Shown one piece after another: positions 1 through 64,000 of a DNA stretch of 64,000 nucleotides (positions within the stretch are counted from its first letter, which is position 1; the number at the start of each line of letters is the position of its first letter). The position numbers were made by a program, and so were the translations under genes. Under the pieces are notes generated by a model. That model searched no databases, was not told where the DNA came from, and saw only the letters and a list, made by a program, of their open reading frames with translations. Location: the IMG/VR virus record IMGVR_UViG_3300047678_000069, positions 1 to 64,000 of that record; one strand, written 5' to 3'. Source of the stretch: a virus.

Positions 1-117
1 TCCGGTAAAGTCAGAATGGACCTTTCCCGTAAGCCCTTGGCCAGTCGTAGACGATCGCAGCATGAAATGCCGGATGCGACTGGTGACGTTTTGCGGAATT
101 AGGATGTCGCCTGGCAT
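1..117 (-). CDS. Tail-fibre-like protein, N-terminal fragment
   Basis: The first 39 codons of a gene that runs off the left edge. It begins MPGDILIPQNVTSR and continues with IRHFMLRSSTTGQGLTGKV. This resembles the opening of phage tail/fibre proteins of the 'RHFM...TGLTG' type, recognised by pattern only. The start lies one base past the stop of the 357-aa gene. Its ribosome site GGAGG overlaps that gene's last codons, so the two are translationally coupled. Confidence 0.6.
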   Translation of the reverse strand, partial: MPGDILIPQNVTSRIRHFMLRSSTTGQGLTGKVHSDFTG

Positions 118-118
118 T

Positions 119-1192
119 TTATTCCTCCATCACAATAACGTTACCACCGCCCGAATCAACGTCTACGACGCGAAACTGAAACGGGATATACAAGACGTTT
201 GAGGCAAACGTCCATGAGCCACCGCCGTTGCGAGTAGCGGAAGACAAATTGAAATACCCCATACACTCACCGCACGCCGATGACGGTATAATCATTTCTA
301 TTGAGGAAAAGTTTTCACCTGAAACAAGTGGCTTTACCGCCAAGATATAGGTGTTACCAGCAGTCAGGGTTACACGGTTACTCAGCACGAAAGAGCAAGG
401 GTAAATGTTATTAACTCTGGTCGCCGATGCATCTATTGTTGTTGTCGAGATAAGAGTTCCGTTTTCGTAAATAAGTATATTAAAGTCCCCATTTCTGGGA
501 TTCGTTGCGTTGATACCTGCAAGCATGTTGACACCGTCAACGGTCATTGTAACTGGAACAGAGAATTGACACCCGCGTTCATCTGGATTAGTCGCAGCAC
601 TCCATGTCCGCGTAGTCTGTGTCCCCCAAAACCAGCCACCATGCGATAGCGTTCCAACAGTGCCATCTGTACAGATCAAAGCCACGCTCGAATTGATGCT
701 ACCACCCGTCCAGACTCCGGCAGTTTGTTTCGAGATTCCTGAAGTTGCACCAACCGACATTGCCATCGCCGATGCTTGAAAATTGTCAGCACCTAACCTA
801 CCGGCACCGTCGTATTCTACCACCACTGCAAGCCACTCGCCGTTCACTATGGAACGGTTTGCACTTAACGCATTTGTAATCGTGAATGAATTCGTAGCAT
901 ACGCGGAATTCGCTATTGCTACAGTCTGATCCTGAACACCGTCCGGAATCGGGACTGTAGTCGACGTCAGGTCAACATCCTGCAACGAGACAGTAAGAGC
1001 ACTTCCGCCGGTTTTAGTAACTGATGCAAAACGAAATCCAACACGTTCGATCGATTTTCCAGACGATGCAAGTGGATGTTGAACTTGTCCAATAAAAGCG
1101 ATCTTGTCGCCGGTGGCGTTGACCGCGGACGAGGCGGTAGCTGAGTTGACATTTGGAATAACGCTCGGCCAATATGAGATAATTCCAGCCAT
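119..1192 (-). CDS. Putative tail fibre/receptor-binding-like structural protein
   Basis: A 357-aa protein rich in Ser, Thr, Gly, Val and Asn with alternating hydrophobic residues, as in beta-sandwich virion proteins. It has no signal peptide, membrane segment or catalytic motif. Its place downstream of terminase and directly before another fibre-like gene supports a tail-fibre or appendage role. Two similar stretches ending in TLTAGNTYILAV and NGEWLAVVVEYDG suggest two jelly-roll-like halves. Family assignment is inference. Confidence 0.6.
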   Translation of the reverse strand: MAGIISYWPSVIPNVNSATASSAVNATGDKIAFIGQVQHPLASSGKSIERVGFRFASVTKTGGSALTVSLQDVDLTSTTVPIPDGVQDQTVAIANSAYATNSFTITNALSANRSIVNGEWLAVVVEYDGAGRLGADNFQASAMAMSVGATSGISKQTAGVWTGGSINSSVALICTDGTVGTLSHGGWFWGTQTTRTWSAATNPDERGCQFSVPVTMTVDGVNMLAGINATNPRNGDFNILIYENGTLISTTTIDASATRVNNIYPCSFVLSNRVTLTAGNTYILAVKPLVSGENFSSIEMIIPSSACGECMGYFNLSSATRNGGGSWTFASNVLYIPFQFRVVDVDSGGGNVIVMEE

Positions 1193-1204
1193 TGAAAATA
1201 CCCT

Positions 1205-1756
1205 TTATTGCTTCAGTCGAGTTACGGAAGCCTCAAGTGCTGTAATCAGCGCCTGTGAGTCACCTCTCGCAAGAGCTGAATTGATTCCGCAGTCGTTCAG
1301 ACAGGCGACCCAACGGCTGTCCAACGTGGCTACCGACTCGATTCTTGCGGCTTCGAGCCATGTATCGCGGCACTCGTCTGCCGTGACCAATCGTCCTAAG
1401 ACAGGTTGGTTATGCACAGAAAGCCCAGTAAGCACGTTCGCTGTCGCTTGCGGCAGCGCTTTAGTTGAGACCATTTTCGCGATCAAGCCAGCAGTGATGG
1501 GGTGCCCGTAATCGAGTCCCTCGTCCGCCAGCTTCGCCAATCCGCTTCGTCCCGTGGGTGTCGCTTCAAACACGGCAATGACCGGATCTGGATCAATGCC
1601 GGCAGCGATCAGTGCGGCAAGCGTCCTCGCCATCGATACGGGCTGACCATCGTGGACGACGACGGATGTTGCATTCAGCTTTGCCGCGACGGCCGTGAAG
1701 TCTCCGGACGTGGCCTCGGCGCTGCAGTGTTGCTGGATCAGGGAGAGAAGGTTCAT
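1205..1756 (-). CDS. Hypothetical protein in tail-fibre operon
   Basis: A 183-aa, mostly alpha-helical, Ala/Leu-rich soluble protein starting MNLLSLIQQHCSAEATSG. The ATG at 1756 is the only sensible start, though its ribosome site is weak (GAAAG). It lies 12 bases upstream of the fibre-like gene and in the same direction. Proteins of this style occur beside phage fibre genes, but I do not recognise a named family. Confidence 0.6.
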   Translation of the reverse strand: MNLLSLIQQHCSAEATSGDFTAVAAKLNATSVVVHDGQPVSMARTLAALIAAGIDPDPVIAVFEATPTGRSGLAKLADEGLDYGHPITAGLIAKMVSTKALPQATANVLTGLSVHNQPVLGRLVTADECRDTWLEAARIESVATLDSRWVACLNDCGINSALARGDSQALITALEASVTRLKQ

Positions 1757-1848
1757 GGGAATCTTTCAGTGTGGGCGGTGGGGTTCGGGCCTGACTGTGC
1801 AAGTCGTGCGGAAAGTTTGTCAGGATATTTTGGTCGATTGGACATTGA

Positions 1849-1956
1849 TTAGCCGACCTGAAAGGTAGTGCCGATTGCCATGACTCCGATTCCGCTGCTG
1901 GGAGTCGTCACCCCTTGCGGAGGTCCGATCCAGAATTTGATAGGTTGCAGGGGCAT
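1849..1956 (-). CDS. Small hypothetical protein (35 aa)
   Basis: A 35-codon ORF starting MPLQPIKFWIGPPQG and ending GTTFQVG, found by direct reading. It begins about 50 bases after a promoter-like AT-rich segment and precedes the 183-aa gene in the same direction. The regular sequence, with alternating hydrophobic residues and Gly/Pro turns, looks like a small virion protein. Its short length makes it uncertain. Confidence 0.45.
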   Translation of the reverse strand: MPLQPIKFWIGPPQGVTTPSSGIGVMAIGTTFQVG

Positions 1957-2013
1957 TTTGACTCTCTGATTTGTTCCGCGTGTCGCGTGGATCAACCATC
2001 CACATGTGTTTAA

Positions 2014-2042
2014 TTTATAGGTTAAGTCTAAATTGTCTAACC
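2014..2042 (-). promoter_or_regulatory. Candidate promoter/operator before tail-fibre genes
   Basis: An AT-rich stretch with TATAAA on the minus strand (2014-2019). It is preceded by two direct TTAGAC copies and framed by an inverted repeat, GGTTA at 2020-2024 and TAACC at 2038-2042. It sits between the terminase end and the small 35-aa gene. The -35 match is weak, so an activator or repressor site is as likely as a simple promoter. Confidence 0.35.
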
Positions 2043-2086
2043 CTAAAACTAAATCACTGATTGCCTGTAATTAACTTATATGTTTA

Positions 2087-2278
2087 TCACATGTCGGAAG
2101 GACCACGCCCAAACAACATCATGAGGATCTTTGTGAATCCCCAGAAGAAGACGAAGAAGATCTTTCCGAGAGGAGCACCAATGAGCTTAGTGATTTGGTT
2201 CATCAGGATACCCTGTACTTTCTGCTGGGGAAGAGTGGTTGCCGCTATGATCATGGATGGTCTAGGAGATTGCACCAA
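2087..2278 (-). CDS. Small membrane protein downstream of terminase
   Basis: An ORF of 63 codons if the TTG at 2278 is used. The ATG at 2200 would give 37 residues, MNQITKLIGAPLG onward, preceded by an AGGG ribosome site. The core IFFVFFWGFTKILMMLF is one strongly hydrophobic helix with a short charged tail. It overlaps the terminase stop by 17 bases from the longer start. Function unknown; a membrane location is inferred from composition. Confidence 0.45.
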   Translation of the reverse strand: MVQSPRPSMIIAATTLPQQKVQGILMNQITKLIGAPLGKIFFVFFWGFTKILMMLFGRGPSDM

Positions 2279-3833
2279 CCTTGATCGTCTTGTTTCGAGG
2301 ATTCAGTAAACCGAACACTGCCAGAACCGCTGAGTCAGCTTCGTCAGGTGAGCAACCTACAAGTTCGGTCATCGTTGGTTGAGTTGATTTTGATCCGGGT
2401 AATCGACGCTTTGGTGGAAGATAGATCTGTCCCTCATCGCCGAGTAGAAGAGGGACTGGATCAAGTTGCTTTCGCAGTTCAGTGAGAGTTGCTGGAATAC
2501 CGAATCCGCGAGGGTTCCAATTCTCGTCCATCAATTGCCGCAGCAACCAATACATCTGAGCTCTGCGGTTCTTGAAGACCATTTGTGTTTCAGAGACATC
2601 AACTTCTTTCATAAACGAGAGATAAGGAACGACAGGACGCATTTCAGGAGATGCAGATTCACCAAATGAGATTGTGCGGACGAAATGGTTTTGCTTTCTC
2701 ATCAAGTCAGCGTGTTGTTTACCACCTCCACCACGGTCGAACAAAACGTTTTCAGCAGCAACCCCCCACTTTGACATGAGTGTGAGAGTGATTGTTGGGA
2801 TGATCGAAGTGTCTGGCGTCTTCATTGACAGTTGCTCGAGAATCCCATATTCGTCGACAACAGTCCAGACTGTTGAGTCACCACCTTCAGCAGTGTCAAC
2901 ACCTATTGCACGGGCTTTTCGAGATTGCTTCTCAAGGACAAGCTTTTCAGCGATGGCAGCAGAACGGTTGAGCCATTCCGGAGGATACATCAGGATTGAT
3001 GCACCTTCATAGAATTGGGCATCGAGCGAGATGGTCTGCATCACCTTGCTCATTGTGTGACGATGTTTTATGTAGGTTGCATAATCCTTGAGACCGGGAA
3101 TCAAGATTTCATGAGTTGGTTCTTCGCCACGAGCAACTTGCAGAAGGCCGAGTCTTACGTTGGGTGAATCCTCGGCTTTGATACGGATCACCTTTCGGTA
3201 GAATCCTGGAGCACCAATACGTGGTTGATCACCTTCTTTCACTGCTGAATAGAAGAAGTTCGTGCATGGGAACGTGTTGCCAATGATCAGCTTTCGATGA
3301 GCCCACGTTTCAGTTGAATTGTGGACACCAGTGTCAATACCTGAAGCTTCGTCGAAGATCGCCATAGTTGTAGGCTCGTTGAATGGTCCACGTTCCAAGT
3401 GTCGTCCGAGAAGTCCTTCATCTTTGTTTGATACTTGACCAACTAATTCCCAGAGCGGAATGTCATTCCCTTCTTTGTCAGTTCGACGGACGTGTAAGTG
3501 AGTGTGGCGGATTGGTAGTTCGTGCTTTGATGTTTTGATGAAGCGAGAGATTTCGCCCCACAGAACGTCCTTCAATTGGTCGTGCTTCACTGAGGTTGTG
3601 ACTACGCGGGATTGTCTGCTGAGGAAGAACCACAGGGCAGCGTATGCAGCGATGAAGTCTTTGCCAAGTTGATTTCCAGCAGGGACAACCGTTTCATCAT
3701 TTTCCATTACAGAGATTAGGACTTTCTTTTGCTCCCTATAGATTGTGATGTTCGGCCAATTCCATCTAAGAAACTCAAGAGGGTCCATAATCCTCAAGGG
3801 CTTCTTAGGTGGTGGAAGTTCTATCGTGCTCAT
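2262..3833 (-). CDS. terL: Terminase large subunit
   Basis: The DNA-packaging ATPase/nuclease (523 aa). The ATPase half has a Walker A-like PAGNQLGKD at residues 51-59 and a Walker B TMAIFDEA at 156-163. The C-terminal RNase H-like nuclease shows acidic sites in GVDTAEGGDS (Asp313), VLFDRGGGG (Asp366) and DEADSAVLA near residue 500. Length is normal for TerL. It overlaps the upstream 74-aa gene by four bases (ATGA), so translation is coupled, and it lies downstream of the small subunit gene. Confidence 0.95.
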   Translation of the reverse strand: MSTIELPPPKKPLRIMDPLEFLRWNWPNITIYREQKKVLISVMENDETVVPAGNQLGKDFIAAYAALWFFLSRQSRVVTTSVKHDQLKDVLWGEISRFIKTSKHELPIRHTHLHVRRTDKEGNDIPLWELVGQVSNKDEGLLGRHLERGPFNEPTTMAIFDEASGIDTGVHNSTETWAHRKLIIGNTFPCTNFFYSAVKEGDQPRIGAPGFYRKVIRIKAEDSPNVRLGLLQVARGEEPTHEILIPGLKDYATYIKHRHTMSKVMQTISLDAQFYEGASILMYPPEWLNRSAAIAEKLVLEKQSRKARAIGVDTAEGGDSTVWTVVDEYGILEQLSMKTPDTSIIPTITLTLMSKWGVAAENVLFDRGGGGKQHADLMRKQNHFVRTISFGESASPEMRPVVPYLSFMKEVDVSETQMVFKNRRAQMYWLLRQLMDENWNPRGFGIPATLTELRKQLDPVPLLLGDEGQIYLPPKRRLPGSKSTQPTMTELVGCSPDEADSAVLAVFGLLNPRNKTIKVGAIS

Positions 3834-4054
3834 TGATCTGAGCTCGAAGGAGCTTCAGCGGTTTGTTGAGCAGTAGTTGATTCATCAGCAGAGTCTGAAT
3901 CAACCGCCAGAGCAATGCCCTGCATCGAAAGCAGAGTTCCGTATTCACGCTTTGGGATTAAGTGTCCATGATATCCTGTAGCGAGCAGCTTGTCATTGAT
4001 TTCCTTGTACGTTGAGGGTGATACTTGCATGACAACATAGGTGTGAGTTATCAT
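3830..4054 (-). CDS. Hypothetical protein between terminase subunits
   Basis: A 74-aa protein with a compact N-terminal part (MITHTYVVMQVSPSTYKEI) and a disordered acidic Ser/Thr/Ala tail. A clear GAGGA ribosome site lies six bases before the ATG. Its stop overlaps the terL start (ATGA). The position between TerS and TerL suggests a packaging-related role, but no family is recognised. Confidence 0.7.
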   Translation of the reverse strand: MITHTYVVMQVSPSTYKEINDKLLATGYHGHLIPKREYGTLLSMQGIALAVDSDSADESTTAQQTAEAPSSSDQ

Positions 4055-4106
4055 TAATAGTCCTCATCAATACTTTGGGAGATGGACAGAAACGAAACAG
4101 TGGACA

Positions 4107-4188
4107 GCCCCCGGAGCACATCCTGCAGGTTCAGAACAGGAGTCTCACGGATTCGAAGGGTCGGGCGGCAATCGAATCCAACGGGGGC
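4107..4188. other. Structured DNA/RNA element between terminase genes
   Basis: An 82-bp element closed by a perfect 7-bp stem (GCCCCCG 4107-4113 with CGGGGGC 4182-4188). Inside are an 8-bp stem (GGATTCGA 4149-4156 with TCGAATCC 4172-4179) and a 5-bp stem (TCCTG 4121-4125 with CAGGA 4137-4141). It looks like a three-way junction. It lies in the 157-bp gap between the small terminase gene and the 74-aa gene. It is not a canonical tRNA. A packaging recognition site or a regulatory RNA are both possible. Confidence 0.5.
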
Positions 4189-4211
4189 ATGAACTAGAAC
4201 CTCTTTGAGGA

Positions 4212-4889
4212 TTAGAGCACCTCAACAGAAGTTCCAGCGGGATTCATTGAAGAAGGAAGGGGTTGATCCATTAGTAAGCGTAAGCGAGTTTCGATTGGAT
4301 CGTCCTGATCGATTCGTTCTTCCTGTTCCTCTTGAGTGATGGCATGTGGTCGTACCATTTCATCCCAGTTGACTTTCAGAGAGACATTGACATCGTGTTG
4401 AGTAGGTTGGAACAGACCAAGACGACGGGCTAACATTTCGAGAGCACCCATCTTGTCCCAGAAATCGATCTGTACGTGTTTGATGACAGTAACGGTCTCA
4501 TCTTCATTTTCCTCTTCAGTGTAGGATACCTGCAGTCGCTTGATTGTTCGAGCAACGTGTTGAGGCATCTCCTGCAGCTTCATCACTGAACCATCTGGTT
4601 TCAATAAATCTTGGGGATTCATGAAAGCGATGGATTCAAGTTCTCGCTGGACACGTTCGGCTTCGGTCTTGTGCTCCCATAGAATTGTGTTGAGACGCTT
4701 GGCTAGTATTGCTCGGACGTTTGGGTTCTCCAGAACCTTTGAACCATCAACTTTGTAACCGGCAGCTTTCGCAGCTTTGTTGGCATTCATCGCTTTGTCA
4801 GCGAATAGTGCCTCAATGAAGATCTGCTGTTGTGCTGTAAGGTTTTCAACATTCCCGCCACGCTTTGAAGGCTTCACTTTTGTTGCCAC
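4212..4889 (-). CDS. terS: Terminase small subunit
   Basis: A 225-aa DNA-recognition component of the packaging motor. The N-terminal region LTAQQQIFIEALFADKAMNA followed by KAAKAAGYK and NPNVRAILAKRL is the helix-turn-helix pattern of Terminase_2-type small subunits. The start is a GTG at 4889 with GAGGA seven bases upstream. The C-terminal third is acidic and may contact TerL. It is the first packaging gene of the terminase operon. Confidence 0.85.
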   Translation of the reverse strand: MATKVKPSKRGGNVENLTAQQQIFIEALFADKAMNANKAAKAAGYKVDGSKVLENPNVRAILAKRLNTILWEHKTEAERVQRELESIAFMNPQDLLKPDGSVMKLQEMPQHVARTIKRLQVSYTEEENEDETVTVIKHVQIDFWDKMGALEMLARRLGLFQPTQHDVNVSLKVNWDEMVRPHAITQEEQEERIDQDDPIETRLRLLMDQPLPSSMNPAGTSVEVL

Positions 4890-5033
4890 AGAGATGTCCT
4901 CAGCAAGTGTCCTTTTTATTGGTCGTCCTCAGTGGGGCGTATTCTCTACAGAAGACTTTCAAAAAGTAAAGTGTAGAAAATTTTTTGAAATCTCCCCATT
5001 TTCCCAACCTCCACCCACTTCTTATACTCTCTC

Positions 5034-5088
5034 TTCTCTCTTCTCTCTTCTCTCTTCTCTCTTCTCTCTTCTCTCTTCTCTCTTCTCT
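5034..5088. repeat. Heptamer tandem repeat TTCTCTC (about 8 copies)
   Basis: Seven perfect copies and one partial copy of TTCTCTC on the plus strand, extended leftward by more CT to about 5027. The tract is pure pyrimidine/purine, so it can form triplex DNA and is prone to slippage. It lies in the 252-bp gene-free gap 4890-5141. Apparent ORFs through it (Arg/Glu repeats) are artefacts. Confidence 0.9.
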
Positions 5089-5141
5089 GTACACGAGGAG
5101 TTCTTCGATTATAGTTGTTGTATAGTGTTTGGCCCTACAGA

Positions 5142-5372
5142 TTAAACTATGAAGAGAATTTCTCCCGTACGAATTTCGATGTAATAACTGTCATAAGCAT
5201 TGGCATGTGGATTTATAGCTTCAACTACTAAGAACTCCCCTTTGTCCTTCTCTGTGAATATCTCGAGGCGTATTGTTTTAGTATGGGTTTCTGGACCATT
5301 GAATCTCTCAAGCAGCATTCTCGATCTGTATGCATTAAACTTATACATGTCTTTGAGGACTATGGTTCTCAT
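5142..5372 (-). CDS. Hypothetical protein (76 aa)
   Basis: A small soluble protein with mixed alpha/beta character, MRTIVLKDMYKFN to TGEILFIV. Its start codon overlaps the stop of the PP-loop gene by four bases (ATGA), which shows it is translated from the same message. Family not recognised. Confidence 0.65.
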   Translation of the reverse strand: MRTIVLKDMYKFNAYRSRMLLERFNGPETHTKTIRLEIFTEKDKGEFLVVEAINPHANAYDSYYIEIRTGEILFIV

Positions 5373-6295
5373 TTGTTCTTCTCTGATTTGGTGGATTTGG
5401 TGGATTTGGTGGATTTTGGTTTGGTTTGGGTACGCTTTCGGGATGATTTTTTATCAGGCTTCGGTTGCATTTCCTGAGGAAGAGCCGCGATGACTTTATC
5501 GACCGTGATGATTCCGTTTGGGTAATACTTTGATGGGTCTTGACACTTCATCTTGCGAAACTCATTACGTGCCCACTGTGCTTTGATTAGAGGGAACAGA
5601 TTCTGCATCTTTTCGAAGTCGTCAGGATACAGTTTGATGAAGCGATCCAAGTTCCGGTTGTGAGGAATGCCAGCGATAGTTCTGTTTGAGATTAGGTAAT
5701 CATCAGGCAGGGCAATACCACAATCTTCAATAGTGGAAATGATCTGGTCAGTAGTCCAATCGAAACAGGGATAGAACGTTCTGACCTTTGAACGAATTGC
5801 TCCAGCGTAGGCGGGTTCACCATGCTTTGAGCCACGCTTGATGATCATCTTACGGAACATGTTGTCGTGAAGAGACAATGCGAATGCACCATACGCTTGG
5901 GGCTGGCTGTGTTTGATTCGCAAGTAATCAACGATGTCGTTGTTGGTGTATAGCCAACGATCAAGGGCTTCAATCTGGTCTTCACGTTCGATTGGCTGAT
6001 ACCACTGTCGGCCAAGAGCTCTTGAGATTTCACCATCTATGAACCGTTCGATTTTGGTTCCGAATATGTGTTCATAGTAGTCTAGTGATTCATCGACGAA
6101 TGTCAGGTTTGGGCATGAACAGCCATGATAGGGGATGATTGTATGAAAGAACTGTCTGAGCCAAATCCATGCACAGACTGAATCCTTTCCACGACTGAAT
6201 CCCAATATGCAAACTCCATCTGAACGTTTAGCGATCTCTTCACAGAGAGCTCTGGAGTCTGGTGTACCCTTTGGTTTGTAATCATCAAGCAACAT
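5369..6295 (-). CDS. PAPS reductase-family PP-loop protein
   Basis: A 308-aa PP-loop adenylyl-group enzyme. The ATP-pyrophosphatase loop LGFSRGKDS lies near residues 30-40 and is followed by the conserved hydrophobic helix and CSCPNLTFVDE. The family includes PAPS reductases and sulfur-transfer enzymes such as DndC; many phages carry one of unknown substrate. The ATG at 6295 is chosen over an upstream ATG because GGAGGG lies six bases before it. The C-terminus is a Lys/Ser/Thr repeat tail (KST repeats), encoded by repeated TGGATT triplets at 5388-5420. Confidence 0.8.
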   Translation of the reverse strand: MLLDDYKPKGTPDSRALCEEIAKRSDGVCILGFSRGKDSVCAWIWLRQFFHTIIPYHGCSCPNLTFVDESLDYYEHIFGTKIERFIDGEISRALGRQWYQPIEREDQIEALDRWLYTNNDIVDYLRIKHSQPQAYGAFALSLHDNMFRKMIIKRGSKHGEPAYAGAIRSKVRTFYPCFDWTTDQIISTIEDCGIALPDDYLISNRTIAGIPHNRNLDRFIKLYPDDFEKMQNLFPLIKAQWARNEFRKMKCQDPSKYYPNGIITVDKVIAALPQEMQPKPDKKSSRKRTQTKPKSTKSTKSTKSEKNK

Positions 6296-6310
6296 AGTTG
6301 TCCCTCCAAA

Positions 6311-6344
6311 TAAAAAAGCACGCAAAGTTTGACCCTTGCGTGCT
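6311..6344 (-). terminator. Intrinsic terminator just upstream of PP-loop gene
   Basis: A perfect 8-bp stem GCACGCAA/TTGCGTGC (6318-6325 with 6336-6343) with a 10-nt loop, followed on the minus strand by a run of T (TTTTTTATTT). It ends transcripts from the 62-aa Lys-rich gene but lies only 17 bases before the next start codon. A CATAAT -10-like hexamer (6351-6356) sits just upstream. Confidence 0.8.
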
Positions 6345-6403
6345 CTTTGGATTATGGATTGAGGAGGAATGCTGATCTTCTGTTGCTCAAGCAGAGATAG
6401 TGA

Positions 6404-6592
6404 TTAACCCCCACCGCCACCACCTTCGGATGATCCACCTTTCTTGGTGCTACCCTTCTTGGCAGCTTTCTTCTTGCCGCCTTTCTTCCACATTGCCTTG
6501 AGGAAACGTGTTGTTCCGGCTTTCGTGGCTTTCTTGCCAGGCATCTTCTTCGTAGCCTTCTTTGAGGCTTTCTTAGATGCTTTCTTCGCCAT
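6404..6592 (-). CDS. Lysine-rich histone-like small protein
   Basis: 62 aa with repeated KKASKKATKK motifs and a Gly-rich end, strongly basic, resembling histone H1-like tails and probably nucleic-acid binding. GGAG lies six bases before the ATG. The start overlaps the end of the ASCH gene by 20 bases. The fold is likely disordered. Confidence 0.7.
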   Translation of the reverse strand: MAKKASKKASKKATKKMPGKKATKAGTTRFLKAMWKKGGKKKAAKKGSTKKGGSSEGGGGGG

Positions 6593-6956
6593 TCAAGTTC
6601 TCCTTGATTTCTGAAAGGAGTGATTCGCCTAGGTTCCAGAGGCGTAACTGGCCCCGACAATAGACCGGGGTGTCAAGTCTTCGAATGTTGGACAAGACAA
6701 AGCAATAAGGGCCAAAGATGTGCTTTGCTTGTGAATGGAATCTTTTCTTGGCTTGTGGTACGGTCAAGATCTCAGCAACGTCTGCAATACAGCGAATTGC
6801 CCCACTCTTACCACTGCGATGGATCGCAATAGTGATCGGGAGATTCTCGGGCTTTATTCGCCACGAGCGATTCTCGATCAGCTTCTCTTCGTTGTAAACG
6901 AGTTGTTCCCATTCGGGTTTCAGTGACAGAGCCTTGGTTGGGAGTTTGTCAGCCAA
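6573..6956 (-). CDS. ASCH-domain protein
   Basis: A 127-aa protein with the ASCH (PUA-like) pattern: SLKPEWEQLVYNEEKLIENRSW near the N-terminus, ITIAIHRSG in the middle, and the closing strand PVYCRGQLRLWNL. ASCH domains bind RNA or modified nucleotides. The start is TTG with an AGAGGG ribosome site eight bases upstream. It overlaps the end of the 157-aa gene by eight bases, so it is coupled. Confidence 0.75.
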   Translation of the reverse strand: MADKLPTKALSLKPEWEQLVYNEEKLIENRSWRIKPENLPITIAIHRSGKSGAIRCIADVAEILTVPQAKKRFHSQAKHIFGPYCFVLSNIRRLDTPVYCRGQLRLWNLGESLLSEIKENLNGEESI

Positions 6957-7422
6957 ATGCCAATCCCTCTGATTCGAGACTTTTTATCTTCTGGCGATGT
7001 TCAGAAATCTTCGCTAGAGCGGCAAGTCTCTTGTTTAGGTGAGAGTGTATTATAGCAAATTCTTCATGTGGGATTGGTATGTTAAAACGTTTGGCAAACG
7101 ATTCACCGTCGATAAATACGTCGTCAACCGCGAGCACTGGTCCACAGGCTTCCAAAAAAGCCATTTTCTGTGCCCACGATTGAAAGACTAAACACGTATA
7201 AAAGTTCACTTCGTTGTTGTTCTTCATTCGCTTTTCGACTTTCTTGTCAATAGCCTTTAAGTTGGCTTTGACTTGAGTCAAATCACGAATACCTTGGTTA
7301 GCTTCTGAAATGTCGTCCTCATTCAGAAACGTTGTCAAGGGCTTTTCTTCGGGAGTCTTCTTCGCTTTCTTCTTCTTGCGACGGCTTGGAAGCTTTCTCC
7401 CTGCAATACCGTTTAAGTCCAT
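6949..7422 (-). CDS. Hypothetical protein with basic N-terminus
   Basis: 157 aa. A Lys/Arg-rich N-terminal segment (RKLPSRRKKKKAKK) is followed by a folded helical region that contains FYTCLVFQSWAQKMAFLEACG. A GGAGGAC ribosome site and a TGGTTTAAT promoter-like box lie just upstream. This type of protein recurs in phage genomes without known function. Confidence 0.7.
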   Translation of the reverse strand: MDLNGIAGRKLPSRRKKKKAKKTPEEKPLTTFLNEDDISEANQGIRDLTQVKANLKAIDKKVEKRMKNNNEVNFYTCLVFQSWAQKMAFLEACGPVLAVDDVFIDGESFAKRFNIPIPHEEFAIIHSHLNKRLAALAKISEHRQKIKSLESEGLAFG

Positions 7423-7446
7423 GAGTTGTCCTCCATAATGCGGAAC

Positions 7447-7455
7447 ATTAAACCA
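7447..7455 (-). promoter_or_regulatory. Extended -10 promoter candidate
   Basis: Minus-strand TGGTTTAAT followed by GTTCCGC. It closely matches the candidate before the primase gene (TGGTATAAT then GTCCGAC). It would start transcripts about 18 bases before the 157-aa gene. No clear -35 box is visible. Confidence 0.45.
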
Positions 7456-7504
7456 CGAAACGACTTAGGTTAAAATCCCGATACCAAAGAATTAACCAAG
7501 GGGT

Positions 7505-7702
7505 TTAGAAGAACATACTCATGAAACTATACAGAGTCAAGACAACTAATATTAGGTGTTGTAGAAATAGTCTGTATTCCAGTTCTCTGATCTTCTTAGT
7601 GTGTTCTAAGACCACGCGGCTGAGAGTTTCATGGGTTGATAGGCGGTTTGGGTTGTCCATTCTGGCTGACTCCATCAGTTTGTTTCGTTGTTCTGGGGTC
7701 AT
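7505..7702 (-). CDS. Small tail-anchored membrane protein
   Basis: 65 aa. A polar helical N-terminus is followed by one C-terminal hydrophobic segment (LFLQHLILVVLTLYSFMSMFF). An AGGAAAG ribosome site precedes the ATG. It overlaps the end of the next upstream gene by about 74 bases in another frame. Function unknown; it is probably anchored in the inner membrane. Confidence 0.6.
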   Translation of the reverse strand: MTPEQRNKLMESARMDNPNRLSTHETLSRVVLEHTKKIRELEYRLFLQHLILVVLTLYSFMSMFF

Positions 7703-7967
7703 GTTTTCTTTCCTGAGGAAAGGCTCTGAGAACGGTGCATTTGAACTTGGTGTATCTGAAAAGGATTAGACGCCGTGATCTTAGATCTTGAAGTGTGGTG
7801 ATAGAAGCGTTCCGTGAAAGCCCTTCAGGTTTTTGGTTCCACCAGAACTTTCCAATGTGCAGGATTTTTCCTTCTGCAGATCTGACGACAGTAGCTTGAA
7901 GGACCATTCCCTTTTCAAGATGTTCCATTATCAGATGTTGGGACTTACTTAGGGCTTTCTTCACCAT
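7629..7967 (-). CDS. Hypothetical protein (112 aa)
   Basis: Begins MVKKALSKSQHLIMEHL with the ATG at 7967, preferred over the 16-codon-longer version that runs inside the preceding gene. The core VLQATVVRSAEGKILHIGKFWW looks like a small beta-rich domain. The tail is polar and disordered. Both ends overlap neighbouring genes, which suggests tight packing in one operon. Confidence 0.55.
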   Translation of the reverse strand: MVKKALSKSQHLIMEHLEKGMVLQATVVRSAEGKILHIGKFWWNQKPEGLSRNASITTLQDLRSRRLILFRYTKFKCTVLRAFPQERKHDPRTTKQTDGVSQNGQPKPPINP

Positions 7968-8448
7968 CTGTGACAACCTTTTGGTTCTGGATTGGAATTG
8001 GGGTATAAAGTTCAACTCTGCCAGTCAAGCGGACGTAGGAAGTTTCAAGCCTTCCTCCAGGTCCTTCGACTGCGACCACTGCACCGTTTTTGTTACGTTC
8101 AAGAACGTCGATCCATCCAGTGTGGCCTGTGTAGCAGCGGGAGATTTCCTTGTATGAAACGTCTTTGTCGTTCAGTATGACTCGTGGAGCAGTTGAGCCG
8201 GAGAAGTTCACCAGAGGAAACATGTAGACGTCGGACGTGTAGTTTGTAGTCCAATCGTAGAGGTGGCCTGCAGGTCTTCTCAGTGAACTATGCGTGGAAG
8301 CTGCCTTAGCTTCGTGATACTCCTGCAGCATGTCTTCGATCTTGTGTAGATCGTTGATAGTGGACAACCCTTGCTCAACGCTTGCAACAAGGGATTTGAC
8401 GTTGATCATTAGGTCACGGTCGAGGTTTGGATACGCTGGGTTCGTCAT
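7945..8448 (-). CDS. Hypothetical protein downstream of primase
   Basis: 167 aa. A helical N-terminal third (LDRDLMINVKSLVASVEQG) is followed by a beta-rich part with Gly and aromatic residues. It lies seven bases after the primase-helicase gene in the same operon, so a replication-linked role is possible. No named family recognised. Confidence 0.65.
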   Translation of the reverse strand: MTNPAYPNLDRDLMINVKSLVASVEQGLSTINDLHKIEDMLQEYHEAKAASTHSSLRRPAGHLYDWTTNYTSDVYMFPLVNFSGSTAPRVILNDKDVSYKEISRCYTGHTGWIDVLERNKNGAVVAVEGPGGRLETSYVRLTGRVELYTPIPIQNQKVVTDGEESPK

Positions 8449-8454
8449 GGTTTA

Positions 8455-10737
8455 TTATCCTTGAAATTCGTAAACTTGTTCCCACAAAATTCTCATGCGA
8501 GGGGTCAGTCTATAGGCTGGCACCCCTTTGATGCCACGGGCTTTCTTTCGGTCAAATACTTCAATGACGCCGATCTTTCTTAGGAATCGCAGAAGGTTTT
8601 TTACGTTATGCATTGAGTCTCCGATTAGTGTGGTGATAGAACTTAGCACAAGACCGTCCTCGTCTGCAGCATACAATAGGCGGGCGATTTCAAGAGTTTG
8701 GCCCCTTGAAGTGTCGAGAGCTCTCTTGCGGGTTCTCTTGAAAACCTCTTTGTCGATTTTCTTCTTGTTCATCACAGCAGCGGTGCACACTGCATAACGA
8801 ATAAGCTGTGAAGTCAGCCGTGAAGCGAACTCACGTTCAGCGATTTCCTTTTGCTTCTCAGAGGGTCTTGCTCTCATGAATGCTGTGAACTTGGCGAATC
8901 GGGTAATGCGGAACAGAACATCGTCAGGTAGATCAATCTGACCAATCAGGTCGAAGGCGTTTGTTCTGAGATGTTCTATGTATCCACCAGTCAATTGCAT
9001 TGCTGTCGTGAGGGTTGGTGATTGTGTTTGGCTACCACCACCAGAACCCATTTCCATAGTCATAGTTGAAGCAACACGGCGGGCGACTCTGTTGAGGATT
9101 TCATCTTCAAGTTCATCTGGAACACCTTCCATGATGACACAGTCCAGGAAACGTTCTCCTAGTTCACTGCTGTCGATCATTCTGAGGGAAGACGTGCCGC
9201 ATAGGATCACAGTTGTGGAAATGTTTTCGTAATCCTTGCTCATCTCGTTCTTGTATTGTGTTCGAACTGAACGGTCATAGAATGCACGAAACTGTGAGAG
9301 GATCTGACCGATGGCAGGGTTTTGCAGAATGGTGTCTGCATCCTTGATGACTAGAGTTTTGTCATCGAGGAGTTCTGCCATCGACATATTTTCACCACTG
9401 TTCTTTACTGATACGTAGCCAGAGAACAGACCGGTCATAGTGTCTTTAGGGAAGACATATTGACGGTTTGTGGAAATGGCTTCGCAGAGTGTAGTCTTTC
9501 CACAGGATGCAGGACCAATGATCTTGACCCACAATTGATCGCCAGCAACTTTCGTTGAGATGATGGAAGCTAACATTGTGGTCAGAGCATCTTCAAGCCC
9601 TTCAGTCCACTTCATTGCTCGACGCCATGCGTTGATCAGATCTTTGAAGCGAGAACATGGTTCGCAGACGGTAACGCCGGTTCCACTACCATACGTTTTA
9701 GAGCCGCTGGCACCCCCTTTAAGCCACTCTGGCTCGGCGGGGTGTATTTGGTCGGCTAGTTCGGAGAAGGCGTTTATACGGGAAGCTAGGGCTTCTCCTG
9801 CCGCTACAAATACGTCCCGCAAGTCCATTCCGTCAGGTAGTGCTTCGCTGTATCCTTTCTCGCCCCACTTTAAATAGGAAATCGAGGCAGGTGGTCTTCC
9901 TGAGGAAGAGATGACACTGCAGATCGTAGCGATGCCAGACAGTGCAGCGGGTTGGATTATTTGACCAGTCTTTGGATGATTGCGAGGATGGTCATTGTCG
10001 AACATGAAGATGACGTCTTTGCCAGACAGCAGAGAACACCAGCTTTCATGAAAGACGTTGCAACCCGGCAAGGCGATGATGTTGGTGTCGTTCAGGAGAC
10101 TGTGCAGTTCTGAGCCAGTCACGGTGAGGATACCTTCATCGGTCATCTTGGTTTGCTTCATCACTTCATAGAGAGCGATGGCATCCCACACACCTTCACA
10201 GATGATCACGCGGGGCTTGGATTTGTCCCACAGATTCATACCGAAGATTTGGTGGTGAAATGATGGCTTTGGACCAGACAGTAGTCTCATTTTCCCGTTG
10301 ATGTTGACATAACGGTAGAGATTTCTGAGAATGCTGTCTGTGCTGTAGGCTGGGACCAGCCATTCGCCTGAGATGATAGAACGGGTGACACCCCACAATT
10401 GTAGAACATCAGCGTCGAGAAATCCACGTTTTTCAGCAAGGGAGACAAGGGCCTTGGTATAGTTTTCACTGTCGTTCAGGCAATACTCATAAAGCTTGCG
10501 GATGAACACCATCGCGTTTCCACCACGGAAAGCTTTACCGTTGTCTTCACCTTCATTGCAAGCAACACATCTCCATTGACCAGTTTTCAAGAGGACAGAA
10601 AATTTTCCGGGTCGATCGCAGAAGGGGCAGGTTGTGGTTGCATCCTTACTGTTTGGGTACTGACGAAAGTCTAATCCATGAAAGATATAGGGAGAAACAG
10701 TTTCCGAGATTTCGTCAGGTTTATCGATCAATGGCAC
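8455..10737 (-). CDS. DNA primase-helicase
   Basis: A 760-aa fusion of zinc-binding primase and AAA+ helicase. The zinc ribbon uses Cys37/Cys40 and Cys57/Cys60. The TOPRIM core shows VIICEGVWDA (Glu181, Asp185) and FDND (246-249). The ATPase has Walker A GPASCGKT (408-415) and Walker B LVIKDAD (462-468), and the C-terminus looks like a winged helix. It would prime and unwind DNA at the fork. The start is GTG with AAGGA seven bases upstream. A promoter and 5' hairpin precede it. Confidence 0.9.
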   Translation of the reverse strand: MPLIDKPDEISETVSPYIFHGLDFRQYPNSKDATTTCPFCDRPGKFSVLLKTGQWRCVACNEGEDNGKAFRGGNAMVFIRKLYEYCLNDSENYTKALVSLAEKRGFLDADVLQLWGVTRSIISGEWLVPAYSTDSILRNLYRYVNINGKMRLLSGPKPSFHHQIFGMNLWDKSKPRVIICEGVWDAIALYEVMKQTKMTDEGILTVTGSELHSLLNDTNIIALPGCNVFHESWCSLLSGKDVIFMFDNDHPRNHPKTGQIIQPAALSGIATICSVISSSGRPPASISYLKWGEKGYSEALPDGMDLRDVFVAAGEALASRINAFSELADQIHPAEPEWLKGGASGSKTYGSGTGVTVCEPCSRFKDLINAWRRAMKWTEGLEDALTTMLASIISTKVAGDQLWVKIIGPASCGKTTLCEAISTNRQYVFPKDTMTGLFSGYVSVKNSGENMSMAELLDDKTLVIKDADTILQNPAIGQILSQFRAFYDRSVRTQYKNEMSKDYENISTTVILCGTSSLRMIDSSELGERFLDCVIMEGVPDELEDEILNRVARRVASTMTMEMGSGGGSQTQSPTLTTAMQLTGGYIEHLRTNAFDLIGQIDLPDDVLFRITRFAKFTAFMRARPSEKQKEIAEREFASRLTSQLIRYAVCTAAVMNKKKIDKEVFKRTRKRALDTSRGQTLEIARLLYAADEDGLVLSSITTLIGDSMHNVKNLLRFLRKIGVIEVFDRKKARGIKGVPAYRLTPRMRILWEQVYEFQG

Positions 10738-10756
10738 AGTTTATTCCTTGTCAAGA

Positions 10757-10788
10757 GAAAACCCGACGAAACATTATGCTTCGTCGGG
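10757..10788 (-). terminator. Terminator hairpin in primase leader
   Basis: A 9-bp stem (CCCGACGAA 10762-10770 with TTCGTCGGG 10780-10788), followed on the minus strand by TTTTCTCTT. It can end transcripts from the MazG operon. It also lies immediately downstream of the primase promoter, so it would form the very 5' end of that message. Confidence 0.75.
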
Positions 10789-10796
10789 GGTCGGAC

Positions 10797-10805
10797 ATTA
10801 TACCA
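10797..10805 (-). promoter_or_regulatory. Extended -10 promoter for primase
   Basis: Minus-strand TGGTATAAT, a full extended -10 box, 60 bases before the primase start. No good -35 is seen at normal spacing, which is typical for extended -10 promoters. Confidence 0.6.
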
Positions 10806-10834
10806 CACAGAACTATAATGAACCAGTGCAGATC

Positions 10835-11455
10835 CTAGTTCTCTTCATCCTTCGGAAGATCATCACCACCGACCTCGAAGTCATCATGAACTTCACGTGG
10901 CTTTGAGTCTTTCGGGGCTTGAGCTTCTGGACCGAAATCATAAGAGTCAGAGAAGCCTTTGGGGTTGGTTATGGCTTGTTCCATAGCCTGTCGTTCAGCG
11001 TTCAAGTCACGATTGGTTGCGTTCTCGGGTGTAAACTTATGAGGGTAACGCTTCCTCAGCTTTTCGATGTTTGTGACCAGAACTGTTTCTAACCTGGCTT
11101 TCAGAGCATTGAGAGCTTCAGCTTGATACCAGTTTGTGTCGCCGAGTTCTTCGATGAAGTTGACTCGATCAAAGGGCTTGCCATACCACAACCAGTGTTC
11201 AAGGGCTGTGGCGAGTTCACCAAGTTCACCCATCATGCCGAACACTGAATGCATGAGGCGAACAGCCAGATCTCGATTTTCGTTGATCCGGTAGAGAGCC
11301 AGACCATGATCGCATTCAGTCCTCTGAGCAAGGTGTTGATACTGGTCTGGTGTGATCAGGCATTCGACAAACTCCGTATTGTTTGGATCGATTGGTGTCT
11401 GCTCGATGTTGAACAGACCTGATTCTGGTTCAGGTTGGTTTGGTGTAGTTGTCAT
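10835..11455 (-). CDS. MazG-like nucleotide pyrophosphohydrolase
   Basis: 206 aa from the ATG at 11455 (AGGAC eight bases upstream). The catalytic MazG pattern is clear: GMMGELGELATALEHW near residues 80-95 and FIEELGDTNWYQAE about 20 residues later, giving the EExxE...ExxD metal site. These enzymes hydrolyse NTP or dNTP to the monophosphate. The acidic C-terminal tail is extra. Next to the thymidylate synthase gene it probably shapes the nucleotide pool. Confidence 0.85.
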   Translation of the reverse strand: MTTTPNQPEPESGLFNIEQTPIDPNNTEFVECLITPDQYQHLAQRTECDHGLALYRINENRDLAVRLMHSVFGMMGELGELATALEHWLWYGKPFDRVNFIEELGDTNWYQAEALNALKARLETVLVTNIEKLRKRYPHKFTPENATNRDLNAERQAMEQAITNPKGFSDSYDFGPEAQAPKDSKPREVHDDFEVGGDDLPKDEEN

Positions 11456-11487
11456 AAGTGTTGTCCTAGAATGAAATGAAATGTTAG

Positions 11488-12081
11488 TTAGTAGTTCCGG
11501 ACTTCCCAGAACACAGTGTTGAAGCCGGGGATAGTTCCCCACTCAACAGCGTAGGTTGAAAATTCGACAACGTGAAACGGATAACGTTCCAAGAGGATTT
11601 GCAGCCAGTCGTAAGATCTTGGACAGAGCTCTGACTGAATGATACGTCTGGCAATTTCCCCTGAAACGTAATGAGATTTTTCCCTCAAAGACTCACGCAT
11701 GGTCTTTGCGAGTGTACTGTAGTGGAAGTCGAGACCCCCACGATTGCTTTGAATAACTTCTCCCTGAAGGACGGTCCTTTCTGTTGGGGCCATTGCTGAT
11801 ATGTAAAGTTGATCACTGGTGACGCCGAGATTCAACACGTAGTCCCACATCTCGAAAACTTTGTCACATGGAACATCGTACCACGTTGGACCACCTGCGA
11901 TTCTGTTTCTGAGATGGACTGGACCTTTGTCATAGCCAGATCTCATGAAGTCCTGCAGTGTGTTCCATGTTGGTGAGGCGTTGCCGAATTCTCCTTTCTT
12001 GTAACGCTTTGAAAAGTCGATCTTTGAGTTGACGGGTGGATACGTACCTTGGATCAGGTATGGAAGATGGTCTGTGGCCAC
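11488..12081 (-). CDS. Conserved-looking protein next to thymidylate synthase
   Basis: 197 aa. The GTG start directly abuts the stop of the thymidylate synthase gene, with AAAAAGGAG as ribosome site inside that gene's end. The sequence is well structured, with many aromatic and Cys/Pro turns (CPRSYDWLQILLERYPFHVVEFS). No motif I can name. Tight coupling to the synthase suggests a shared nucleotide or base-modification role. Confidence 0.7.
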   Translation of the reverse strand: MATDHLPYLIQGTYPPVNSKIDFSKRYKKGEFGNASPTWNTLQDFMRSGYDKGPVHLRNRIAGGPTWYDVPCDKVFEMWDYVLNLGVTSDQLYISAMAPTERTVLQGEVIQSNRGGLDFHYSTLAKTMRESLREKSHYVSGEIARRIIQSELCPRSYDWLQILLERYPFHVVEFSTYAVEWGTIPGFNTVFWEVRNY

Positions 12082-13422
12082 TTATACTCCTTTTTGGGTT
12101 GTTGAAGGTTTGGTGCGGTGATCGAGCCAGATGGAACAAGCAAGTCGCCAATCTTCACTTTCGATTTCTTTGAGAAGCTTGGCAGCTTCAACAGCTCCGA
12201 ATTCTTTGTACGTGTCCCAGACACGAATCATCGGGAATGCTACATGCTGGAAGAAAGGCAGTGGTTTTGGGATAACACTCTTGAAGGCACAATCCGACGG
12301 GTTGCTGACGAAGCGTTGGACTTGGCTGTCAAAGTCTGGTCTTTGAAAGTCTTCGAACAATTTGATTTTGGTGAATCCGTTGTGGTCAGGGTAAGCAAAC
12401 TGAATTTTATCAGCTTTCAGCCATTTGTTGGGATGGAAGCCGGAATTGGTTTCCGTGTAGACGTGGGCATTGTTGGTGAAGTGATGGTATAGGCCAGCAT
12501 GGACATTCAAGCCACATGCCATGTATTCCTGAAGGAAAGAAAAGTGAACGTAGTTCGCTCCCAGCATTCCCCAGACAATGTCGTTTGAACGGTTTGTTAC
12601 AGTCATGTCAAGGGTTTTCGTTTTGTACTTGAAACCTGCCTGATAGAGTTTGATCCTGTTGGTACAGGCAACCACTCCCGCAAGATCGCCGTCGCTTCTG
12701 GCAAGCAACGATTTTTCATGTTCACGTTCTATGTTGCTCACGAGCTCGTTGTGGGACCAGTTGTGGTTGACATGCTCAGTCTTGATCGAGAACATGACTG
12801 ACAGGTTGCAGCAAACATCTTTTGATGGTGGGACTTCAATAGTCTTGAATACATGTCTATTTCCAAAACATGTTCCACAATAGGAGTGACCCCAATCTCT
12901 GCCACAGTCTGGACAATCTTTCTTATCTGTGATGAAGGAAGGATTGATCCGCAGAAGATCGTCTTCAACGTTCCACATCTGCAGAACTGCTCGCCTTGAA
13001 CCCGGAGTGGCTTTCAGGTGTGAGATGATCAGATCAAGCTGGTCGATTGGGTGACTGTAGAAGTTGCCTTCACGATCTTTGTCCATGGCGGCCCGCCAGC
13101 GATAACCGTAGGCACCGTTTAGGGTTTTGCCATTGTCAGAGAATTGGCCGAACGTTTTGACGAACTTGAGCAGTGGGTCAAGATCGTTTCGACCAGCGAG
13201 CATCCACATGGCTTCAAACAAGTGGAAGAACGGGTTGGCATCCCTTTCTTTGTTCAGCAGCAAACGCTGACTGGGATTTGTATAGGTCACGATCACTGGT
13301 TCTTCGATTTGCAGAACCGGACCGTTGCGGGATGGTGTGCTGATGGTGGGAATGGTTTCGTCAGCAATGCCGCGAACAATGGATTCGAAGGCGTCATTCA
13401 CGTTCTGAAATTTGAAATGCAT
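12082..13422 (-). CDS. Thymidylate synthase homologue (possible dUMP hydroxymethylase)
   Basis: 446 aa, much longer than the usual 260-310. Synthase signatures are present: FFHLFEAMWMLAGRND near residue 70, the nucleophile region VCCNLSVMF, and the dUMP-binding stretch NRSNDIVWGMLGANYVHF. An insertion carries a zinc-ribbon-like CPDC...CGTC before the catalytic Cys. Canonical enzymes make dTMP; relatives in modified-DNA phages make hydroxymethyl-dUMP or -dCMP. The neighbouring hypermodification-family gene makes the hydroxymethylase option worth testing. Confidence 0.85.
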   Translation of the reverse strand: MHFKFQNVNDAFESIVRGIADETIPTISTPSRNGPVLQIEEPVIVTYTNPSQRLLLNKERDANPFFHLFEAMWMLAGRNDLDPLLKFVKTFGQFSDNGKTLNGAYGYRWRAAMDKDREGNFYSHPIDQLDLIISHLKATPGSRRAVLQMWNVEDDLLRINPSFITDKKDCPDCGRDWGHSYCGTCFGNRHVFKTIEVPPSKDVCCNLSVMFSIKTEHVNHNWSHNELVSNIEREHEKSLLARSDGDLAGVVACTNRIKLYQAGFKYKTKTLDMTVTNRSNDIVWGMLGANYVHFSFLQEYMACGLNVHAGLYHHFTNNAHVYTETNSGFHPNKWLKADKIQFAYPDHNGFTKIKLFEDFQRPDFDSQVQRFVSNPSDCAFKSVIPKPLPFFQHVAFPMIRVWDTYKEFGAVEAAKLLKEIESEDWRLACSIWLDHRTKPSTTQKGV

Positions 13423-13446
13423 TTTGGGTCTTGCAAGAAAAAAGTC

Positions 13447-13471
13447 GGGTTGGTTGGTTGGTTGGTTGGTT
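13447..13471. repeat. GGTT tandem repeat
   Basis: About six GGTT units on the plus strand in the 215-bp divergent gap 13423-13637. The gap separates the minus-strand synthase gene from a plus-strand gene. It is the smallest of several G/T-rich islands in gene-free segments. Confidence 0.75.
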
Positions 13472-13637
13472 CTAAAAACAGAGCAAAAGACTGGTGAAAA
13501 TTATTTTCAGAAAACTTGTCAGTTTTTGGTTGCTGGGGTTTACTTTGCTTTCGGGTAAGACGATCATTCATTTCGTCGGGAGCAATTGTTTGCTCTCAGG
13601 GTTAAGTTTTTTCGGTTCAGTTGAAAGGTTTACAGTA

Positions 13638-14081
13638 ATGGCCAAATCATCCACGAAGAACGCTGCCAAGTCATCTGCCAAGCCAGCGAAGAAAGCAGCA
13701 ACCAAGGCCACGAAGGCCGAAACGAAGGGCGAGAGTGTGTCACGGGGACCGGGGAAGGTTCATTTCAAGATCCTTGCATGTCTCGCCAAGAGCAAGACAG
13801 TTCTGTTCAAGGGCTCCAGCAAGGCTGGTGAACTGTCTTACAAGGCGATTGCCGAAGAAGCGGGAATTGCAATCAACAACCTGACCCAGTATTTAGCAAA
13901 GCAGAGCGGAGCGGGGACGCCATACCCGAACAGCTTGACCTCACTGGGAATGACCAAGGTCGCCCAGTATGAAACGACGAACGCTGCTGGTGATTCGGTG
14001 AACACGCCGCTCCTGTACAGCATCACCGAAAAGGGCAAGGCAGCTTTGGCCACGTGGCAGAAGGAACAGAAGGGCAAGTGA
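13638..14081 (+). CDS. Histone-tail plus winged-helix-like protein
   Basis: 147 aa from the ATG at 13638 (AAAGG nine bases upstream). The first 35 residues are Lys/Ala/Ser-rich (KKAATKATKAE), like histone H1 tails. A compact domain follows with HFKILACLAKSKT, SYKAIAEEAGIAINNLTQYL and LYSITEKGKAAL, a winged-helix pattern for DNA binding. It is the only plus-strand gene in the left part of the window and has its own terminator. It may be a nucleoid-type or transcription regulator. Confidence 0.75.
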   Translation: MAKSSTKNAAKSSAKPAKKAATKATKAETKGESVSRGPGKVHFKILACLAKSKTVLFKGSSKAGELSYKAIAEEAGIAINNLTQYLAKQSGAGTPYPNSLTSLGMTKVAQYETTNAAGDSVNTPLLYSITEKGKAALATWQKEQKGK

Positions 14082-14109
14082 TCAGCCCCTCACAATCTGA
14101 CGCAACTGA

Positions 14110-14140
14110 AACCCCGGTATAAACCACCGGGGTTTCTTTA
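14110..14140 (+). terminator. Intrinsic terminator
   Basis: A perfect 9-bp stem (AACCCCGGT 14110-14118 with ACCGGGGTT 14126-14134) with a 7-nt loop, followed by TCTTTA on the plus strand. It ends the winged-helix transcript and may also stop minus-strand transcription from the methyltransferase gene. Confidence 0.85.
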
Positions 14141-14159
14141 CGTACTCGATTGAACGCTG

Positions 14160-14912
14160 TTAGCCACCTTTCCACCCCTTGCAATGGATCATGCGATCGC
14201 AGAACGGCTTTTGGTTCCCCTTGAGTTGAGCCAGCCGATCAAGTTCTGCAGGGTAGGACACCACCTTGAAACAGTCCTTCAGAATCTGGAGCCGACGTTT
14301 CAGGTTTGCACACGATGGATCTCGCGACGAATGGTATTCCATCACCAGTTTGTTGCACTTTGGAATCAGGCCAGAATCCATGATTCCAAACTCGCTGCCT
14401 TCAATGTCCATCTTGATTCCATCGAAGCCTTCAAGCGTGTTGATGCATCTGTTGGCCACCTTGGTCGGAAAATCTTTCAGTCCAATCCGCGTTGGATGGA
14501 ACGTGCTTCGACTGTGGTTGCCTGTACGGTTGCTTGGATATAGTTGTAGAAACTTTTGGGTTGAAGACGTGACTGCTGCACAATGGATTTCACATTCTGG
14601 AAAATTCCCTACGTTCATCTGAAGCAATTCAAAGCATCTTGGTTCTGGTTCAAACGCCATGCACGAAGCATCGTTCAGATGGCAATACAAAGTAAACGCC
14701 CCAATGTTGGCACCAAGATCAAGCCATGATTCACCAGCTTCAACATCAAAGTTTATTGTGGCTTTTCGGTAGACTCTGGCAATCAGAACTTCCTTGAGCA
14801 CGTTCAGGTCGCTTGTGCCGGGTCTGATCAGCGGTTTGGCTGTTCCCATCTTGGTTTCAAGTTTGATTCTGAGAACGCCCCCCTTTGGTGCGGGGTTATC
14901 GACGGTGGGCAT
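14160..14912 (-). CDS. FkbM-family methyltransferase
   Basis: 250 aa, SAM-dependent. Motif I is SWLDLGANIGAF (62-73), the acidic end of strand beta2 is AFEPEP, and the FkbM hallmark IKMDIEGSEFGI lies near residue 165. Family members O-methylate sugars and other small substrates. The gene is convergent with the winged-helix gene. A substrate cannot be read from sequence; a sugar or modified base is possible. Confidence 0.85.
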   Translation of the reverse strand: MPTVDNPAPKGGVLRIKLETKMGTAKPLIRPGTSDLNVLKEVLIARVYRKATINFDVEAGESWLDLGANIGAFTLYCHLNDASCMAFEPEPRCFELLQMNVGNFPECEIHCAAVTSSTQKFLQLYPSNRTGNHSRSTFHPTRIGLKDFPTKVANRCINTLEGFDGIKMDIEGSEFGIMDSGLIPKCNKLVMEYHSSRDPSCANLKRRLQILKDCFKVVSYPAELDRLAQLKGNQKPFCDRMIHCKGWKGG

Positions 14913-15075
14913 GGTTGGGCTTTCTTAGTTGTGTTTTCGGTTGGAACAAGAGCTTTGGCTGGCTCGCTGTGGCGTTTGGTTTAGGTTGGCTCTAGGTTGG
15001 GTCGGGTTGGCGATTATCGGCGATTGTGGGGCCTTCTAGGGGCCTTCAGCGTGGTATTTTGGGCAAGGTTTGGGC
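14913..15075. other. G/T-rich intergenic island
   Basis: 163 bp without a gene. The plus strand is strongly G/T-rich, with GGGTTGG and GGCGATTGTGGGG, and nearly the same words recur at 30080-30110. Plus-strand ORFs across it are shadows. Possible roles are a replication or structural element. Confidence 0.5.
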
Positions 15076-16248
15076 TTACTTGGTTGGCTTGCGTTTGCGG
15101 GTTGCGTGGCGTGTGCCGAAATCTGATTTTGGTTCTGGGACTGCATATAGTTGTTTCGGTCGTCCCTCACCAAACAATGTTCGTTCATACTTGTCGAATT
15201 CGCACAGGCAATTCTGAAAGTCCATTGCTTCGAGCCGAGTCACGAATTGTTTTGAAGTGTGGTCTTCCATGGTTTGCATGAATTCGCCAAATTCTTCTTG
15301 GAATCTGCCAGCGGTGATTGAGTGGCCGATATCGCGACTAAAGAACCTGTTCAGTCCACGAAGCGAACCGGGGCCAGCGGGTGCCCACGTTTTTCGATCA
15401 AGCCATAGGCCATGTTCAGCGTGGCGTAGATCAGCGACAACTTGACCCGACATGAACGAAGCGAATCCAAAGTTCCTCTTGATCATTTTCCACGTGTGTT
15501 GCATGGAATCTGTGTCGGGTTTGAGACGGAAGGGCTTTAAGTATTTCTTGATCACGAATTCGAGTTTGTCGCCGGTTGCTCCAGCAGTGCTTACGATATA
15601 TGCACCGTTGAAGATTGTGTTCCCTTGGTCGCGGTGGTCTTGCAGGATCGTCTGAATTTTCTCCCAGTTGATCTCTGCTGGGGAAAAGATCAGCCTTGTG
15701 ATCTTATCAAGGGCTTCGGGGTTGTTGAAGATGCGAGCAGTTGCTGCAGCGACAGGGATGTTTCTGTGGCCACGGTGTGGATCATACCAGTTGTTGATCA
15801 GCCATTGTGAAACCTTGTCGTCCATGCGACGAACGTTGCAGAATCTGTAGTTGTTGAGGATTGGATCTTCGGACCAAGGGAATGCACGACCAGCAACTTT
15901 CTTTTGACGAATCTGTTCGCGGGTTTTGATCCAGTGGGCAGCACGCTGATGAACGTGCATCTTGCGGATAATCTTGAGAAAGTCTTCGTCGCTTTTCGAC
16001 AGCTTGACAGAACTGGCCATTTGATCTTCTCCGGATGTGTTGGTTGAAAGGATGAAAAATTGTGTCCAGATCCCCATGCCAAGGCCATTGTGCATCTTGA
16101 CGGCGATGACTGGTTTCGCTCTGCAGAGACAGTGGTAGTACAGTGTACCGTCTCTGGAATCGATTTTCAAGGTTGGAAAGTGTTCGGTGTCGGGGTTGAA
16201 CATGTGCTCTTTGAAGCAAGAGCCGCAGCGTACTTTGATTTCACTCAT
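15076..16248 (-). CDS. Thymine-hypermodification family protein (HMUDK_hel/aGPT-Pplase-like)
   Basis: 390 aa. The N-terminal ~75 residues carry a zinc-ribbon-like CGSC...CLC. The main domain matches the alpha-glutamyl/putrescinyl thymine pyrophosphorylase / 5-hmdU DNA kinase helical family: RAFPWSEDPILNNYRFCNVRRMDDKV, IFNGAYIVST, FASFMSGQVVADLRH and GPGSLRGLNRFF. These phage proteins act on 5-hydroxymethyluracil in DNA to build hypermodified thymines. The ATG at 16248 overlaps the 53-aa gene. A second strong start (CGGAGAAG before the ATG at 16020) could give a shorter product without the zinc ribbon. Confidence 0.8.
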   Translation of the reverse strand: MSEIKVRCGSCFKEHMFNPDTEHFPTLKIDSRDGTLYYHCLCRAKPVIAVKMHNGLGMGIWTQFFILSTNTSGEDQMASSVKLSKSDEDFLKIIRKMHVHQRAAHWIKTREQIRQKKVAGRAFPWSEDPILNNYRFCNVRRMDDKVSQWLINNWYDPHRGHRNIPVAAATARIFNNPEALDKITRLIFSPAEINWEKIQTILQDHRDQGNTIFNGAYIVSTAGATGDKLEFVIKKYLKPFRLKPDTDSMQHTWKMIKRNFGFASFMSGQVVADLRHAEHGLWLDRKTWAPAGPGSLRGLNRFFSRDIGHSITAGRFQEEFGEFMQTMEDHTSKQFVTRLEAMDFQNCLCEFDKYERTLFGEGRPKQLYAVPEPKSDFGTRHATRKRKPTK

Positions 16249-16402
16249 CTTGATTAGTCCTAATGGGTTTGAATTCTCGAACCAGAAAGTGGGAATCAAC
16301 AGATGTTTTGATCCACTCACAAACTGATTGTTCTGTGTCTGTCCAACAATCAGATCCTTCTGTTCCATGCTCCAACATCTGTTGCTTCGTTGGTGTGGTC
16401 AT
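16241..16402 (-). CDS. Small hypothetical protein (53 aa)
   Basis: A 53-codon ORF, MTTPTKQQMLEHG to RTNQDE. Its ATG overlaps the stop of the 86-aa gene by four bases (ATGA), and its stop overlaps the start of the hypermodification gene. This chain of overlaps is strong evidence for translation. Acidic and soluble; function unknown. Confidence 0.65.
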   Translation of the reverse strand: MTTPTKQQMLEHGTEGSDCWTDTEQSVCEWIKTSVDSHFLVREFKPIRTNQDE

Positions 16403-16659
16403 TTTTCGGCTTGCTTTCTGTACCAGACATAGTCGAAATTTGCCATCGCTGAAGCTGGACTATCACCACATCCGACTACACCCTCCTGTAGATTATCACC
16501 AAGGCAAGCGATCCATACATTACCATCTAGTGTCAACTTTGGTTTGTAGACGGTGCTCGGCCGTTCGTATTCGGTTAGCACTTGACGAAACATCTCAATG
16601 ACCTGAAATGCGGAGTGGGCAATTGAGTTCGCGATTTGTTGTTGTTGTTCGTTGTTCAT
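16399..16659 (-). CDS. Small phage protein (86 aa)
   Basis: A Gln-rich N-terminus (MNNEQQQQIANSIA) is followed by a compact domain ending GDSPASAMANFDYVWY. The last pattern is frequent in small phage proteins of unknown function. It is coupled to the next gene through an ATGA overlap. Confidence 0.7.
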   Translation of the reverse strand: MNNEQQQQIANSIAHSAFQVIEMFRQVLTEYERPSTVYKPKLTLDGNVWIACLGDNLQEGVVGCGDSPASAMANFDYVWYRKQAEK

Positions 16660-16662
16660 GGT

Positions 16663-16842
16663 TCAGGGGTCGATTAGTGATTTGAGGAATTTGCTGAACG
16701 TTGGTGAAAGCGTGGCGAGTTTTTCCCATGCTTTGAAGGCGGACACAAGTGTTGTTTCACCAACCTCGATGAGAACGGAATTGTACTTAGTGTCCTGTGC
16801 AAACCAAGGAAGATCGCTGAATTGGTTGTGGTCTATGATCAT
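16663..16842 (-). CDS. Small hypothetical protein (59 aa)
   Basis: The ATG at 16842 is chosen because AAGGA lies seven bases upstream and directly follows the stop of the 60-aa gene. A longer TTG reading would overlap that gene. The sequence MIIDHNQFSDLPWFAQD onward is soluble and mixed alpha/beta. Unknown function. Confidence 0.6.
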   Translation of the reverse strand: MIIDHNQFSDLPWFAQDTKYNSVLIEVGETTLVSAFKAWEKLATLSPTFSKFLKSLIDP

Positions 16843-16852
16843 AGTTGGATCC

Positions 16853-17035
16853 TTAGAATCTGTCGTGATAACAATCAACACAATACAATGTTTTACGAGT
16901 GCCTCCCTGTCTTTGATTATAGCTGGGGCATTCAATCACTTCTGACATAAGAGTGATCGGGAAGAATTCAGAGGCAGGACAACCTTCGCGGTTGACTGTA
17001 ACGGGACCGTCTTTGTACTGAACTCTTTTATCCAA
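16853..17035 (-). CDS. Small Cys-containing hypothetical protein (60 aa)
   Basis: TTG start without a clear ribosome site, so the start is uncertain. Four Cys, including C-x2-C near the end (YCVDCYHDRF), suggest metal binding. It is the first small gene after the DNA polymerase. Confidence 0.45.
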   Translation of the reverse strand: MDKRVQYKDGPVTVNREGCPASEFFPITLMSEVIECPSYNQRQGGTRKTLYCVDCYHDRF

Positions 17036-17095
17036 GGTCAGATGGTCATTTTTCGACTTTCACCAGAAACATGATGGAGATACTTATATCCAACA

Positions 17096-17113
17096 TGTAA
17101 AGAAGACTTTACA
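17096..17113. promoter_or_regulatory. Inverted repeat after DNA polymerase gene
   Basis: A perfect 7-bp inverted repeat TGTAAAG/CTTTACA with a 4-base spacer, 17 bases past the polymerase stop. It could be an operator for the small-gene cluster or a weak terminator; there is no clear T run. Confidence 0.4.
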
Positions 17114-17129
17114 CGTTCTGAATAAGTCG

Positions 17130-19217
17130 TCATGCCACTGTGATCCCTTCTGCCCAGTGAACAGGATGGTACTCGATCCCCATAGTGAGGGGAACTTGCG
17201 GAATAAGGTCAAAGCCAATTTGGTCAAGTGCGTGTTTCAGTTTGCGAAGCTTCGGCAGGTTGCTCATGTTCTTTCGTTTTGGAAGATCAATGATGATTTC
17301 GTCATGAACTTGCAAAGCTAAGAATGCTGGACCAGACGCTCCCAAACCGGGTCGGGTATTATACCATTGAATCCATTCATTTGTTGCCACCATCATGCGG
17401 CACATCACCCACATTGCTGTCCCTTGTGTTCTATAGTTGAGGGGCACAGTTTCAAGAATTCTTCCCCAGTTCGATCGGGTACAGAGTAGTGGATAGCCGT
17501 GTTCAGGATCAACAGTGATGTCTGGCATTGTTTCAATATAGCCGTGTTCGTTGGCGTAGTCGATCCAATGCTGGTTTAGTTCAGTGAGGTTGCTGAATCG
17601 TGCTTTCAACAAACTGTGGGCACCTTTCTTGTGAAAGGCAATGTCAGCAGTTCCCCATGTGTCTTCTTTGGTAATGTCGACGGCACCATACTGAACAGCG
17701 AAGCCGCCGTTCTTCACCCACTGATACCATGATGAAGCGAACTTCTTCTTGCAGTGAGGACCGATGAGTTTTTCGTCGACTCGTTGACCCTTACAGCATT
17801 CCTTGCAGATGGTTCCGAGTTCTTTGTTCCACAGATCATCGTAGATGGTGTGGAAGTTGAGAAGGTGGGTTGAACCATAGTATGGGTAATCATCAGGATG
17901 TTCGAACAGATCGATGAGTTCACGCTCGCCGGATTCATAGGCTGGCAATCGCAATTCAATGTTCTTCGCGTCGAGTGACCACCATTCACGACCGGGGCCG
18001 GGACCATAGCAATAGCGAAGATTCACTTCTTCTTGCTTTGAAACTTGTTGGGCGTTTGGATTGTTGTATGCGAATCGAAGCGTGTCCGTGCCCGTTGGGT
18101 TTACTGAGGGAAAGACCTTCATGGTTCCGCGATCGTCACAAGGCTTCCAGAATTTGTGGTAGCTGTTGATATAGCTGACCGCAGTCATACGTTTACGGAA
18201 ACGCTGCAGATTCGTTATGAACTTGTGGGGCTTTGATTTCTGGGGAAGAGTATCAACCCACCGGCTCAGCACAGTCTTGTCAAGTGAGGGGTTTCCTTTG
18301 TCGGTGGTCAGGTGAGATGTCAGCTTGAATTTGTCGAATATGATCTTCTTCAGGTCGTTGCTATTGCCACTGATTGGCAAGTGACTGATTTCATTGTCTG
18401 CGGCTTCAATACAAGCTTCACGTGAAGTGTTGGCTTCTTCCTGTAAGCGGATCATCAGTTCTTCAGTTCGATCCTCAGACATAGTGATGCCACTTTGTTC
18501 CATCGTATGGATTACAGGCAGCAACTTGAGTCTGAAGTCATAGATCTTTTCAAGGTCACGTTCTCGAAGAATTTCCAGCATCTTCTTGTAGAGCGGGACT
18601 GTGACCGTTGAGTCAACGTTGGCGTATTCTGCAGTACAGTTCCACCAAGGATGATCTGAAGAGTATCCCTTCTCCTGAGCAATGGCTCTTGGAAGCCACA
18701 TGTCAAGCTTCCAGACAGTTTCCTTTGCGGATGGCATGGTAGGATCACCTGCCTTTGCAATACGCCACTTCGGGAATTCAGACTTGGCAAGCTTTCGGGC
18801 TTCGATGATGTGTTCTTTCATTGCCTCTTCATAAGGCAGAATATTCACACCGACATAGATCAGGGAGAGGGTTGTGAGATCGTGGGGCTGATTGCTCGCC
18901 AGAATATGTGACAGAAGCAAAGTGTCTTTGATGGAAGACCATCCACCTTTGATAATGTCAAGAACGTCTGGGATGAAAGTGGAAATTGCACGGACGTCGA
19001 ATCGTGGGTTGTGGGCAATGAGAGTTTGTTGGCGACCGAACGTGGCTTTGACTTGCTTCTTGTCAGCGAGTGGAATCTTTGGGATTCGAGTGTAGGGGTC
19101 AACATCCCATTCATAGTAGGTGACATTTCCGTCTTCGCTGCAGAATGTAACAATGAACGGCATTGCTCCATGATGGAAGTCAACGCCAGTGGTTTCAGTG
19201 TCAAATGAGACCAGCAT
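17130..19217 (-). CDS. Family A DNA polymerase with 3'-5' exonuclease
   Basis: 695 aa. The exonuclease domain shows DTETTG (Asp6, Glu8), NPRFD (Asp74) and YANVDSTVT near 200. Polymerase motif A is SLDAKNIELR, motif B KNGGFAVQYG, motif C LQVHDEI. Motif B has Phe at the Pol I 762 position. A Cys/His-rich insertion (CKECC...HCKKK) lies between motifs A and B. It is the replicative polymerase, coupled to the HNH gene three bases upstream. Confidence 0.95.
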   Translation of the reverse strand: MLVSFDTETTGVDFHHGAMPFIVTFCSEDGNVTYYEWDVDPYTRIPKIPLADKKQVKATFGRQQTLIAHNPRFDVRAISTFIPDVLDIIKGGWSSIKDTLLLSHILASNQPHDLTTLSLIYVGVNILPYEEAMKEHIIEARKLAKSEFPKWRIAKAGDPTMPSAKETVWKLDMWLPRAIAQEKGYSSDHPWWNCTAEYANVDSTVTVPLYKKMLEILRERDLEKIYDFRLKLLPVIHTMEQSGITMSEDRTEELMIRLQEEANTSREACIEAADNEISHLPISGNSNDLKKIIFDKFKLTSHLTTDKGNPSLDKTVLSRWVDTLPQKSKPHKFITNLQRFRKRMTAVSYINSYHKFWKPCDDRGTMKVFPSVNPTGTDTLRFAYNNPNAQQVSKQEEVNLRYCYGPGPGREWWSLDAKNIELRLPAYESGERELIDLFEHPDDYPYYGSTHLLNFHTIYDDLWNKELGTICKECCKGQRVDEKLIGPHCKKKFASSWYQWVKNGGFAVQYGAVDITKEDTWGTADIAFHKKGAHSLLKARFSNLTELNQHWIDYANEHGYIETMPDITVDPEHGYPLLCTRSNWGRILETVPLNYRTQGTAMWVMCRMMVATNEWIQWYNTRPGLGASGPAFLALQVHDEIIIDLPKRKNMSNLPKLRKLKHALDQIGFDLIPQVPLTMGIEYHPVHWAEGITVA
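17358..17366 (-). promoter_or_regulatory. Possible internal extended -10 site in polymerase gene
   Basis: Minus-strand TGGTATAATACCCG, nearly identical to the intergenic promoter boxes of this phage, but inside the polymerase coding region. It points toward the small genes at 16.2-17.0 kb. It may be chance. Confidence 0.25.
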
Positions 19218-19220
19218 CTA

Positions 19221-19850
19221 CTATTCCTCTTCAGAAATGTTGTGTCCAGTTTTCCATTCACGTTCGTTTTTGTACTTTGGTGGATACTGTCTACCGAACA
19301 GAATCAACCGCCAACTATCCCAAGGGGCCAGAACCCCTTTGTTGGCAAGCAATTGTATCTGATGTTCTCGTTCATTGAGTGGTGGTCGAGCCAACCCAGC
19401 TTGACTGAGAACGCGATCACCATGTTGTATGATGGCAGCATACTTTTGGGCAGGGAACTTGTTCTGCTGGAGAAGACTCAGCATTCGGCCATCATGGATG
19501 AAGTTGTGGCAGTAGTGACAGAGTGGAACCGTTTCTTCGTAAGTGGCTGTTCCGGCTTCATAGTCTATGGTGTATATTTCGTGTCCTTCAATCCATTGGC
19601 GAGCTCTGGCTCTTGACTTGTGAACACCACAGGATCGGCAGTGGTTGTTTGTAGATGCAGCGGCAGCTTTCTTCTCTTTGGCCCACCATTTATTTCCGAG
19701 AATATTTCTTGGAGCCACTTGATGAAGTGGTCTTGGAATGTTTGGATGGAGAAGAATTTCTGGTTGAAGATCCAGAGGGTTTTCCAGCGGCTTTGGCAGG
19801 TTTCTTAGTCCCTGTTTTTTGAGGTAGCCTTTTAGATCCACGTTCAGCAA
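19221..19850 (-). CDS. HNH endonuclease
   Basis: 209 aa. The HNH/zinc finger has CRSCG, then IEGHEIYTIDYE and PLCHYCHNFIHDG, so two Cys pairs bind zinc and the His/Asn pair is catalytic. It could be a homing, replication-linked or packaging nuclease. Its first 50 codons overlap the 117-aa gene in another frame. The start is either TTG at 19850 or a GTG nine bases later with AAGGAG upstream. Confidence 0.75.
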   Translation of the reverse strand: MLNVDLKGYLKKQGLRNLPKPLENPLDLQPEILLHPNIPRPLHQVAPRNILGNKWWAKEKKAAAASTNNHCRSCGVHKSRARARQWIEGHEIYTIDYEAGTATYEETVPLCHYCHNFIHDGRMLSLLQQNKFPAQKYAAIIQHGDRVLSQAGLARPPLNEREHQIQLLANKGVLAPWDSWRLILFGRQYPPKYKNEREWKTGHNISEEE

Positions 19851-20043
19851 TCTCCTTCAACTGATCGATTACATGATCAAACAAAAGTATTTCAGTTCGT
19901 CCCAGAAGCTTCCCGTTTAGTCGACCGGACTTTGACCACCGACACCTCAGAAAGTTTCTTTCAAGAACGACGTTCAGTGGTTCTCTGCTGGAGGAAAGGC
20001 AGAAGACGACGGTATGCGTTGGCTTGTCGATGAGTGGCATCAT
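19690..20043 (-). CDS. Hypothetical protein with basic Ser-rich tail
   Basis: 117 aa. The N-terminal half is a folded domain (VLERNFLRCRWSKSGRLNGK); the C-terminal 45 residues are Lys/Ser/Gly-rich and disordered. The start overlaps the previous stop (ATGA). The tail overlaps the HNH gene by 160 bases, an unusually long overlap. Confidence 0.5.
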   Translation of the reverse strand: MMPLIDKPTHTVVFCLSSSREPLNVVLERNFLRCRWSKSGRLNGKLLGRTEILLFDHVIDQLKEIAERGSKRLPQKTGTKKPAKAAGKPSGSSTRNSSPSKHSKTTSSSGSKKYSRK

Positions 20044-20288
20044 TCCACCTTAGTATCGTTTCGTTTTCCATGGCTTTGGGAGTGGACATCCAGCAATCTT
20101 TGGGTGAGTATGAGTGCAACTTGGTCCTCGAGCAGTTGACGCTGGAAGAAAACAATCCTTTGCGTTTGCCAGAGTCGATATTGGGTCATGAGGGTGATTA
20201 GACTGAGGGTAAAAATGATGATCGCTGAGATTGCCGAACTTGTTGATTCTGTTGTGTTTGTGGAAAGGATCAGAAGTAGATTATCCAA
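20040..20288 (-). CDS. Small single-pass membrane protein (82 aa)
   Basis: One hydrophobic segment (AISAIIIFTLSLITLM) near residues 17-33 is followed by a polar helical tail. The start is TTG with GAGGTG just upstream. The end overlaps the next start by ATGA. Function unknown. Confidence 0.55.
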   Translation of the reverse strand: MDNLLLILSTNTTESTSSAISAIIIFTLSLITLMTQYRLWQTQRIVFFQRQLLEDQVALILTQRLLDVHSQSHGKRNDTKVE

Positions 20289-20595
20289 GCGGCACCTCGA
20301 CTTTGAAGCTTGCGAAACGAGTGTAGTTTGGTCCGATGTTATGGGACTTTGAGCACAGCAGTTTTGAAACGAGATTCCCCTTGAAGATTGCGTTGGTGCA
20401 AAACAAGTGGATCGTGGTCTCTTTAGTGGTTTTTATAGGTAGAGGCTTGATGAACGACTTTACTTCGTCTACAGAAAGTTCACGCCAAGTGAATGCTGAT
20501 TGATAGGATATAGCATCACTGTAGAACCAATCTACTTCTTCTGAAGATCCATCTGAAAAGAAACCCTCCAGAGTGTTTGCGGGGGCAAACTGCAA
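20281..20595 (-). CDS. Hypothetical protein with TTG start (104 aa)
   Basis: A soluble protein, QFAPANTLEGFFSDGSSEE onward, with no Met anywhere after the first codon. Translation must therefore begin at the TTG at 20595 or another non-ATG codon. That start lies inside a strong hairpin, which may control its translation. Unknown family. Confidence 0.5.
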   Translation of the reverse strand: MQFAPANTLEGFFSDGSSEEVDWFYSDAISYQSAFTWRELSVDEVKSFIKPLPIKTTKETTIHLFCTNAIFKGNLVSKLLCSKSHNIGPNYTRFASFKVEVPLG

Positions 20596-20611
20596 TGAAG
20601 CCTCTGGAGGG
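20560..20611 (-). terminator. Nested hairpin/terminator at start of 104-aa gene
   Basis: A 10-bp outer stem (CCCTCCAGAG 20564-20573 with CTCTGGAGGG 20602-20611) encloses a 6-bp stem (GTTTGC/GCAAAC, 20575-20590). On the minus strand TTTCTTTT follows. It lies 57 bases past the acidic repeat gene and covers the next gene's start. Confidence 0.65.
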
Positions 20612-20667
20612 TGGGACGTTGTTTAGCTCACTGAAAGTTCAGTGGACTGTTGACCGTAAGTGATCAA

Positions 20668-22047
20668 CTACTTTTCGTTTTTGAAGGCAGCGAACGGAAC
20701 CGACTTGAAGACGATCTTGTCGTTGTCAGCACTCTTGAGATTCAGCAGTTGCTTCTTTTCGAAGACGGCAGTGATCTCAACTTCAACTGACTTGGTCTTC
20801 CCTTTCGGTTTGTAGAAGCCCATGTCACCAACTTCAAGAGGGGCTTCTTCTTCAGATTCTTCTGATTCTTCACCTTCTTCATCTTCTGATTCTTCACCTT
20901 CAGATTCAGATTCATCGTCGGCTGATTGGGCCGCTTCAATTGCTGAGGCAAGGGCAGCCCAGTTCTTATACTTCTTTTCGTTCGTTGGATCCAAACCAGC
21001 CTCTTCAGCCAGAGCGGTGAGTTGATCAGCAGCAGCCTGATCACCGTCGTTGTCAGCGGCTTCACCAAGGGCTGCATAGTCAATTGCTTCGGATTCGTCT
21101 GATTCTTCTTCAGCTTCTTCGCCTTCTTCTTCAGCGGTTGCCTGTTTGATCAGGGCAGCAACAGCTTTCCAGTCCTTGGCTTTGTCGACGGTCTTCTTCG
21201 GAATGCCAGCGTCGATTGCCATCTTGACCAAGGTCTCTTGAGCTTCGGCATCCTTTGCCATCGCAGATTCGGCAAGTTCATCAACTGAAAGTTCTTCAGA
21301 TTCTTCTGATTCATCAGATTCTTCTGATTCATCAGACTCTTCTGATTCATCAGCTTCTTCTGATTCATCAGCTTCTTCTGATTCATCAGCTTCTTCTGAT
21401 TCATCGGATTCTTCTGATTCATCGGATTCTTCGCCATCGCCGGTTTCGTCTTCTTCAAGATCGTCCTCTTCGTCGGACTCTTCATAATCGACCACGCCGC
21501 CCCATTCTTCGTTTACACGGGGTTCAGGTGCTTTCGGGCCGTCATACTTTTCGTTGTAACCGGGTTGACCCTTTTCTTTCTTCTTCCCTTGCCACGTACG
21601 AACGCGGAAGTAGGTGTCGCTTTCTTCAAGAGCCTTACACGTTTCGTCAAGATTGTCGAAATCAACCTCAGTCGTGTCGACGCCGAGTTTCCTCAGTTCG
21701 TTGAGGACGTGGGCCATATGGTCGTCAATGGTCTTTCGGCTGCGGGTTGGGGTTTCACACAGCGGCTCTTGAATCATGGTCCTCAGACCAAGAATCGGAA
21801 TGCCATTGACTTTGTTAGGGGACACGATGATCCCGACAGCCTGCCAGTACACCTTTCCCTTGAGGTCGCCGGTCTTGTAAGTGTCAAACTTACAGGTCTT
21901 CAACTTGGCGACGCCGTTTTCGATTCCATTCGGGAGAGAACCACCTGATGAAAATTTCGTATCATCAGCTTTGTGAGCGGAGAACGCTTTCTTGCCAGCG
22001 GCAGCGATCTTCGCCAGAACAGAACTACTCGTGCTCTTTGCAACCAT
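20668..22047 (-). CDS. Acidic repeat protein, probable ssDNA-binding role
   Basis: 459 aa from the ATG at 22047 (AAAGGA upstream). The N-terminal ~170 residues form a folded domain (LKTCKFDTYKTGDLKGKVYWQAVG...YFRVRTWQG) like phage OB-fold ssDNA-binding proteins. An acidic Asp/Glu/Ser repeat region follows, then two similar ~45-residue helical repeats (ETLVKMAIDAGIPKK and DQLTALAEEAGLDPT), more acidic sequence and a small beta domain. Position beside Sak4-like and Cas4-like genes supports a replication/recombination role. The SSB label is inference. Confidence 0.6.
   Translation of the reverse strand: MVAKSTSSSVLAKIAAAGKKAFSAHKADDTKFSSGGSLPNGIENGVAKLKTCKFDTYKTGDLKGKVYWQAVGIIVSPNKVNGIPILGLRTMIQEPLCETPTRSRKTIDDHMAHVLNELRKLGVDTTEVDFDNLDETCKALEESDTYFRVRTWQGKKKEKGQPGYNEKYDGPKAPEPRVNEEWGGVVDYEESDEEDDLEEDETGDGEESDESEESDESEEADESEEADESEEADESEESDESEESDESEESEELSVDELAESAMAKDAEAQETLVKMAIDAGIPKKTVDKAKDWKAVAALIKQATAEEEGEEAEEESDESEAIDYAALGEAADNDGDQAAADQLTALAEEAGLDPTNEKKYKNWAALASAIEAAQSADDESESEGEESEDEEGEESEESEEEAPLEVGDMGFYKPKGKTKSVEVEITAVFEKKQLLNLKSADNDKIVFKSVPFAAFKNEK
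21287..21432. repeat. Coding repeat for Ser-Asp-Glu tract
   Basis: Tandem copies of an 18-bp unit (for example TGATTCATCAGCTTCTTC) within the acidic repeat gene, encoding DESEEA/DESEES repeats. Near-identity at DNA level indicates recent slippage expansion. Confidence 0.8.
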
Positions 22048-22094
22048 TTCAACCGTTCCTTTAAGTGGAAACACAAACCAAAAACAGGAGGGGT

Positions 22095-22103
22095 ATTATA
22101 ACA
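22095..22103 (-). promoter_or_regulatory. Promoter with TATAATACCCC box
   Basis: Minus-strand TGTTATAATACCCC, an extended -10, about 50 bases before the acidic repeat gene. An imperfect palindrome with CAATTG words lies at 22101-22120. The 11-base TATAATACCCC recurs before two other operons. Confidence 0.6.
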
Positions 22104-22123
22104 ATTGAAACAATCAATTGCTT

Positions 22124-22312
22124 TCAACCAGAAGTGGATTTTCTGCCGTGTTCTCTTTGGATTACTCTGTGGACTTCTTCACGATGCACAGCAATCTCTG
22201 GAGGGGCTTCAATCCCGAGGCGAACTCTGTCACCACGAATCTCGATGATCATTATTTTGATGTTATCGTTGATGATGATGGATTCGTCTTTCGATCGACT
22301 GAGAACTAACAT
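22124..22312 (-). CDS. csrA: CsrA-family RNA-binding regulator
   Basis: 62 aa, the normal CsrA length. The sequence reads [18 protein letters not shown], then [18 protein letters not shown] and [15 protein letters not shown], matching CsrA along its whole length, with the RNA-contacting N-terminal strand and the AVHREEV strand. CsrA dimers bind GGA in mRNA leaders and block or expose ribosome sites. AAGGAG lies six bases before the ATG. It may redirect host metabolism or control phage messages. Confidence 0.95.
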
Positions 22313-22367
22313 ATGAGTCTCCTTACAGAACTTTGTTTGTAATTGAAAACGATTTTACACCAGAACC

Positions 22368-23237
22368 CTAGCCTTTGAATTCTCCTTTCAAGACGCTGAC
22401 GATTTTGTCATAGGATGGATCGACGATAACATCGGGCAGCTTGAATCCTTTTGGCACCCGAAACTTTGTAGTGAACACTTCATGTGGTTCACAGTATGCA
22501 CAGTAGTCAACACCTGGCATTTTCTTGCGTACCTTGACTTCCTTTCCTTTGATCTTGGTTGTGACCAGCTTTGTCTTGTTCCGACGATACATTCGAAGGA
22601 TGTAGTCACAAGCTGGATTCAGCCAACCTGCCAGAGAAGGACTGAGAGCCACACCGACGGTTGGATGAAGGCCATCCATCCCGGATCCTTCCATACCTTC
22701 AGGCAGTTCGTTTTCACGCTCTTGCCCGATGATGACAGAATGGGTTTCAAGGCTGAGCAATGCTCGGAGATATTCTTTGCATTGCATGGTGCATTGACCA
22801 TACTGTTCACGAGTGGCCAGTCCCCAACTCTTCTGAACTGGGATTTCATCAAGCCCGAGAACTTCCTTCAGAACAAGATCCTGCAGACCACTTACGTGAT
22901 CCAAGACAATCGTGTTGTAGTTATGGTTCTCCTTAACGGAGTCGATGAGGGTCTTGAACTCGCTCGAGTCATGAAGAACAACAGCGTCAATCTCCTTTCG
23001 GTATTCAATTGGCACTGATTTTAGTTCTCCGGGTTTCTTGCCGCCTGAAACGATCACTGCGAGGATCGGTTTGGGGAACGTGGTCCAGAACGTTGTTTTT
23101 CCGGAACCACTTTGCCCGTACATCATGATCCGCAGATAATCGGTTTCCATGAAGTCTTCAACCGACATGATTCGGTCAAGGACTGATCCAGTCTTCTTTT
23201 TCTTTGGGGTCGCACTCTGTCGTGTAATTGAAGGCAC
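22368..23237 (-). CDS. RecA-like ATPase (Sak4-type, AAA_24)
   Basis: 289 aa. Walker A YGQSGSGKTTF (40-50) and Walker B NTIVLDHVSG lie in a short RecA-like core; the Cys pair CAYC occurs near residue 245. Sak4-type proteins act in phage single-strand annealing recombination with an SSB partner. The GTG start overlaps the stop of the nuclease gene (TAGTG), with GGAG upstream. The neighbours (nuclease, SSB-like) fit a recombination module. Confidence 0.8.
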   Translation of the reverse strand: MPSITRQSATPKKKKTGSVLDRIMSVEDFMETDYLRIMMYGQSGSGKTTFWTTFPKPILAVIVSGGKKPGELKSVPIEYRKEIDAVVLHDSSEFKTLIDSVKENHNYNTIVLDHVSGLQDLVLKEVLGLDEIPVQKSWGLATREQYGQCTMQCKEYLRALLSLETHSVIIGQERENELPEGMEGSGMDGLHPTVGVALSPSLAGWLNPACDYILRMYRRNKTKLVTTKIKGKEVKVRKKMPGVDYCAYCEPHEVFTTKFRVPKGFKLPDVIVDPSYDKIVSVLKGEFKG

Positions 23238-24436
23238 TATTCAAGCTCCGGGAACAAGGTCGTAACGTTTTCAAGCCCCACTGTGGAACCTGATGCAAGG
23301 TATTCGTCAAGATCTGTAACACCACCCTCATTTAGTGGGTTATAAATGCCAAACGGACAACGGTAGTCAAGACAAGAAGGGCTGAGATAGCTTTGTTCAC
23401 TTTCTCGACCAGTCTTGTAATCGTACCACCAGCAGATTTGTTCAAGCACTGGATTGAGGAATTCGTGCTTGAACTTTTCGATGTCGGCTTGAGTTAGTTC
23501 AACTGTCCACCGCTGGAAGTAGGATTCAGGATCGGCAACGATGTAATCGTCACGAAGACGGGCATAGAACTCAGAATCAGTTTCAGCGGCTTTCTTGGCT
23601 GTCGCTTGATGTTTTCTGATCGTACCCTTTCCACCTGCCAACGGACGTCGGACGACATTATAGCGAACACCTTTCAAGGGAAATGGGTATGGTGTTCCTT
23701 TTGGAATTGGCCAGTTGCCAATTTGTTCTACTGGGGGAAGGTGAACGTCTTGGTCCCAAAGTTCGTTTTCTTCCCTCAGCAGTTCTTGGACGACTACGAT
23801 GTAGGTCATGGTTTGCGGGTCAAAGGACAGTTGCTTCTGCAGACGAATCTTGTCAATCTCAGATTTCGTCTTGTGTTCGTTCAAGTACACACCGGCGGTC
23901 TTACCTTTGCCAATAAGATCAAGGGCGTCGATCTTGCCACGTAGGTTGACAACTCGACCAGACGGAAGTTGATACGGGACGCAGAAGACAGCTTCCTGCA
24001 GCAATGGAGTTCGCTGGACAACTTCGTGGTTCTTTGCCCAGTAGGAAACATAGATTGGAAACATCATGAGGCAGATGGAATACCACTTCATGATTTCTTC
24101 TTTGTCAAGTGGAAACTTTGACAGAAGTGTTTCAGTGTAGTCCTTCAGTTCTTCCTTGCCGTTGCGTCCTTCGTGTTCGGGGGCAGCATAGCATTCTTCA
24201 AGAATGTGCCACATTGAGCCAAACTCGATCGACTTATTGAATCGTGGGGTTGGGATCAGTCCATCGATTACCTTGACGCCGAACCTGTAACGACAGTTGA
24301 CAAATTCAGAGATGAGACCCTGTGTGATGCCGCCCATTGGTCCGGTTGCTTCAGGACCATCCCACGTGGCTTTCTTTTTAGAGCGTGGAACGTTTTTCAT
24401 CGCTGTTTTCAGTTGAGCTTTTATGCTGGTTTTCAT
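23237..24436 (-). CDS. PD-(D/E)XK nuclease, Cas4/RecB-like
   Basis: 399 aa. The nuclease core is FGSMWHILEECY near the N-terminus, then RGKIDALDLI with VYLNEHKTK, i.e. the D...ExK catalytic site. Cys near residue 49 (CRYRF) and late Cys (CLDYRCPF) suggest a Cas4-like Fe-S cluster. The ATG at 24436 overlaps the previous stop (ATGA). Likely end-processing nuclease for recombination. Confidence 0.8.
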   Translation of the reverse strand: MKTSIKAQLKTAMKNVPRSKKKATWDGPEATGPMGGITQGLISEFVNCRYRFGVKVIDGLIPTPRFNKSIEFGSMWHILEECYAAPEHEGRNGKEELKDYTETLLSKFPLDKEEIMKWYSICLMMFPIYVSYWAKNHEVVQRTPLLQEAVFCVPYQLPSGRVVNLRGKIDALDLIGKGKTAGVYLNEHKTKSEIDKIRLQKQLSFDPQTMTYIVVVQELLREENELWDQDVHLPPVEQIGNWPIPKGTPYPFPLKGVRYNVVRRPLAGGKGTIRKHQATAKKAAETDSEFYARLRDDYIVADPESYFQRWTVELTQADIEKFKHEFLNPVLEQICWWYDYKTGRESEQSYLSPSCLDYRCPFGIYNPLNEGGVTDLDEYLASGSTVGLENVTTLFPELE

Positions 24437-24690
24437 CGTTGTTTCTTTTCCATAAGGGCTTTGACATAACCACGGTTCCAATCAACATGATTGGGGTCGT
24501 TTGGCAGGAAAGTGTTTAATTGGGTTGGGATCCCTTCGTGGCCTGCCCAATATCCTTCTTGGAAGGCGTCTTGTTTCAGTTGCTCAACGCGGATTTGGTG
24601 TTTGATTTCTTCTGTTCTGACGAAATTGATGAATGCTCCTAACAGAAGACCAAGTGAGCATAGGATGAGAGTTTCGACAAGGATTTTCAT
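24433..24690 (-). CDS. Small membrane-anchored protein (85 aa)
   Basis: An N-terminal hydrophobic helix (VETLILCSLGLLLGAFINFV) is followed by a soluble helical region with GYWAGHEGIPTQL. It overlaps both neighbours by four bases. Function unknown. Confidence 0.65.
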   Translation of the reverse strand: MKILVETLILCSLGLLLGAFINFVRTEEIKHQIRVEQLKQDAFQEGYWAGHEGIPTQLNTFLPNDPNHVDWNRGYVKALMEKKQR

Positions 24691-25052
24691 TTTAGTTCTA
24701 TACCTTTCCAGTAGTCTTTGTAAAGCTGACAGAGTTCTTTCAAAGACTCAGCAGCGGTTTTCTGGAGTTGACGCATACGTTCGGCGTTTGGGCCGACGAA
24801 GATCCCGATCATGCTGGATTGGTTTTCAGCTTCCTCAGCGTGGATCAGGCATTCGAACGAGCGAAGAACTGGACGCTCTGGTTTCAATTGGATTGACTGT
24901 TTTGGTGCGGAAGCTTTCTTTGGAGGCACCACTGCAGGGGGTACCGAAGACTTTGCTGGAGAAGAAGCCAGCGGCTCAGAACGTTCTTGTTTCTTCACAG
25001 GAGTCTGGATCTTGGGAGACTTTTTGATATTTCGTTTCAGAGCCACTGGCAT
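24687..25052 (-). CDS. Hypothetical Pro/Lys-rich protein (121 aa)
   Basis: The first 60 residues are Lys/Pro/Ser-rich and probably disordered; the C-terminal half is helical (ERMRQLQKTAAESLKELCQLY). GAGGA lies eight bases upstream. First gene of the small cluster that continues into the nuclease. Confidence 0.6.
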   Translation of the reverse strand: MPVALKRNIKKSPKIQTPVKKQERSEPLASSPAKSSVPPAVVPPKKASAPKQSIQLKPERPVLRSFECLIHAEEAENQSSMIGIFVGPNAERMRQLQKTAAESLKELCQLYKDYWKGIELK

Positions 25053-25107
25053 TGCAGTATTCCTCAGTAGATGTAGATGAAAATTTGGTCAGACGGAAGA
25101 AGTTGAT

Positions 25108-25560
25108 TCAGATCGTTTCAGTTGAATCGATTGGCTCAGGAACGGGTTGTTCAACAGGGAGAAAGTTGATGTAGCCGTTGGAATCTAACTTCAGGAAGTC
25201 AACCTTTTCTACCATCTTGGAACCAAGACCAAGACCAAGACTCATTGAATTAACTTCGGAGTAGAAGAATCTTCCCCTGAAGTACAGTCGTGACAGTGGT
25301 TGATCTTTTGGTGAAACAAAGTCAGACGGATTCTCGAACGAGAAATCTTCGTGGATGTCATGAAGAACGACACGGTCGCATTCAGCAACTGCGTCGCAGC
25401 CGAACCCATACTCAACGTCGGATTTGATGAATGTAACTCCGATGGCTTCCACGGATTTACAAGGGATGGCTTTTGAGATTGGGTCTTCCGAGCGACGGAC
25501 CAGCCATCGGCATGATGAATTTCGGCCAGTGTAGTTTGTGGACACGATGAACTTTGACAT
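25108..25560 (-). CDS. Hypothetical protein (150 aa)
   Basis: The ATG at 25560 (MSKFIVSTNYTG, GGAG ten bases upstream) is preferred over a longer reading without a ribosome site. Beta-rich, soluble, with an acidic C-terminus. It lies behind a TATAATACCCC promoter. Unknown family. Confidence 0.6.
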   Translation of the reverse strand: MSKFIVSTNYTGRNSSCRWLVRRSEDPISKAIPCKSVEAIGVTFIKSDVEYGFGCDAVAECDRVVLHDIHEDFSFENPSDFVSPKDQPLSRLYFRGRFFYSEVNSMSLGLGLGSKMVEKVDFLKLDSNGYINFLPVEQPVPEPIDSTETI

Positions 25561-25635
25561 CTTCGATTTTCTCCAGAACTTAAACAGAAATTGAGACATT
25601 AGAAACTCCATTACCAATCAAACGCTGGTTGGGGT

Positions 25636-25641
25636 ATTATA
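25636..25641 (-). promoter_or_regulatory. Promoter with TATAATACCCC box
   Basis: Minus-strand TATAATACCCC about 75 bases before the 150-aa gene, the same 11 bases as at 22100 and 28115. Confidence 0.55.
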
Positions 25642-25666
25642 CATAGTGAAAGAAATCGTTGCTTGG

Positions 25667-26338
25667 TTAAAACGGAATAACCAATTCCATTGTTAGGTCT
25701 ATCAATTTTGCGACGCACTGCTGGATGAACAGTCCTCGACTGGAAATATCGCTGCGAAGGATGGCTGCAGGATGCATGATGGTTTCAACTTTGATGTCGT
25801 TCGAAGGGACCAACGGACTTCCCCACTTCTTTGAAAGCTTTCCAACGAACACGATTGCTTGCGGTTTCGCCAGACTAATAATCTCAACGAGTTTTGGCGA
25901 GCAAGCGTGAATATGGACTGGTTTTGGTTCAGGAGTTTTTTGGCCATCTTCATCCGCCGGGATGCACCCTATCAGATTTGTCAGGGCATACCGAAGATAA
26001 GTTGGTTCTGGAACTGATGGTTCTTCTATTGGTATAGAAAGAATCGAATCAGAGATTATTTGATCCAAAAGCTTCCCGGCAGGACCAATGAATGGTTTTC
26101 CGATAGTGTCCTCAGAAACGCCGGGGGCTTCGCCAATGAACAGAATGTCGCAGGGTAGCTTTCCACGAGCAAAGACCACCTTGTTTCTGGTTTGGTGAAG
26201 TGGACATCGGCGACAGTCCTTCCACTTCATCTTGTGCTCTGTATAGTTGTGGACTTCAGTTTCCTTCGGTCCTCTTTCTGTGCCACTCTTTGCGGAATGA
26301 GTGACACTTTTCCTGGATTTCGGTTTGATCTTTGGCAT
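25667..26338 (-). CDS. Uracil-DNA glycosylase, family 4 type
   Basis: 223 aa. Cys42 and Cys45 (CRRCPLH) plus Cys125 and Cys146 match the four [4Fe-4S] ligands of family 4 enzymes. The active-site motif GEAPG is at 69-73, followed by GKPFIGPAGKLLD; the closing motif is HPAAILR (189-195). It removes uracil from DNA. AAGGA precedes the ATG, and the N-terminus overlaps the previous gene by 83 bases. Interesting beside possible thymine modification. Confidence 0.9.
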   Translation of the reverse strand: MPKIKPKSRKSVTHSAKSGTERGPKETEVHNYTEHKMKWKDCRRCPLHQTRNKVVFARGKLPCDILFIGEAPGVSEDTIGKPFIGPAGKLLDQIISDSILSIPIEEPSVPEPTYLRYALTNLIGCIPADEDGQKTPEPKPVHIHACSPKLVEIISLAKPQAIVFVGKLSKKWGSPLVPSNDIKVETIMHPAAILRSDISSRGLFIQQCVAKLIDLTMELVIPF

Positions 26339-26546
26339 CGGGTATATTCCTTAGAACTACTTGAGTGGCAACTATTAGTGCCTCACGAACATCTGAATCA
26401 GAGGCTGCAACGTCAATAATCATCATTACAAGACGCAGTGTTGATCTTACTTCTTTTTCAGTAAGCTCTTTAATTATGAAGTTCATGCAATCCATGTGTT
26501 CTTCAACAGTGAAATTGTGACAGTAGGTTGGATCTATTGGGATCAT
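26256..26546 (-). CDS. Hypothetical helical protein (96 aa)
   Basis: An all-helical small protein, FTVEEHMDCMNFIIKELTE onward. The ATG overlaps the RuvC-like gene's stop. Its last 27 codons overlap the glycosylase start. Function unknown. Confidence 0.55.
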   Translation of the reverse strand: MIPIDPTYCHNFTVEEHMDCMNFIIKELTEKEVRSTLRLVMMIIDVAASDSDVREALIVATQVVLRNIPDAKDQTEIQEKCHSFRKEWHRKRTEGN

Positions 26547-27076
26547 TTTAGTTGTCTCAGTTGACCAGTGATGAATCGAAGACCGTATTCGGCGATCAGA
26601 ATAGAATCGCTGACTTTAAGCTGTGAAGTTTGGTTTTCGTTGAACACGTTTAGATCTGGATACAGTTCTTGAGCAAGTCTGTTCAGACGTTTTTTGAATT
26701 GATCTTTGTTTTCTGTTTTTTTCCTTGGAACAACTCCAAGGGCTTTCTGCCATCGTTGAGGTGTGATGAAAATTCTTCTGTGCCTGACAAATGCTTGCTT
26801 GACCATACCAAAGTTCATACCGAACTTGAATGAGGAAGCAACGCCTTGCTTTGGCATTGAATGAACATTCTCAATGAAAACGTTCGCCCCGTCGGTAATC
26901 GACTGAACTAGGTTGTCAAGGTCGAGTTCTGTTTCTGGCATCGGGGTTGGTTCTAGTGAAACTTTGGAAGTCAAGTTTCTGTAAGAAGTAACCCTGAGAA
27001 CACAGATTCCGCCAGACTGACCGGGGTCAACTCCGACGATCGTGGTTTGGACTTTGGTGGTTTCAACCTTTGGCAT
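26543..27076 (-). CDS. RuvC-like Holliday junction resolvase
   Basis: 177 aa from the ATG at 27076. RNase H-fold motifs: VGVDPGQSGGICVL (catalytic Asp17), VFIENVHSMPKQG (Glu), FITPQRWQKALG and a C-terminal acidic pair in VSDSILIAEYG. Phage members resolve branched DNA before packaging. GGAA lies six bases upstream. The stop overlaps the next start (ATGA). Confidence 0.85.
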   Translation of the reverse strand: MPKVETTKVQTTIVGVDPGQSGGICVLRVTSYRNLTSKVSLEPTPMPETELDLDNLVQSITDGANVFIENVHSMPKQGVASSFKFGMNFGMVKQAFVRHRRIFITPQRWQKALGVVPRKKTENKDQFKKRLNRLAQELYPDLNVFNENQTSQLKVSDSILIAEYGLRFITGQLRQLK

Positions 27077-27272
27077 TGTTAGTTCCGATTGAAATGTGCA
27101 AAGTCTCTTCGTCAATTTTAATCGAAACAGAGATTTGATGTTTGTGGGCAGCATTGCGAATTTGTTGAGCCATGACATGTGGCATCACTTCAAAATCCTT
27201 TCCTCGGATCAGATTGAAGCTTCGGTTTCGTTTGAACCATTTGTCGAACGGGTAGGGCTTGTGAACTGTCAC
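27063..27272 (-). CDS. Small hypothetical protein (69 aa)
   Basis: GTG start with GGAG seven bases upstream. A basic first half (DKWFKRNRSFNLIRGKDFEV) is followed by a beta-rich end. Overlaps the resolvase start by 14 bases. Unknown function. Confidence 0.6.
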   Translation of the reverse strand: MTVHKPYPFDKWFKRNRSFNLIRGKDFEVMPHVMAQQIRNAAHKHQISVSIKIDEETLHISIGTNNAKG

Positions 27273-28066
27273 TTGTCTTCTCCTTGTGTTGGGCGGGATT
27301 GTTTAGAAGAATACTTGTTGATGGAATCAAGGAATCTAAAGGTTAGTGCCTTGTTGATTTTTATAGACAACTGGGAAAGAACTTCGAAAGCGTTCGCCTT
27401 GGCTATTTCCTTGAAATCTGGTTTGGTAGCGGGATCCGGGGTTGGATCAGACAGCGGTTTGGCCTTAGTCGTTCCATCTTCACAAGTGTAGGTTTCATAC
27501 ATCTTGTTGTCTTGGGTTGGACGGATGATCGTGACTGGCAAGCCATCTGGATCAAGGAATATCTCTGTGGTTTCTGGAAATGGTGACCCACCGTTATAGG
27601 GATATGGAAGGGCTGAGCGGCATGGTGGATGTGATGGAGGAAATGGTGGAAATTCATACTTTGGAAGTGGAACAGCTTTGGCCATCATCCTGACAACTTC
27701 TTCTGGTGAATAAACTGGAAGGAATTGCATCTGAGATTCATGGAATTCATGAACTCGTTTTTCCACGTCAGCGTAGTTAATGGTAAAACCGTTGACTGCA
27801 GCTTTGGCTGAGTTGGCTGCATCTTGAATTGCTTTGGAAAATTCTGGAAAAGCACCGTATCCCATAGCAGTGATCTCAGTTTTCATATCTTTGACAAACG
27901 AACGTTTTTGCTGTGACAACTCTTTGAGTTCTGAGATTTCAATGTTGCACGATTCCAGTTCTTCGTTCAGTATGAAATTTTCCTCTTCAAGTTCTGCAAC
28001 TCTTTTCTTCAGAAGCTTGAATCGATTTCTCACTTTTTTCGTCCGTGGCTTTTTATAGCGGGTCAT
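27269..28066 (-). CDS. Coiled-coil protein at head of replication operon
   Basis: 265 aa from the ATG at 28066 (GGAG eight bases upstream). A basic start (RYKKPRTKKVRNRFKLLKK) leads into a heptad coiled coil (RVAELEEENFILNEELE) to about residue 60. A Pro-rich middle (FPPFPPSHPP) and helical end follow. It may be an oligomeric DNA-associated protein. Family unknown. Confidence 0.6.
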   Translation of the reverse strand: MTRYKKPRTKKVRNRFKLLKKRVAELEEENFILNEELESCNIEISELKELSQQKRSFVKDMKTEITAMGYGAFPEFSKAIQDAANSAKAAVNGFTINYADVEKRVHEFHESQMQFLPVYSPEEVVRMMAKAVPLPKYEFPPFPPSHPPCRSALPYPYNGGSPFPETTEIFLDPDGLPVTIIRPTQDNKMYETYTCEDGTTKAKPLSDPTPDPATKPDFKEIAKANAFEVLSQLSIKINKALTFRFLDSINKYSSKQSRPTQGEDK

Positions 28067-28109
28067 CGGTTGTCTCCGGTTGTTTAGTGGCCTGAAGTGG
28101 GCGTGGGGT

Positions 28110-28115
28110 ATTATA
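28110..28115 (-). promoter_or_regulatory. Promoter with TATAATACCCC box
   Basis: Minus-strand TATAATACCCC, about 45 bases before the coiled-coil gene, in the divergent gap 28067-28331. The plus side of the gap carries TTGCAT with AT-rich TTAATAATA at normal spacing, a possible plus promoter. Confidence 0.55.
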
Positions 28116-28331
28116 AACGTTTGTTGGTTGTTTGCTTGCGATTTTCGGCGAATGGTAGGGTTGGTATTTTTCGAGCACAAAATCGTCGAGACGCAAAACA
28201 CAATAAAAACACGGGTAAAGTAGTAAAAACTTTTCTGGGTTGCATTATGGTCGTTGGCTATTAATAATACGTGTCAGCTTTGTTCGCTGTGGGCAAAGCA
28301 AAACAAGTTTTTAACCGGAGTGAGTTTAGTC

Positions 28332-29924
28332 ATGCCCAAGATTACCAAAGAAGTTTCAGGAACGAAAGAAGTCAAGCCAGCAGCAAAGAAAGCTGCAAAG
28401 AAGGCTTCTGTTCCCGCCGAAACGAAGAAGGCCGCTGTTGTTGAAGCCCCTGCCAAGTCTGCTGGGAAGAAGGCTTCGAAGAAGAGCAAGGGTTCAGGGG
28501 AGATTGTTTATCCTGAACTTCGGGCTGAAGTGTACGGACCAGACAATCCGATCACTGTGGACTTGATGAAAGCGTGGTTAGGCTGGAAGGAATTGCCAGC
28601 GGATCATGAGGGCGAGTTTCTGCTGAAGGACGAAAACGGCACAAAGGTCATTTGCTTGAACAATGCAAAGAATCGACCGTATTCAGCTTCCCTCAGCAGT
28701 TTGTATGCTCAGGAGATTCTGCGGGGACACTGGAAACTGAACGGCGAAACCATGATCTTCGGTAATTATGGTCAAGCCATCGCAGTTCAGCACCGTGGCA
28801 TCGGGTTGATTCTGGCATGGCAGAAGTGGGCCAATGACAAAGCTGCATATCCCTATTGGAAGTCGGCACCAACAATTCAGTCCTTTGTTGCGTTCGGCAT
28901 TTCGGAGGATGATGAAACTGTCAACACGATTGACACTGGCAAGCCGAGAACTTTCAGCGACGCAGTGTACCGTTCGTCGTTGTTTGAGAACCTGTCTGGT
29001 TCAGCGAAGAAGAATGCCTGCAGGATTCTTGACTTTGCCGTCAGGTGCGTTTGGAACAGAACGGGTCGTGGGGTTGTTTCCTATGCACCACGAAGAACCC
29101 ACAGCGAGGCATTTGAATTCGTGAATGCTCACGAGACACTGTTGAAGTGTGTTAGGCACATCATGGAAGAAAATGACGAGAACCGTGTTGGACGATTTAT
29201 TCCACCGGGGACCGCTGCGGGTTTGATGTACATGATGGCTTGCAGCACAACCGATCGAACGGAATACGCTGCAGCAGAAAGTCCGACTGAGAACTATCTC
29301 AACTTTGAGAACTACGACAAAGCTGAAGCGTTCTGGGTTGGCCTTGCAAGTGGATCGAAGTTGTTCGCTCCGCTGAAAGCTGCAATTTCCAAGATGATTG
29401 AAGACTCGTTCGGTGGAAGCCCGATCGAACGTATCTCGTTGATTGTGTTGGCGTGGACCAGCTTCCTGAACCATGGAAAGGTTCTTGAGAAAGATCTCAA
29501 GCTGGAATATCACACGGACGAAGAAACGGGTGCCACTATGCTGATGGAATGTCCTTCGGTTGGCGGGATTGACCTTGGCAACCCTGCAGAACATGAAGAC
29601 GCTCAGGAAGCAACCCCGGAGGAAATGGAATCTACGAAGAACAAGATCAAACAGGAAAAGGCTTCCAAGGGCAAGGTGGCGAAAGGTTCAAAGCAAAAGC
29701 CAGACATGAAGAACGTAGTCTACCTGACACCGGCAGATCTCAAGGTTGGTGACAAGGTTTGGGTTGGTACGTCAAGCAGTGACGAGAACAAGTGGATGGG
29801 GATCTACCGTAGTCATTACAAACTTGCGGCTGGCCCCATTGCCAAGATCGAAGCATGTGAAGGATATGCTGGGGCTGGCAAGTTGTTTGATGCATCGTTT
29901 GAATCTTTGTACGTGATTGAATAG
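28332..29924 (+). CDS. ParB/DGQHR-like domain protein with histone-like tail
   Basis: 530 aa from the ATG at 28332 (GGAG upstream). Residues 1-55 are Lys/Ala-rich like histone tails. A ParB/DGQHR-like domain follows: NRPYSASLSSLYAQEILRG, WKLNGETMIFGNYGQA and IAVQHRGIGLILA, corresponding to the R...G.W..NGE...GQHR pattern. A large helical middle domain and a small C-terminal beta domain (LKVGDKVWVG) complete it. It may bind DNA and regulate the plus-strand block. Exact role unknown. Confidence 0.65.
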   Translation: MPKITKEVSGTKEVKPAAKKAAKKASVPAETKKAAVVEAPAKSAGKKASKKSKGSGEIVYPELRAEVYGPDNPITVDLMKAWLGWKELPADHEGEFLLKDENGTKVICLNNAKNRPYSASLSSLYAQEILRGHWKLNGETMIFGNYGQAIAVQHRGIGLILAWQKWANDKAAYPYWKSAPTIQSFVAFGISEDDETVNTIDTGKPRTFSDAVYRSSLFENLSGSAKKNACRILDFAVRCVWNRTGRGVVSYAPRRTHSEAFEFVNAHETLLKCVRHIMEENDENRVGRFIPPGTAAGLMYMMACSTTDRTEYAAAESPTENYLNFENYDKAEAFWVGLASGSKLFAPLKAAISKMIEDSFGGSPIERISLIVLAWTSFLNHGKVLEKDLKLEYHTDEETGATMLMECPSVGGIDLGNPAEHEDAQEATPEEMESTKNKIKQEKASKGKVAKGSKQKPDMKNVVYLTPADLKVGDKVWVGTSSSDENKWMGIYRSHYKLAAGPIAKIEACEGYAGAGKLFDASFESLYVIE

Positions 29925-29958
29925 GTCTGACCTTTTCACCAGTTTGTAAACTCTGGTT

Positions 29959-30008
29959 CCCCTGTCGGTTGTTGTTGCTTGTTGGACAGCGATCGGCAGG
30001 GGTTTTTT
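29959..30008 (+). terminator. Intrinsic terminator
   Basis: A 9-bp stem (CCCCTGTCG 29959-29967 with CGGCAGGGG 29994-30002, one G-T pair) followed by TTTTTTG. It lies 35 bases past the ParB-like gene. Confidence 0.9.
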
Positions 30009-30300
30009 GTTTTTTGTTGGCAGGGTTGGCAGGGGGGTTGGTTTTGCTTGTGGGGGTTGGTTGTTTGTGGGCAGGGGAAACAATGGGTTGGCGATTGTGG
30101 GGGCTTGTGGGGCTTGTGTGGAGCTTGTGGGCAGTAAAAACGCTGGTTTTATTGGGCTTTTGCTTGTCGGCAAAAAACTTTTGGAAAAATGGTCAAATGG
30201 TTGTTGTGGGACTTTACTTCGACGACGATTTCGACGACTATTCTTTCTGCAGGACGCACATTGTTGCGAACTGTAAACGATCTTTGAAAACACAGACAGG
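30009..30300. other. G-rich gene-free island
   Basis: Part of the 596-bp gap 29925-30520. The plus strand to about 30180 is G/T-rich with repeated GGGG and GTGGGG runs, capable of G-quadruplexes; AT-rich sequence follows. Words such as GGGTTGGCGATT recur at 15000. I see no gene; a plus-strand promoter for the downstream leader must lie here or in the AT-rich end. Confidence 0.5.
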
Positions 30301-30307
30301 GTAAGGC

Positions 30308-30452
30308 TGATCGGGAAACTGGTCACTACGCTGTAGAATCAAGAACGGGTAAAACCCGTGAATCCGGCTCCTAACCAGAGAACCATCACACAGATGATGT
30401 GGAAGCCGATCGACAGGAAAGCTGATTTGCTACCAGTGGACCTGAGACGATG
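30308..30452 (+). ncRNA. Structured leader RNA upstream of hammerhead
   Basis: Consecutive local hairpins on the plus strand: 7 bp with a GAAA tetraloop (TGATCGG/CTGGTCA, 30308-30325), 4 bp (CTAC/GTAG, 30326-30336), 6 bp with 3-nt loop (ACGGGT/ACCCGT, 30345-30359) and 5 bp (CATCA/TGATG, 30384-30399). No ORF crosses it convincingly. It leads straight into the hammerhead ribozyme. Confidence 0.5.
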
Positions 30453-30505
30453 AAGCGTAGCATGGTGTGTACCATGCCTGATGATTCGAAAACGATGAAA
30501 CGCTT
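30453..30505 (+). ncRNA. Hammerhead ribozyme, type III
   Basis: All core elements are present in order. Stem III strand AAGCGT (30453-30458), cleavage-site A (30459), closed stem I GCATGGT/ACCATGC with GTGT loop (30460-30477), core CTGATGA (30478-30484), stem II TCG/CGA with AAAA loop flanked by a U-U pair (30485-30496), core GAAA (30497-30500; its last A pairs in stem III), and stem III return ACGCTT (30500-30505). Predicted self-cleavage is after 30459 (triplet GUA). The SD AGAGGA and ATG 30521 follow at once. The U-U at position 10.1-11.1 is unusual. Confidence 0.8.
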
Positions 30506-30520
30506 TTAGAGGACATGACA

Positions 30521-30796
30521 ATGACTATTGAAACCGAAGTTTACTTGATGAGCCAGTTCCGTGTAGAACCGAACATGGTTCAAGTTTGTGTTGAAGAAGG
30601 GTACTACTATACTCAACGTGGCTTTGTGATTCAAGGGTTGTCTGAAGGGGTTCACTGCTATGAATTCCAGCGGGTGTTCCAGACCGAACAGTTGGCTCTT
30701 GACAAGGTTGATCAACTCGAACGACTGGTTAATGCGACCAAGGTTGATGGACTGAAAGTTACCGAGGACTGGAATTACATCGGGTCGTCAACATAG
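30521..30796 (+). CDS. Hypothetical protein behind the ribozyme (91 aa)
   Basis: The ATG at 30521 has AGAGGA seven bases upstream. A mixed alpha/beta soluble protein, MTIETEVYLMSQFRVEPNM onward, acidic. Its message would start at the hammerhead cleavage site. Unknown family. Confidence 0.7.
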   Translation: MTIETEVYLMSQFRVEPNMVQVCVEEGYYYTQRGFVIQGLSEGVHCYEFQRVFQTEQLALDKVDQLERLVNATKVDGLKVTEDWNYIGSST

Positions 30797-30810
30797 TGCT
30801 GACCGTGTTC

Positions 30811-30846
30811 AAGGGGGGTGACCATCGTGGTCGCTCCCTTCTTCTT
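30811..30846 (+). terminator. Imperfect terminator hairpin before 138-aa gene
   Basis: AAGGG...GACC and GGTC...CCCTT form an interrupted stem with loop ATCGT, followed by CTTCTTC. A related hairpin with a CATCGTG loop lies at 33860. It sits 24 bases before the next start. Confidence 0.5.
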
Positions 30847-30868
30847 CAATAGAAGTGAGGATGTTCCA

Positions 30869-31285
30869 ATGTTGAGTTTAGAATTCGTACTGGCTGGTCG
30901 AGCAGTGTTCACCGTCAACAATGACAAGGGCGACCACTACACTTTCAAGGTGGTCAAGAAGGAAACGGCTTCAATGGGGCCGATCTGGTTTGCAATGCTG
31001 CTGACTGGTCCTGACAATACAAATGACTACACCTACATGGGGTGCATTGATGCTCAGCTTGGTTTCAGACTTACCGGCAAGTCAAAGTTCAAGATGGACA
31101 GTGTTCCGGTCAAGGTACTGGTCTGGACCCTTCGACATGTTTTCATGATGCTGGAACTTCCGGCTGGTTACAAGATCCACCATGAAGGAAAGTGTGGTCG
31201 CTGTGGTCGAGCTTTGACTGTACCTAGTTCTGTGGAAAGTGGGATTGGTCCTGAGTGTGCCAAAATCATGATGGGAGTATGCTGA
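30869..31285 (+). CDS. DUF6011-like zinc-ribbon protein
   Basis: 138 aa from the ATG at 30869 (GAGGA upstream). The C-terminal zinc site CGRCGRALTVPSSVESGIGPEC is the DUF6011-type motif found in many phage and plasmid proteins. The N-terminal part is beta-rich (FVLAGRAVFTVNNDKGDHY). Probably nucleic-acid or protein binding. The stop overlaps the next ATG. Confidence 0.75.
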   Translation: MLSLEFVLAGRAVFTVNNDKGDHYTFKVVKKETASMGPIWFAMLLTGPDNTNDYTYMGCIDAQLGFRLTGKSKFKMDSVPVKVLVWTLRHVFMMLELPAGYKIHHEGKCGRCGRALTVPSSVESGIGPECAKIMMGVC

Positions 31286-31617
31286 TGAAGACTAAAACCG
31301 CCGTTCAATGCTGTTCATGTCACAGGGCAACAGCCGAAATGGAAATTGGGTCAAACCAAGTATGCTGGAATTGCTGGAAAGCCTTGAAGCAATACAGCAT
31401 ATGCTCAATCTGCCGAAAGGTGTTGAGCAAAACGCTAGCAGACCTTGCATTCAAACGTCATACTGTTTCCTGTTGTAGTCGAAAAGCCTGCAAGATTGAA
31501 GCAGATGTTGCGGTTGGTCTGCTGTGCTGTAACAAAGCAAAGAAGATCAATTGTGTTTGTGTTCGGGCTTACAAGTGTCCTGTTCATGGTGAGTTCCATG
31601 TTGGGTCGCACGATTAG
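31285..31617 (+). CDS. Cys-rich multi-zinc protein (110 aa)
   Basis: The ATG at 31285 has GGGAG seven bases upstream. It has three Cys clusters: CCSCH with CWNC, CSIC with CCSRKAC, and the late CCNKAKKINCVCVRAYKCPVH. It looks like stacked zinc ribbons. Coupled to the DUF6011 gene. Function unknown, likely nucleic-acid binding. Confidence 0.7.
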   Translation: MKTKTAVQCCSCHRATAEMEIGSNQVCWNCWKALKQYSICSICRKVLSKTLADLAFKRHTVSCCSRKACKIEADVAVGLLCCNKAKKINCVCVRAYKCPVHGEFHVGSHD

Positions 31618-31674
31618 TTGTTGGGTTATAGTTGTGTGAGTTTGTTCTTTTCCTTACTTGAAAGTGAGTTTACG

Positions 31675-32859
31675 ATGGCTGCGGTTATTGCTGATATTGC
31701 TGCTGAGATTGTTACGTTCCTTCAGCAAAATGAAACTGAATGGTTCACTGAAGAACAAGTATATCAACAATTGCGTCACTTGGTTGGCGATCGAAAAGGT
31801 GACTACCATGTGACCTATCCTTTGAGAGCCTTGGTTGGGGCTGGTGTGCTGAAGGGGACTGTTCGAAATGGCAAGGTGGTCAAGTGTTCCTTCAAATCTG
31901 CCACAGACAGTTCAGGGGTTGAAACGGTTCCCAAAGCTGACATGATGAAGCTTGTTTCAACTGTTCGAAGCCAGTTCGAAAAGCAAGTGACCGACCTGAC
32001 CGAAAAGGTTGGAACCCTGACCGCCGAAGTTGCCAAACGCCAGTCAGCAACACGGGTTGCTCGGATCGACGTTTACCGTGGCAAGACCCTTGAACGAAAG
32101 ATTGAAGGGATCTTTCATGCAACGTTTGAAGAGATTCTGGATCTGGGAAATGCCCGTGAACCGATCTTTGCATACGGTCCCGGCGGATCTGGCAAGTCGA
32201 CCATTGGTGAACAGCTTGCCGAAGCTTTGGGGTTATCGTTCCACATGATTTCCTGCTCTTCAGGGATGACTGAGGGTCAGGTGTTGGGTCGGTTGCTTCC
32301 AGTGGGGACCAACGGCAAGTTTGAATTCGTTGGTACAGAATTCCTCAACGCCTTTGAAAACGGTGGGGTGTTTCTGGCTGATGAGATTGACGCTGCTGAC
32401 CCTAACACCTTGCTGATCTGGAATTCAGCTTTGGCGAATGGCAGGATCAGTCTGCCTAATCGGCCAAAGAAACCGATGGCAGTGATGCATGAAGATTTCG
32501 TGTTCATTGCTGCAGCGAACACCCTTGGCGGTGGGGCTGACCGGATGTATTCTGGACGCAACAAATTGGACGGGGCGTTCATGGACCGTTTTTGCTGCAG
32601 CAAGGTTATGATTGGTTATGATCCGAACCTTGAAGAACAAGTCTGTCCTGATGTAGAACTCAGAACAAGGCTTCTGGCTTACAGAGCCAACCTTGAAGCC
32701 AACCGGCTTGAGCGAATCATCAGCACTAGGTTCATGGCGAAAGCCTACAAAGCCAAACAGCGTGGGTGGTCAGACGAGAAGATTGATGAAACCCTGTTTC
32801 GGGGATGGCGTGAAAACGAAATCAATCTGGTCAAGCAAGGTGTTCGAAAGTCCTTCTGA
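31675..32859 (+). CDS. CobS/MoxR-like AAA+ ATPase with N-terminal winged helix
   Basis: 394 aa from the ATG at 31675. Residues 1-75 look like a winged helix, and 95-122 a coiled coil. The AAA+ core has Walker A GPGGSGKS (168-175), Walker B GVFLADEID (231-239) and sensor FIAAANT. CobS/MoxR ATPases act as chaperones with a VWA-domain partner, and the next gene encodes a VWA-like protein. Confidence 0.85.
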   Translation: MAAVIADIAAEIVTFLQQNETEWFTEEQVYQQLRHLVGDRKGDYHVTYPLRALVGAGVLKGTVRNGKVVKCSFKSATDSSGVETVPKADMMKLVSTVRSQFEKQVTDLTEKVGTLTAEVAKRQSATRVARIDVYRGKTLERKIEGIFHATFEEILDLGNAREPIFAYGPGGSGKSTIGEQLAEALGLSFHMISCSSGMTEGQVLGRLLPVGTNGKFEFVGTEFLNAFENGGVFLADEIDAADPNTLLIWNSALANGRISLPNRPKKPMAVMHEDFVFIAAANTLGGGADRMYSGRNKLDGAFMDRFCCSKVMIGYDPNLEEQVCPDVELRTRLLAYRANLEANRLERIISTRFMAKAYKAKQRGWSDEKIDETLFRGWRENEINLVKQGVRKSF

Positions 32860-32915
32860 AAGTGGTGTTGTGTTTGTGAGTGTGTTTTCTTTAATCCTAG
32901 TTCTGGAGAATGATC

Positions 32916-33770
32916 ATGAGTATCAAAAGCAATGCCCTGAAAATCACAACCCGTTCCGGCCACGAGATCTTCCGGTTCGAATCTGTTGCAGCGATGGATG
33001 GTTATGTTGACAAGACCATTCGTGGGCCAGAATTCTTCACAACAAATCCTAGTTTCACTGGACGGGAATTCAATAGTTGGGAACAGCTTCAAGAAGCCTT
33101 GAACAAAGCGTGGGAAGAGGGTATCGAAATTGTTGAAGCGTTTGTGACACGTCTCCGGAAGCTTGAATGGCCTGAGATCAAGGAAGTAAAGGCTCGCAAG
33201 GTTTACAGCACAGAAGGTGACGAAGTTGATTTCGATCGGCTTCATGCTGGTGTTCCAGAATTCTTCACGAAGATCGAACGTGAAAAGACTGGACCAGCAA
33301 CTGTGACCGTGGTGATTGATAACACCACTGCAGGATACATGGATTCGGAGGACATTCTGTGGCGTGGGGCTGCTGCTCTGGCGTTCACTGCTCTGCTGGA
33401 AGAAAAGGGGTATGGCGTTGAATTGTGGGTCACTAATGGCTCAAGACTCTACGCTTACCATCCAGACCGTGGTGTCATGACAGCAACGTGCCTGAAGCGT
33501 GCTGGTGATCCACTCGACATGAGCACCTTGACCTCAGTGGTCAGTGGTTGGTTCTACAGGACGGAAACGTTTCAGCTTCTGCACACAATCTGTGACCACC
33601 AACAGAAGGTCATGACTTCTGCGTACGGGAGGGTTCATTCCCCAACGTCAGAAGATCTTGACATGTTCACGGGTGATCAGAAACGGGTTTATGTTTCTGG
33701 GGTGTTCAGTTTCAGCGGTGCAGCAGACCTGATCGGTGATGAACTGAAAAGGATCTCAGTCGAAGATTAG
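32916..33770 (+). CDS. VWA-like partner protein of CobS-like ATPase
   Basis: 284 aa from the ATG at 32916 (GGAG seven bases upstream). The region FDRLHAGVPEFF, then ATVTVVIDNTTAGYMDSEDILWRG and YGVELWVTNGS, resembles divergent von Willebrand A domains next to CobS-like ATPases in phages (DUF7192-like, from memory). A canonical DxSxS MIDAS is replaced by IDNTTAG. Probably substrate adaptor for the ATPase. Confidence 0.65.
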   Translation: MSIKSNALKITTRSGHEIFRFESVAAMDGYVDKTIRGPEFFTTNPSFTGREFNSWEQLQEALNKAWEEGIEIVEAFVTRLRKLEWPEIKEVKARKVYSTEGDEVDFDRLHAGVPEFFTKIEREKTGPATVTVVIDNTTAGYMDSEDILWRGAAALAFTALLEEKGYGVELWVTNGSRLYAYHPDRGVMTATCLKRAGDPLDMSTLTSVVSGWFYRTETFQLLHTICDHQQKVMTSAYGRVHSPTSEDLDMFTGDQKRVYVSGVFSFSGAADLIGDELKRISVED

Positions 33771-33783
33771 TTCCGGAGTTCGG

Positions 33784-33892
33784 GGTAGGGCACCACGTTG
33801 ATGCCCTACCTTATGGACGAACATGAAAAGACCTACGGCGGTTGAGCGATTATTCGATTGGGGCAGGCATCGTGTTTGCCCCTTTCTTTTTA
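33784..33892 (+). promoter_or_regulatory. Tandem leader hairpins with terminator
   Basis: Stem 1: GGTAGGGCA/TGCCCTACC (33784-33792 with 33802-33810). Stem 2: GGGGCA/TGCCCC (33860-33865 with 33877-33882) followed by TTTCTTTTT, an intrinsic terminator. TGCCC of stem 1 can pair instead with GGGCA of stem 2. The next start is 21 bases further on. Confidence 0.6.
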
Positions 33893-33912
33893 CACCTTAT
33901 TTGGAGTTTATG

Positions 33913-34218
33913 ATGATCTACCGAGGCTACAAAATTGAACCCTTCCCAAACAGCTACCCTTTCCCGTTTTCGTATGTTCATACAGGCTACGATGGACCGG
34001 AAGACGACCGGCATGGGATTGAGGATACTGTTCAGGAATGTAAGGATGCAATTGATGATTGGTACGACGACCAGTTGTTCTGTGAACATTGCGATTCAAC
34101 TGGCATCGTGCATGTTCCGAATCGACCCTACCCAAACGATCCGCGAAGCATTGAAGAAACGTTTTCTGAAGAATGTGAAAAGTGTTCCAAGGTCCACAGT
34201 CAATTGTTAAACCAATAG
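33913..34218 (+). CDS. Small zinc-site protein (101 aa)
   Basis: The ATG at 33913 has GGAG six bases upstream. MIYRGYKIEPFPNSYPFPFSY is followed by an acidic middle and two Cys pairs (FCEHC and CEKC), so one zinc site is likely. Unknown function. Confidence 0.65.
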   Translation: MIYRGYKIEPFPNSYPFPFSYVHTGYDGPEDDRHGIEDTVQECKDAIDDWYDDQLFCEHCDSTGIVHVPNRPYPNDPRSIEETFSEECEKCSKVHSQLLNQ

Positions 34219-34233
34219 CAGGAATTTTTAACG

Positions 34234-34428
34234 ATGGTCATGGAAGCAGAAGTCCCCACAAGTGTTCGTTTACGTCGTGCAGGATTCGATAAGTGTGGCT
34301 ATAATCCTCGAGAACGAAAATGGAAAGTTGGGTGTACCAAGTGCAAGGCACTGGTCATCAATGGAGTGCCATGCCATGAATTAAATTGTTCAAACTTTGT
34401 TAAGGCAAAAAACCGTGGGTTCAAATAA
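34234..34428 (+). CDS. Small zinc-finger-like protein (64 aa)
   Basis: Basic, with CGYNPRERKWKVGCTKCKALV and CHELNC, a likely zinc ribbon. AGGA lies ten bases before the ATG at 34234. An internal ATG at 34240 is possible. Overlaps the HTH gene start. Confidence 0.6.
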   Translation: MVMEAEVPTSVRLRRAGFDKCGYNPRERKWKVGCTKCKALVINGVPCHELNCSNFVKAKNRGFK

Positions 34429-34645
34429 GGAACTACTGACAACTGGACAAGCTGCGACCGTGATTGGCTGCAGTATCCAACATGTAAGAACTTTGATCAA
34501 CAGAAAGAAATTGCTGGCGACTTCTGTGAAAACTGTGAACGGAAGTTCAACAGGGATGGAATGGCGGATTTCAATGGATGAAGCCAAAAGGTACAGAGCC
34601 TACCAACCAAAGAAAGGATGGAAGCGTGGTCAGAAACGAAAGTGA
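34415..34645 (+). CDS. Small HTH (MerR/excisionase-type) DNA-binding protein
   Basis: 76 aa from a GTG at 34415 (AAGG nine bases upstream). The sequence ELLTTGQAATVIGCSIQHVRTLINRKKL is a helix-turn-helix of the excisionase/HTH_17 class, followed by EWRISMDEAKRY, the usual wing, and a basic tail. Likely a regulator, perhaps of the plus-strand block. Confidence 0.7.
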   Translation: MGSNKELLTTGQAATVIGCSIQHVRTLINRKKLLATSVKTVNGSSTGMEWRISMDEAKRYRAYQPKKGWKRGQKRK

Positions 34646-34847
34646 TAAGTGGCAATCAAATGCAGAATGGAACCCGTGTTACGAGTTTGAAAACAACGTG
34701 ACAACGGACACACACCAAACTAAAGAACAGGCTGAAGCTGTGTGTCGTGGGTTGATGCGTGAAGGATTGGGTTGTGGGCGTATCCACTTCCCTGTGAGAG
34801 TTTGGGTGTCTGTAAAAGAAAGTGAGCAAGATCATGCCGAAAGTTGA
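34626..34847 (+). CDS. Small phage protein (73 aa)
   Basis: GTG at 34626 with AAGGA eight bases upstream. The core ETKEQAEAVCRGL-like stretch (HQTKEQAEAVCRGLMREGLG) and FPVRVWVSV recur in phage genomes as a small conserved protein. The ends overlap both neighbours. Unknown function. Confidence 0.6.
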   Translation: MVRNESDKWQSNAEWNPCYEFENNVTTDTHQTKEQAEAVCRGLMREGLGCGRIHFPVRVWVSVKESEQDHAES

Positions 34848-36447
34848 TTCACCCCTCAAGGCTTTGGGGAAACAGTTGAAGGAAAGCCGAAAGAAACTTC
34901 CACCGAATGTTATTGTCAGGGCTGGTGCAGGTTGTGGTAAGACAACAACACTGGTTGAAGGAATGAAGATGATGCGTGGCATCGAAACATTGATCACCCC
35001 TTCAGCACAACAGAAAGCTGTGTGGGATCAGATGATGTTGTCAAAGGATGCGTATTCGGTTTGCTTCACTTCGTTTGGTAAGGAACCAGCGGTGCAGATG
35101 GGTAAGAAGATTCCAGCGGGTTGCGAATCTATGACTCTGCATCAGATGGGATCGAGGATGGTGCGGAAAGCTTTTCCAATGGCTAAGCTTGACAAGAAAG
35201 GGGAAAAGGACAGCTTGATCATTGGCAAGGTTCTGAACGTGGACATCTACAGGTTCAAGAATTCGAAGTTCATGGAATACCAATCCCTAATGGACGCGAT
35301 CGAGAAGTGCAAGCTAACATTGATTGACGGCACCGAACCAATGCAAGTTGAGGACATGCTAAACCACTTTGACATTGTCGAGGGGCGGGATCTTATCTTC
35401 AAGCACATTGAAGAGATTCTTGAACTGTCAATGGACATCAAGACAACCGGGATGTACACGTTTCCCGATATGATCTGGATCCCGATCGTTCAGAAACTTC
35501 CAATTTTCAAGTTCGACCTATTGCTGGTCGACGAATTCCAAGACCTGAACCGTTGCCAGCAAGAATTGGCTTTGTTGGCTGGTCACAGGATCATAGGTGT
35601 TGGTGATGAGAATCAGTCAATCTTTGCGTTTGCTGGTGCAGACCAAGATTCGATGAAACGGCTTGAGAACCGTCTTCGCAATACGCCGAATGGGGTTGAA
35701 GTTTTGTTCTTGAACGAAACTCGAAGATGCGCAAAAGCCATTGTCAGGGAAGCCCAAAAAACTGTTCCAGATTTCTTTGCCCACGAAAGCAATCCTGAGG
35801 GAGAGGTCCTGTACGATCAGCTTGAAGATACGGAATTCGGTGATTCTTACAGGAAGCGAGTTGAGGACGGCGATATGGTTCTGTGCCGCTATAATGCACC
35901 GCTTGTTTCTCAGTGTTTTAAGTTCTTGAAGGGGAAACGCAAGGCACAGATTCGTGGTCGTGAAATTGGTGGCAGCTTGATCAGGATAATCTTCAGGGCA
36001 CTCAGGTATCGTGGGGACATACCGGACTTCACGAACAGTTCCAGGTTCAGTGATGATGTGTCATTGGTGGATCTTGAGTCAGGGCTTCAGGAATGGCTGG
36101 CATCAGAAGTTTCGAAAGAGCGATCCAAGAAGTTTGTTGACGAAACCAAGATCAACGGAAAGATCGATTGCTGTGAATGCATCAAAGTGTTCTGCAGCGA
36201 TTCAAAGTCAGCGGCTGAAGTGGTTGTCAGGATCAATCAAGTGTTCACTGACACAACTTGTGAAGGGATCATGCTGAGTTCGATCCATAAAGCCAAAGGC
36301 CTTGAATGCAAGACCGTTTGGCTTCTTCAGCCACAGTCAAATTCAAAGTATCGAAAGCCCGCTCCAAAATGGCAGAGCAAACAGGAGACCAACCTTGAGC
36401 ATGTTGGTATCACAAGGGCAATGAATAAACTGGTTTATGTTCACTAG
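34834..36447 (+). CDS. UvrD/Rep-like superfamily 1 helicase
   Basis: 537 aa from the ATG at 34834. Walker A AGAGCGKTTT (30-39), motif II LLLVDEFQDLN, motif III GDENQSIFAFAGAD, motif V SSIHKAKGLECKTVWLL and motif VI HVGITRAMNKLVYV are all present. It unwinds DNA 3' to 5'. Smaller than UvrD, lacking parts of the accessory domains. Role in replication or recombination is likely. Confidence 0.9.
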   Translation: MPKVDSPLKALGKQLKESRKKLPPNVIVRAGAGCGKTTTLVEGMKMMRGIETLITPSAQQKAVWDQMMLSKDAYSVCFTSFGKEPAVQMGKKIPAGCESMTLHQMGSRMVRKAFPMAKLDKKGEKDSLIIGKVLNVDIYRFKNSKFMEYQSLMDAIEKCKLTLIDGTEPMQVEDMLNHFDIVEGRDLIFKHIEEILELSMDIKTTGMYTFPDMIWIPIVQKLPIFKFDLLLVDEFQDLNRCQQELALLAGHRIIGVGDENQSIFAFAGADQDSMKRLENRLRNTPNGVEVLFLNETRRCAKAIVREAQKTVPDFFAHESNPEGEVLYDQLEDTEFGDSYRKRVEDGDMVLCRYNAPLVSQCFKFLKGKRKAQIRGREIGGSLIRIIFRALRYRGDIPDFTNSSRFSDDVSLVDLESGLQEWLASEVSKERSKKFVDETKINGKIDCCECIKVFCSDSKSAAEVVVRINQVFTDTTCEGIMLSSIHKAKGLECKTVWLLQPQSNSKYRKPAPKWQSKQETNLEHVGITRAMNKLVYVH

Positions 36448-36471
36448 GTGTTTCTTGAAAGGATGTTGATC

Positions 36472-36909
36472 ATGCAAAGGATTGCGAAGTTGTTGTTCTG
36501 GCTGAGTGTATTGGTGACCGTATGTTGCGGTTGCCGTTGGTGTGGAACCGATTACCAAGGAACTGAAATCATGAAGGAAATGTTGCCAGTTGAACACAAG
36601 CCAAGAAATCACAAGCCAAAAGCTTCTGAGCGTATTGACTTTACGGTTGAAGATGAGCGAGGGTTCCGCGAACGATTTGAGTGTGCGTCGGTTGAAGAGT
36701 TTTCGAACAGGGTGTTCAAGTATTGTCTTGGAGTGTGGAAAGCCAAGACAGCACGATACCGAAATGTTCTGGCAACTGAACTGACCGTCATTCTGGATGC
36801 GAACTTTCGCATGGGACGTACGAACTTTGCGTTTGAGCATGGTGGACTCAAGTTTCTTCCAACAGCTTATTATTTGAAAGGAGGTCAGGCTGCAACGTAT
36901 AACAGTTGA
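36472..36909 (+). CDS. Putative lipoprotein (145 aa)
   Basis: Signal peptide MQRIAKLLFWLSVLVTVCCGC with Cys at positions 18-21 suitable for lipobox processing. The mature part is basic and soluble. AAAGGA lies eight bases before the ATG at 36472. It could act on the envelope, for example in superinfection exclusion; this is inference. Confidence 0.65.
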   Translation: MQRIAKLLFWLSVLVTVCCGCRWCGTDYQGTEIMKEMLPVEHKPRNHKPKASERIDFTVEDERGFRERFECASVEEFSNRVFKYCLGVWKAKTARYRNVLATELTVILDANFRMGRTNFAFEHGGLKFLPTAYYLKGGQAATYNS

Positions 36910-36940
36910 AAAGAATTGTTGTACAATGATCGGGCATTTT

Positions 36941-36987
36941 GGTTGTAAGGTTCACAACCCAATTTGATGTTCAGGTTGGGTTTCTTT
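36941..36987 (+). promoter_or_regulatory. Candidate attenuator before acidic protein gene
   Basis: Terminator stem AACCCAA/TTGGGTT (36956-36962 with 36976-36982) followed by TCTTTT. The overlapping alternative stem GGTTGT/ACAACC (36941-36946 with 36954-36959) uses the same AACC bases, so the two folds exclude each other. The start codon is 29 bases downstream. Confidence 0.6.
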
Positions 36988-37015
36988 TCCAGTTATTTGT
37001 TTGGAGTATTTTGAA

Positions 37016-37600
<585 letters not shown>

Positions 37601-37644
37601 AACTTGATGGGCTGACTTTTCTCTGGTTGGTCAGACCATAAATT

Positions 37645-37692
37645 TGCACGGCGATCTGAAGGGGAAACCTTTTGGGTCGCCGTGCATTTTCG
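37645..37692 (+). terminator. Intrinsic terminator ending plus block
   Basis: A perfect 10-bp stem TGCACGGCGA/TCGCCGTGCA (37645-37654 with 37677-37686) then TTTTCG. It closes the plus-strand block. Confidence 0.85.
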
Positions 37693-37737
37693 TTTGTAGG
37701 GTTGAACGGTTTGCAGGGTTACTTGTTGGTTGTTACT

Positions 37738-37816
37738 TGTTGGTTGTTGGTTGTTGGTTGTTGGTTGTTGGTTGTTGGTTGTTGGTTGTTGGTTGTTGGT
37801 TGTTGGTTGTTGGTTG
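37738..37816. repeat. Heptamer tandem repeat TTGTTGG (about 11 copies)
   Basis: Uninterrupted TTGTTGG units on the plus strand within the 607-bp gap 37601-38207, preceded by diverged copies. The G-rich strand could form G-quadruplexes. ORFs read through it on either strand are artefacts. Confidence 0.9.
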
Positions 37817-38110
37817 CTGCGGGATTCTTGCGTGGGCTTGCAGGGTGGTTGTGTGGCTCTTGGTTGGTTGTTGGGCAGGGTTTTATTGGGCTTTTGGCTA
37901 GGGGGCGTTTGTGGGGCAAAATTGGGGCTTTTGCGATGGCTCTGGCAGGGCTTTGCAGGGGCTTTAAGCGTGGGGGGCTCTAGGGTCGGTTGGGTTTCGA
38001 AAAGCGACGCGTCTGTGGGCTTGTGGGGGGCCTTAAAACGCAAAATCGCAAGGGGTTTAGGTGGGCAGAGTTTGGGTAGGGTTTACTGTACAGTCGTATA
38101 GTATCAGATT
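37817..38110. other. G-rich island at convergent boundary
   Basis: Gene-free G/T-rich plus strand with many GGGG runs, between the plus block and the minus late block. The word CCTTAAAACGCAAAAT (near 38030) recurs inverted in the 54720-55190 gene. No gene seen. Confidence 0.5.
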
Positions 38111-38126
38111 TTGGTGGGTGTACCAA

Positions 38127-38160
38127 CGAAAAACCATCCAGATTTTTTGTCTGGATGGTT
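38127..38160 (-). terminator. Strong terminator closing minus block
   Basis: An 11-bp perfect stem AACCATCCAGA/TCTGGATGGTT (38132-38142 with 38150-38160). On the minus strand it is followed by TTTTTCG. It lies 48 bases past the 116-aa gene. Confidence 0.85.
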
Positions 38161-38207
38161 CATTTAGTTAGAGGAACAGAAATAAAACGTTTGGTTGTGA
38201 ACCGCGA

Positions 38208-38555
38208 TCAGACTGGTTCTTCTACTGGCGGAACTTCTTCGTCCGGAACATCGCGGACAGCCACGACTTCATGACCAAGACCAAACGCTGGAAGTGGATC
38301 TTCCAAGTCGCCGACTTGAAACGTGTACTGTTCGGAGACAACAGTCTTATCTTCTCCATTCACGGCCTTGCCGGTTGTGTGGACGCGGAAGATGACCGAC
38401 TGACTCGCTTTCACTTCGACAATGATGTTCGTGATCTCTGGTGATACTTCAGACTCCAAAGCTGGAGTTCCGTCAATCACCACTTCCACGACCTGTTTCG
38501 TGATGTCACCTGATGGCGATGGTGACCATTTCAATTTCACATCGGCTACCAACAT
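38208..38555 (-). CDS. Beta-sandwich (Fn3-like) protein (115 aa)
   Basis: The ATG at 38555 (AGGAG nine bases upstream) is preferred. MLVADVKLKWSPSPSGD, VSPEITNIIVEVKAS and SEQYTFQVGDLEDPLP resemble a fibronectin III-like or Ig-like strand order. The tail is acidic and Pro-rich. Such domains decorate virions. It has its own promoter and terminator. Confidence 0.55.
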   Translation of the reverse strand: MLVADVKLKWSPSPSGDITKQVVEVVIDGTPALESEVSPEITNIIVEVKASQSVIFRVHTTGKAVNGEDKTVVSEQYTFQVGDLEDPLPAFGLGHEVVAVRDVPDEEVPPVEEPV

Positions 38556-38630
38556 TCGAACAAACTCCTTCAAACAACTTTTAACAAACTAACAGAATGT
38601 GCCGAAACAGTTCCGGCGTTCGACTTGTGT

Positions 38631-38639
38631 ATTATAGCA
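38631..38639 (-). promoter_or_regulatory. Extended -10 promoter
   Basis: Minus-strand TGCTATAAT, a perfect extended -10, 76 bases before the Fn3-like gene. A short GCCG/CGGC hairpin follows near the expected 5' end. Confidence 0.6.
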
Positions 38640-38646
38640 TAAACGA

Positions 38647-38706
38647 TCCCCGGTTTGGGCTGAAACGTTGTTGGAGCATTCAACGTGGCAGTTTCCAAAC
38701 CGGGGA
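38647..38706. terminator. 12-bp hairpin between operons
   Basis: TCCCCGGTTTGG/CCAAACCGGGGA (38647-38658 with 38695-38706), with an inner ACGTTG/CAACGT stem. The T run (TTTTTCG) follows on the plus strand; on the minus strand only TCGTTT follows. It may end the upstream minus-strand operon or block antisense transcription. Confidence 0.65.
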
Positions 38707-38740
38707 TTTTTCGTCGGAAGATTTTAGCAACCCTTGAGAG

Positions 38741-39493
38741 TTATCGTTGCTGAATCTTTTCATGGTTATAGTTGCGGTTCAACCTGCGAATTTGAAATGT
38801 TTCTCGCAGCTTTTCGAGTCGGGCTTCACTCTGCTGGGGAAGAGAGCCGTCGGAATATTGTGTGGCACGACCAAACCAGTTTGTTGTAGGTTCTCCTATG
38901 TGAAGGACTTCGAATGGGGGTCTGACTTTGTTGAAGTGATGCCACTTCTGTTGAAAGAAGGAATCGGCACCGCCTGCATGTTTCCAGTTGATATCATGCC
39001 ACGGAGCAGGTCCAAGGACAGGATCTTCAGCATGAAACACCTGACAGTAGCCTGCAAACTCAGCGACGTTTCTATGTACTGGATATTGAGGCCAGTATGG
39101 TTCCTGAGGAACTCCTGTGAGTGACGGGTACATTCTTCTGAGCGGGGTGTAGAGAGTGCCTCTTTCGATGTTGAATTCTGGAACCTTCTTCGGAATCAGA
39201 ATGTCAGCGTCAAGTAAGCACAACCATCCATGCCGTCCAAAATTGTCAAGCCCCTCTTCGAGTGCTCTCCATTTGTTGAAGTATGCTCCATCTTCATAGA
39301 AGGCATCTGTGATATGGATTGCACAGTCAAGTCCCTCAAAGGCAAAGAGCCGCGTCTCAACGTCTGCCTTTGAAGTGATGACCATAACATCATCGAAGTG
39401 ATGCATATTGTATGGAAGAGTGATCTTCAGCATATCAACACAGTCGACACAGACGATAACAGCCCGAACAGGGGGATTGGAAGAATTGAACAT
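38741..39493 (-). CDS. Glycosyltransferase-like protein 1
   Basis: 250 aa with a GT-A fold pattern: VIVCVDCVDMLKITLPYNM at the start, VITSKAD, and the metal-binding DAD (95-97) in WLCLLDADILIP. The later motif HAGGADSFFQ is shared with the next gene. It probably transfers a sugar or related group. AAGG lies seven bases upstream. Paralogue of the 269-aa gene. Confidence 0.7.
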   Translation of the reverse strand: MFNSSNPPVRAVIVCVDCVDMLKITLPYNMHHFDDVMVITSKADVETRLFAFEGLDCAIHITDAFYEDGAYFNKWRALEEGLDNFGRHGWLCLLDADILIPKKVPEFNIERGTLYTPLRRMYPSLTGVPQEPYWPQYPVHRNVAEFAGYCQVFHAEDPVLGPAPWHDINWKHAGGADSFFQQKWHHFNKVRPPFEVLHIGEPTTNWFGRATQYSDGSLPQQSEARLEKLRETFQIRRLNRNYNHEKIQQR

Positions 39494-39495
39494 GA

Positions 39496-40305
39496 TTAAC
39501 CTTGGTTCTCAGGGGGAACAGATTTGTGCCATCGATAGTTTGAAACATAGCCGGGGACTGCAACACGGTCACTCTCATAATGGTCAGGTTGTGTTCCGTC
39601 TCTCAGCCACCCGTTGACAACATGCATTGACTTCAAAACTTTGTTGCGTTCTTCTGCCTCAGGAATTGGCTCGGAATCTAAACGGTCTGTGACACGTCCG
39701 TACCAATTCGAATCGCGAGGGCCTAAGTGCAGGACCGTGAACGGCATTCTCTTTCTCTCATGTGGAGGCCACAGGTTCTGAAAATAACTGTCGCCACCTC
39801 CTGCGTGCCTGAATGTTGGATCATACCAATACGGTTGATCTCTCAGGTAAGGGCTTGAGGCATTGAACAGTTGGAAGAAGCCGGGGAACTCTCTGTCATG
39901 TGTCGACTTAGCATATCTCCAAGCCCTATCAGGATTGCCCTGACTGAAGTCTACAGGATTGTTGAGAATAAGACGACTTGGACCGTACAACTTGACAGGA
40001 TCAAGTTGCGGCAGGTTCATAGCCGGGGGGAATACAATGTCAGCATCCCAGATTATGATCCACCCATCTCTCCCCAGTAAATCTAGCCCCTCTTCCATTG
40101 CAAGCCCCTTATTGAAGCGGGCACCGTAACGAGTAAAAGCATCTGTCCTGTGCAGCTTTACTGAGGGAAAGTACGAGACGAGGTCAGCGGTCTTGGTGTC
40201 AGTCAGGGAAGTCACCACCACACACTCTTCCATGTACTTCATGTTCAGGGGGAGTGTCATCCTCAAAAGGTCGTCATAGTCTACGCAGATTACAATGCCT
40301 CTCAT
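39496..40305 (-). CDS. Glycosyltransferase-like protein 2 (paralogue)
   Basis: 269 aa, clearly duplicated from its neighbour. VICVDYDDLLRMTLPLNMKYM, DAD at 87-89 (IIIWDADIVFP), HAGGGDSYFQ and FTVLHLGPRDSNWYGR all align. The start overlaps the methyltransferase stop (ATGA). Different C-termini suggest different acceptors. Confidence 0.7.
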   Translation of the reverse strand: MRGIVICVDYDDLLRMTLPLNMKYMEECVVVTSLTDTKTADLVSYFPSVKLHRTDAFTRYGARFNKGLAMEEGLDLLGRDGWIIIWDADIVFPPAMNLPQLDPVKLYGPSRLILNNPVDFSQGNPDRAWRYAKSTHDREFPGFFQLFNASSPYLRDQPYWYDPTFRHAGGGDSYFQNLWPPHERKRMPFTVLHLGPRDSNWYGRVTDRLDSEPIPEAEERNKVLKSMHVVNGWLRDGTQPDHYESDRVAVPGYVSNYRWHKSVPPENQG

Positions 40306-40892
40306 TGGGCTCCCTTTCTCTTCAGTGTGACAAGTGAATTGCAGCGATTGACTATGCTGTAGTGTTGGTCAACTATGAATGCGTCAACTGCAGGCTTCAC
40401 ACCTGTCCATGTTGGGTCTTCATAATCATGCAGGAACACAGTAGACGGTCTGAACTTCGCAACAACTGCCAGATCAGCCGACACCCCTTCAAACGAATGA
40501 TCACCATCGATGAACACGATAGGCAACTCTGGAAAATAAGGTGACTTATGAAACTCCTCAAGTGTTCCAGTGAATAGTTGCATGTTCGGCAGAGCATTAG
40601 AAACCCAATGATCCTTCCTCTTCACTTCCTTGTTGGCATATTCCTGCGGAGGGTCAACTTCGATTGAGGCAAAGTTGTCAATACAGTACAGATCAAGGTT
40701 TGGATGTGACTTTGCGATAATGTGAGCCGACACTCCTGAAGCTGTTCCAACTTCGATCAGGGTTCCGTAGTTTGGAAGCTGTGCGATCAATACCATCAAT
40801 TCAGTGTATGACAACCATGAGGCCCCCTGAAGTCCCCGATAGAGTCTTGGTAGTGCATTGTCGTTGTGATCGTTGATTGGTTCAGGAATCAT
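40302..40892 (-). CDS. Class I SAM-dependent methyltransferase (Methyltransf_24-like)
   Basis: 196 aa from the ATG at 40892 (GGAG eight bases upstream). Motif I is TLIEVGTASGVSAHIIA, then LYCIDNF (acidic end of beta2), IVFIDGDHSFEGV, and FLHDYEDP. The IDGDHSFEGV pattern is typical of methyltransferases acting on sugars or natural products. Coupled to both neighbours. Confidence 0.8.
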   Translation of the reverse strand: MIPEPINDHNDNALPRLYRGLQGASWLSYTELMVLIAQLPNYGTLIEVGTASGVSAHIIAKSHPNLDLYCIDNFASIEVDPPQEYANKEVKRKDHWVSNALPNMQLFTGTLEEFHKSPYFPELPIVFIDGDHSFEGVSADLAVVAKFRPSTVFLHDYEDPTWTGVKPAVDAFIVDQHYSIVNRCNSLVTLKRKGAQ

Positions 40893-41554
40893 CGAAAATT
40901 CTCCGCGACGCAATAGATGAAATTCTCTTTGGGGACAATCCGCTTGGTCACGATGTAATTGACCTTATACTTCGCTTCGATCAGCATTGTGGTCAATGAT
41001 GTTGAATTGAAGAACCAGAAGTGGTCTGAGTTGTACAGGTCACTATCGTCAGGGATCAGAATGAAGGCGAGCCCGTGAGGCTTCAGGACTGTTTTGAGTT
41101 TCTCCAAAGCTGATGGAGCGTCCTCAAAGTGCTCAAGAGAGTGAGCCAGGAAAGCAACATCGTATTCCTGTGTAGGCTCAAACTCCTCAAAGGTTGAATT
41201 GTGTACCGTGATCTCAGGCCACTTCTCACTCATGAGGTCACATGCCCACTTGGAAGGTTCAACCGCTGTGTATGTGAATTTCTTTTCAAGAAACATTGGA
41301 ACATACTGTGAGCGACCTGAACCTATCTCAATGACAGACTTACCTCGTCCATAAGGAAGCGGCGGGAAGTTCTCATTGAACTCTCGAATATGGTTTTCAT
41401 CCTTTCCCTGAATCGAGTCATAGTATTCCTGCGACAAAAGCTGGATTGGGTTGTAACTCTTCTGATGGCGAGGACATTTCCGAATGTTGTAGCGGGCTGA
41501 TGTTGTGGGGTGTACCCTGAGAAGGCAACCGCAAGTCAATGGATGTGTAATCAT
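40889..41554 (-). CDS. SAM-dependent methyltransferase with zinc-like N-terminus
   Basis: 221 aa. The N-terminal CGCLLRVH...KCPRH resembles a zinc ribbon of methyltransferases that follow sugar-modifying enzymes. Motif I SVIEIGSGRSQYVPMF near residue 75, motif VAFLAHSLEHFEDA and HGLAFILIPD are Methyltransf_11/23-type. Stop and start overlap neighbours. Confidence 0.8.
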   Translation of the reverse strand: MITHPLTCGCLLRVHPTTSARYNIRKCPRHQKSYNPIQLLSQEYYDSIQGKDENHIREFNENFPPLPYGRGKSVIEIGSGRSQYVPMFLEKKFTYTAVEPSKWACDLMSEKWPEITVHNSTFEEFEPTQEYDVAFLAHSLEHFEDAPSALEKLKTVLKPHGLAFILIPDDSDLYNSDHFWFFNSTSLTTMLIEAKYKVNYIVTKRIVPKENFIYCVAENFR

Positions 41555-42540
41555 CAGTAAGCTCCATTCTCAATGTAGTCAGTAGACTTTGGAAGATGTT
41601 TTTCACCGAGTTGAACAACGTCAGTGATCTGCTGAATGGCTCGTGAGTCTCGAAGCTTGACCATCGGAAGATGCATGGCACTGATCTGCTCTGCAGGGCC
41701 TGAGTTAGCAAGAGCCCCGTATCCCTTCAGAGGAATTCCACAACCGTGACAATGAAGCTTGACCTGATCAGCGTAAGCCTTCATCGAATGTCTCCACCAT
41801 CCCGGCACAACAGGGGACCCCACATCAGGAATAGGGTGTCCAGATCCGTTATAGTTTGGGTTGTGCTGATGCAACATTGCGTGAGCCCCGGCGATCTCAC
41901 AGAAGTAGGCTCGAAGCTCCCCCCTGAAGATACAGACCATCGCTGACCAATATTTGTTGATATCACAATTAGCAATCAGGTTCCAACGTTCGCCTTCATC
42001 CTTGATCACATCACTCATGGCAACGAGTGGAGGCCCGTGTCTTGAATCCTGATCAAGCCCCTTCAGATTGTTAGCAAGGAATTTTTGAGTTGAAGGCCAG
42101 TCAGTTAAAAACTGTTGCCAAGCTTCCTCATCCTGATGGACATTAAGGTTTGACACGGCAGGATTGAATGTTTCCTCCATGATCGCACCCTTACCCCTCG
42201 GATGATTGCACCATAGTCCTCGCTGTTCAAACGGAACTTTGGCTCTGAGAATTTCGCAGAGGATATCAAACTGTGGATGTAGAGCAGGATTGCCTCCAAA
42301 CATTCCCACCACTCCGAAGTAGGCATTAGGAGTTCCAAACTCTAGTGAATCAATTGCCTGTTCGTACTGTTCTGGAGTAATGAATTCAGCCTTGCCTCCA
42401 AACTGTGAATTTTGTGTGCAGTGAAAACATTTCTTGTCACATGTACGGGTGATCCAGATTTGCATAACCCCGCGTCTCCAGATGCCGGGTCGTAGTTGTC
42501 CGGGAGGGACCATTTTCTTTAATGCGTAATCCAAGTTCAT
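41554..42540 (-). CDS. Radical SAM enzyme
   Basis: 328 aa. The [4Fe-4S] motif Cys34-x3-Cys38-x2-Cys41 (TCDKKCFHC) is followed by GMFGGNPALHP. A C-terminal CHGCGIPLKGYG may hold further metal. Radical SAM enzymes do difficult chemistry on peptides, sugars or nucleotides. The message leader GCCGCAATGAA is shared with the 148-aa gene at 46602. Rare among virion genes. Confidence 0.85.
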   Translation of the reverse strand: MNLDYALKKMVPPGQLRPGIWRRGVMQIWITRTCDKKCFHCTQNSQFGGKAEFITPEQYEQAIDSLEFGTPNAYFGVVGMFGGNPALHPQFDILCEILRAKVPFEQRGLWCNHPRGKGAIMEETFNPAVSNLNVHQDEEAWQQFLTDWPSTQKFLANNLKGLDQDSRHGPPLVAMSDVIKDEGERWNLIANCDINKYWSAMVCIFRGELRAYFCEIAGAHAMLHQHNPNYNGSGHPIPDVGSPVVPGWWRHSMKAYADQVKLHCHGCGIPLKGYGALANSGPAEQISAMHLPMVKLRDSRAIQQITDVVQLGEKHLPKSTDYIENGAY

Positions 42541-42555
42541 TGCGGCGAACTTTCT

Positions 42556-43659
42556 TTAAGAGAGAAGTGATAGAGCGTCAAACGATTCACCGGGGAATGA
42601 TTCAGCCAACGGATGTCGATTGTTCCCCATAGATGAGACTATACCTGTATGCTGAACAAGTGAGGGATTGTGAACATACTCGAACCAACCTGAAAGCTTC
42701 ATTGTGTCTGAGATACCTCCATCGATTGATCGGTGTCCTCGTTCTGGATCCTGCATCTTGTCTAATAGAAAACGATGAGCCAACAGAGTTTTGACTCCTT
42801 CAGCAGTGAAGACAAGAGCAACAGCCCCTCTGCCATTTTGATTCGACATATAAAGTCCAGTATAGCCAGTTGGACAAATACTTTGGTTGCTTGGGAATGT
42901 GTAGAGGTTAAGGTATCCCTTATCCGGGAAGCTCACATTGTCAAGGTAGGCTTTCAGATTCCGCACAGTAACGAAATCATCCTGAAAGATTGCGTAACGA
43001 TCCGCATGAGGTTTTCTGATGTAGAGTTCATACAGAGTCAGTATCCAATGTCCGGCTGTTCTGATATGGTCCCTGAACGTCACAGGATGCCCTAGGACGC
43101 GATATGAGGCTTCATGCTGTGTTTCAGACGCATCGACAAACAGACGCGGTTCTGAGAAGCCTGCGAGCTTCAGAGAATCGAGCGTCTGAGGGAGTGTCGT
43201 CTCAAGTCTTGACGGAACAGTCGTAACACCGTAGCTCCATATCAATGATCTCAACTGAGTTTCCGCAGACTTTACTGGGGAAGAGAGGCCAGTGATCGAA
43301 GTGAACATGGCAGCAGCGTCCTTCAGCGTGCCTTGCACAACTCTTGAGGCCCATGAACCAAGCTGATTCAGTTTCTCCTGACGTTCAGCACAACCGCACT
43401 CTTCACCAAGCCAGTCTGAAACAAGCTCCTTTGTGATTCCGACACTACTTAGAGCAGCGGATACATGATCTCCCAATCCTTTCGAGGGCGGATCAGATTG
43501 AGGCGAATGATTGACTGGATGATTCTTTGAGACTACCGCCAGAATCTCATCAACTACAGTTCCCTGTCCGCTTCGACACTTCATCCAGAGTACAGGGTGA
43601 AGAGATCTGGCTCTGACTGTACAGTAACCGGCTATTGGACAATTACACTTCGTGGTCAT
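42556..43659 (-). CDS. Glycosyltransferase-like protein 3 with Cys-rich N-terminal domain
   Basis: 367 aa. Residues 1-125 hold a Cys-containing start (CNCPIAGYC...CRSGQG) and GLGDHVSAALSSVGITKEL with CGCAERQEKLNQ, a module I know from phage and mobile-element proteins. The C-terminal domain has a metal-site pattern YAIFQDDFVTVR like GT25-type transferases. A fusion of an adaptor with a transferase. Coupled to the next gene (ATGA). Confidence 0.65.
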   Translation of the reverse strand: MTTKCNCPIAGYCTVRARSLHPVLWMKCRSGQGTVVDEILAVVSKNHPVNHSPQSDPPSKGLGDHVSAALSSVGITKELVSDWLGEECGCAERQEKLNQLGSWASRVVQGTLKDAAAMFTSITGLSSPVKSAETQLRSLIWSYGVTTVPSRLETTLPQTLDSLKLAGFSEPRLFVDASETQHEASYRVLGHPVTFRDHIRTAGHWILTLYELYIRKPHADRYAIFQDDFVTVRNLKAYLDNVSFPDKGYLNLYTFPSNQSICPTGYTGLYMSNQNGRGAVALVFTAEGVKTLLAHRFLLDKMQDPERGHRSIDGGISDTMKLSGWFEYVHNPSLVQHTGIVSSMGNNRHPLAESFPGESFDALSLLS

Positions 43660-45065
43660 AATCCTGAATCTCCCACATCCAGATAAACTTTGCTCGGAAG
43701 AGTTGAAGGACCTCCGAATACTCCTGTATTGGTAGTTGATCTAGTTCTATAGTCAAAGGTCAGGGGTAATTCAACTTCGCCTTCTTCAGAACAGGCAACA
43801 TTTCGAGACCACTGAGCTATCAGTCCATTAAATTGTCCGAGACCGTAAGGTCCAAAGAACGGCCATATGTCAAAGATCCCAAACTTAGACATTCCCGGCA
43901 GCACAGAGAACACGTCTGGGGTAATCCGGTCCTTGATCTTGAACTTCCCCTCTTGGTATGACTCAGGATAATTCAATGAGACTGTGTTATTGGGGTATGT
44001 ATATCCGAAGATGGTTGAATAGTAATTTGGATAGAACTGGGTTGTGTAGTTTACTATTGTGGTGTCGTTAGATCCGAAAATAGATGCCTGACCAAAGACC
44101 GGCTGTGGATTAGTGAAGTTGCCGATATTTGAGCAGAGGCCGGGGCGAACATACAGAGACACTGACCATCGAGGATGTACCACCCAGAAGTATCCACAGA
44201 GTTTAGCTGACGCCAGATAGTAGGCGTGGGCATAGGTTTCTGGGTAAGGCTCTATGGGATCTAAATTTCTGTTGCCGGGGACTGCATTTGAAGGATGTCC
44301 CATGAGGAATCTAGGGTCCAGTCCGTTGACTAATGCCTCAGAAGTTCTGGGAACTGATCTGAATCCATCGATGTAAACTATATTGCGGTTGTTGATGTCA
44401 TTGAGAACATAGAGGTTGTCATCAAGATTGGAATCAGCCATCTGCACTTCACCGCTCTGCTCAGAGAACGGATGCACGACATAGAACCTTTGCTTCCAAG
44501 CCCTTGCAGGCGGATTGCTTAAATACTGTATGGAATACTGTCTCCAGTTAGGATTTGGAGGATAAGGGTCAAGCGTCACAACGTCATTATTCCATATGCT
44601 CCACGGCATCTTCATATTAGCGATGGAGGTCCAAGTACATTCAGGGGCAGTCCCCTTTGTAAGATAACTGGCAAGATGTTTGACCTGATAGTTCAGTCCT
44701 GTGGGTACATCAGGATGGGTTCTATTAGCTTCCAGATCAATGTAAGTAGTCTTGGTTCCAGTTGCAGGATTAATGACATAGAGTGGGTGAGTGTAAGACC
44801 CTGACTTGGAGCCCGACTCTGTTTTACTGAGAAGAGTAGACGGGACTGCATGAGCACCCAATGCTGAATGCAGTCTCAGATTCATCGCTGCTGGATAGCC
44901 TGCAGGACGATTGACGTTGGTGCATCCATGACACTTGTAGACAGGTGGCATCTTCACAGGATAGACGCAGGCACGACAGGGGCCAATATCCTGCTCTGGC
45001 ATAACTTCATTCAGGCAGAGGGGACGCCAATATTTCTTGTCTTCTGTGAACAGGTAGTCTGGCAT
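43656..45065 (-). CDS. Putative virion protein with Cys N-terminal module (469 aa)
   Basis: The N-terminus KKYWRPLCLNEVMPEQD with CRACVYPVKMP and CHGCTN is a Cys-rich module shared with the 96-aa neighbour. The rest is Asn/Pro/Tyr-rich beta sequence as in tail-tip or fibre proteins. No catalytic motif. Lies between tail and modification genes. Confidence 0.6.
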   Translation of the reverse strand: MPDYLFTEDKKYWRPLCLNEVMPEQDIGPCRACVYPVKMPPVYKCHGCTNVNRPAGYPAAMNLRLHSALGAHAVPSTLLSKTESGSKSGSYTHPLYVINPATGTKTTYIDLEANRTHPDVPTGLNYQVKHLASYLTKGTAPECTWTSIANMKMPWSIWNNDVVTLDPYPPNPNWRQYSIQYLSNPPARAWKQRFYVVHPFSEQSGEVQMADSNLDDNLYVLNDINNRNIVYIDGFRSVPRTSEALVNGLDPRFLMGHPSNAVPGNRNLDPIEPYPETYAHAYYLASAKLCGYFWVVHPRWSVSLYVRPGLCSNIGNFTNPQPVFGQASIFGSNDTTIVNYTTQFYPNYYSTIFGYTYPNNTVSLNYPESYQEGKFKIKDRITPDVFSVLPGMSKFGIFDIWPFFGPYGLGQFNGLIAQWSRNVACSEEGEVELPLTFDYRTRSTTNTGVFGGPSTLPSKVYLDVGDSGL

Positions 45066-45093
45066 TTGATCAACTCAGGGTAAAAGTCAGGGA

Positions 45094-45384
45094 CTATGGA
45101 CAATCACATGGAACATCAAGAACCGTATAGATGGGGTATGACCCTGTTGGAGGTACAGGTGAGCCGCCGTTTGTACAGTGATCTTCAATCATGAAGAACA
45201 CAAAGCTATCCCACACCCACTTAGAAGTACCACATCCACCAGTTCCTGTTCCCGTTCCCGGCATTGAAACCGGAACAACACAAGCAAGGCACTGCTCACC
45301 ATTGACTGATGTTTCAGGCTTTACTGTGTTTGTGCAGAGGGCTCTCCAATATTTCTTTGGAGACGAGAAAACCATTGTTGGCAT
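45094..45384 (-). CDS. Small virion-like protein sharing the Cys module (96 aa)
   Basis: KKYWRALCTNTVKPE with CLACVVPVSMP aligns to the N-terminus of the 469-aa protein. A Gly/Thr linker (GTGTGTGG) and a short Cys-containing end (VPCDCP) follow. Probably an accessory tail protein. Confidence 0.6.
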   Translation of the reverse strand: MPTMVFSSPKKYWRALCTNTVKPETSVNGEQCLACVVPVSMPGTGTGTGGCGTSKWVWDSFVFFMIEDHCTNGGSPVPPTGSYPIYTVLDVPCDCP

Positions 45385-45386
45385 GA

Positions 45387-46151
45387 TTAGGTTCCTGCGA
45401 TCAGATTGTTGGGCCAGTGTATTTCAAGTCGCATGTCAGGAGATGCAAGTGGGTCCCATTTGATGTAAGCTCCCGTGACTGTAAGTGTGACAGGGGCACC
45501 TAAGCTATCGAATCCGATTATCTGACTGCTTACGTTCTTTGACCAGAAGCCATCTCCTGAATCATAATCAAGCCAATGTTCATCAGCAGGCAGAACTGTG
45601 ACGCCATATGGCTCCTCGCTTTTCTTACTGTAAAGATTCGCGAGTGCAACCGCAACCCTTGAGGTGGTTTTCTCTCCCCCCACGATTATGTCGTATTCGG
45701 ATTCCTTATAGCAGAAGCACCCACAGACTCCTGAAATGAGAGGAGTGGTTGAAGGGCCTGCAGCAGAAGCGGCGAGCCAAACACCGTCTTTCGTTCTCAG
45801 AACTACGATCCAAGTTTGTCCTGGAATGACATTCGTTGAGATGTTGTATACCGTCTTGTCTGGTATGTCCATCGGAGTCAGATTGTTATCGATGATTCTC
45901 CAGATTTCACATTCAGCAGAACCTGGAGCATCCCCTGTTCCTGTTCCGGTTGATGTACCGGCTTGGATTGATAAAGGAGCAATTCCGTTCGATGGAGTCA
46001 GGGCAATATAAACCTCAGGAGTGAATTGATCGTCACCGGCAAGGAAGTTTGGATTCTTTGTGCCTAGGTTCTGTATTCTTTGGAGTTCGGATGAAACAAC
46101 CTGTTTGATCAGGGCCATATCCGTATCAGTGAGTAAATTCAGTTTAGCCAT
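45387..46151 (-). CDS. Putative tail protein (254 aa)
   Basis: A helical start (MALIKQVVSSELQRIQNL) is followed by a beta-rich body with GTSTGTGTG linkers and CGCFCY. Located downstream of the tape measure gene in the tail block. Family unknown; structural role inferred from position. Confidence 0.6.
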   Translation of the reverse strand: MAKLNLLTDTDMALIKQVVSSELQRIQNLGTKNPNFLAGDDQFTPEVYIALTPSNGIAPLSIQAGTSTGTGTGDAPGSAECEIWRIIDNNLTPMDIPDKTVYNISTNVIPGQTWIVVLRTKDGVWLAASAAGPSTTPLISGVCGCFCYKESEYDIIVGGEKTTSRVAVALANLYSKKSEEPYGVTVLPADEHWLDYDSGDGFWSKNVSSQIIGFDSLGAPVTLTVTGAYIKWDPLASPDMRLEIHWPNNLIAGT

Positions 46152-46155
46152 TTTA

Positions 46156-46602
46156 TCACTCTGGGATTAAGGTTGTTGTGCAACGTGTAGAACCGTATGA
46201 GCTTCGAAGCTTCATTGACTTGAAATCAGCGAATGGAAACCTTGCCGATTCTCCTGCTGGGATGAAGATGACCGGCGAAGCGTCTCCAAATGAGATTTCA
46301 ATCACATGGAGTTTGTCGGCATTCTCAGCAGGCGGCATTACCCCAAGTTCAATATCTGAATCAACACTGAGTTGAACCTGAGGGGCAGGGATGTGACGAT
46401 TCTGAATCACGATGAGAGAACACTTCTCAAGCCATCCTGCTTGAAATGGAACCTTTTCCTCAGTGAGAAAGAAGGTTCTTTGAAAAGGCTGTTCCTCAGT
46501 AGTGAGGTATCGTGAATAACCAAGCTTGATTTCAAACGTCTCTTCAGAAGGACGCTGATGGTATACTGTGTCTGAGACCGTTACCCTGAGATCGTGATTC
46601 AT
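46156..46602 (-). CDS. Putative tail protein (148 aa)
   Basis: A beta-rich protein, LRVTVSDTVYHQRPSEETF onward. Its leader shares GCCGCAATGAA and AGAAAG with the radical SAM gene, an unusual ribosome site. Structural role inferred from position. Confidence 0.6.
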   Translation of the reverse strand: MNHDLRVTVSDTVYHQRPSEETFEIKLGYSRYLTTEEQPFQRTFFLTEEKVPFQAGWLEKCSLIVIQNRHIPAPQVQLSVDSDIELGVMPPAENADKLHVIEISFGDASPVIFIPAGESARFPFADFKSMKLRSSYGSTRCTTTLIPE

Positions 46603-46616
46603 TGCGGCGAATCTTT

Positions 46617-47588
46617 CTATAATGAGGAGGGGATGCCGAGAGAAAGAAAGTTGGACTCTGGATAGTATTCAATTTTGAGTTGATGCAGGGATTCACCGAC
46701 ACCTGTACCTGTCTGTGGAATACCTAGCGGTTCACCTGCACCGTTCAGAGGAAGCCTGATCGGATTGCCTGCTCTGTCAATTGCTTTGATGAAGTGTCTT
46801 GGATTATTCTTGTCAGGAGCACTTCCGCCGATCTTGTCAAGAGTCCAGTTTCCTGTAAGCTTATCCCAATGCCCGTTCAATACCTTGTTCCCCTCATCGA
46901 CAACGTATCGATCAAAGGTCTTGGCATCGATATCAAACTCGAATGTTCTGGTATAGTAGTATGTACAGGTTCCATACAACTTACGTTCCCAGTTTACATT
47001 GCTGAGTTTGACACACCGCCGAGACATCCCCCACAATGTAGAGTCATTGACAGTGTCAATCATATTAGCAAACGTCGACAGCCCAAGGGAGGTTACATTC
47101 TGTCCAATCTTGACTGTCGGCCTGTTTGCATCGAATTCAACCTGTTGTCCCTGAAACGGCTCCCATGAGGATGAACGAATGACTGCACCAAAACGGTTGT
47201 AGGTCGCCTCTTTGGTGTATTTCGTGAATGATCCGCTAAGCTGTTGAGGCTCGCTGAGTGGATCAGATATAGTTGAGGTTTGGCATCGACTGAGAGGCTT
47301 TGTTGAAAACTTCTGATCGACTCTCCAAAACCTGACCCACTCTCCTTCTTTGATTTCAGGGGCTCGACTGATTTTCATATAAGGATAGCAGAATGCCCAA
47401 GTGTCATTGTCGTTTCCGAAATTCCACGTTGAGCCTACTGCAGGCAATCCTGACGCCATCATCACTGTATATGGACCGTCATTCTTGCTTGACGTTTCAA
47501 CAAGGTGGGTAACCGTGAAGGTTCTATGTCCTTCATCATCACGCTCACCTTCCCAAACTCTGATGCCTGTCTTCACTGTTGCCGTCAT
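46617..47588 (-). CDS. Putative tail protein (323 aa)
   Basis: Beta-rich, with FTVTHLVETSS, WERKLYGTCTYYYTRTFEF and FDIDAKTFDRYVVDEGNK. It directly follows the tape measure gene, where distal-tail or baseplate-hub proteins normally lie. The start overlaps the tape measure stop. Function inferred. Confidence 0.65.
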   Translation of the reverse strand: MTATVKTGIRVWEGERDDEGHRTFTVTHLVETSSKNDGPYTVMMASGLPAVGSTWNFGNDNDTWAFCYPYMKISRAPEIKEGEWVRFWRVDQKFSTKPLSRCQTSTISDPLSEPQQLSGSFTKYTKEATYNRFGAVIRSSSWEPFQGQQVEFDANRPTVKIGQNVTSLGLSTFANMIDTVNDSTLWGMSRRCVKLSNVNWERKLYGTCTYYYTRTFEFDIDAKTFDRYVVDEGNKVLNGHWDKLTGNWTLDKIGGSAPDKNNPRHFIKAIDRAGNPIRLPLNGAGEPLGIPQTGTGVGESLHQLKIEYYPESNFLSLGIPSSL

Positions 47589-49891
47589 TATGCTCCCCCG
47601 ATATTCGAAATGCCAATCATGTCAAAGAAGCCTTTGCCCTTCTCACGACCTTGGGCAACAAGTTCAGTTAGATTCTCAACCATAGTCTCAAACAGAGGTT
47701 TGTTGTCGGCACTGTTCGCGTTTGGATTCTTCGGAGTCTGGATTGTCATTTTGTCACGATAAGCCGCAATGACATCATAAGCCTTCGTGGTTCCGGCAGC
47801 GACTGCATCGATAGCCCCCACAGCTCCTTTGACCCCACTTGTGAAAGCTTCCCCCATCTTCATTCCGGTTTCAGTTGCTCTATCAAATGTTGCTGGGGAA
47901 ATGATCGGAGCAACATATTCGTCCCATATATCGGTTCCCATTTGTGCGAATCCGAATATTCCAGTACCTCCGACTTTACGATTATCAACTGCATTCTTTG
48001 CAGCTTTCTGAGCGTCTTCCCAAGCTTTACGTGCAGCTTCACCGGGGGCAGAAGCCTTTTTGAGGGCCTCTTCTCGCATGACCTCATTTTCAGCTTGAAG
48101 ATCACGATAATATTTTCGAGTTTCCTCTAGTGTCTTATTCGCAGCAGTAGCGTCGATGGTAGGCATCTTCCACTTATCCGGCATCACCGCGTTGAAGCTT
48201 TCAATCAGCCAGTTCATTGATTCAATGATATTCACTACCATCTTGTCAAATGTTTCACCAAGTGCCGATTGTAATCCTATCCATACACTAGCGATGAATG
48301 ATTTTGTCTTGATCCACCCGGATTCAATATCCACAAGCATCGAAGTCCAAAGGTAACTCACTGAAGTGGTGATAACTTTCCAAGCTAATTCAAATTCACC
48401 ATTCTTAATGAGGTCTACTACTAAGAGAAATTGATCCCCGATGAATTTAAACGCAGATTGAAGTTGATTTGCAGCCCATGCCCCGATATTGGTGAATTTA
48501 TTCAATCCATAAGCTGCGGCTGTGATGCCAGCAATGATCAATCCAAGAGGGCTAAATACTGCGGCAAGGATTGGAATCAACCCTGCGATGACAGCACTTG
48601 CAGAGGTGAACCCAATAACAGCTAACTTCACAGCCGCTGCAATTCCAGCCCATAGAACTAGAAAATCAGCGTTATCTACAACCCATTCGGCAATAGAAGC
48701 CCCGACACTCACAATGGTATTCCAGAAGCTTGTGAGATAAGGAATTACTGATCCAACTTCACGTCGGATTGTCGAGAAAGCGTCTTGAAGAATCGGGGTT
48801 ACAGCTCCAATTGTTGAAGAGGCGACTGAATAGATACCGGAAAGAAGTGGGGAGATGTATGTTTGGAATAAGTCAGAAATCATATTCAGTCCCCACATCA
48901 CCTTAGGGACAATCCATCTAATAACATTTCCAAAAGCGTTGCTAATGACTGGCCCCCACACTTCAACTGTCTTAATGACACTTTTCAATGTACTTCTAAT
49001 GTCAAGTTTTTCAATTAACACTGCACCCATCTTGGTGACTTCTAGTTTTATAGTGTCAGCAAGAGTTGACCAAAGACCGAATACAGTATTCGATTGCTTC
49101 TCCATCATATTGAAGAATTTCCCGCCGGGTCCACTTGCTGAGATGAAGGCTTGCTCAACCATTTGGGCAGAGATTCGACCAGCTTCCATTTCAGTTTTCA
49201 GTTGAGCAAGGCTCTTGCCGGAGGTCCGTGCCATTTCCTGAAGAGGATTGAATCCCCAATTGATCATCTGCAACAGGTCCTGACCCATCAGGCGTCCTGC
49301 TGCCTGTGTCTGTGAGTAGGCGTAGGCAAGTCCGTTGAGTTTATTCTGGTCACCTGCTGCAACGTCTCCGAGGGCTTTCAGCGTTGGCATGATCTTGTTT
49401 TGAGCGACTCCGAAGTTCAACATCATCTGAGCAGCAGAGCGAAGCCCAGGCATCTCAAATGGTGTTTTCGCTGCAAAGTCATTCAGTTCTGCCAGCATCT
49501 TCTTGGCAGCACTTGCTGAACCCAACATGACCTCAAATGAGATAGCTGATTGTTCAGCTTCTGCGGCGAGCTTCATCGCATATCCACCACCTGCGATACC
49601 GCCAGCAATCCCACCGACTCCCATCAATCCCGCTGCGGCACCTGCTCCGACAGAACCGAGCCCCATTGCTGTAACGGCTCCGGCTTTATTAACAAGTCCA
49701 CTCAGAGCTGAAGCGGCTGAAGCAGCGTATCCCTTCACCTTTGAAGTCAGACTTTGGATTGTACTTGCGTGACGTTCAATCTGTGTGGCAGTCTTTTGAG
49801 AGTAGGAAGCAGCCTGCTGCATCATTGAGCGATAGCTGCTTCCATCTCCAACCAGACTGACGACCAGACGTTCTACTTCTGTGCCTGTCAT
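47588..49891 (-). CDS. Tape measure protein
   Basis: 767 aa from the ATG at 49891 (ATGA overlap with the frameshift ORF). The N-terminal part contains the conserved VVSLVGDGSSYRSMM and the tape-measure domain EVMLGSASAAKKMLAEL with PFEMPGLRSAAQMMLNFG and INWGFNPLQEMA. Several long hydrophobic helices follow. It sets tail length and is threaded through the tail tube. Shorter tails than many siphoviruses are implied by the length. Confidence 0.9.
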   Translation of the reverse strand: MTGTEVERLVVSLVGDGSSYRSMMQQAASYSQKTATQIERHASTIQSLTSKVKGYAASAASALSGLVNKAGAVTAMGLGSVGAGAAAGLMGVGGIAGGIAGGGYAMKLAAEAEQSAISFEVMLGSASAAKKMLAELNDFAAKTPFEMPGLRSAAQMMLNFGVAQNKIMPTLKALGDVAAGDQNKLNGLAYAYSQTQAAGRLMGQDLLQMINWGFNPLQEMARTSGKSLAQLKTEMEAGRISAQMVEQAFISASGPGGKFFNMMEKQSNTVFGLWSTLADTIKLEVTKMGAVLIEKLDIRSTLKSVIKTVEVWGPVISNAFGNVIRWIVPKVMWGLNMISDLFQTYISPLLSGIYSVASSTIGAVTPILQDAFSTIRREVGSVIPYLTSFWNTIVSVGASIAEWVVDNADFLVLWAGIAAAVKLAVIGFTSASAVIAGLIPILAAVFSPLGLIIAGITAAAYGLNKFTNIGAWAANQLQSAFKFIGDQFLLVVDLIKNGEFELAWKVITTSVSYLWTSMLVDIESGWIKTKSFIASVWIGLQSALGETFDKMVVNIIESMNWLIESFNAVMPDKWKMPTIDATAANKTLEETRKYYRDLQAENEVMREEALKKASAPGEAARKAWEDAQKAAKNAVDNRKVGGTGIFGFAQMGTDIWDEYVAPIISPATFDRATETGMKMGEAFTSGVKGAVGAIDAVAAGTTKAYDVIAAYRDKMTIQTPKNPNANSADNKPLFETMVENLTELVAQGREKGKGFFDMIGISNIGGA

Positions 49892-50672
49892 TGGTCTTTC
49901 TTTCCGCCGAGTCTGGCGATCCATAGCTGTAGGGATTCATCTGACATTTCGTCAAGCTCTTTTCGAGTCAGCTTCCGTTGTATGACCGGCTTTGGAGATT
50001 TGAATTCAATCTTCATGTCGGATACATTGGTCTTCTTCGAGCCGCCTCTCTGAGCTTGTATCAGGGCTAATTGCATCATGTAATGATCAGAGCGAGAAGG
50101 ACGATTCCATTCGCCCCTCATCCACTCTCTGATTACACGGAATTCCCTGACGGACATACGTCTACGAACTTCACTGGGAAGAAGTCCGAATAGAGCTGCT
50201 ACCTCTATCCAAGGTCCGTAGACTTCTGAGCGTTTTTTAGTCGATCCTGATCTTCAATCAGTTTCTTCTTACGCTCTTCCAGTCGGGCGATTTCCTTGTC
50301 AATCGACTCAATCGTTTCTTCTTCGTTGTCCAGTTCACTGATCTCCTTGATCTTCACCGCAAGACCTGTGATGGTCTTAGGCTTGAACTGGTTTCGAACG
50401 TGGTCAATGTGTACTCGCTTTCCGGCCTGAGGGCCTTCAGCGTGGTACAGACACAGGGAAACGAGAATCGGTTCAACGTCAGCGAGATTTTTCATCGCTG
50501 TAGGTCGACCATCCGGCCCCATTGTGGTTCGGTCGAGAATCGCGTTGCGATAGTGGCACGCCGCATCGCCGTTCGCTTCACGAATCTCGAACTTCTCCCC
50601 AGCAATAATGACGGGGACCACAACAGGACCGGATGAGTCTTCTTCAAATACAAGGGTTTCAGCTTGTGACAT
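49888..50672 (-). CDS. Tail assembly chaperone, -1 frameshift fusion (G-T type)
   Basis: The fusion joins codons 1-147 of the 155-aa chaperone with 114 codons of the -1 frame (261 aa in total). The -1 frame is open from the slippery site: RSEVYGPWIEVAALFGLLPSEV followed by SVREFRVIREWMRGEWNRP, a sequence typical of the T part. No separate start is needed. This is the classic arrangement directly before a tape measure gene. Confidence 0.85.
50160..50238 (-). promoter_or_regulatory. Programmed -1 frameshift signal
   Basis: Slippery heptamer A-AAA-AAC (50232-50238, minus strand) in the zero frame, an 8-nt spacer, then a 7-bp stem GTCTACG/CGTAGAC (50217-50223 with 50160-50166). Inside the loop lies ATAGAG/CTCTAT. 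Confidence 0.85.
50205..50672 (-). CDS. Tail assembly chaperone (G type)
   Basis: 155 aa with a beta-rich first half (VVVPVIIAGEKFEIREANG) and a C-terminal coiled coil (IDKEIARLEERKKKLIEDQDRL). GGAG lies seven bases upstream. It is the zero-frame product of the frameshift gene and binds the tape measure protein during assembly. Confidence 0.85.
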   Translation of the reverse strand: MSQAETLVFEEDSSGPVVVPVIIAGEKFEIREANGDAACHYRNAILDRTTMGPDGRPTAMKNLADVEPILVSLCLYHAEGPQAGKRVHIDHVRNQFKPKTITGLAVKIKEISELDNEEETIESIDKEIARLEERKKKLIEDQDRLKNAQKSTDLG

Positions 50673-50723
50673 TGTTTCGCTCCAAACATATCGGTGAATA
50701 GAAATGAAATTACATTAGATGGA

Positions 50724-51206
50724 CTAAGTACCTGTTCCGCTTGCGGCTGTGTAGACGAAGCTTTCTTCAATGCCAGTCGTCAGGTCACGCATCGTTGGAG
50801 TGATCGTGACAGTTCCTTCAGGCATTTCGCCGATGGACTGGTCACCTGCTTCGAATGAACGAAGACCGCCGAAGAAGGCAATCTTGGAACCGTTCGGGAA
50901 TGTGATTGTGACTGTGGTTTCAACATTGATCAGGGCTTTGACCTGAGCATAGGCTGTTCCCTTATAACCTACAGTCATGGTAGACTCAGTCAGTTCCTTG
51001 AGAGTCTGGAAAGCTTTCGTTCGCCATTCGATGTTGTGCATCGTGGTCACGTCGATTGCTTCACCGCCATCAAGTCCCGGAGGCTTGACAGACTTCTCCC
51101 AAAGCTGGATGCTCGCATTCGCTGCGAACGTAATCAGGGTTCGATAACCGTCTTTGAAGAACTTACCTGAGGGAGTAGTTCTGTTTGTGGCTACTGGTGC
51201 CGTCAT
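50724..51206 (-). CDS. Major tail tube protein
   Basis: 160 aa, beta-rich, GYRTLITFAANASIQLWEKSV onward and GTVTITPTMRD, as in siphovirus tube subunits. Located directly before the chaperone gene. AAGGAA lies seven bases upstream. Confidence 0.75.
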   Translation of the reverse strand: MTAPVATNRTTPSGKFFKDGYRTLITFAANASIQLWEKSVKPPGLDGGEAIDVTTMHNIEWRTKAFQTLKELTESTMTVGYKGTAYAQVKALINVETTVTITFPNGSKIAFFGGLRSFEAGDQSIGEMPEGTVTITPTMRDLTTGIEESFVYTAASGTGT

Positions 51207-51216
51207 TTCAATTTCC

Positions 51217-51657
51217 TTAGATCATTGTGAGGGTTAGAACAGCGTTCAAAGTGAACAAGTGACGCTTGGACTGACTGACAGCCTTTCCTGCGTCGATTGT
51301 TTGTGATGTTCTGGTAACGGCTTCAACCATGTAAGTGTTCAAACCAATCGTCACCAGTGTTCTTCTGAAGACAGTGTCCAGAATGTTTTCAATTAAAAGG
51401 GCTCGTGTTCTCGCGGTTTGATGATCAATGCCTCGCACTCTGATTTGAATGCCGGGATATTCGACCATCTCACCTGTGACTTGAATCCGACCTTGGAATT
51501 TTCCTGCTGTGTCATAGATCGTGATGCAGTTGTCTGGCAGATCAGGTTCATTGCTAATGTAGATCGGCCAGACACCATTTACTGAGGGAAGAGAACCGCC
51601 AGAGGATGCGATCAACGCATAACGAAGAATATCGGCAGGGGTGTGTGGTAGATTCAT
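51217..51657 (-). CDS. Tail terminator-like protein
   Basis: 146 aa. The pattern PDNCITIYDTAGKFQGR...EYPGIQIRVRGIDHQTA with a helix ENILDTVF matches tail-terminator/minor capsid proteins at the head-tail joint. It follows the gp10-like protein. Confidence 0.75.
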   Translation of the reverse strand: MNLPHTPADILRYALIASSGGSLPSVNGVWPIYISNEPDLPDNCITIYDTAGKFQGRIQVTGEMVEYPGIQIRVRGIDHQTARTRALLIENILDTVFRRTLVTIGLNTYMVEAVTRTSQTIDAGKAVSQSKRHLFTLNAVLTLTMI

Positions 51658-52004
51658 TTCTTCTCCAACGTCGTTTGAGCACTTGCCCTTAAAATACCAG
51701 TATCAACGGGAACCAATTTCTGAGACGCTGCCTGAAGCTTCAATCCGGCTTTGTAGAGAGCGGCCTCAACTGACATTCCCCGCTTAACATCCTCCCTTAG
51801 TCCCTGTTGGAGTTCCTTTCTCATCTCGCGGGCAGGTTGTTCCAAGAACTTCGCCTGCCCGCCGTTTGGATGAGACATGTCCAGATTTTCGTGTACGTGA
51901 ACTGCATACTCAGCAGAGTACGAGACCACGACAGTCACATCTGGACGTTGTTGAGCCAGCTTCCTGAGAGTTCTTGCGATACTCCCTGATTTACTGATCC
52001 TTAC
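51654..52004 (-). CDS. HK97 gp10-like tail completion protein
   Basis: 116 aa from the ATG at 52004. YSAEYAVHVHENLDMSHPNGG, KFLEQPAREM and the hallmark LVPVDTGILRASA identify the gp10/neck family. It completes the head-tail joint. Confidence 0.8.
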   Translation of the reverse strand, partial: VRISKSGSIARTLRKLAQQRPDVTVVVSYSAEYAVHVHENLDMSHPNGGQAKFLEQPAREMRKELQQGLREDVKRGMSVEAALYKAGLKLQAASQKLVPVDTGILRASAQTTLEKK

Positions 52005-52275
52005 CATGTCTTGAGTCCACCGTTGATCTGAGTGACATTCTGTCCAAAGCTTTCTCGAATGAGTTAACAACTCTTTCAATCTGCTTGGTTTGTTCTGACT
52101 CCTGTTTCAGGACCAGTTCACTGATTGCTTTCCTCTCTTCCGGAATTAACAGTGTAGTTCCATAGTAGAGGCCGCCTGCAATCAAGGCGAGTTGCATGAA
52201 ACTTATCACGTTGCTGAATGGCTGACCTTTGAACCAATGTAGCAACAGTTTCAATGATCCTTCTTCAAGCTGCAT
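51991..52275 (-). CDS. Small membrane protein (94 aa)
   Basis: The ATG at 52275 overlaps the previous stop. One hydrophobic segment FMQLALIAGGLYYGTTLLI is followed by a coiled-coil-like tail (EQTKQIERVVNSFEKAL). Possible holin-like or spanin partner. Confidence 0.55.
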   Translation of the reverse strand: MQLEEGSLKLLLHWFKGQPFSNVISFMQLALIAGGLYYGTTLLIPEERKAISELVLKQESEQTKQIERVVNSFEKALDRMSLRSTVDSRHGKDQ

Positions 52276-52567
52276 TGTTTGGGTATATCCTATTCTTGAG
52301 CCAGTCGATGATCGAACGTTCAAACATCGAGATGAGAAAACGTAAAATCCATGGAGACATATAAATCAAGATGGCTTCCACAAATTGTTGAGGGGTTTGA
52401 GACGGATCATAAACCTCCTTTGCTATGTCGACGATTCGCTGGATCTTCTTTTGCTTCTTGTCAATGGAAGATCTTAGCCTTGGATTTCTGGTTGAAGCAT
52501 AAAGGCTCTGGGAGCAATTGTGAACTTCATAACAGGAAATTCTTAGACCAGTCCAGTCTGGATTCAT
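52265..52567 (-). CDS. Hypothetical protein with amphipathic/hydrophobic C-terminus (100 aa)
   Basis: A basic middle (RSSIDKKQKKIQRIV) and a hydrophobic segment AILIYMSPWILRFLISMF. The start overlaps the upstream gene's stop (ATGA). Probable membrane association. Confidence 0.5.
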   Translation of the reverse strand: MNPDWTGLRISCYEVHNCSQSLYASTRNPRLRSSIDKKQKKIQRIVDIAKEVYDPSQTPQQFVEAILIYMSPWILRFLISMFERSIIDWLKNRIYPNNAA

Positions 52568-52848
52568 TTAGGCTTGAGCTCCAAGTCTATCGGAGAGTTA
52601 TTGATGTTGATGTTTATGCCAGATCCAGACTTGGTGATCTCGGAGATTGTTGTGAGGATTCGAATGCCCGCAATTTTGGCTGAGACCTTTGCGGGAGGAT
52701 CCAGAGTAACTTTTCCTTTGGAGATTGTTATAGTCTGGACAGGAGACAGGTCAAGAAGATTTTCTTCATGCTCGATCTTTCCCGTACTGAGCAAAGAGCT
52801 CAGCACCTTGAACAGTACGGGAGAGATGTTGATTTCACGATCCAGCAA
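52564..52848 (-). CDS. Hypothetical protein with TTG start (94 aa)
   Basis: GGAG lies six bases before the TTG. Mostly beta, with a stretch ININININNSP-like (GINININNSPIDLEL). Lies in the lysis-like block. Function unknown. Confidence 0.55.
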   Translation of the reverse strand: MLDREINISPVLFKVLSSLLSTGKIEHEENLLDLSPVQTITISKGKVTLDPPAKVSAKIAGIRILTTISEITKSGSGINININNSPIDLELKPK

Positions 52849-52866
52849 TTGAAACTCCTTCAGAGC

Positions 52867-53538
52867 TCAGTTCGGGCACACTCCGCCGGGGCAGGATGAA
52901 TAGAAGAATCTGGATCGTCCGCTTCGCCTTGTTGAGTATCGCTGTTGTTTCGGTGTTGAATAGGTTCTGACAGGCGAAGCCCTTGAAACTGTTTTCGAAG
53001 CCTTGGTTGAACTGTTGTGAGCATTGTCGTGGAGGATTTCCATTTCCTTCATCGATAGGTTGTTGACTACGATGCCATGTTCTTTGAGATGCCTTTCAGC
53101 TTCTGTCGTTGACACGTTCCAATTACCTTCCCAATTCCATCTGGGACCGGGAAGTCTTTCGACGATTGATTCAGTGATTATGGTTCTGATGACGGGCTTT
53201 GGTGGATCCGGTTGTTTCAGCGGTTCTGGTTCTTGAACCTCTTTACTAGGGATCGGTTCTTCGGCTTTAGGTTCAGGTTCAGGTTTCGGCTGGAGATTAG
53301 TGACCGCTTCTTCAATGCGAGCAAGGATTTCTTTCTGCTCATGGAAACCTGCTTTCGTGTCAGCTTGAATCGCCAGTTGAGTTTCTTTCAGAGCTCGTGC
53401 GAACGCTGCATCCTGAATCTTGGTCAGTGTTTCATCCTTGGTTTTTGTCAGATTAGTGTCGACGGGAGTGATACACGAACAGCCGATCATCGAGACAGAA
53501 GCAACAAGAATGAACAGTAACAAATTTTTGAATCTCAT
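52867..53538 (-). CDS. Putative lipoprotein (223 aa)
   Basis: Signal peptide ending VSMIGCSC, a lipobox with Cys20. A helical segment, Pro/Glu-rich linker and a basic Ser/Arg C-terminus ending PGGVCPN follow. Could be an o-spanin-like envelope lipoprotein; not proven. Confidence 0.65.
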   Translation of the reverse strand: MRFKNLLLFILVASVSMIGCSCITPVDTNLTKTKDETLTKIQDAAFARALKETQLAIQADTKAGFHEQKEILARIEEAVTNLQPKPEPEPKAEEPIPSKEVQEPEPLKQPDPPKPVIRTIITESIVERLPGPRWNWEGNWNVSTTEAERHLKEHGIVVNNLSMKEMEILHDNAHNSSTKASKTVSRASPVRTYSTPKQQRYSTRRSGRSRFFYSSCPGGVCPN

Positions 53539-53551
53539 GGGATTTGTTCCT

Positions 53552-54358
53552 TTACTTGAAGTAAGGGGAATTTGAATACCAATCTACTGGAGTGGCTTCT
53601 TGATTCCCCATCAAACCAATTGCGGCGGTGTTTCTGTGCTGGAGCATTTGTCTCCAAGCTTCTGGAGTGATTAGGTATGGGCCGTCAGCATGTGAATTCG
53701 CGGCACGAAGATTTCCATCTTTGTCATAGCCAAGAACGCACATAGCATGACCACCAAGGATCCTGTTTGAAGCTGGAGCAAACTTTCTGACGATTCGGTC
53801 TTTCGGGATCAGTCCGGAATACCATGAAATGCCAAACGAGAAGAAGCCACCACCACCAATGTAGTCAAGGCATTCATCATGGTCTTGAGGAACTTGCCAG
53901 ATTGACTTTGCACGGTAAGCTTTTGCTGCCTCATAGTTTTCTGAGGAAAGGATCCTTGCTCGATCCATTTGACCGGGGTATGAACTTGGATATCCGGTGA
54001 GTTCTTCTTTCGGACAACCAACACCAACACCAATCTTTCCTCCGCCGGAAATTGTTGATCCACTGTCACGTCCAAGCAATCCGTCAATCTTTTGGGTTGC
54101 GAGATATGCAAAGATTTCTGACAGTTGAACACGTTCGCCTTTAACGAAGGCCAGACGTTCAAGTCCACTTGAAAGAGCATGACCCTGACATGAACCAATC
54201 TGACCTTGGTTTTCTGTTCGGTGCCATGAAATATCAACTTCTGCAGGGCGACTGAACGCTGACCACTCTGCAGTTTTCATTGGGGCTTGAGGCAGGTTGT
54301 ACAGGAACATCCTGTTCTCAAGGTCGAGACGACAATTGTTAACAGCGAAGTTGCTCAC
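53552..54358 (-). CDS. Papain-like (C1A) cysteine peptidase
   Basis: 268 aa with a full papain-type catalytic set: Gln51 (oxyanion) in ENQGQIGSCQGH, nucleophile Cys57, His204 in GGHAMCVLGY and Asn221 in AANSHADGPY. It lacks a signal peptide and a long propeptide. GTG start overlapping the previous stop. Unusual in phage; position among holin-like and lipoprotein genes suggests a role in lysis or entry. Confidence 0.85.
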   Translation of the reverse strand: MSNFAVNNCRLDLENRMFLYNLPQAPMKTAEWSAFSRPAEVDISWHRTENQGQIGSCQGHALSSGLERLAFVKGERVQLSEIFAYLATQKIDGLLGRDSGSTISGGGKIGVGVGCPKEELTGYPSSYPGQMDRARILSSENYEAAKAYRAKSIWQVPQDHDECLDYIGGGGFFSFGISWYSGLIPKDRIVRKFAPASNRILGGHAMCVLGYDKDGNLRAANSHADGPYLITPEAWRQMLQHRNTAAIGLMGNQEATPVDWYSNSPYFK

Positions 54359-54723
54359 TTGTATTCCTTCAGAATCTTGGAATGAAGTTTCAGGTCATAG
54401 CCACCATTGGTTTCAAACGCTTTCTTTTCATTTGAAGCGATGGTGTCAAAGGCAACTTTTCGCATTGCCTCTTGACCAGTAGCCAAGTGGTTCCACACTT
54501 CTGTTTCAGTTTTCAGTCCTCCTGAATCGATGAGATCAGCGGTGTCATGATTGTGTTTGATCCACAGTCGTTCGTAGTCATCGAACGCTTTTGAAACAAC
54601 CTCGCTCGAGATTGGGTCTGGATCAGGTTTGGGGTTTGGTTTGTTGTCGTTGGTATTGATCAGCAATGAACCGATCAACGCCGCGATACCAGCGATGGTT
54701 CCGATCAGTTGTGTTCGGGTCAT
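54355..54723 (-). CDS. Membrane-anchored protein (122 aa)
   Basis: An N-terminal signal/anchor (TQLIGTIAGIAALIGSLLI) with a Pro-rich linker and a helical soluble domain. Overlaps both neighbours by four bases. Part of the lysis-like block. Confidence 0.65.
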   Translation of the reverse strand: MTRTQLIGTIAGIAALIGSLLINTNDNKPNPKPDPDPISSEVVSKAFDDYERLWIKHNHDTADLIDSGGLKTETEVWNHLATGQEAMRKVAFDTIASNEKKAFETNGGYDLKLHSKILKEYK

Positions 54724-55190
54724 TTTGGTTCCTTGTTGTCATCTGAAGTTTGTTTGTCGAACATAGTCCTTGAGGTTGCGATTTTGTTGCGGCTCAGGGC
54801 TTCGTTCAAGCGATCAACTTCAGCGTGCAAAACTTCGAGTTCACCCAGACCCTTGAGGATGTAAGAAATCTGGATTTCCGCTGGTGCGGTTGTACAGTTC
54901 TGAACAATCATCAGAGCATATGCTGCAGCTTGTGGGTTGCCAGCATTGCCGATCGGGTTTGCGGGGTTTTCGGGGTTGGTTGGTAATTGGGTTTCGTGGG
55001 GCTTCGGATTTTGCGTTTTAAGGGCTCTGGCTTGCGTTTTAAGGGCTTGCAAGTAGCCAAGCGTGGTTTTTACTGCCGGAATGGCAGCGAAGCTTGCAAG
55101 GGCCAGCAGAGAGCCAGCAAACAAAGCATATTTCAGCAGGGTTTGCGGGTTGGGTAATTGGATTGAAATTTCAGCGATTTGTGGCCACAT
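54720..55190 (-). CDS. Membrane protein with repeated TQ motif (156 aa)
   Basis: The ATG at 55190 is chosen. One hydrophobic segment (LLKYALFAGSLLALASFAAI), then the duplicated ALKTQARALKTQ, an Asn/Pro linker and a helical end. The DNA has a direct repeat CTTGCGTTTTAAGGGCT. Function unknown. Confidence 0.6.
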   Translation of the reverse strand: MWPQIAEISIQLPNPQTLLKYALFAGSLLALASFAAIPAVKTTLGYLQALKTQARALKTQNPKPHETQLPTNPENPANPIGNAGNPQAAAYALMIVQNCTTAPAEIQISYILKGLGELEVLHAEVDRLNEALSRNKIATSRTMFDKQTSDDNKEPK

Positions 55191-55197
55191 GGCAGGT

Positions 55198-55368
55198 TCA
55201 GCCCCTTCCTGTCTTGTCAACAATTCCCCAGATGACACCGATCAATGCAATGGTTCCGCCAACGATTGCCGTGGCAGTTCCTTCATCAGTGATTCCGGCT
55301 GAAACAGCGGCACCACCAAGAATAGTCATTACGTGTCGGATGATACTGAAAACCATGTCCTTGTTCAT
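55198..55368 (-). CDS. Holin-like small membrane protein (56 aa)
   Basis: The ATG at 55368 has AGAGG seven bases upstream. FSIIRHVMTILGGAAVSAG and AIVGGTIALIGVIWGIVDK are two hydrophobic helices with a short loop containing DEG. This is the pattern of a frequent small holin-type family. Would form membrane lesions at lysis. Confidence 0.7.
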   Translation of the reverse strand: MNKDMVFSIIRHVMTILGGAAVSAGITDEGTATAIVGGTIALIGVIWGIVDKTGRG

Positions 55369-55382
55369 TGTAGAACCTCTCA

Positions 55383-55754
55383 TTAAACGTTTGTTGGAAG
55401 TGTGTCTGTGAAGCGGGTAAGGTTTGATGAATAACGTCGGGCACGTTGCTTGATGTCTGGAGTAACAGAGGATGTTGTGATTTGATACAGTTCAAGGTTC
55501 ACTGCGGGTGATGGAAGATCACGAAGATTCCCACGCCATAGAATAGAACCAAGAACCATTGAGGAGTTCGTGATGATTGTGTCTGGTTTCGATTCGTTTG
55601 AGTTTTGGGATTCACCAGACACGCGAGTGAGGGTTGGCCACTCCACGTCTATCTCTACTGGGGAAGAGACCGTGACTTGGTTGTAGTCGTCGACGCCAGC
55701 TTTCACCCACAAGACAGCTTTCAGTTTCTTTTCAACACGCTCAACTCTCGACAT
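55383..55754 (-). CDS. Putative head-tail joining protein (123 aa)
   Basis: A basic helix at the start (RVERVEKKLKAVLWV), then beta-rich sequence. Lies between the head and lysis-like genes in the connector position. Family unsure. Confidence 0.5.
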   Translation of the reverse strand: MSRVERVEKKLKAVLWVKAGVDDYNQVTVSSPVEIDVEWPTLTRVSGESQNSNESKPDTIITNSSMVLGSILWRGNLRDLPSPAVNLELYQITTSSVTPDIKQRARRYSSNLTRFTDTLPTNV

Positions 55755-56118
55755 TGGAATTTTCCGGTGGGTGGTCTCTCAGTGGTAATGTCTTGCCAGC
55801 GAATTCATGAGTACAGTCAGTAAGGTATTCAACTAATCCTCCGCGGATGAAAGTGTGACACTTCATGTCGACGCGGTGGCTGGTTCCGTCCGGGTCTTTC
55901 TTTGTGTAGTAACTGGTGGTCAGGATACTTGGTGAAAGTGTTGGCTTTTCAACGTCCATATTCCATGTCCACATTGGATGCATACCGGGGGTGTTCACCT
56001 TGATGTACTGTTCATGGAAATGTCCATGCATCAGCAAGTGAATGTGGGTTGCGGTTTGTGGTGGGCAAGTGTCGAAGCGATTAGTGACAGGATTGTGAAT
56101 GCAGGGGCGAGCCTTCAT
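55741..56118 (-). CDS. DUF6527-like protein (125 aa)
   Basis: The ATG at 56118 is preferred. WTWNMDVEKPTLSPSILT, CHTFIRGGLVEYLTDCTHEFAGKTLPL matches the DUF6527-type pattern common in phages. It has His/Cys that could bind metal. Unknown role. Confidence 0.65.
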   Translation of the reverse strand: MKARPCIHNPVTNRFDTCPPQTATHIHLLMHGHFHEQYIKVNTPGMHPMWTWNMDVEKPTLSPSILTTSYYTKKDPDGTSHRVDMKCHTFIRGGLVEYLTDCTHEFAGKTLPLRDHPPENSNVES

Positions 56119-56555
56119 GACCACATCTCACGATAGATTGAAGTGTAGGATTCATACTCCTGTTCAGTCGAACCAATCCAAACCATTCCAAGGGTCTTCT
56201 TCCCACCATCTTTGATTTGTTGCTGGAGTTTTGCCAAATACATCGTGATATCCAACAACATAGCTGTTTGCCCATATTGTGTCGATTCGAACAGCATTCC
56301 GAATTGACCCTGAAAGCTTCCTGATGCACCGGATGTTGACTTTGAAGTTAGGAGTTGATCGCGGTGAGCGTACAAGTGGGCTGCAAGCCATGTTTCAATC
56401 TCCTTCAGATCATTGGCGTCCAACAGTCCTGTGTAATCGTTTGACGAGATCTTATTCACTAGAACACTGGCTGCTCTGATGAACGGGTTGACATCGATGT
56501 CTATATCTGTGCTGATTATGTCCCTTACTAAATCTTCAGTTGTTCTGATTGGCAC
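56115..56555 (-). CDS. Head completion/adaptor-like protein (146 aa)
   Basis: GTG start with GAGGA eight bases upstream. TTEDLVRDIISTDIDIDVNPFIRAA and a helical bundle (ETWLAAHLYAHRDQLL) recall head-tail adaptors. Position between capsid and neck genes agrees. Confidence 0.6.
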   Translation of the reverse strand: MPIRTTEDLVRDIISTDIDIDVNPFIRAASVLVNKISSNDYTGLLDANDLKEIETWLAAHLYAHRDQLLTSKSTSGASGSFQGQFGMLFESTQYGQTAMLLDITMYLAKLQQQIKDGGKKTLGMVWIGSTEQEYESYTSIYREMWS

Positions 56556-56565
56556 AGCTTTGTCC

Positions 56566-56612
56566 TCTTATAAAAACTGATCAGGGACTTACTAACAAAT
56601 CTCTGATCAGTT
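56566..56612 (-). terminator. Terminator upstream of adaptor gene
   Basis: A long stem AACTGATCAG/CTGATCAGTT extended by three pairs (56575-56587 with 56600-56612). The minus strand continues TTTTTATAAG. It lies 20 bases before the next start codon. Confidence 0.8.
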
Positions 56613-56662
56613 GGTTTTCCTCGTTATGTGGGTCGGTTATGTGTGTCGACCGACGTGCAAAC

Positions 56663-57202
56663 TTAGATGCCTGCAGCAACCAATGTCTTGATGATTTCAG
56701 CTTTGAGTTTTGCAGAGCCGAGATCAACTTCGCATTCTTCAGCCAGCTTCTTCAACTGGTCGACGGTCATGTTCTCGAGTTCAGTCGTGTCCTTCGTTGG
56801 ATCTGATTCATCACCTTCAGCATCGTCTTCAGTGTCGGCTTCACTTTCCTCAGAGGGAATTTGTTCCTGAGGGAAAGGAACACCGAGTTTTGGAAGAGCC
56901 AGTGGTTCAAGGTTCAGCGGATTGTTGCCGTCTTTGAAACCAGAGGTCGCAGCGGCCTGTACCTTGGCAGCGTTTGAGTCAGCGATGATTCCGGGGGGGA
57001 GTTTGTATTTGACTCGAGCGGTGTCGAGCAACCGTTCAAACTTCAGTGAGCCGGGGGAGTTGTGCTTTGAAAGATCTTGTTCGGATTCGAATGTGTCGCC
57101 GGGAACGTAGACTACAAGTTCTTGAGATTCAGGATTGTTGGGATCGGTGCTTCGCGAAAAGGCGTGCTTTCCACGAAGAAGTTTCCACTTTGAAACAGCC
57201 AT
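56663..57202 (-). CDS. Head-block protein with SAP/Rho-N-like C-terminus (179 aa)
   Basis: A beta-rich N-terminus, an acidic middle (SEESEADTEDDAEGDESD) and a C-terminal MTVDQLKKLAEECEVDLGSAKLKAEIIKTL, a SAP/LEM-like helix-hairpin that may bind DNA. GGAG upstream. Directly follows the capsid gene. Confidence 0.65.
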   Translation of the reverse strand: MAVSKWKLLRGKHAFSRSTDPNNPESQELVVYVPGDTFESEQDLSKHNSPGSLKFERLLDTARVKYKLPPGIIADSNAAKVQAAATSGFKDGNNPLNLEPLALPKLGVPFPQEQIPSEESEADTEDDAEGDESDPTKDTTELENMTVDQLKKLAEECEVDLGSAKLKAEIIKTLVAAGI

Positions 57203-57229
57203 TGAGTTTGCTCCTTAGTGCATGTTTAT

Positions 57230-57283
57230 CAAAAGAGAAAAGAAAATGACTGGGGGCTGAGGAGGACAACTCAACCCCCAGTC
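57230..57283 (-). terminator. Terminator after major capsid gene
   Basis: A perfect 9-bp stem GACTGGGGG/CCCCCAGTC (57248-57256 with 57275-57283), an inner TGAG/CTCA, then minus-strand ATTTTCTTTTCTC. It probably limits readthrough and lets capsid mRNA reach higher levels. Confidence 0.85.
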
Positions 57284-57327
57284 TGACCAGTTGGATTACA
57301 ACTGGGAGGGAAACTGATTGTGAAGAA

Positions 57328-58506
57328 CTATGATGTCGTTCCGTGACAGATACCACAGTTCCCGTTGAAGTCTGCCAGCAAGCGAGGCACTTGGATTGCG
57401 AGCACTTTGAAGTTGACTCGCATTCCGCCCTGTGATTCCCACTGAACAGTCGTCGGTTCCATACCATTGATGGCCTGAGCAACGTCGCTGGTCATCTGGA
57501 CCAAGAGCAGATTGAACGTTGAAGTGAAGAAGTCGAGACGACGAACCGAACTGATGTTCTCGATGGACTGAAGACGCTGACGTAATGTCTGGTTGGGAGA
57601 GGTCATACCACTCGTGGCCAGAGCATAATAGTCATTGTCAAGGTAGCGATCCCAGTCCTTGCTGTGGTACAGCATGTATGGACCATAGCAACCTGCATCA
57701 TAGAGAAGGTCACGCATTGCCAGAACTTGACCGACCGTGTCAGATGGTTTCCAGCCACCACCGGAAGGAGCAGTCACCGAAGTGTACGTGGCTCGTTCAG
57801 GGAAGTTGGTGTAACCGTAGACGGTTGGAGCTCGGCTGTATTCCGTGGCTGCACCATAGGTGACGCCAGTGACCATGCCGATCAAGGTCTTTTCGATCTT
57901 TTCAGCGATTCTTCGACCGGCACGTTCTGCCTGACGAACATCCAGACCAACACCTGAGTTTCGGGAGATTGTCAGACGACGCTGAGAAAACCAGAAGTCA
58001 GAGTGAGTGATTGGAAGTGGAGTTCCTTCAAGCTGGAAGCGAGTCGAATCACCACGACCTTCGGTCATTCCGTCCATGTCAACCTGAGCTTCACCACCAT
58101 CAGATTCAGTTTCATATTCGAGGACCATCTTGCCCATCGCGTTGAAACCGCCGATCTGTGAAGCTGCCATCAGGTCGGTCCATGCACGTAATCGCTGGCG
58201 ATACGCACGATGAACCTGACGATCGAGTTGAATCCATTCATCCTTTCGGAGGGTCGTCGAGTTGATGACCGGAAGATCGATGTCACGATCACGAAGATCC
58301 TTGACAAGAACTTCTTCGTAGACTGGTTCAAACAAATTCGACTTTGGGTTGAACTTGGTTCGGCCAGTGTTGACAGTACACTTTTTTCGACCATCAAGGT
58401 CGATGTACTGACGACGGAGACCAGTCTCATACCGAACGCCGGGTGTCGTGAAATCGACGCCGACTTCTCCGGGGTTGAGACTGTTGAGTACAAAGTCTGT
58501 AAACAA
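57328..58506 (-). CDS. Major capsid protein
   Basis: 392 aa. ITHSDFWFSQRRLTISRNSG, VDMDGMTEGRGDS, ALRMRDLLYDAG-like helix (LAMRDLLYDAGCYGPYMLY) and LDNDYYA fit the HK97-fold, encapsulin-like capsid class. The TTG start has GGAG eight bases upstream; no ATG is available. Flanked by scaffold/decoration genes and its own terminator. Confidence 0.85.
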   Translation of the reverse strand: MFTDFVLNSLNPGEVGVDFTTPGVRYETGLRRQYIDLDGRKKCTVNTGRTKFNPKSNLFEPVYEEVLVKDLRDRDIDLPVINSTTLRKDEWIQLDRQVHRAYRQRLRAWTDLMAASQIGGFNAMGKMVLEYETESDGGEAQVDMDGMTEGRGDSTRFQLEGTPLPITHSDFWFSQRRLTISRNSGVGLDVRQAERAGRRIAEKIEKTLIGMVTGVTYGAATEYSRAPTVYGYTNFPERATYTSVTAPSGGGWKPSDTVGQVLAMRDLLYDAGCYGPYMLYHSKDWDRYLDNDYYALATSGMTSPNQTLRQRLQSIENISSVRRLDFFTSTFNLLLVQMTSDVAQAINGMEPTTVQWESQGGMRVNFKVLAIQVPRLLADFNGNCGICHGTTS

Positions 58507-58582
58507 GGTTGAAACTCCTTAAAGCGGAAACAGAGTAATTGGGTTGAAGGGTTGAACGAGCGGAGATTCCGCGATGAGGATT

Positions 58583-59074
58583 TTAATAACCAGTGAAGAT
58601 CACGTGAACCAACTGGTTGGCGGTTGGGTCAATGATGGTTTCGAGCAACTGGAACGGTTCAGTTTCTGGAGAACCAGTCGTTGCGATGAGAAGGCCGGTC
58701 GTGTCATCGACGATCAGCATTTCACCTTTCGTGTGGTCGTCTGCCGTACCTGAAATATCTGCGAGGAGAAGATTGAATTCTTCGCCGGGCATTGGAACGT
58801 AGCAGCGAACAGCATCACCCGCAGCGTAAGCCGTGGTTTGATTGATGCCACGAAGAGAATCCATGTCAAGGATCAACCATGGACCCTTTGGACGACCACC
58901 GTCGGCATCAGCATTGTAGAGTTCAAAAGTGAATCGACCATTGTTGTCGATACCAGATGAAGCCTTGATCTGAAGAATGGTTCCAGGCTTTGGCGTGATG
59001 CCAATGTCCAGCTTTCCTTCAATCCACCGACCCTTGGGATCAGCAGTAACAATAATATCAGAACCACGTGCCAT
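58583..59074 (-). CDS. Capsid decoration-like protein (163 aa)
   Basis: Beta-rich, DAVRCYVPMPGEEFNLLLADISG and GEMLIVDDTTGLLIATTG. Position right before the capsid gene is usual for decoration proteins. GGAGAG lies seven bases upstream. Role inferred. Confidence 0.7.
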   Translation of the reverse strand: MARGSDIIVTADPKGRWIEGKLDIGITPKPGTILQIKASSGIDNNGRFTFELYNADADGGRPKGPWLILDMDSLRGINQTTAYAAGDAVRCYVPMPGEEFNLLLADISGTADDHTKGEMLIVDDTTGLLIATTGSPETEPFQLLETIIDPTANQLVHVIFTGY

Positions 59075-59147
59075 TTATACTCTCCTGAATAGTGAATGTG
59101 TATTTGATGAAGCGAACAGAAACGAAAGTGATGGTTGGGCTGAAGAC

Positions 59148-59912
59148 TTACTTCAGGGCTTTGGCAGCTTCTTCCCAATTCGTGGTCGGCGGAATCAGCA
59201 TTCCGGTCTGACTTTCTGTGGTCTTCTTATTGATGGTTGGGTTGCCTGCACCAGAGAAGTTGAATCGTGCTGAAACGCCGGGGATCTGATTACCGGGTTC
59301 AATACGATTTTTGCCATTGTTGGCCACGGGTTCTGGCTTCTTCGGAATCAGACTGACCATGACTTTCAGCTTGTTGAGAGATTCACCGGCAAGGTTTGCA
59401 ACCATTCCCTTCTTCTCTCGATCGTTGAGATCGGAGTTGTCGATCAACTTCTTGATCAATTCAGCTTTCTGATCGTTCATGACGTTTGCTGCATTAGCAA
59501 CAACTTCCTGAACTTCAGCGGGGGCTGAATTCATCCACTCGTCGAACGACTGTGGCTTTGACTGTGGCTTTGGTTGACTTGCGGAACCGCGATTCCCAGT
59601 CATTGGCTTTTCACCTTTCTTTTTGTTGTGGGAAGCACCGCACTTTGAGCAAACCATCCCATCGCCGTTGCCGGTCGGGGTTTCATCTTCATTGGTGACA
59701 TCTGTTTCATCAGAACCAGAATCGTCGTCATCAATATCGTCATCATCATCATCATCATCGTCTGGTTCAGTGTTGAGGGTTGCGTCTGCGAAATTCAGAA
59801 GAGCAACATCGGTCATGGCTTCGATCGCGGGCTTACCATCTTCGGTGATGATTTGATTCGCGACCAGCGATTCAACAATTTCCTGACGATCTTCAGGAGT
59901 CAACTTTGCCAT
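59148..59912 (-). CDS. Scaffold-like acidic protein (254 aa)
   Basis: The ATG at 59912 (GGAGAG upstream) is preferred. An acidic Asp run from ATC repeats (59735-59763), a CSKCG pair, and a helical C-terminal part (IKKLIDNSDLNDREKKGMV) resemble a scaffold. Lies between DUF2213 and capsid genes. Confidence 0.65.
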   Translation of the reverse strand: MAKLTPEDRQEIVESLVANQIITEDGKPAIEAMTDVALLNFADATLNTEPDDDDDDDDDIDDDDSGSDETDVTNEDETPTGNGDGMVCSKCGASHNKKKGEKPMTGNRGSASQPKPQSKPQSFDEWMNSAPAEVQEVVANAANVMNDQKAELIKKLIDNSDLNDREKKGMVANLAGESLNKLKVMVSLIPKKPEPVANNGKNRIEPGNQIPGVSARFNFSGAGNPTINKKTTESQTGMLIPPTTNWEEAAKALK

Positions 59913-59974
59913 CTCTGGCTCTCCAATCAAAAGTAATGAACAAGCGAGCCAGAATGGTCGCTCGGTGAAACGTT

Positions 59975-61303
59975 TCAGTATTTCCCTCGACCCGTCAAAA
60001 GTTTGCGAGCCGTTTTCTTGTCACCTGATTCGTGTGCCTTCTTGACTTTCGCAACTAAGGACTTCACACGTTCAGCCGGAGTTCTTGTGTCTTTTGCTGG
60101 GAGCTTTGAAGCTCGAGCCGTCTTTCGATCCTTTGAAGCTTTTGCTCCAGCAGATTTCTTTTTGGCCATTGCCTCTTTGCGATCCTGATTCTTCGAACTC
60201 TTTTCAAAAGCCTTGCGATCGGCGTGGTCTTTGAAACCTTTCTTCTTCGCGATTAGATCTTGAGTGGCAGAACGCTTTGAAGTTGACTTTGAACTAGCCT
60301 TGGTCTTCTTGGCAGCCCTTACCGTTTTCTTGACCTTTTCTTTCTGAGTCTTCGCAGTCTTTGCGTCACGATGGGCTTTCAGCTTGGCTTGGAGTTTCTT
60401 CAGGCGATCGACAGACCTTTGTTTTGAAGAGGTCTTGACTTTTCCCTTTCCAGTTTTCGGTTTCATTGAAGATCTTGCAGTGGGTCGCTGTGGTGGCTTT
60501 GCTGCAGGTTTCTTTCCGAGACCAATTTTCTTCTTGAGACGATCAATCAGATTCTTGGCAGAAGATTTCAGTTGATGACCAACCGCTCTTGCTCCCGCCT
60601 TTAATGCTGCCCCACCATGATGTCTCGCCAGCATTGCAGCTTTACGGGATTCTGGTGACCAGTTGTAAGTGGGGAAATCGTCATTGTTATTCGGCTTCGG
60701 CTTTTCATTCGCGTTCGCAGTAACTCCAAGACCACAACCATCGCTGATCGAACAAGCACCAACTTCATCAGGAAGGATCGCCAGATGATCGGGAACGTAT
60801 CGACGAGCAATCTTGTCATAAGGCTTTCCGTTGAACGTTGCTCCGGCTGGAGCAGGATCGTTTCTTGTGAAAAGGCCAGTTGACAATTCAACTTGTTCGC
60901 CACGTTCAATTGCCGAAATAATTCGGCTGTCAATCTTCCTGCAACGTTCAATGTCGATCCAAGCTTCCGCTGCAAGAATTCCCTTTTCAGTGACTCTCGA
61001 ATTTAGAACAGTGCCAATGCCTCTTGCATTGAGAACTCCGGGGTCACGAGCAGAGATTGCTTTACCATCTCTGAACGGGTGATAAACGACAAGAGGCATT
61101 CCATTCCATGCAGAATGATTCTTGACTATTTCTTCAGGCGGATAAAGCAGACTTCCTCTTGAGCCGTTTAATACGCCGGGAACGATCATCGAAACTGGAA
61201 CAACATAATGAGGACGACCATGAAGTTCTTCTTTCCTGATATTCCCGCAGCGATTCGCGGTAAGGTAAGCGAACGGTTTTTGAATCATTGAAGAGTTTTT
61301 CAC
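59975..61303 (-). CDS. DUF2213-like head protein with Lys-rich tail (442 aa)
   Basis: The N-terminal ~190 residues match DUF2213: VPGVLNGSRGSLLYPPEEI, GTVLNSRVTEKGILAAEAWID and VPDHLAILPDEVGACSISDGCG, a putative prohead protease/scaffold region. The next 240 residues are Lys/Ala/Ser-rich, like a histone tail. GTG start at 61303; the ATG at 61288 is an alternative. Confidence 0.75.
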   Translation of the reverse strand: MKNSSMIQKPFAYLTANRCGNIRKEELHGRPHYVVPVSMIVPGVLNGSRGSLLYPPEEIVKNHSAWNGMPLVVYHPFRDGKAISARDPGVLNARGIGTVLNSRVTEKGILAAEAWIDIERCRKIDSRIISAIERGEQVELSTGLFTRNDPAPAGATFNGKPYDKIARRYVPDHLAILPDEVGACSISDGCGLGVTANANEKPKPNNNDDFPTYNWSPESRKAAMLARHHGGAALKAGARAVGHQLKSSAKNLIDRLKKKIGLGKKPAAKPPQRPTARSSMKPKTGKGKVKTSSKQRSVDRLKKLQAKLKAHRDAKTAKTQKEKVKKTVRAAKKTKASSKSTSKRSATQDLIAKKKGFKDHADRKAFEKSSKNQDRKEAMAKKKSAGAKASKDRKTARASKLPAKDTRTPAERVKSLVAKVKKAHESGDKKTARKLLTGRGKY

Positions 61304-61462
61304 ATCTAGGAATTCCCTTCTGGTTGGGTAAAATTTTGCACGGCACCGTGTTCTGCTGGGGAGAAGAATATCTTCGAAAGGCGATCTGATAATAGTGTGA
61401 ACAGCCCACTATTTACCCAAGCGTTTAGGCGAAATGCTGGGGTTATAGGAGATTCGGTTTTT

Positions 61463-61717
61463 CTAGGTCAGGCCGCTGTACGCATCACTAAGCAATCGAA
61501 CCCATCGGTAATAGTATCGACGGCGATAGAACTCACAGATTATTGATTGGCCTTGTGGTTCAAGTATCTTTCGAATGTTGAACACGTGGACACGGACTGT
61601 GATGTCAGATGTTAGTGGGTCGGGGATTGTCTCCTTTACTTCGTCAAAGCTGTGACGCTGTCCATCAGCGAGTAGATCGGCAATCCTTTGTTGTGTTTCG
61701 GTGAACTGTCTGGCCAT
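61463..61717 (-). CDS. Winged-helix DNA-binding protein (PhoB C-terminal type)
   Basis: 84 aa from the ATG at 61717 (GAGGAC six bases upstream). FTETQQRIADLLADGQRHS, ITVRVHVFNIRKILEPQG and YRRRYYYRWV is the OmpR/PhoB winged helix, without a receiver domain. A free-standing regulator inside the head block; it may switch on late genes. Confidence 0.75.
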   Translation of the reverse strand: MARQFTETQQRIADLLADGQRHSFDEVKETIPDPLTSDITVRVHVFNIRKILEPQGQSIICEFYRRRYYYRWVRLLSDAYSGLT

Positions 61718-61738
61718 AGTTGTCCTCAAAGTAACTGA

Positions 61739-62665
61739 TTATTTGGGCTTGGTTGCCTTCTTCATTTTCAGGATTCCCTCTTCGATTCTCTTTCGGATCT
61801 TTGCAGACTTAGGTGAGCTACCTTGTGGGATTGGAGCAAACGCACATCTGCAATTCGTGTGAGCAGGAATCATCCCTCTGGCTTGCTTGATTGAGAAGAC
61901 CTTGCCCGACATTGATTTGCAGCGTGGGCAAACTCTTCCGTCTTTTGCAGATTGCCATTCGACGCTTACCGCAACACGATCGATTCCCATTGCTTCAAGA
62001 GCATTCAATTGGCCTTCAGCGTGTGCTCTGATGATTTCAGTGCGGGCAATCGCCATTGAACGTTGCTTTGAAAGATTCAGTTTCTTTCTGAGCTCGGCTG
62101 CAATTACGCGAATACCTTTTCCTTGAACAAGCCCATCGGTTAGAACTTGCGTGAGAGTTCTGATGGATTGCTCTTGAATCCCTTTCAGATCTTTGAATGT
62201 TCGTGAGGCAAGCACCTTTAAGCGATCAATGGCGATTGGTGTATTGAATGCAGATGAAAGGAATTGGTCACGTGTCCCGTTATACCAATTCATGCGGGCT
62301 GGGCTCTTCGCTGAATGTTTCTTGTTTACTTCATCGAAGGTTCGACCAGCCCCCTTTGCATGAGCAGCTTCAATATAGCGAGCCCACCAATCAATGTTTA
62401 CAGTTTTGGGTTCAAACGAGTTTTTCAGTTGGGTCTTGATCCACCGTTCGAACTCGTTCAGCTTTTGCTCACTTGAAAGGAACTTCCATCGCGTGTTCAG
62501 GGAGAGAGATTCGCGGGTATCGCCGAACACTTTCTCTGAAGTCAGCAATGCGTTGACCTGCCTTATAACGAAGTCAAAGCGATCTGAGATGTCCTTGCAG
62601 AATTTCTTTCGTAGGGATTCGGTTCTGGAAGGATCCTCCAGCATTGGGTTAAATTGGTTTTCCAT
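61739..62665 (-). CDS. Minor head protein (Mu F/SPP1 gp7-like)
   Basis: 308 aa from the ATG at 62665. The C-terminal domain has RTEIIRAHAEGQLNALEAMG, then VCPRCKSMSGKVF and IPAHTNCRCAFAPI, the zinc/metal pattern of the family. Placed directly after the portal as usual. The start overlaps the 57-aa gene by 17 bases; no clear ribosome site. Confidence 0.85.
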   Translation of the reverse strand: MENQFNPMLEDPSRTESLRKKFCKDISDRFDFVIRQVNALLTSEKVFGDTRESLSLNTRWKFLSSEQKLNEFERWIKTQLKNSFEPKTVNIDWWARYIEAAHAKGAGRTFDEVNKKHSAKSPARMNWYNGTRDQFLSSAFNTPIAIDRLKVLASRTFKDLKGIQEQSIRTLTQVLTDGLVQGKGIRVIAAELRKKLNLSKQRSMAIARTEIIRAHAEGQLNALEAMGIDRVAVSVEWQSAKDGRVCPRCKSMSGKVFSIKQARGMIPAHTNCRCAFAPIPQGSSPKSAKIRKRIEEGILKMKKATKPK

Positions 62666-62822
62666 TGTGTCGCTTTGATGAGGAGATGATCCGATCTTTA
62701 CGGAAAGGTTTCGCTCTGCCGTGTTCTTCCGTTGAACGCATCCGATCTTCGTTCTCACGTTTTATTAGAAGCTTTGTGGCTTCCATTTCAGCGTGGGTTG
62801 GATCAGGTCTTTTCCTTGGCAT
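62649..62822 (-). CDS. Small basic protein between portal and minor head (57 aa)
   Basis: MPRKRPDPTHAEMEATKLLI to RHNGKPI. GAGG lies eight bases upstream, inside the end of the portal gene. Basic, helical. Found by direct reading; likely a true gene because of the ribosome site and packing. Confidence 0.65.
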   Translation of the reverse strand: MPRKRPDPTHAEMEATKLLIKRENEDRMRSTEEHGRAKPFRKDRIISSSKRHNGKPI

Positions 62823-62824
62823 GT

Positions 62825-64000
62825 TTAGTTCCTCAAATGGTTTGAAATTATGGAACGTGCTCTGAGCAGCTTGGCTCTATTTTCGGTTACAACTTTCGAA
62901 GTCATCTTCTTTGCTTTATCAGCGGTGATCCTTTGTTCTGAGGAGAGTGTTGCCATGCGAAGGGCAGATTCTGGGGAAAGACCAACTGACTGCAGTAGCT
63001 CAACTGCAACTTCTGGATGAGTTGTTCCTGCAGATACGCTTAGAAGAATGTCTTTCACAGAACTGATCTGAGCACCATTCAGCGGAGTAGTTCTTCCGGG
63101 TGGAGCAGTTTTCTGAGGAGGAAGCTGATCTGTTGGATTGGTTGGGCTTGGAGGAATTGGGTTTCCTTCAGCGTCAACTTCTCCTTCGGGAGGTAAGGCG
63201 TTTGGATCACCAAGCATGGATTCATCTTCCATAGCACGTTGATCTTCGAGTGTGCGGGAACGGTTCTCCAAAATGCTTTGAGCAGTTTTCTCCTTCATGC
63301 CGTACAGCTTTGTGAGAACGTCGATTGGTTCGATCAATGTGTCGACACCACCACCAATATACATCGACAAGCCAGTGACGACTTGAGTTGCATAGGTTGC
63401 CTTTTCGGTTGGAGAAGAAAGATCGATTCCATCCCAACTGATTGAATAGAATTCTGCTGGAGGAACCAGCGTGCCGACCTTGATCTGTCGGTCGATGAAT
63501 TCAACAATGATTGAGGGGATGCAATGGTTTTGGTTTCGTTCAATGACAGTTTCATTCCAAGATGACTTGTCCTGTGATGAAGCAAGTTCACCACGCTCAG
63601 AGCCCATGAAGATCCTCTTGGGTACTCGCAGCTTGATGCAGATTGCTTCGATCTGAACATTGATCTGGGATGACGGATCAACTACTTGTGTGGTCAGGGT
63701 CTTTGCGGTGATACCTGTGAGAGAGAACCATCGCTGAAGACTGTTTGAATATTTCCACATTGCTTCCTTGATGGCAGCTTGATCAATGCCAACGTCAGCG
63801 ACGGCTTTTGGATCGATCTCAAGGGATAGACCGGGGAATGCACCTTTCCAATACATCTCAGCGGAACCGCCGTACAACTTTGTACAGTCAATCAAGCGGT
63901 TGAAGACTGGACGCATGGCAGGTTCAGCAAAGATTTCGTTTGAAAGAGGATTGTCGGCAACGTGGATAATTCGTGACCAATGGACTTGTTCTGATCGCAG
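62825..64000 (-). CDS. Portal protein, partial (DUF1073-type)
   Basis: 392 codons, still open at the right edge. VHWSRIIHVADNPLSNEIF and AEPAMRPVFNRLI, then VPKRIFMGSERGELASSQDK and WNETVIERNQNHCIPSI, match DUF1073-type portals. C-terminal ~150 residues are Pro/Glu-rich and helical. The N-terminus lies outside the window. Confidence 0.85.
   Translation of the reverse strand: MRSEQVHWSRIIHVADNPLSNEIFAEPAMRPVFNRLIDCTKLYGGSAEMYWKGAFPGLSLEIDPKAVADVGIDQAAIKEAMWKYSNSLQRWFSLTGITAKTLTTQVVDPSSQINVQIEAICIKLRVPKRIFMGSERGELASSQDKSSWNETVIERNQNHCIPSIIVEFIDRQIKVGTLVPPAEFYSISWDGIDLSSPTEKATYATQVVTGLSMYIGGGVDTLIEPIDVLTKLYGMKEKTAQSILENRSRTLEDQRAMEDESMLGDPNALPPEGEVDAEGNPIPPSPTNPTDQLPPQKTAPPGRTTPLNGAQISSVKDILLSVSAGTTHPEVAVELLQSVGLSPESALRMATLSSEQRITADKAKKMTSKVVTENRAKLLRARSIISNHLRN

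Follow-up and report, generated by a model that had tools for sequence, protein, structure and literature searches.

Between a long non-coding leader and a cassette of small genes, a phage genome from IMG/VR carries a short stretch of RNA-coding sequence that resembles a hammerhead ribozyme (HHR), which raises the question of whether the element is a genuine self-cleaving RNA and, if so, what its cleavage would do for the message behind it. The stretch of DNA analyzed here, termed the window, comprises the first 64,000 nucleotides of the 65,941-base virus record IMGVR_UViG_3300047678_000069. The record contains siphophage-type genes, among them those for terminase, tape measure, head proteins, DNA polymerase, Sak4, and a RuvC-like resolvase. 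Up to position 28201, its main genes are encoded on the minus strand, and from 28254 onward comes a plus-strand block that opens with a 556-aa ORF (28254-29924, +; PHROG 5931, unknown function) that is a conserved anchor gene in relatives. This gene is followed by a strong terminator-like hairpin of 18 pairs and a T run (29959-30002, +), the leader (30003-30451, +; ca. 450 nt lacking a convincing gene), the ribozyme, and a 91-aa ORF of unknown function with a weak match to PHROG 31531 (30521-30796, +), which an in-frame ATG at 30515 would lengthen to 93 aa. The remaining accessory cassette (30818-34645, +) encodes a DUF6011 protein, a 120-aa protein, a MoxR/AAA_5 ATPase, a DUF7192 protein, small ORFs, and an HTH_17 protein, beyond which a UvrD-like helicase gene is located at 34822.

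Judging from the terminator-like hairpin, transcription of the leader may either start anew or arrive from upstream by read-through; no sigma-70-like promoter was detected within the leader. Directly behind the hairpin, a tract at 30003-30180 is G/T-rich and C-poor on the plus strand, with a GC skew of up to 0.63 and imperfect TTGTGGGCAGGG repeats. Matches to the C/D-box families sR11 and sR30 (E 0.03 and 5.7) were dismissed as chance hits to archaeal, sequence-only models, and blastn of the leader matched no phage relatives.

The ribozyme occupies positions 30452-30506 (+) and reads GAAGCGU-A^GCAUGGU-GUGU-ACCAUGC-CUGAUGA-U-UCG-AAAA-CGA-U-GAA-ACGCUUU, where the caret marks the predicted cleavage point. 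An alignment to the Rfam family RF00008 (Hammerhead_3) and the minimum free energy (MFE) fold agree on the 5′ strand of stem III (30452-30458, with U16.1 at 30458), the stem I hairpin GCAUGG UGUGUA CCAUGC (30460-30477), and the 3′ strand of stem III (30500-30506, with A15.1 at 30500). The core segments CUGAUGA (30478-30484) and GAA (G12 A13 A14, 30497-30499) as well as H17, an A at 30459 that forms a GUA site with a predicted cut at 30459/30460, can be read directly from the sequence and recur in the alignment. Stem II (30485-30496) consists of a U·U mismatch at 10.1-11.1, UCG paired with CGA, and an AAAA loop, as recovered by RF00008, the MFE fold, and the covariance model R1 introduced below. 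All core letters are thus intact: C3 U4 G5 A6 N7 G8 A9, G12 A13 A14, the A15.1-U16.1 pair, and H17. A first-pass annotation had proposed a complete type III hammerhead in a phage gene leader, and the end-to-end RF00008 match, the fold, and R1 bear this out. Its order and spacing of the core, GUA triplet, 7-bp stem I, and short stem II stand as well, while its 6-bp stem III is present and becomes 7 bp if the G-U pair 30452-30506 is counted. The 5′ end that it placed at 30460 would be the correct one for this architecture. It had also put the gene start immediately behind the ribozyme, and there we find a Shine-Dalgarno (SD) sequence AGAGGA (30508-30513, +) 7 nt before the ATG at 30521, i.e., a same-strand start codon within a few tens of nucleotides.

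The MFE structure of the element is exactly that of a hammerhead (−16.2 kcal/mol, z −3.55), with three stems of which stem III is open, and none of 200 shuffled sequences was as stable. The fold is retained within a 281-nt context, and in longer contexts helices I, II, and III are paired in the predicted ensemble with mean probabilities of about 0.96, 0.5, and 0.67. Stem II, with just three Watson-Crick pairs, is accordingly predicted to be paired about half the time. The G10.1-C11.1 pair that closes stem II is highly conserved in type III hammerheads, though not strictly defining; in the window it is replaced by U-U.

RF00008 matches the element over its full length with 33.4 bits, corresponding to E = 2.4e-5 when 601 bases are searched against all of Rfam and 6.2e-7 when the 66-kb genome is searched against this family only. 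The first-pass annotation had named this search as its check; the match was obtained, yet it lies under the gathering score of 48.5, which is a curation cut-off rather than a defining property of type III hammerheads. At that cut-off, none of the hammerheads in 12 phage loci known to carry them is reported, and that of Pseudomonas phage PaP3 is missed. Taking the absence of a significant covariance-model match as refutation, as had been proposed, could therefore have misled, given that the threshold misses the phage type III hammerheads examined. These results indicate that the threshold hides such ribozymes and that their number is underestimated.

By a Monte Carlo estimate, chance would supply equally complete motifs at a rate of about 2e-5 to 1.5e-4 for each genome. 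The window holds one further CTGATGA..GAAAC match, at 59680-59713 on the minus strand, which is of the kind that chance predicts. Since windows such as this one were presumably screened in number, we sought independent evidence. Exact-pattern scans of IMG/VR with GCGTA..CTGATGA..GAAACGC and GCGTC..CTGATGA..GAAACGC, followed by stem tests on 1.5 Mb of loci, yielded about 30 distinct type III hammerheads, with some phages carrying two to four. The covariance model R1, derived from an alignment (A1) of 21 other hammerheads, two of them from bacterial contigs, and leaving the window out, scores the window copy at 56.7 bits (E 1.3e-15, full length), a value somewhat inflated by ascertainment as the search pattern fixed the stem III letters. 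For the same reason, and because loci were chosen for complementarity, the 99% pairing in the alignment arises partly by construction. In bacterial genomes, 55 of 57 pattern matches failed the stem tests; the two complete type III hammerheads come from Pedobacter (L115) and Chitinophaga (L121), both Bacteroidota.

Of the 29 distinct type III hammerheads sampled at viral loci, the window's included, 20 are followed within 60 nt by an ORF of at least 40 aa whose start codon has an SD before it; for positions drawn at random from these loci, the share is 17% (p about 1e-9). A close counterpart in this set is a copy at position 6151 of phage L087, which resembles the window ribozyme in U10.1-U11.1, an AAAA loop II (stem II UUCC AAAA GGAU), and H17 = A; it has a UGAG loop I and is followed by a small ORF. 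Unlike the window phage, L087 carries four hammerheads, which precede ATGs without an SD, and the three siblings of the 6151 copy have G-C at 10.1-11.1. Another locus, L065, combines A-A with an AAAA loop II.

Several variations on this theme recur. In L072 (hammerhead at 284), L086, L088, and L092 (1748), loop II contains an SD-like AGGAG or GGAGG, and an ATG either falls at the 3′ end of stem III or follows it immediately. An extra nucleotide (U, once C) separates A9 from stem II in L047, L061, L072, L077, L078, L085, L088, and L092:2161, a type III variant of the pattern CTGATGA-T-GGCC..GGCC-GAAA that recurs among phages. Type I hammerheads, with stem III closed by a hairpin, stand directly before the SD and ATG of small ORFs in L010, L016, L031:9348, L043, and L058; in L010, the loop II sequence TTGGTT may pair with a downstream AACCAA. 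At L020:191, L024:4876, and L048:3171, near-identical upstream sequences and a type I hammerhead precede three different small ORFs, an arrangement that, judged by sequence, resembles a leader cassette of promoter and ribozyme that can be reused.

Whether the ribozyme keeps its place in related phages was addressed by protein searches in IMG/VR. Those with the 93-aa, 556-aa, and MoxR proteins found no close relatives, and a search with the capsid protein gave relatives at 36-61% identity. RF00008 had no matches among the latter. R1 produced one good match, in relative G005 (60197-60246, −; E 6e-5), with the sequence CGGGU-U^GGUGGGG AUUGGUA CCCUACC-CUGACGA-GU AACCAA AC-GAA-ACCCG followed by AAGGAGAUAGUAAUG. 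This ribozyme has all core letters, a 2-bp stem II, and a GUU site, and lies 13 nt before the ATG of a 68-aa ORF. It is located 626 nt past the homolog of the 556-aa gene on the same strand, compared to 528 nt in the window, and both phages share the gene order UDG-RuvC, 556-aa gene, cassette, HTH, helicase. No similarity was detected between the 68-aa and 91-aa ORFs, nor any common sequence between the two leaders. Upstream of the syntenic ribozyme, the leader (L211:13249-13770, −) folds better than shuffled sequences (z −3.6) and has no Rfam match. Weak R1 matches in G004, G008, G009, and G015 and a second one in G005 (E 0.005-0.6) lack core letters and were rejected, leaving no convincing hammerhead by RF00008 or R1 in capsid-protein relatives other than G005. 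In G006 and G011, the helicase gene follows within about 0.5-1 kb of the 556-aa homolog and no hammerhead was seen. The comparison reads as a hammerhead of constant location whose stem sequences and downstream genes have been replaced; one such pair is suggestive of selection, not proof.

With the motif, its fold, and its conserved position established, and with a near-identical phage ribozyme reported active elsewhere, the window element is a genuine type III hammerhead and very probably active. We consider it highly likely that the leader of the cassette's first gene cleaves itself through this ribozyme of the PaP3 subtype, whose cut would yield a defined, probably decay-resistant mRNA 5′ end. 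In this process, the nascent RNA would fold, and the 2′-OH of A30459 would attack its own 3′ phosphate, cutting between 30459 and 30460. The leader of about 0.45 kb would be released with a 2′,3′-cyclic phosphate, and the message, which covers the 91-aa ORF and the genes that follow, would begin with a 5′-OH at the first nucleotide of the stem I hairpin, 61 nt ahead of the ATG. Ends of this kind, with a 5′-OH and a hairpin, are expected to resist 5′-end-dependent decay. The likely benefit would be such a hairpin-capped end of defined position on a message freed from its leader. What we infer from these features is that the window copy cleaves itself, how this would affect mRNA stability, and when the genes would be expressed.

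The same arrangement could be read the other way round, with a functional leader RNA (about 30003-30459) as the product that matters, its 3′ end trimmed by the ribozyme, and the message as by-product. The length of the leader and its lack of coding capacity, in the window as in G005, together with the stable predicted fold of the G005 leader, fit such a role. That the two leaders have no detectable sequence in common, that the window leader folds only modestly (30240-30450, z about −1.8) and matches no Rfam family, and that hammerheads sit right at the start codon in PaP3 and many other phages make it quite improbable. A regulated switch, in which translation of the gene behind the ribozyme depends on whether the RNA cuts itself or is kept from doing so by a protein, ribosome, or ligand, would explain why SD and start codon lie just past stem III in the window and why some loops II harbor SD-like sequences beside the ATG. 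The window ribozyme has, however, no aptamer-like insert, and folding predictions give no clear or consistent change in SD or ATG access upon cleavage, so that a simple SD-unmasking switch finds no support and regulation of this type seems unlikely here.

A score below the Rfam gathering threshold, the U-U at 10.1-11.1, and the origin from a metagenomic phage might instead point to an inactive relic or a chance look-alike. Chance would supply such a motif about 1e-4 times or less per genome, all core letters are intact, the position is conserved in G005 with different stems, and U-U, loops, and geometry match those of PaP3 without an indel; we regard this explanation as very improbable. The reading that remains preferred, a hammerhead that sets the 5′ end of the cassette message, may extend beyond this phage. 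Tentatively, self-cleaving hammerheads could represent a common, largely unannotated 5′-end processing device of phage small-gene cassettes that keeps its place while stems and genes turn over and in which stem II sometimes also carries the ribosome binding site. The window ribozyme, its syntenic copy in G005, and the many IMG/VR leaders allow a direct test of whether hammerheads define where the small-gene messages of phages begin.

Among known systems, the hammerhead of PaP3 (Bruynoghevirus), fetched as a control, comes closest. Located at 45467-45419 (−), it reads UCGUA UCGGGA UGUGUG UCCCGG CUGAUGA UUCC UAAA GGAU GAAACGA and scores 57.1 bits with R1. The phages are unrelated and the stem sequences differ, yet the two ribozymes are equal in length part by part, with no indel in 49 nt. 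Both are type III with a GUA site, an 18-nt stem I hairpin with a UGUG-type loop, and a 12-nt stem II with U10.1-U11.1 and an A-rich tetraloop, directly ahead of a start codon; by sequence, the loops of window and PaP3 are UGUGUA and UGUGUG (loop I) and AAAA and UAAA (loop II). Stem III and start codon are spaced differently: in PaP3 the ATG of orf71 comes 2 nt after the stem, in DL54 and Ka1 the ATG and the stem's 3′ end overlap, and in the window both SD and ATG lie downstream of the stem. The PaP3 ribozyme region is present in 71 Pseudomonas phage records. The relatives DL54, Ka1, and phiPA01_EW retain U-U, and Ka1 has changed both sides of stem I (UCGUAG/CUACGG vs UCGGGA/UCCCGG in PaP3); Bcep176 gave no R1 match. 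A second PaP3 hammerhead (L215, 44122 and downstream, −) reads as type I (CCCAA..TTGGG) and precedes orf66, which has AAGGA and a GTG start.

The study by Perreault et al. 2011 (PMC3088659) lists PaP3 among active core variants and describes a natural U10.1-U11.1 stem II, with U-U supporting more cleavage than any other mispair. The variant reported active is probably the 45419-45467 copy because, of the two R1 matches in PaP3, it is the only one that departs from the consensus beside the core. The U-U that the first-pass annotation had called atypical is indeed rare; it had, however, already been described (PMC3088659), and its reported tolerance and presence in PaP3 mean that it gives no grounds for exclusion. 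The gene downstream of the PaP3 ribozyme, orf71, is classed as early (PMC4707531). By analogy, the window gene may be expressed early as well; a literature search found no transcript study of 5′ ends in PaP3-like phages. According to PMC3088659, the hammerhead of haloviruses HF1/HF2 precedes a start codon by 13 nt, and its cleavage site falls within 3 nt of a mapped transcript 5′ end; by analogy, this supports 5′-end definition in the window. The window ribozyme likewise lies shortly before a start codon, and the HF1/HF2 gene is the first of an early transcript; these are, in contrast, archaeal viruses with core insertions at position 2 and a helicase gene downstream. Against the RF00008 consensus, the window copy matches over its full length and differs by U-U in place of G-C at 10.1-11.1 and by an AAAA loop II. 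It thus adds a solid example to the known PaP3-like kind rather than a new system. The accessible text of PMC3088659 proposed processing of phage transcripts and left the function of bacterial and phage hammerheads open; the more interesting lead, which goes beyond that text, is that phage hammerheads may be common heads of small-gene messages, mostly missed by the Rfam threshold.

Follow-up and report, generated by a model that had tools for sequence, protein, structure and literature searches.

The window analysed is a 64,000-nt stretch of DNA from an uncultured tailed phage (IMG/VR record IMGVR_UViG_3300047678_000069, positions 1–64,000). It includes an island of six minus-strand genes spanning from position 43,659 to position 38,741, arranged 5′ to 3′ as GT3, radical SAM, Methyltransf_23, Methyltransf_24, GT2 and GT1, with a block of tail genes upstream:

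47588–49924, minus strand, tape measure protein (PF20155, E 2e-21; PHROG tail, E 5e-58)
46617–47588, minus strand, T323, tail-lineage marker lying upstream of the cassette, at a conserved position in contigs
45387–46151, minus strand, T254, tail-block protein with a (Thr-Gly)n-type tract, candidate acceptor
45094–45384, minus strand, T96, small tail-block protein with a (Thr-Gly)n tract, candidate acceptor
43656–45065, minus strand, T469, last gene of the tail block
42556–43659, minus strand, GT3, glycosyltransferase-like protein, candidate first-sugar enzyme
41554–42540, minus strand, Twitch-type radical SAM enzyme (PF04055, Radical_SAM, E 4e-7)
40889–41554, minus strand, Methyltransf_23 SAM methyltransferase (Pfam E 2.5e-15)
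40302–40892, minus strand, Methyltransf_24 SAM methyltransferase (Pfam E 2.4e-7)
39496–40305, minus strand, GT2, GT-A fold glycosyltransferase with DAD at residues 87–89
38741–39493, minus strand, GT1, paralogue of GT2 and last gene of the cassette

All six ORFs of the island reported in the initial annotation are present on the minus strand at the positions assigned there. Their classification as three glycosyltransferase-like proteins (two of them paralogues), two SAM methyltransferases and a radical SAM protein agrees with the Pfam matches, with a GT-A model and, for GT3, with motif and context. Translational coupling, also claimed there, is borne out by overlaps or short gaps at all junctions: T469 (45065–43656) overlaps GT3 by 4 nt, a 15-nt gap separates GT3 from the radical SAM gene, the latter overlaps the Methyltransf_23 gene by 1 nt, the Methyltransf_23 and Methyltransf_24 genes as well as the Methyltransf_24 gene and GT2 overlap by 4 nt, and GT2 and GT1 lie 2 nt apart. 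The Methyltransf_24 gene likely starts at ATG 40892; the ORF listed for it (40302–40913) opens at TTG 40913. Promoter and terminator scans gave no signal above the background of shuffled sequences. The tape measure gene fixes the tail neighbourhood, and the island does lie beside virion genes.

The model obtained for GT2 has a GT-A fold (pLDDT 88). Many GT-A chains match it, including chondroitin polymerase K4CP (Foldseek E 1.3e-6, VIA-align Z 15.8), SpsA and ppGalNAc-T2 (VIA-align Z 13.9 each). GT2 shares the GT-A fold with the mucin-type polypeptide GalNAc-transferases and is encoded near Thr-rich, acceptor-like proteins; however, it has no sequence relationship to these enzymes, and such likeness of fold is common to many GT-A enzymes. 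GT1 is 37% identical to GT2 over 227 aa (E 7e-49). Within the family that both proteins form, D87 and D89 of the DxD motif are invariant in 13 sequences, and in relatives too a member of this family is the last gene of the cassette. No member of the family turned up in 84,980 prokaryote species genomes, consistent with a viral target. Neither GT2 nor GT3 nor the radical SAM enzyme had a sequence match in a search of 50,697 records of named phages. For the Methyltransf_23 protein, we propose a role as sugar O-methyltransferase on the basis of its family.

GT3 consists of a glycosyltransferase-like core (approximately residues 139–367), with the Asp-rich motif IFQDD invariant in 16 relatives, preceded at the N-terminus by two small Cys-rich domains (CxCPxAGYC... 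and GLGD...WLGxxCGCxERxEKLNxLGxWA). The GLGD..CGC domain adjoins GT3 or is fused to it in other contigs, and in two relatives a Glycos_transf_1 domain is fused to GT3. GT3 has no Pfam match, and comparison of GT3 and GT-B profiles with the PDB gave no meaningful match. We also considered GT3 as a remote homologue of the GT1/2 family, for which profile comparison gives no support. Its assignment as a putative glycosyltransferase rests on the IFQDD motif, the Glycos_transf_1 fusions and the context; it is a better candidate for the first transfer than GT2.

In the radical SAM enzyme, the cysteines of the CxxxCxxC motif (C34, C38 and C41) are invariant, as are four cysteines of the C-terminal domain (C192, C214, C264 and C267), as for one auxiliary cluster; the auxiliary cluster of BtrN is ligated by four cysteines (PMC9012708). 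The model, of low confidence in its final part, has SpeY as best fold (Z 12.4, 238 aa, 3.9 Å), with BtrN (Z 11.1) and BlsE (Z 9.7) following. Its core fold thus appears closest to the sugar/cyclitol dehydrogenases SpeY and BtrN, with which it shares the CxxxCxxC core and the four C-terminal cysteines; unlike theirs, its gene belongs to a glycan locus rather than an antibiotic cluster, and sequence identity is only 11–14%. We propose that it oxidises or epimerises a sugar ring. A bacterial homologue, 51% identical, is encoded in a flagellin-glycosylation locus together with two flagellins, FliD, a PF01973 (Maf-type) protein, GT2-family proteins and a Methyltransf_24 protein. A distant relative of the enzyme adjoins an apparent polysaccharide ABC transporter.

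The same cassette was then sought elsewhere. GT3 was found in 60 distinct viral contigs, the upstream side being scored in 57 and the downstream side in 39. T323 lies upstream of GT3 on the same strand in 42 of 57 contigs and downstream in none of 39. Conversely, the radical SAM gene (16/39), the GT1/2 family (18/39) and a GT-B-like gene (15/39) lie downstream, and none of the three was found upstream (0/57). In the contigs retrieved with GT3, the radical SAM gene precedes GT1/2 in 18 cases and follows it in 0. Of the 28 contigs that have both GT3 and GT1/2, 26 have GT3 as the leading gene, and in 24 the radical SAM gene lies between them. The order is therefore fixed where the radical SAM gene and GT1/2 are present, while the interspersed sugar and methyltransferase genes vary: Methyltransf_24 accounts for 20 of the 89 ORFs that relatives have between GT3 and GT1/2, and the others include GT2-family, Caps_synth, LicD, nucleotidyltransferase, epimerase and UDP-sugar dehydrogenase genes. 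No flippase or polymerase family is among the intervening genes listed. Lack of conservation, which would have spoken against the initial annotation, is not the case; dozens of viral contigs share the cassette and its gene order, so that the island is more than a chance arrangement.

We then looked at possible acceptors. T96 carries the tract PGTGTGTGG (45258–45241) and T254 the tract GTSTGTGTG (at about 45950–45933), and T96 and T469 have an N-terminal Cys domain in common. Thr/Ser content of the tail proteins of the window is modest, and extreme Ser/Thr richness is rare in GT3 contigs (4 of 355 upstream ORFs); the acceptor candidates of the window are hence Thr-Gly tracts and not full mucin domains. 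Upstream of GT3, 52 (TG)n tracts occur in 31 of 57 contigs, with 0 downstream or elsewhere; their synonymous codons differ, and shuffled sequences give 0. As 26 of the 57 contigs have no such tract, either there must be further acceptors or the sugar is not attached to the tract. The tract was rejected as a stand-alone marker of the cassette, since GT3, GT1/2 and the radical SAM gene occur in 0 of 80 viral contigs retrieved by a (TG)5 pattern scan.

In some relatives, the slot of GT3 is occupied by a GT2-family enzyme of about 650 aa. The tail protein preceding it is mucin-like, with poly-Thr in 35 of 44 contigs; downstream, poly-Thr was found in 0 of 262 ORFs. Within the T323 lineage, poly-Thr is present in 22 of 23 contigs with the 650-aa enzyme vs. 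0 of 47 with GT3 alone (Fisher p 3e-17), and Thr-Gly tracts in 27 of 47 contigs with GT3 alone vs. 1 of 23 with the 650-aa enzyme (p 1.5e-5). Poly-Thr also lies upstream of the 650-aa enzyme in 17 of 25 contigs without detected T323, apparently of another tail lineage. Only four GT3 contigs have poly-Thr, and all four also carry a full-length 650-aa enzyme. The best tail tree shows about eight changes of glycosyltransferase type, only two of them on well-supported branches. This covariation of tract with enzyme type is new evidence for tail glycosylation; adjacent genes could instead travel together.

Decoration of virion proteins, as the initial annotation had suggested, is well supported by context. 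In its specific form, we consider it likely that the island directs cytoplasmic O-glycosylation of the phage's own tail proteins, with an unusual sugar chain on Thr-rich stretches. This reading is favoured because the island opens with a gene that overlaps the end of the tail block, a position kept in GT3 contigs; because the intervening genes are glycan genes and the radical SAM homologue belongs to a flagellin-glycosylation locus; and because the Thr-rich tracts of the adjoining tail proteins covary with enzyme type.

The alternative that survives best, although we regard it as doubtful, is that the Thr tracts are flexible linkers and their covariation hitch-hiking, the island glycosylating the capsid, the tail tube or another virion part. 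Thr-Gly tracts are indeed frequent in unrelated viral contigs, and in mycobacteriophages, capsid and tail tube subunits are reported to carry glycans at their C-termini (Freeman et al., 2023, PMID 37329881, as cited in PMC12619734). It explains less well that poly-Thr precedes the 650-aa enzyme also where T323 was not found, and that poly-Thr in GT3 contigs is confined to the four with that enzyme. This alternative overlaps with the main reading: glycosylation would still be of the virion, with a different acceptor.

It seems unlikely that the island alters host LPS, capsule or flagellin during infection, leading to superinfection exclusion or receptor change. The gene content of relatives (LicD, Caps_synth, epimerases) overlaps that of bacterial surface-polysaccharide loci, and the transporter beside the distant radical SAM relative points the same way. 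However, the island is locked to the tail block, the intervening genes listed include no flippase or polymerase family, no lysogeny gene was found among the ORFs examined, replication genes suggest a lytic phage, and the Thr-rich tail proteins that change with the enzyme would be left unexplained.

The other half of the initial proposal, decoration of DNA, with glycosyltransferases acting on modified phage bases tailored by the methyltransferases and the radical SAM enzyme, is very improbable and was rejected as main reading: although viral glycosylation of DNA is reported (Pyle, 2024, as cited in PMC12619734) and the window has a thymidylate-synthase-family gene (12082–13422) whose best matches include phage enzymes annotated as thymidylate synthase and, in one case, as pyrimidine hydroxymethylase, 19 of 28 cassette records, several of them >60 kb, lack this gene family, which only 9 have (the records may be incomplete), the window ORFs scanned showed no further base-modification family, and the island sits with tail genes, as part of their block, and not with replication genes.

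Returning to tail O-glycosylation, we infer as follows the glycosyltransferase role of GT3, the residues modified, the sequence of events, the chemistry of the sugars and the advantage to the phage. The island and the tail genes would be co-expressed. GT3, perhaps recruited to freshly synthesised tail proteins through its small Cys-rich domains, would put the first sugar on threonines of the exposed Thr-Gly tracts of T96, T254 and possibly T469, and GT2 and GT1 would extend the chain. One ring position of a sugar would be oxidised or epimerised by the Twitch radical SAM enzyme, and both methyltransferases would act on the glycan as O-methyltransferases, so that the tail would bear a capped oligosaccharide of unusual structure. 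The host would supply the sugar donors in this phage, some relatives encoding their own. As a benefit, the tail may be protected or masked, or adsorption may be altered.

Such a system would resemble flagellin glycosylation, for which Maf proteins are proposed cytoplasmic O-glycosyltransferases (PMC4065374). In both cases, glycosylation genes lie beside the gene for an exposed, polymerising surface protein, and the flagellin locus with the radical SAM homologue shares that enzyme and Methyltransf_24 with the island, cytoplasmic modification being proposed there as well. The island proteins include no Maf/PF01973 match; unlike in Maf islands, the attaching enzyme would be GT3 (the 650-aa GT2-family enzyme in relatives) and the acceptor a phage tail protein. 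As in mycobacteriophages, going by the account cited above, phage-encoded glycosyltransferases are thought to act on virion proteins, and by order and coupling the glycosyltransferase genes of the island are linked to virion genes. It differs from what that account describes in being coupled to genes of the tail block that follow the tape measure gene, in the linked Thr-rich tracts, and in including methyltransferases and a radical SAM enzyme of the Twitch type.

To our knowledge, virion protein glycosylation is documented for few phages, and a radical SAM enzyme that tailors sugars for virion glycans would be a first. In the open-access literature, no paper was found that links glycosyltransferases to phage tails of a Thr-rich or mucin-like type. 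More tentatively, and with somewhat less than even confidence, we suggest that these phages have mucin-like O-glycosylated tails built by interchangeable pairs, GT3 with Thr-Gly repeats and the 650-aa enzyme with poly-Thr, exchange of the slot and a variable radical SAM tailoring cassette making up a phage "serotype" locus. The natural swaps between both pairs make enzyme specificity testable with purified proteins, and the island enzymes could serve to attach sugars to simple peptide tags. The locus predicts virion glycosylation across a broad group of uncultured phages, with named candidate acceptor proteins and residues.

The virus record comprises 65,941 bases, of which the window is a part. 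The six ORFs of the island lie where the initial annotation had placed them, all on the minus strand:

43659-42556, minus, GT3, a putative glycosyltransferase of 367 aa, the least secure assignment in the island
42540-41554, minus, radical SAM protein, backed by Pfam
41554-40889, minus, Methyltransf_23 protein, backed by Pfam
40892 (probable start)-40302, minus, Methyltransf_24 protein, backed by Pfam
40305-39496, minus, GT2, predicted GT-A fold
39493-38741, minus, GT1, paralogue of GT2

Three of the junctions within the island are overlaps (1, 4 and 4 nt) and two are gaps (15 and 2 nt), in keeping with the translational coupling previously claimed, and GT3 overlaps by 4 nt the stop of T469, a tail-block gene. 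The tail context is secure, a tape measure protein being encoded at 47588-49924. GT2 and GT1, which are paralogues with 37% identity, give no Pfam match; GT2 is upheld by a model with the GT-A fold (pLDDT 88) and by a DAD motif invariant across 13 relatives. GT3 matches nothing in Pfam or the PDB; its IFQDD motif is invariant across 16 relatives, and in two relatives a Glycos_transf_1 domain is fused to a GT3-type protein. Elsewhere in the window are an FkbM-type methyltransferase (PF05050; 14160-14912, minus), distant from the island, that could also act on the glycan; a PAPS-reductase-like phage gene (PHROG; 5369-6325, minus) close to the terminase end; a replication-block protein with a long acidic Ser/Glu/Asp repeat (20668-22074, minus; ESDESEESDESEE); and an intergenic short tandem repeat, (GGTTGTT)n, between two convergent gene blocks (37738-37815).

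For GT2, GT3 and the radical SAM protein, no relatives were found among named phages. Scans of uncultured viral contigs returned 2 close radical SAM loci and 30 GT3 loci, together with 126 GT1/2 and 84 GT3-core matches, GT1/2 being the family of the two paralogues. Sixty distinct contigs were seeded on GT3, 57 of which extended 8 kb or more upstream. In 42 of these 57, the tail-block gene T323 lies upstream of GT3 and shares its strand; it is downstream in 0/39. Downstream, and never upstream, are the radical SAM gene (16/39), GT1/2 (18/39) and a GT-B-like protein of about 354 aa (15/39). Gene order is kept: GT-B precedes radical SAM by 16 to 1 and radical SAM precedes GT1/2 by 18 to 0, while GT3 is ahead of GT1/2 in 26 of the 28 contigs having both, with radical SAM between them in 24. 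The same cassette thus recurs elsewhere, as the initial annotation had proposed to check. The window cassette has no GT-B gene; instead it carries the two methyltransferases and a further GT1/2 paralogue. The scan of the stretch from GT3 to GT1/2 covered 89 further ORFs, whose matches are methyltransferases (Methyltransf_24 in 20) and the GT2, Caps_synth, LicD, nucleotidyltransferase, epimerase and UDP-sugar dehydrogenase families. The locus is a variable glycan-synthesis region bounded by conserved ends. One cassette-bearing contig (L012) has an ORF (16272-17639) with LEVRTLLSA at its start, a signature of surface proteins in planctomycetes, which is no more than a hint at the host group.

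In T323 contigs seemingly devoid of GT3, its slot is occupied by another glycosyltransferase of about 650 aa with a Glycos_transf_2 domain, which has about 390 viral matches in the scan. The tail protein preceding it resembles a mucin, with Cys-rich modules interspersed among long runs of poly-Thr. Four contigs show such proteins directly before the enzyme:

L047, 7748-11242, mucin-like tail protein
L052, 9050-12226, mucin-like tail protein
L056, 6892-9201, mucin-like tail protein
L066, 11352-14399, mucin-like tail protein

Poly-Thr (T5 or longer) occurs upstream of the 650-aa enzyme in 35 of 44 distinct contigs (TG tracts in 2), and in 0/262 ORFs downstream of it in the same contigs. Only 4/57 GT3-seeded contigs have poly-Thr upstream (L300, L305, L341 and L344), and these are exactly the ones that also encode a full-length 650-aa enzyme. 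Radical SAM, GT-B and GT1/2 are missing downstream of this enzyme (0/55 loci that have 6 kb or more, duplicates not removed); the tailoring set therefore goes with GT3.

The GT3 contigs have their own repeats. In the window, PGTGTGTGG in T96 (45094-45384, minus) and GTSTGTGTGD in T254 (45387-46151, minus), both closely upstream of GT3, are candidate acceptors. Same-strand ORFs within 6 kb upstream of GT3 hold 52 (TG)n tracts, in 31/57 contigs, and the remaining ORFs of GT3 contigs hold none. These are not DNA microsatellites, since Thr and Gly are each encoded by all four of their codons and no such tract arises in shuffled proteins. A TG tract alone is an ordinary low-complexity linker; among 80 other viral contigs from a (TG)5 coding-pattern scan, none has a GT3, GT1/2 or radical SAM gene.

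Within 70 distinct contigs of the single T323 tail lineage (T323 itself at 46617-47588, minus, in the window), poly-Thr is present in 22/23 with the 650-aa enzyme versus 0/47 with GT3 alone (Fisher p 3e-17, kinship ignored), and a TG tract in 27/47 with GT3 alone versus 1/23 with the 650-aa enzyme (p 1.5e-5, kinship ignored). On the best T323 tree the glycosyltransferase type switches about eight times, only twice on well-supported branches, and both of these switches are accompanied by a poly-Thr change. Where no T323 was found, 17/25 contigs with the 650-aa enzyme have poly-Thr. In our view the most serious rival holds that, as neighbours, tract and glycosyltransferase merely travel together, the true acceptor being another virion protein; this is unlikely, and it overlaps the main reading.

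Small Cys-containing domains also move around these genes. GT3 of the window (42556-43659) holds a GLGD...WLGxxCGCxERxEKLNxLGxWA domain, found in other GT3 genes at the N-terminus, the C-terminus or in a neighbour ORF, and the domain at the C-terminus of the 650-aa enzymes is found again directly ahead of the GT3 core in at least five contigs. We propose that these domains may act as docking modules. An N-terminal Cys domain (KKYWR.LC.N...C.ACV.PV.M) is common to T469 (43656-45065, minus) and T96, and is also present in a protein of contig L011.

Beyond CxxxCxxC, the radical SAM enzyme has four cysteines (C192, C214, C264 and C267) invariant in ten relatives. As many would be needed to ligate one auxiliary cluster fully in the manner of BtrN, which oxidises 2-deoxy-scyllo-inosamine (PMC9012708). 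Its model is confident over much of the core, the last 60 residues excepted. The nearest structures are SpeY (Z 12.4; 3.9 A over 238 aa), whose PDB title is Twitch radical SAM dehydrogenase, BtrN (Z 11.1) and BlsE (Z 9.7), titled a blasticidin S biosynthesis enzyme. The enzyme may oxidise or epimerise a sugar ring, fold likeness in itself not showing the reaction. Among 84,980 species genomes we found no GT1/2 relative and three radical SAM relatives. One, 51% identical, lies in a flagellin glycosylation locus of a Chromatiaceae MAG (L268, 7989-8924) with FliD, two flagellins, a PF01973 (Maf-type) protein, GT2s and a Methyltransf_24 protein; Maf proteins have been proposed to encounter flagellin in the cytoplasm and to O-glycosylate it (PMC4065374). 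A second (L267), probably viral, is downstream of virion-like genes, as in the window. The family is otherwise rare (4/392 genomes of one phylum and 1/369 of one class, the seed genome counted in each).

Modification of the host surface by the island is improbable, as it leaves the tail-block lock and the covarying tracts without explanation. The window also encodes a thymidylate-synthase-family (TS-family) protein with a Cys-rich insert (12082-13422, minus), possibly a dUMP hydroxymethylase, whose best matches are Pseudomonas phage enzymes. One related phage record is annotated pyrimidine hydroxymethylase, which would suit DNA modification by the island, a reading that we hold to be very improbable because the TS-family gene is found in only 9/28 cassette records, though these may be fragments.

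Mycobacteriophages are known to glycosylate their virions with enzymes of their own (Freeman 2023, as cited in PMC12619734). We found no description in the open-access literature of a locus that is coupled to tail genes, encodes a Twitch radical SAM enzyme and has an exchangeable pair of glycosyltransferase and acceptor. The island probably serves cytoplasmic O-glycosylation of tail proteins: GT3 would start the glycan on their Thr-Gly tracts, GT2 and GT1 would extend it, and the radical SAM enzyme and the methyltransferases would tailor it.
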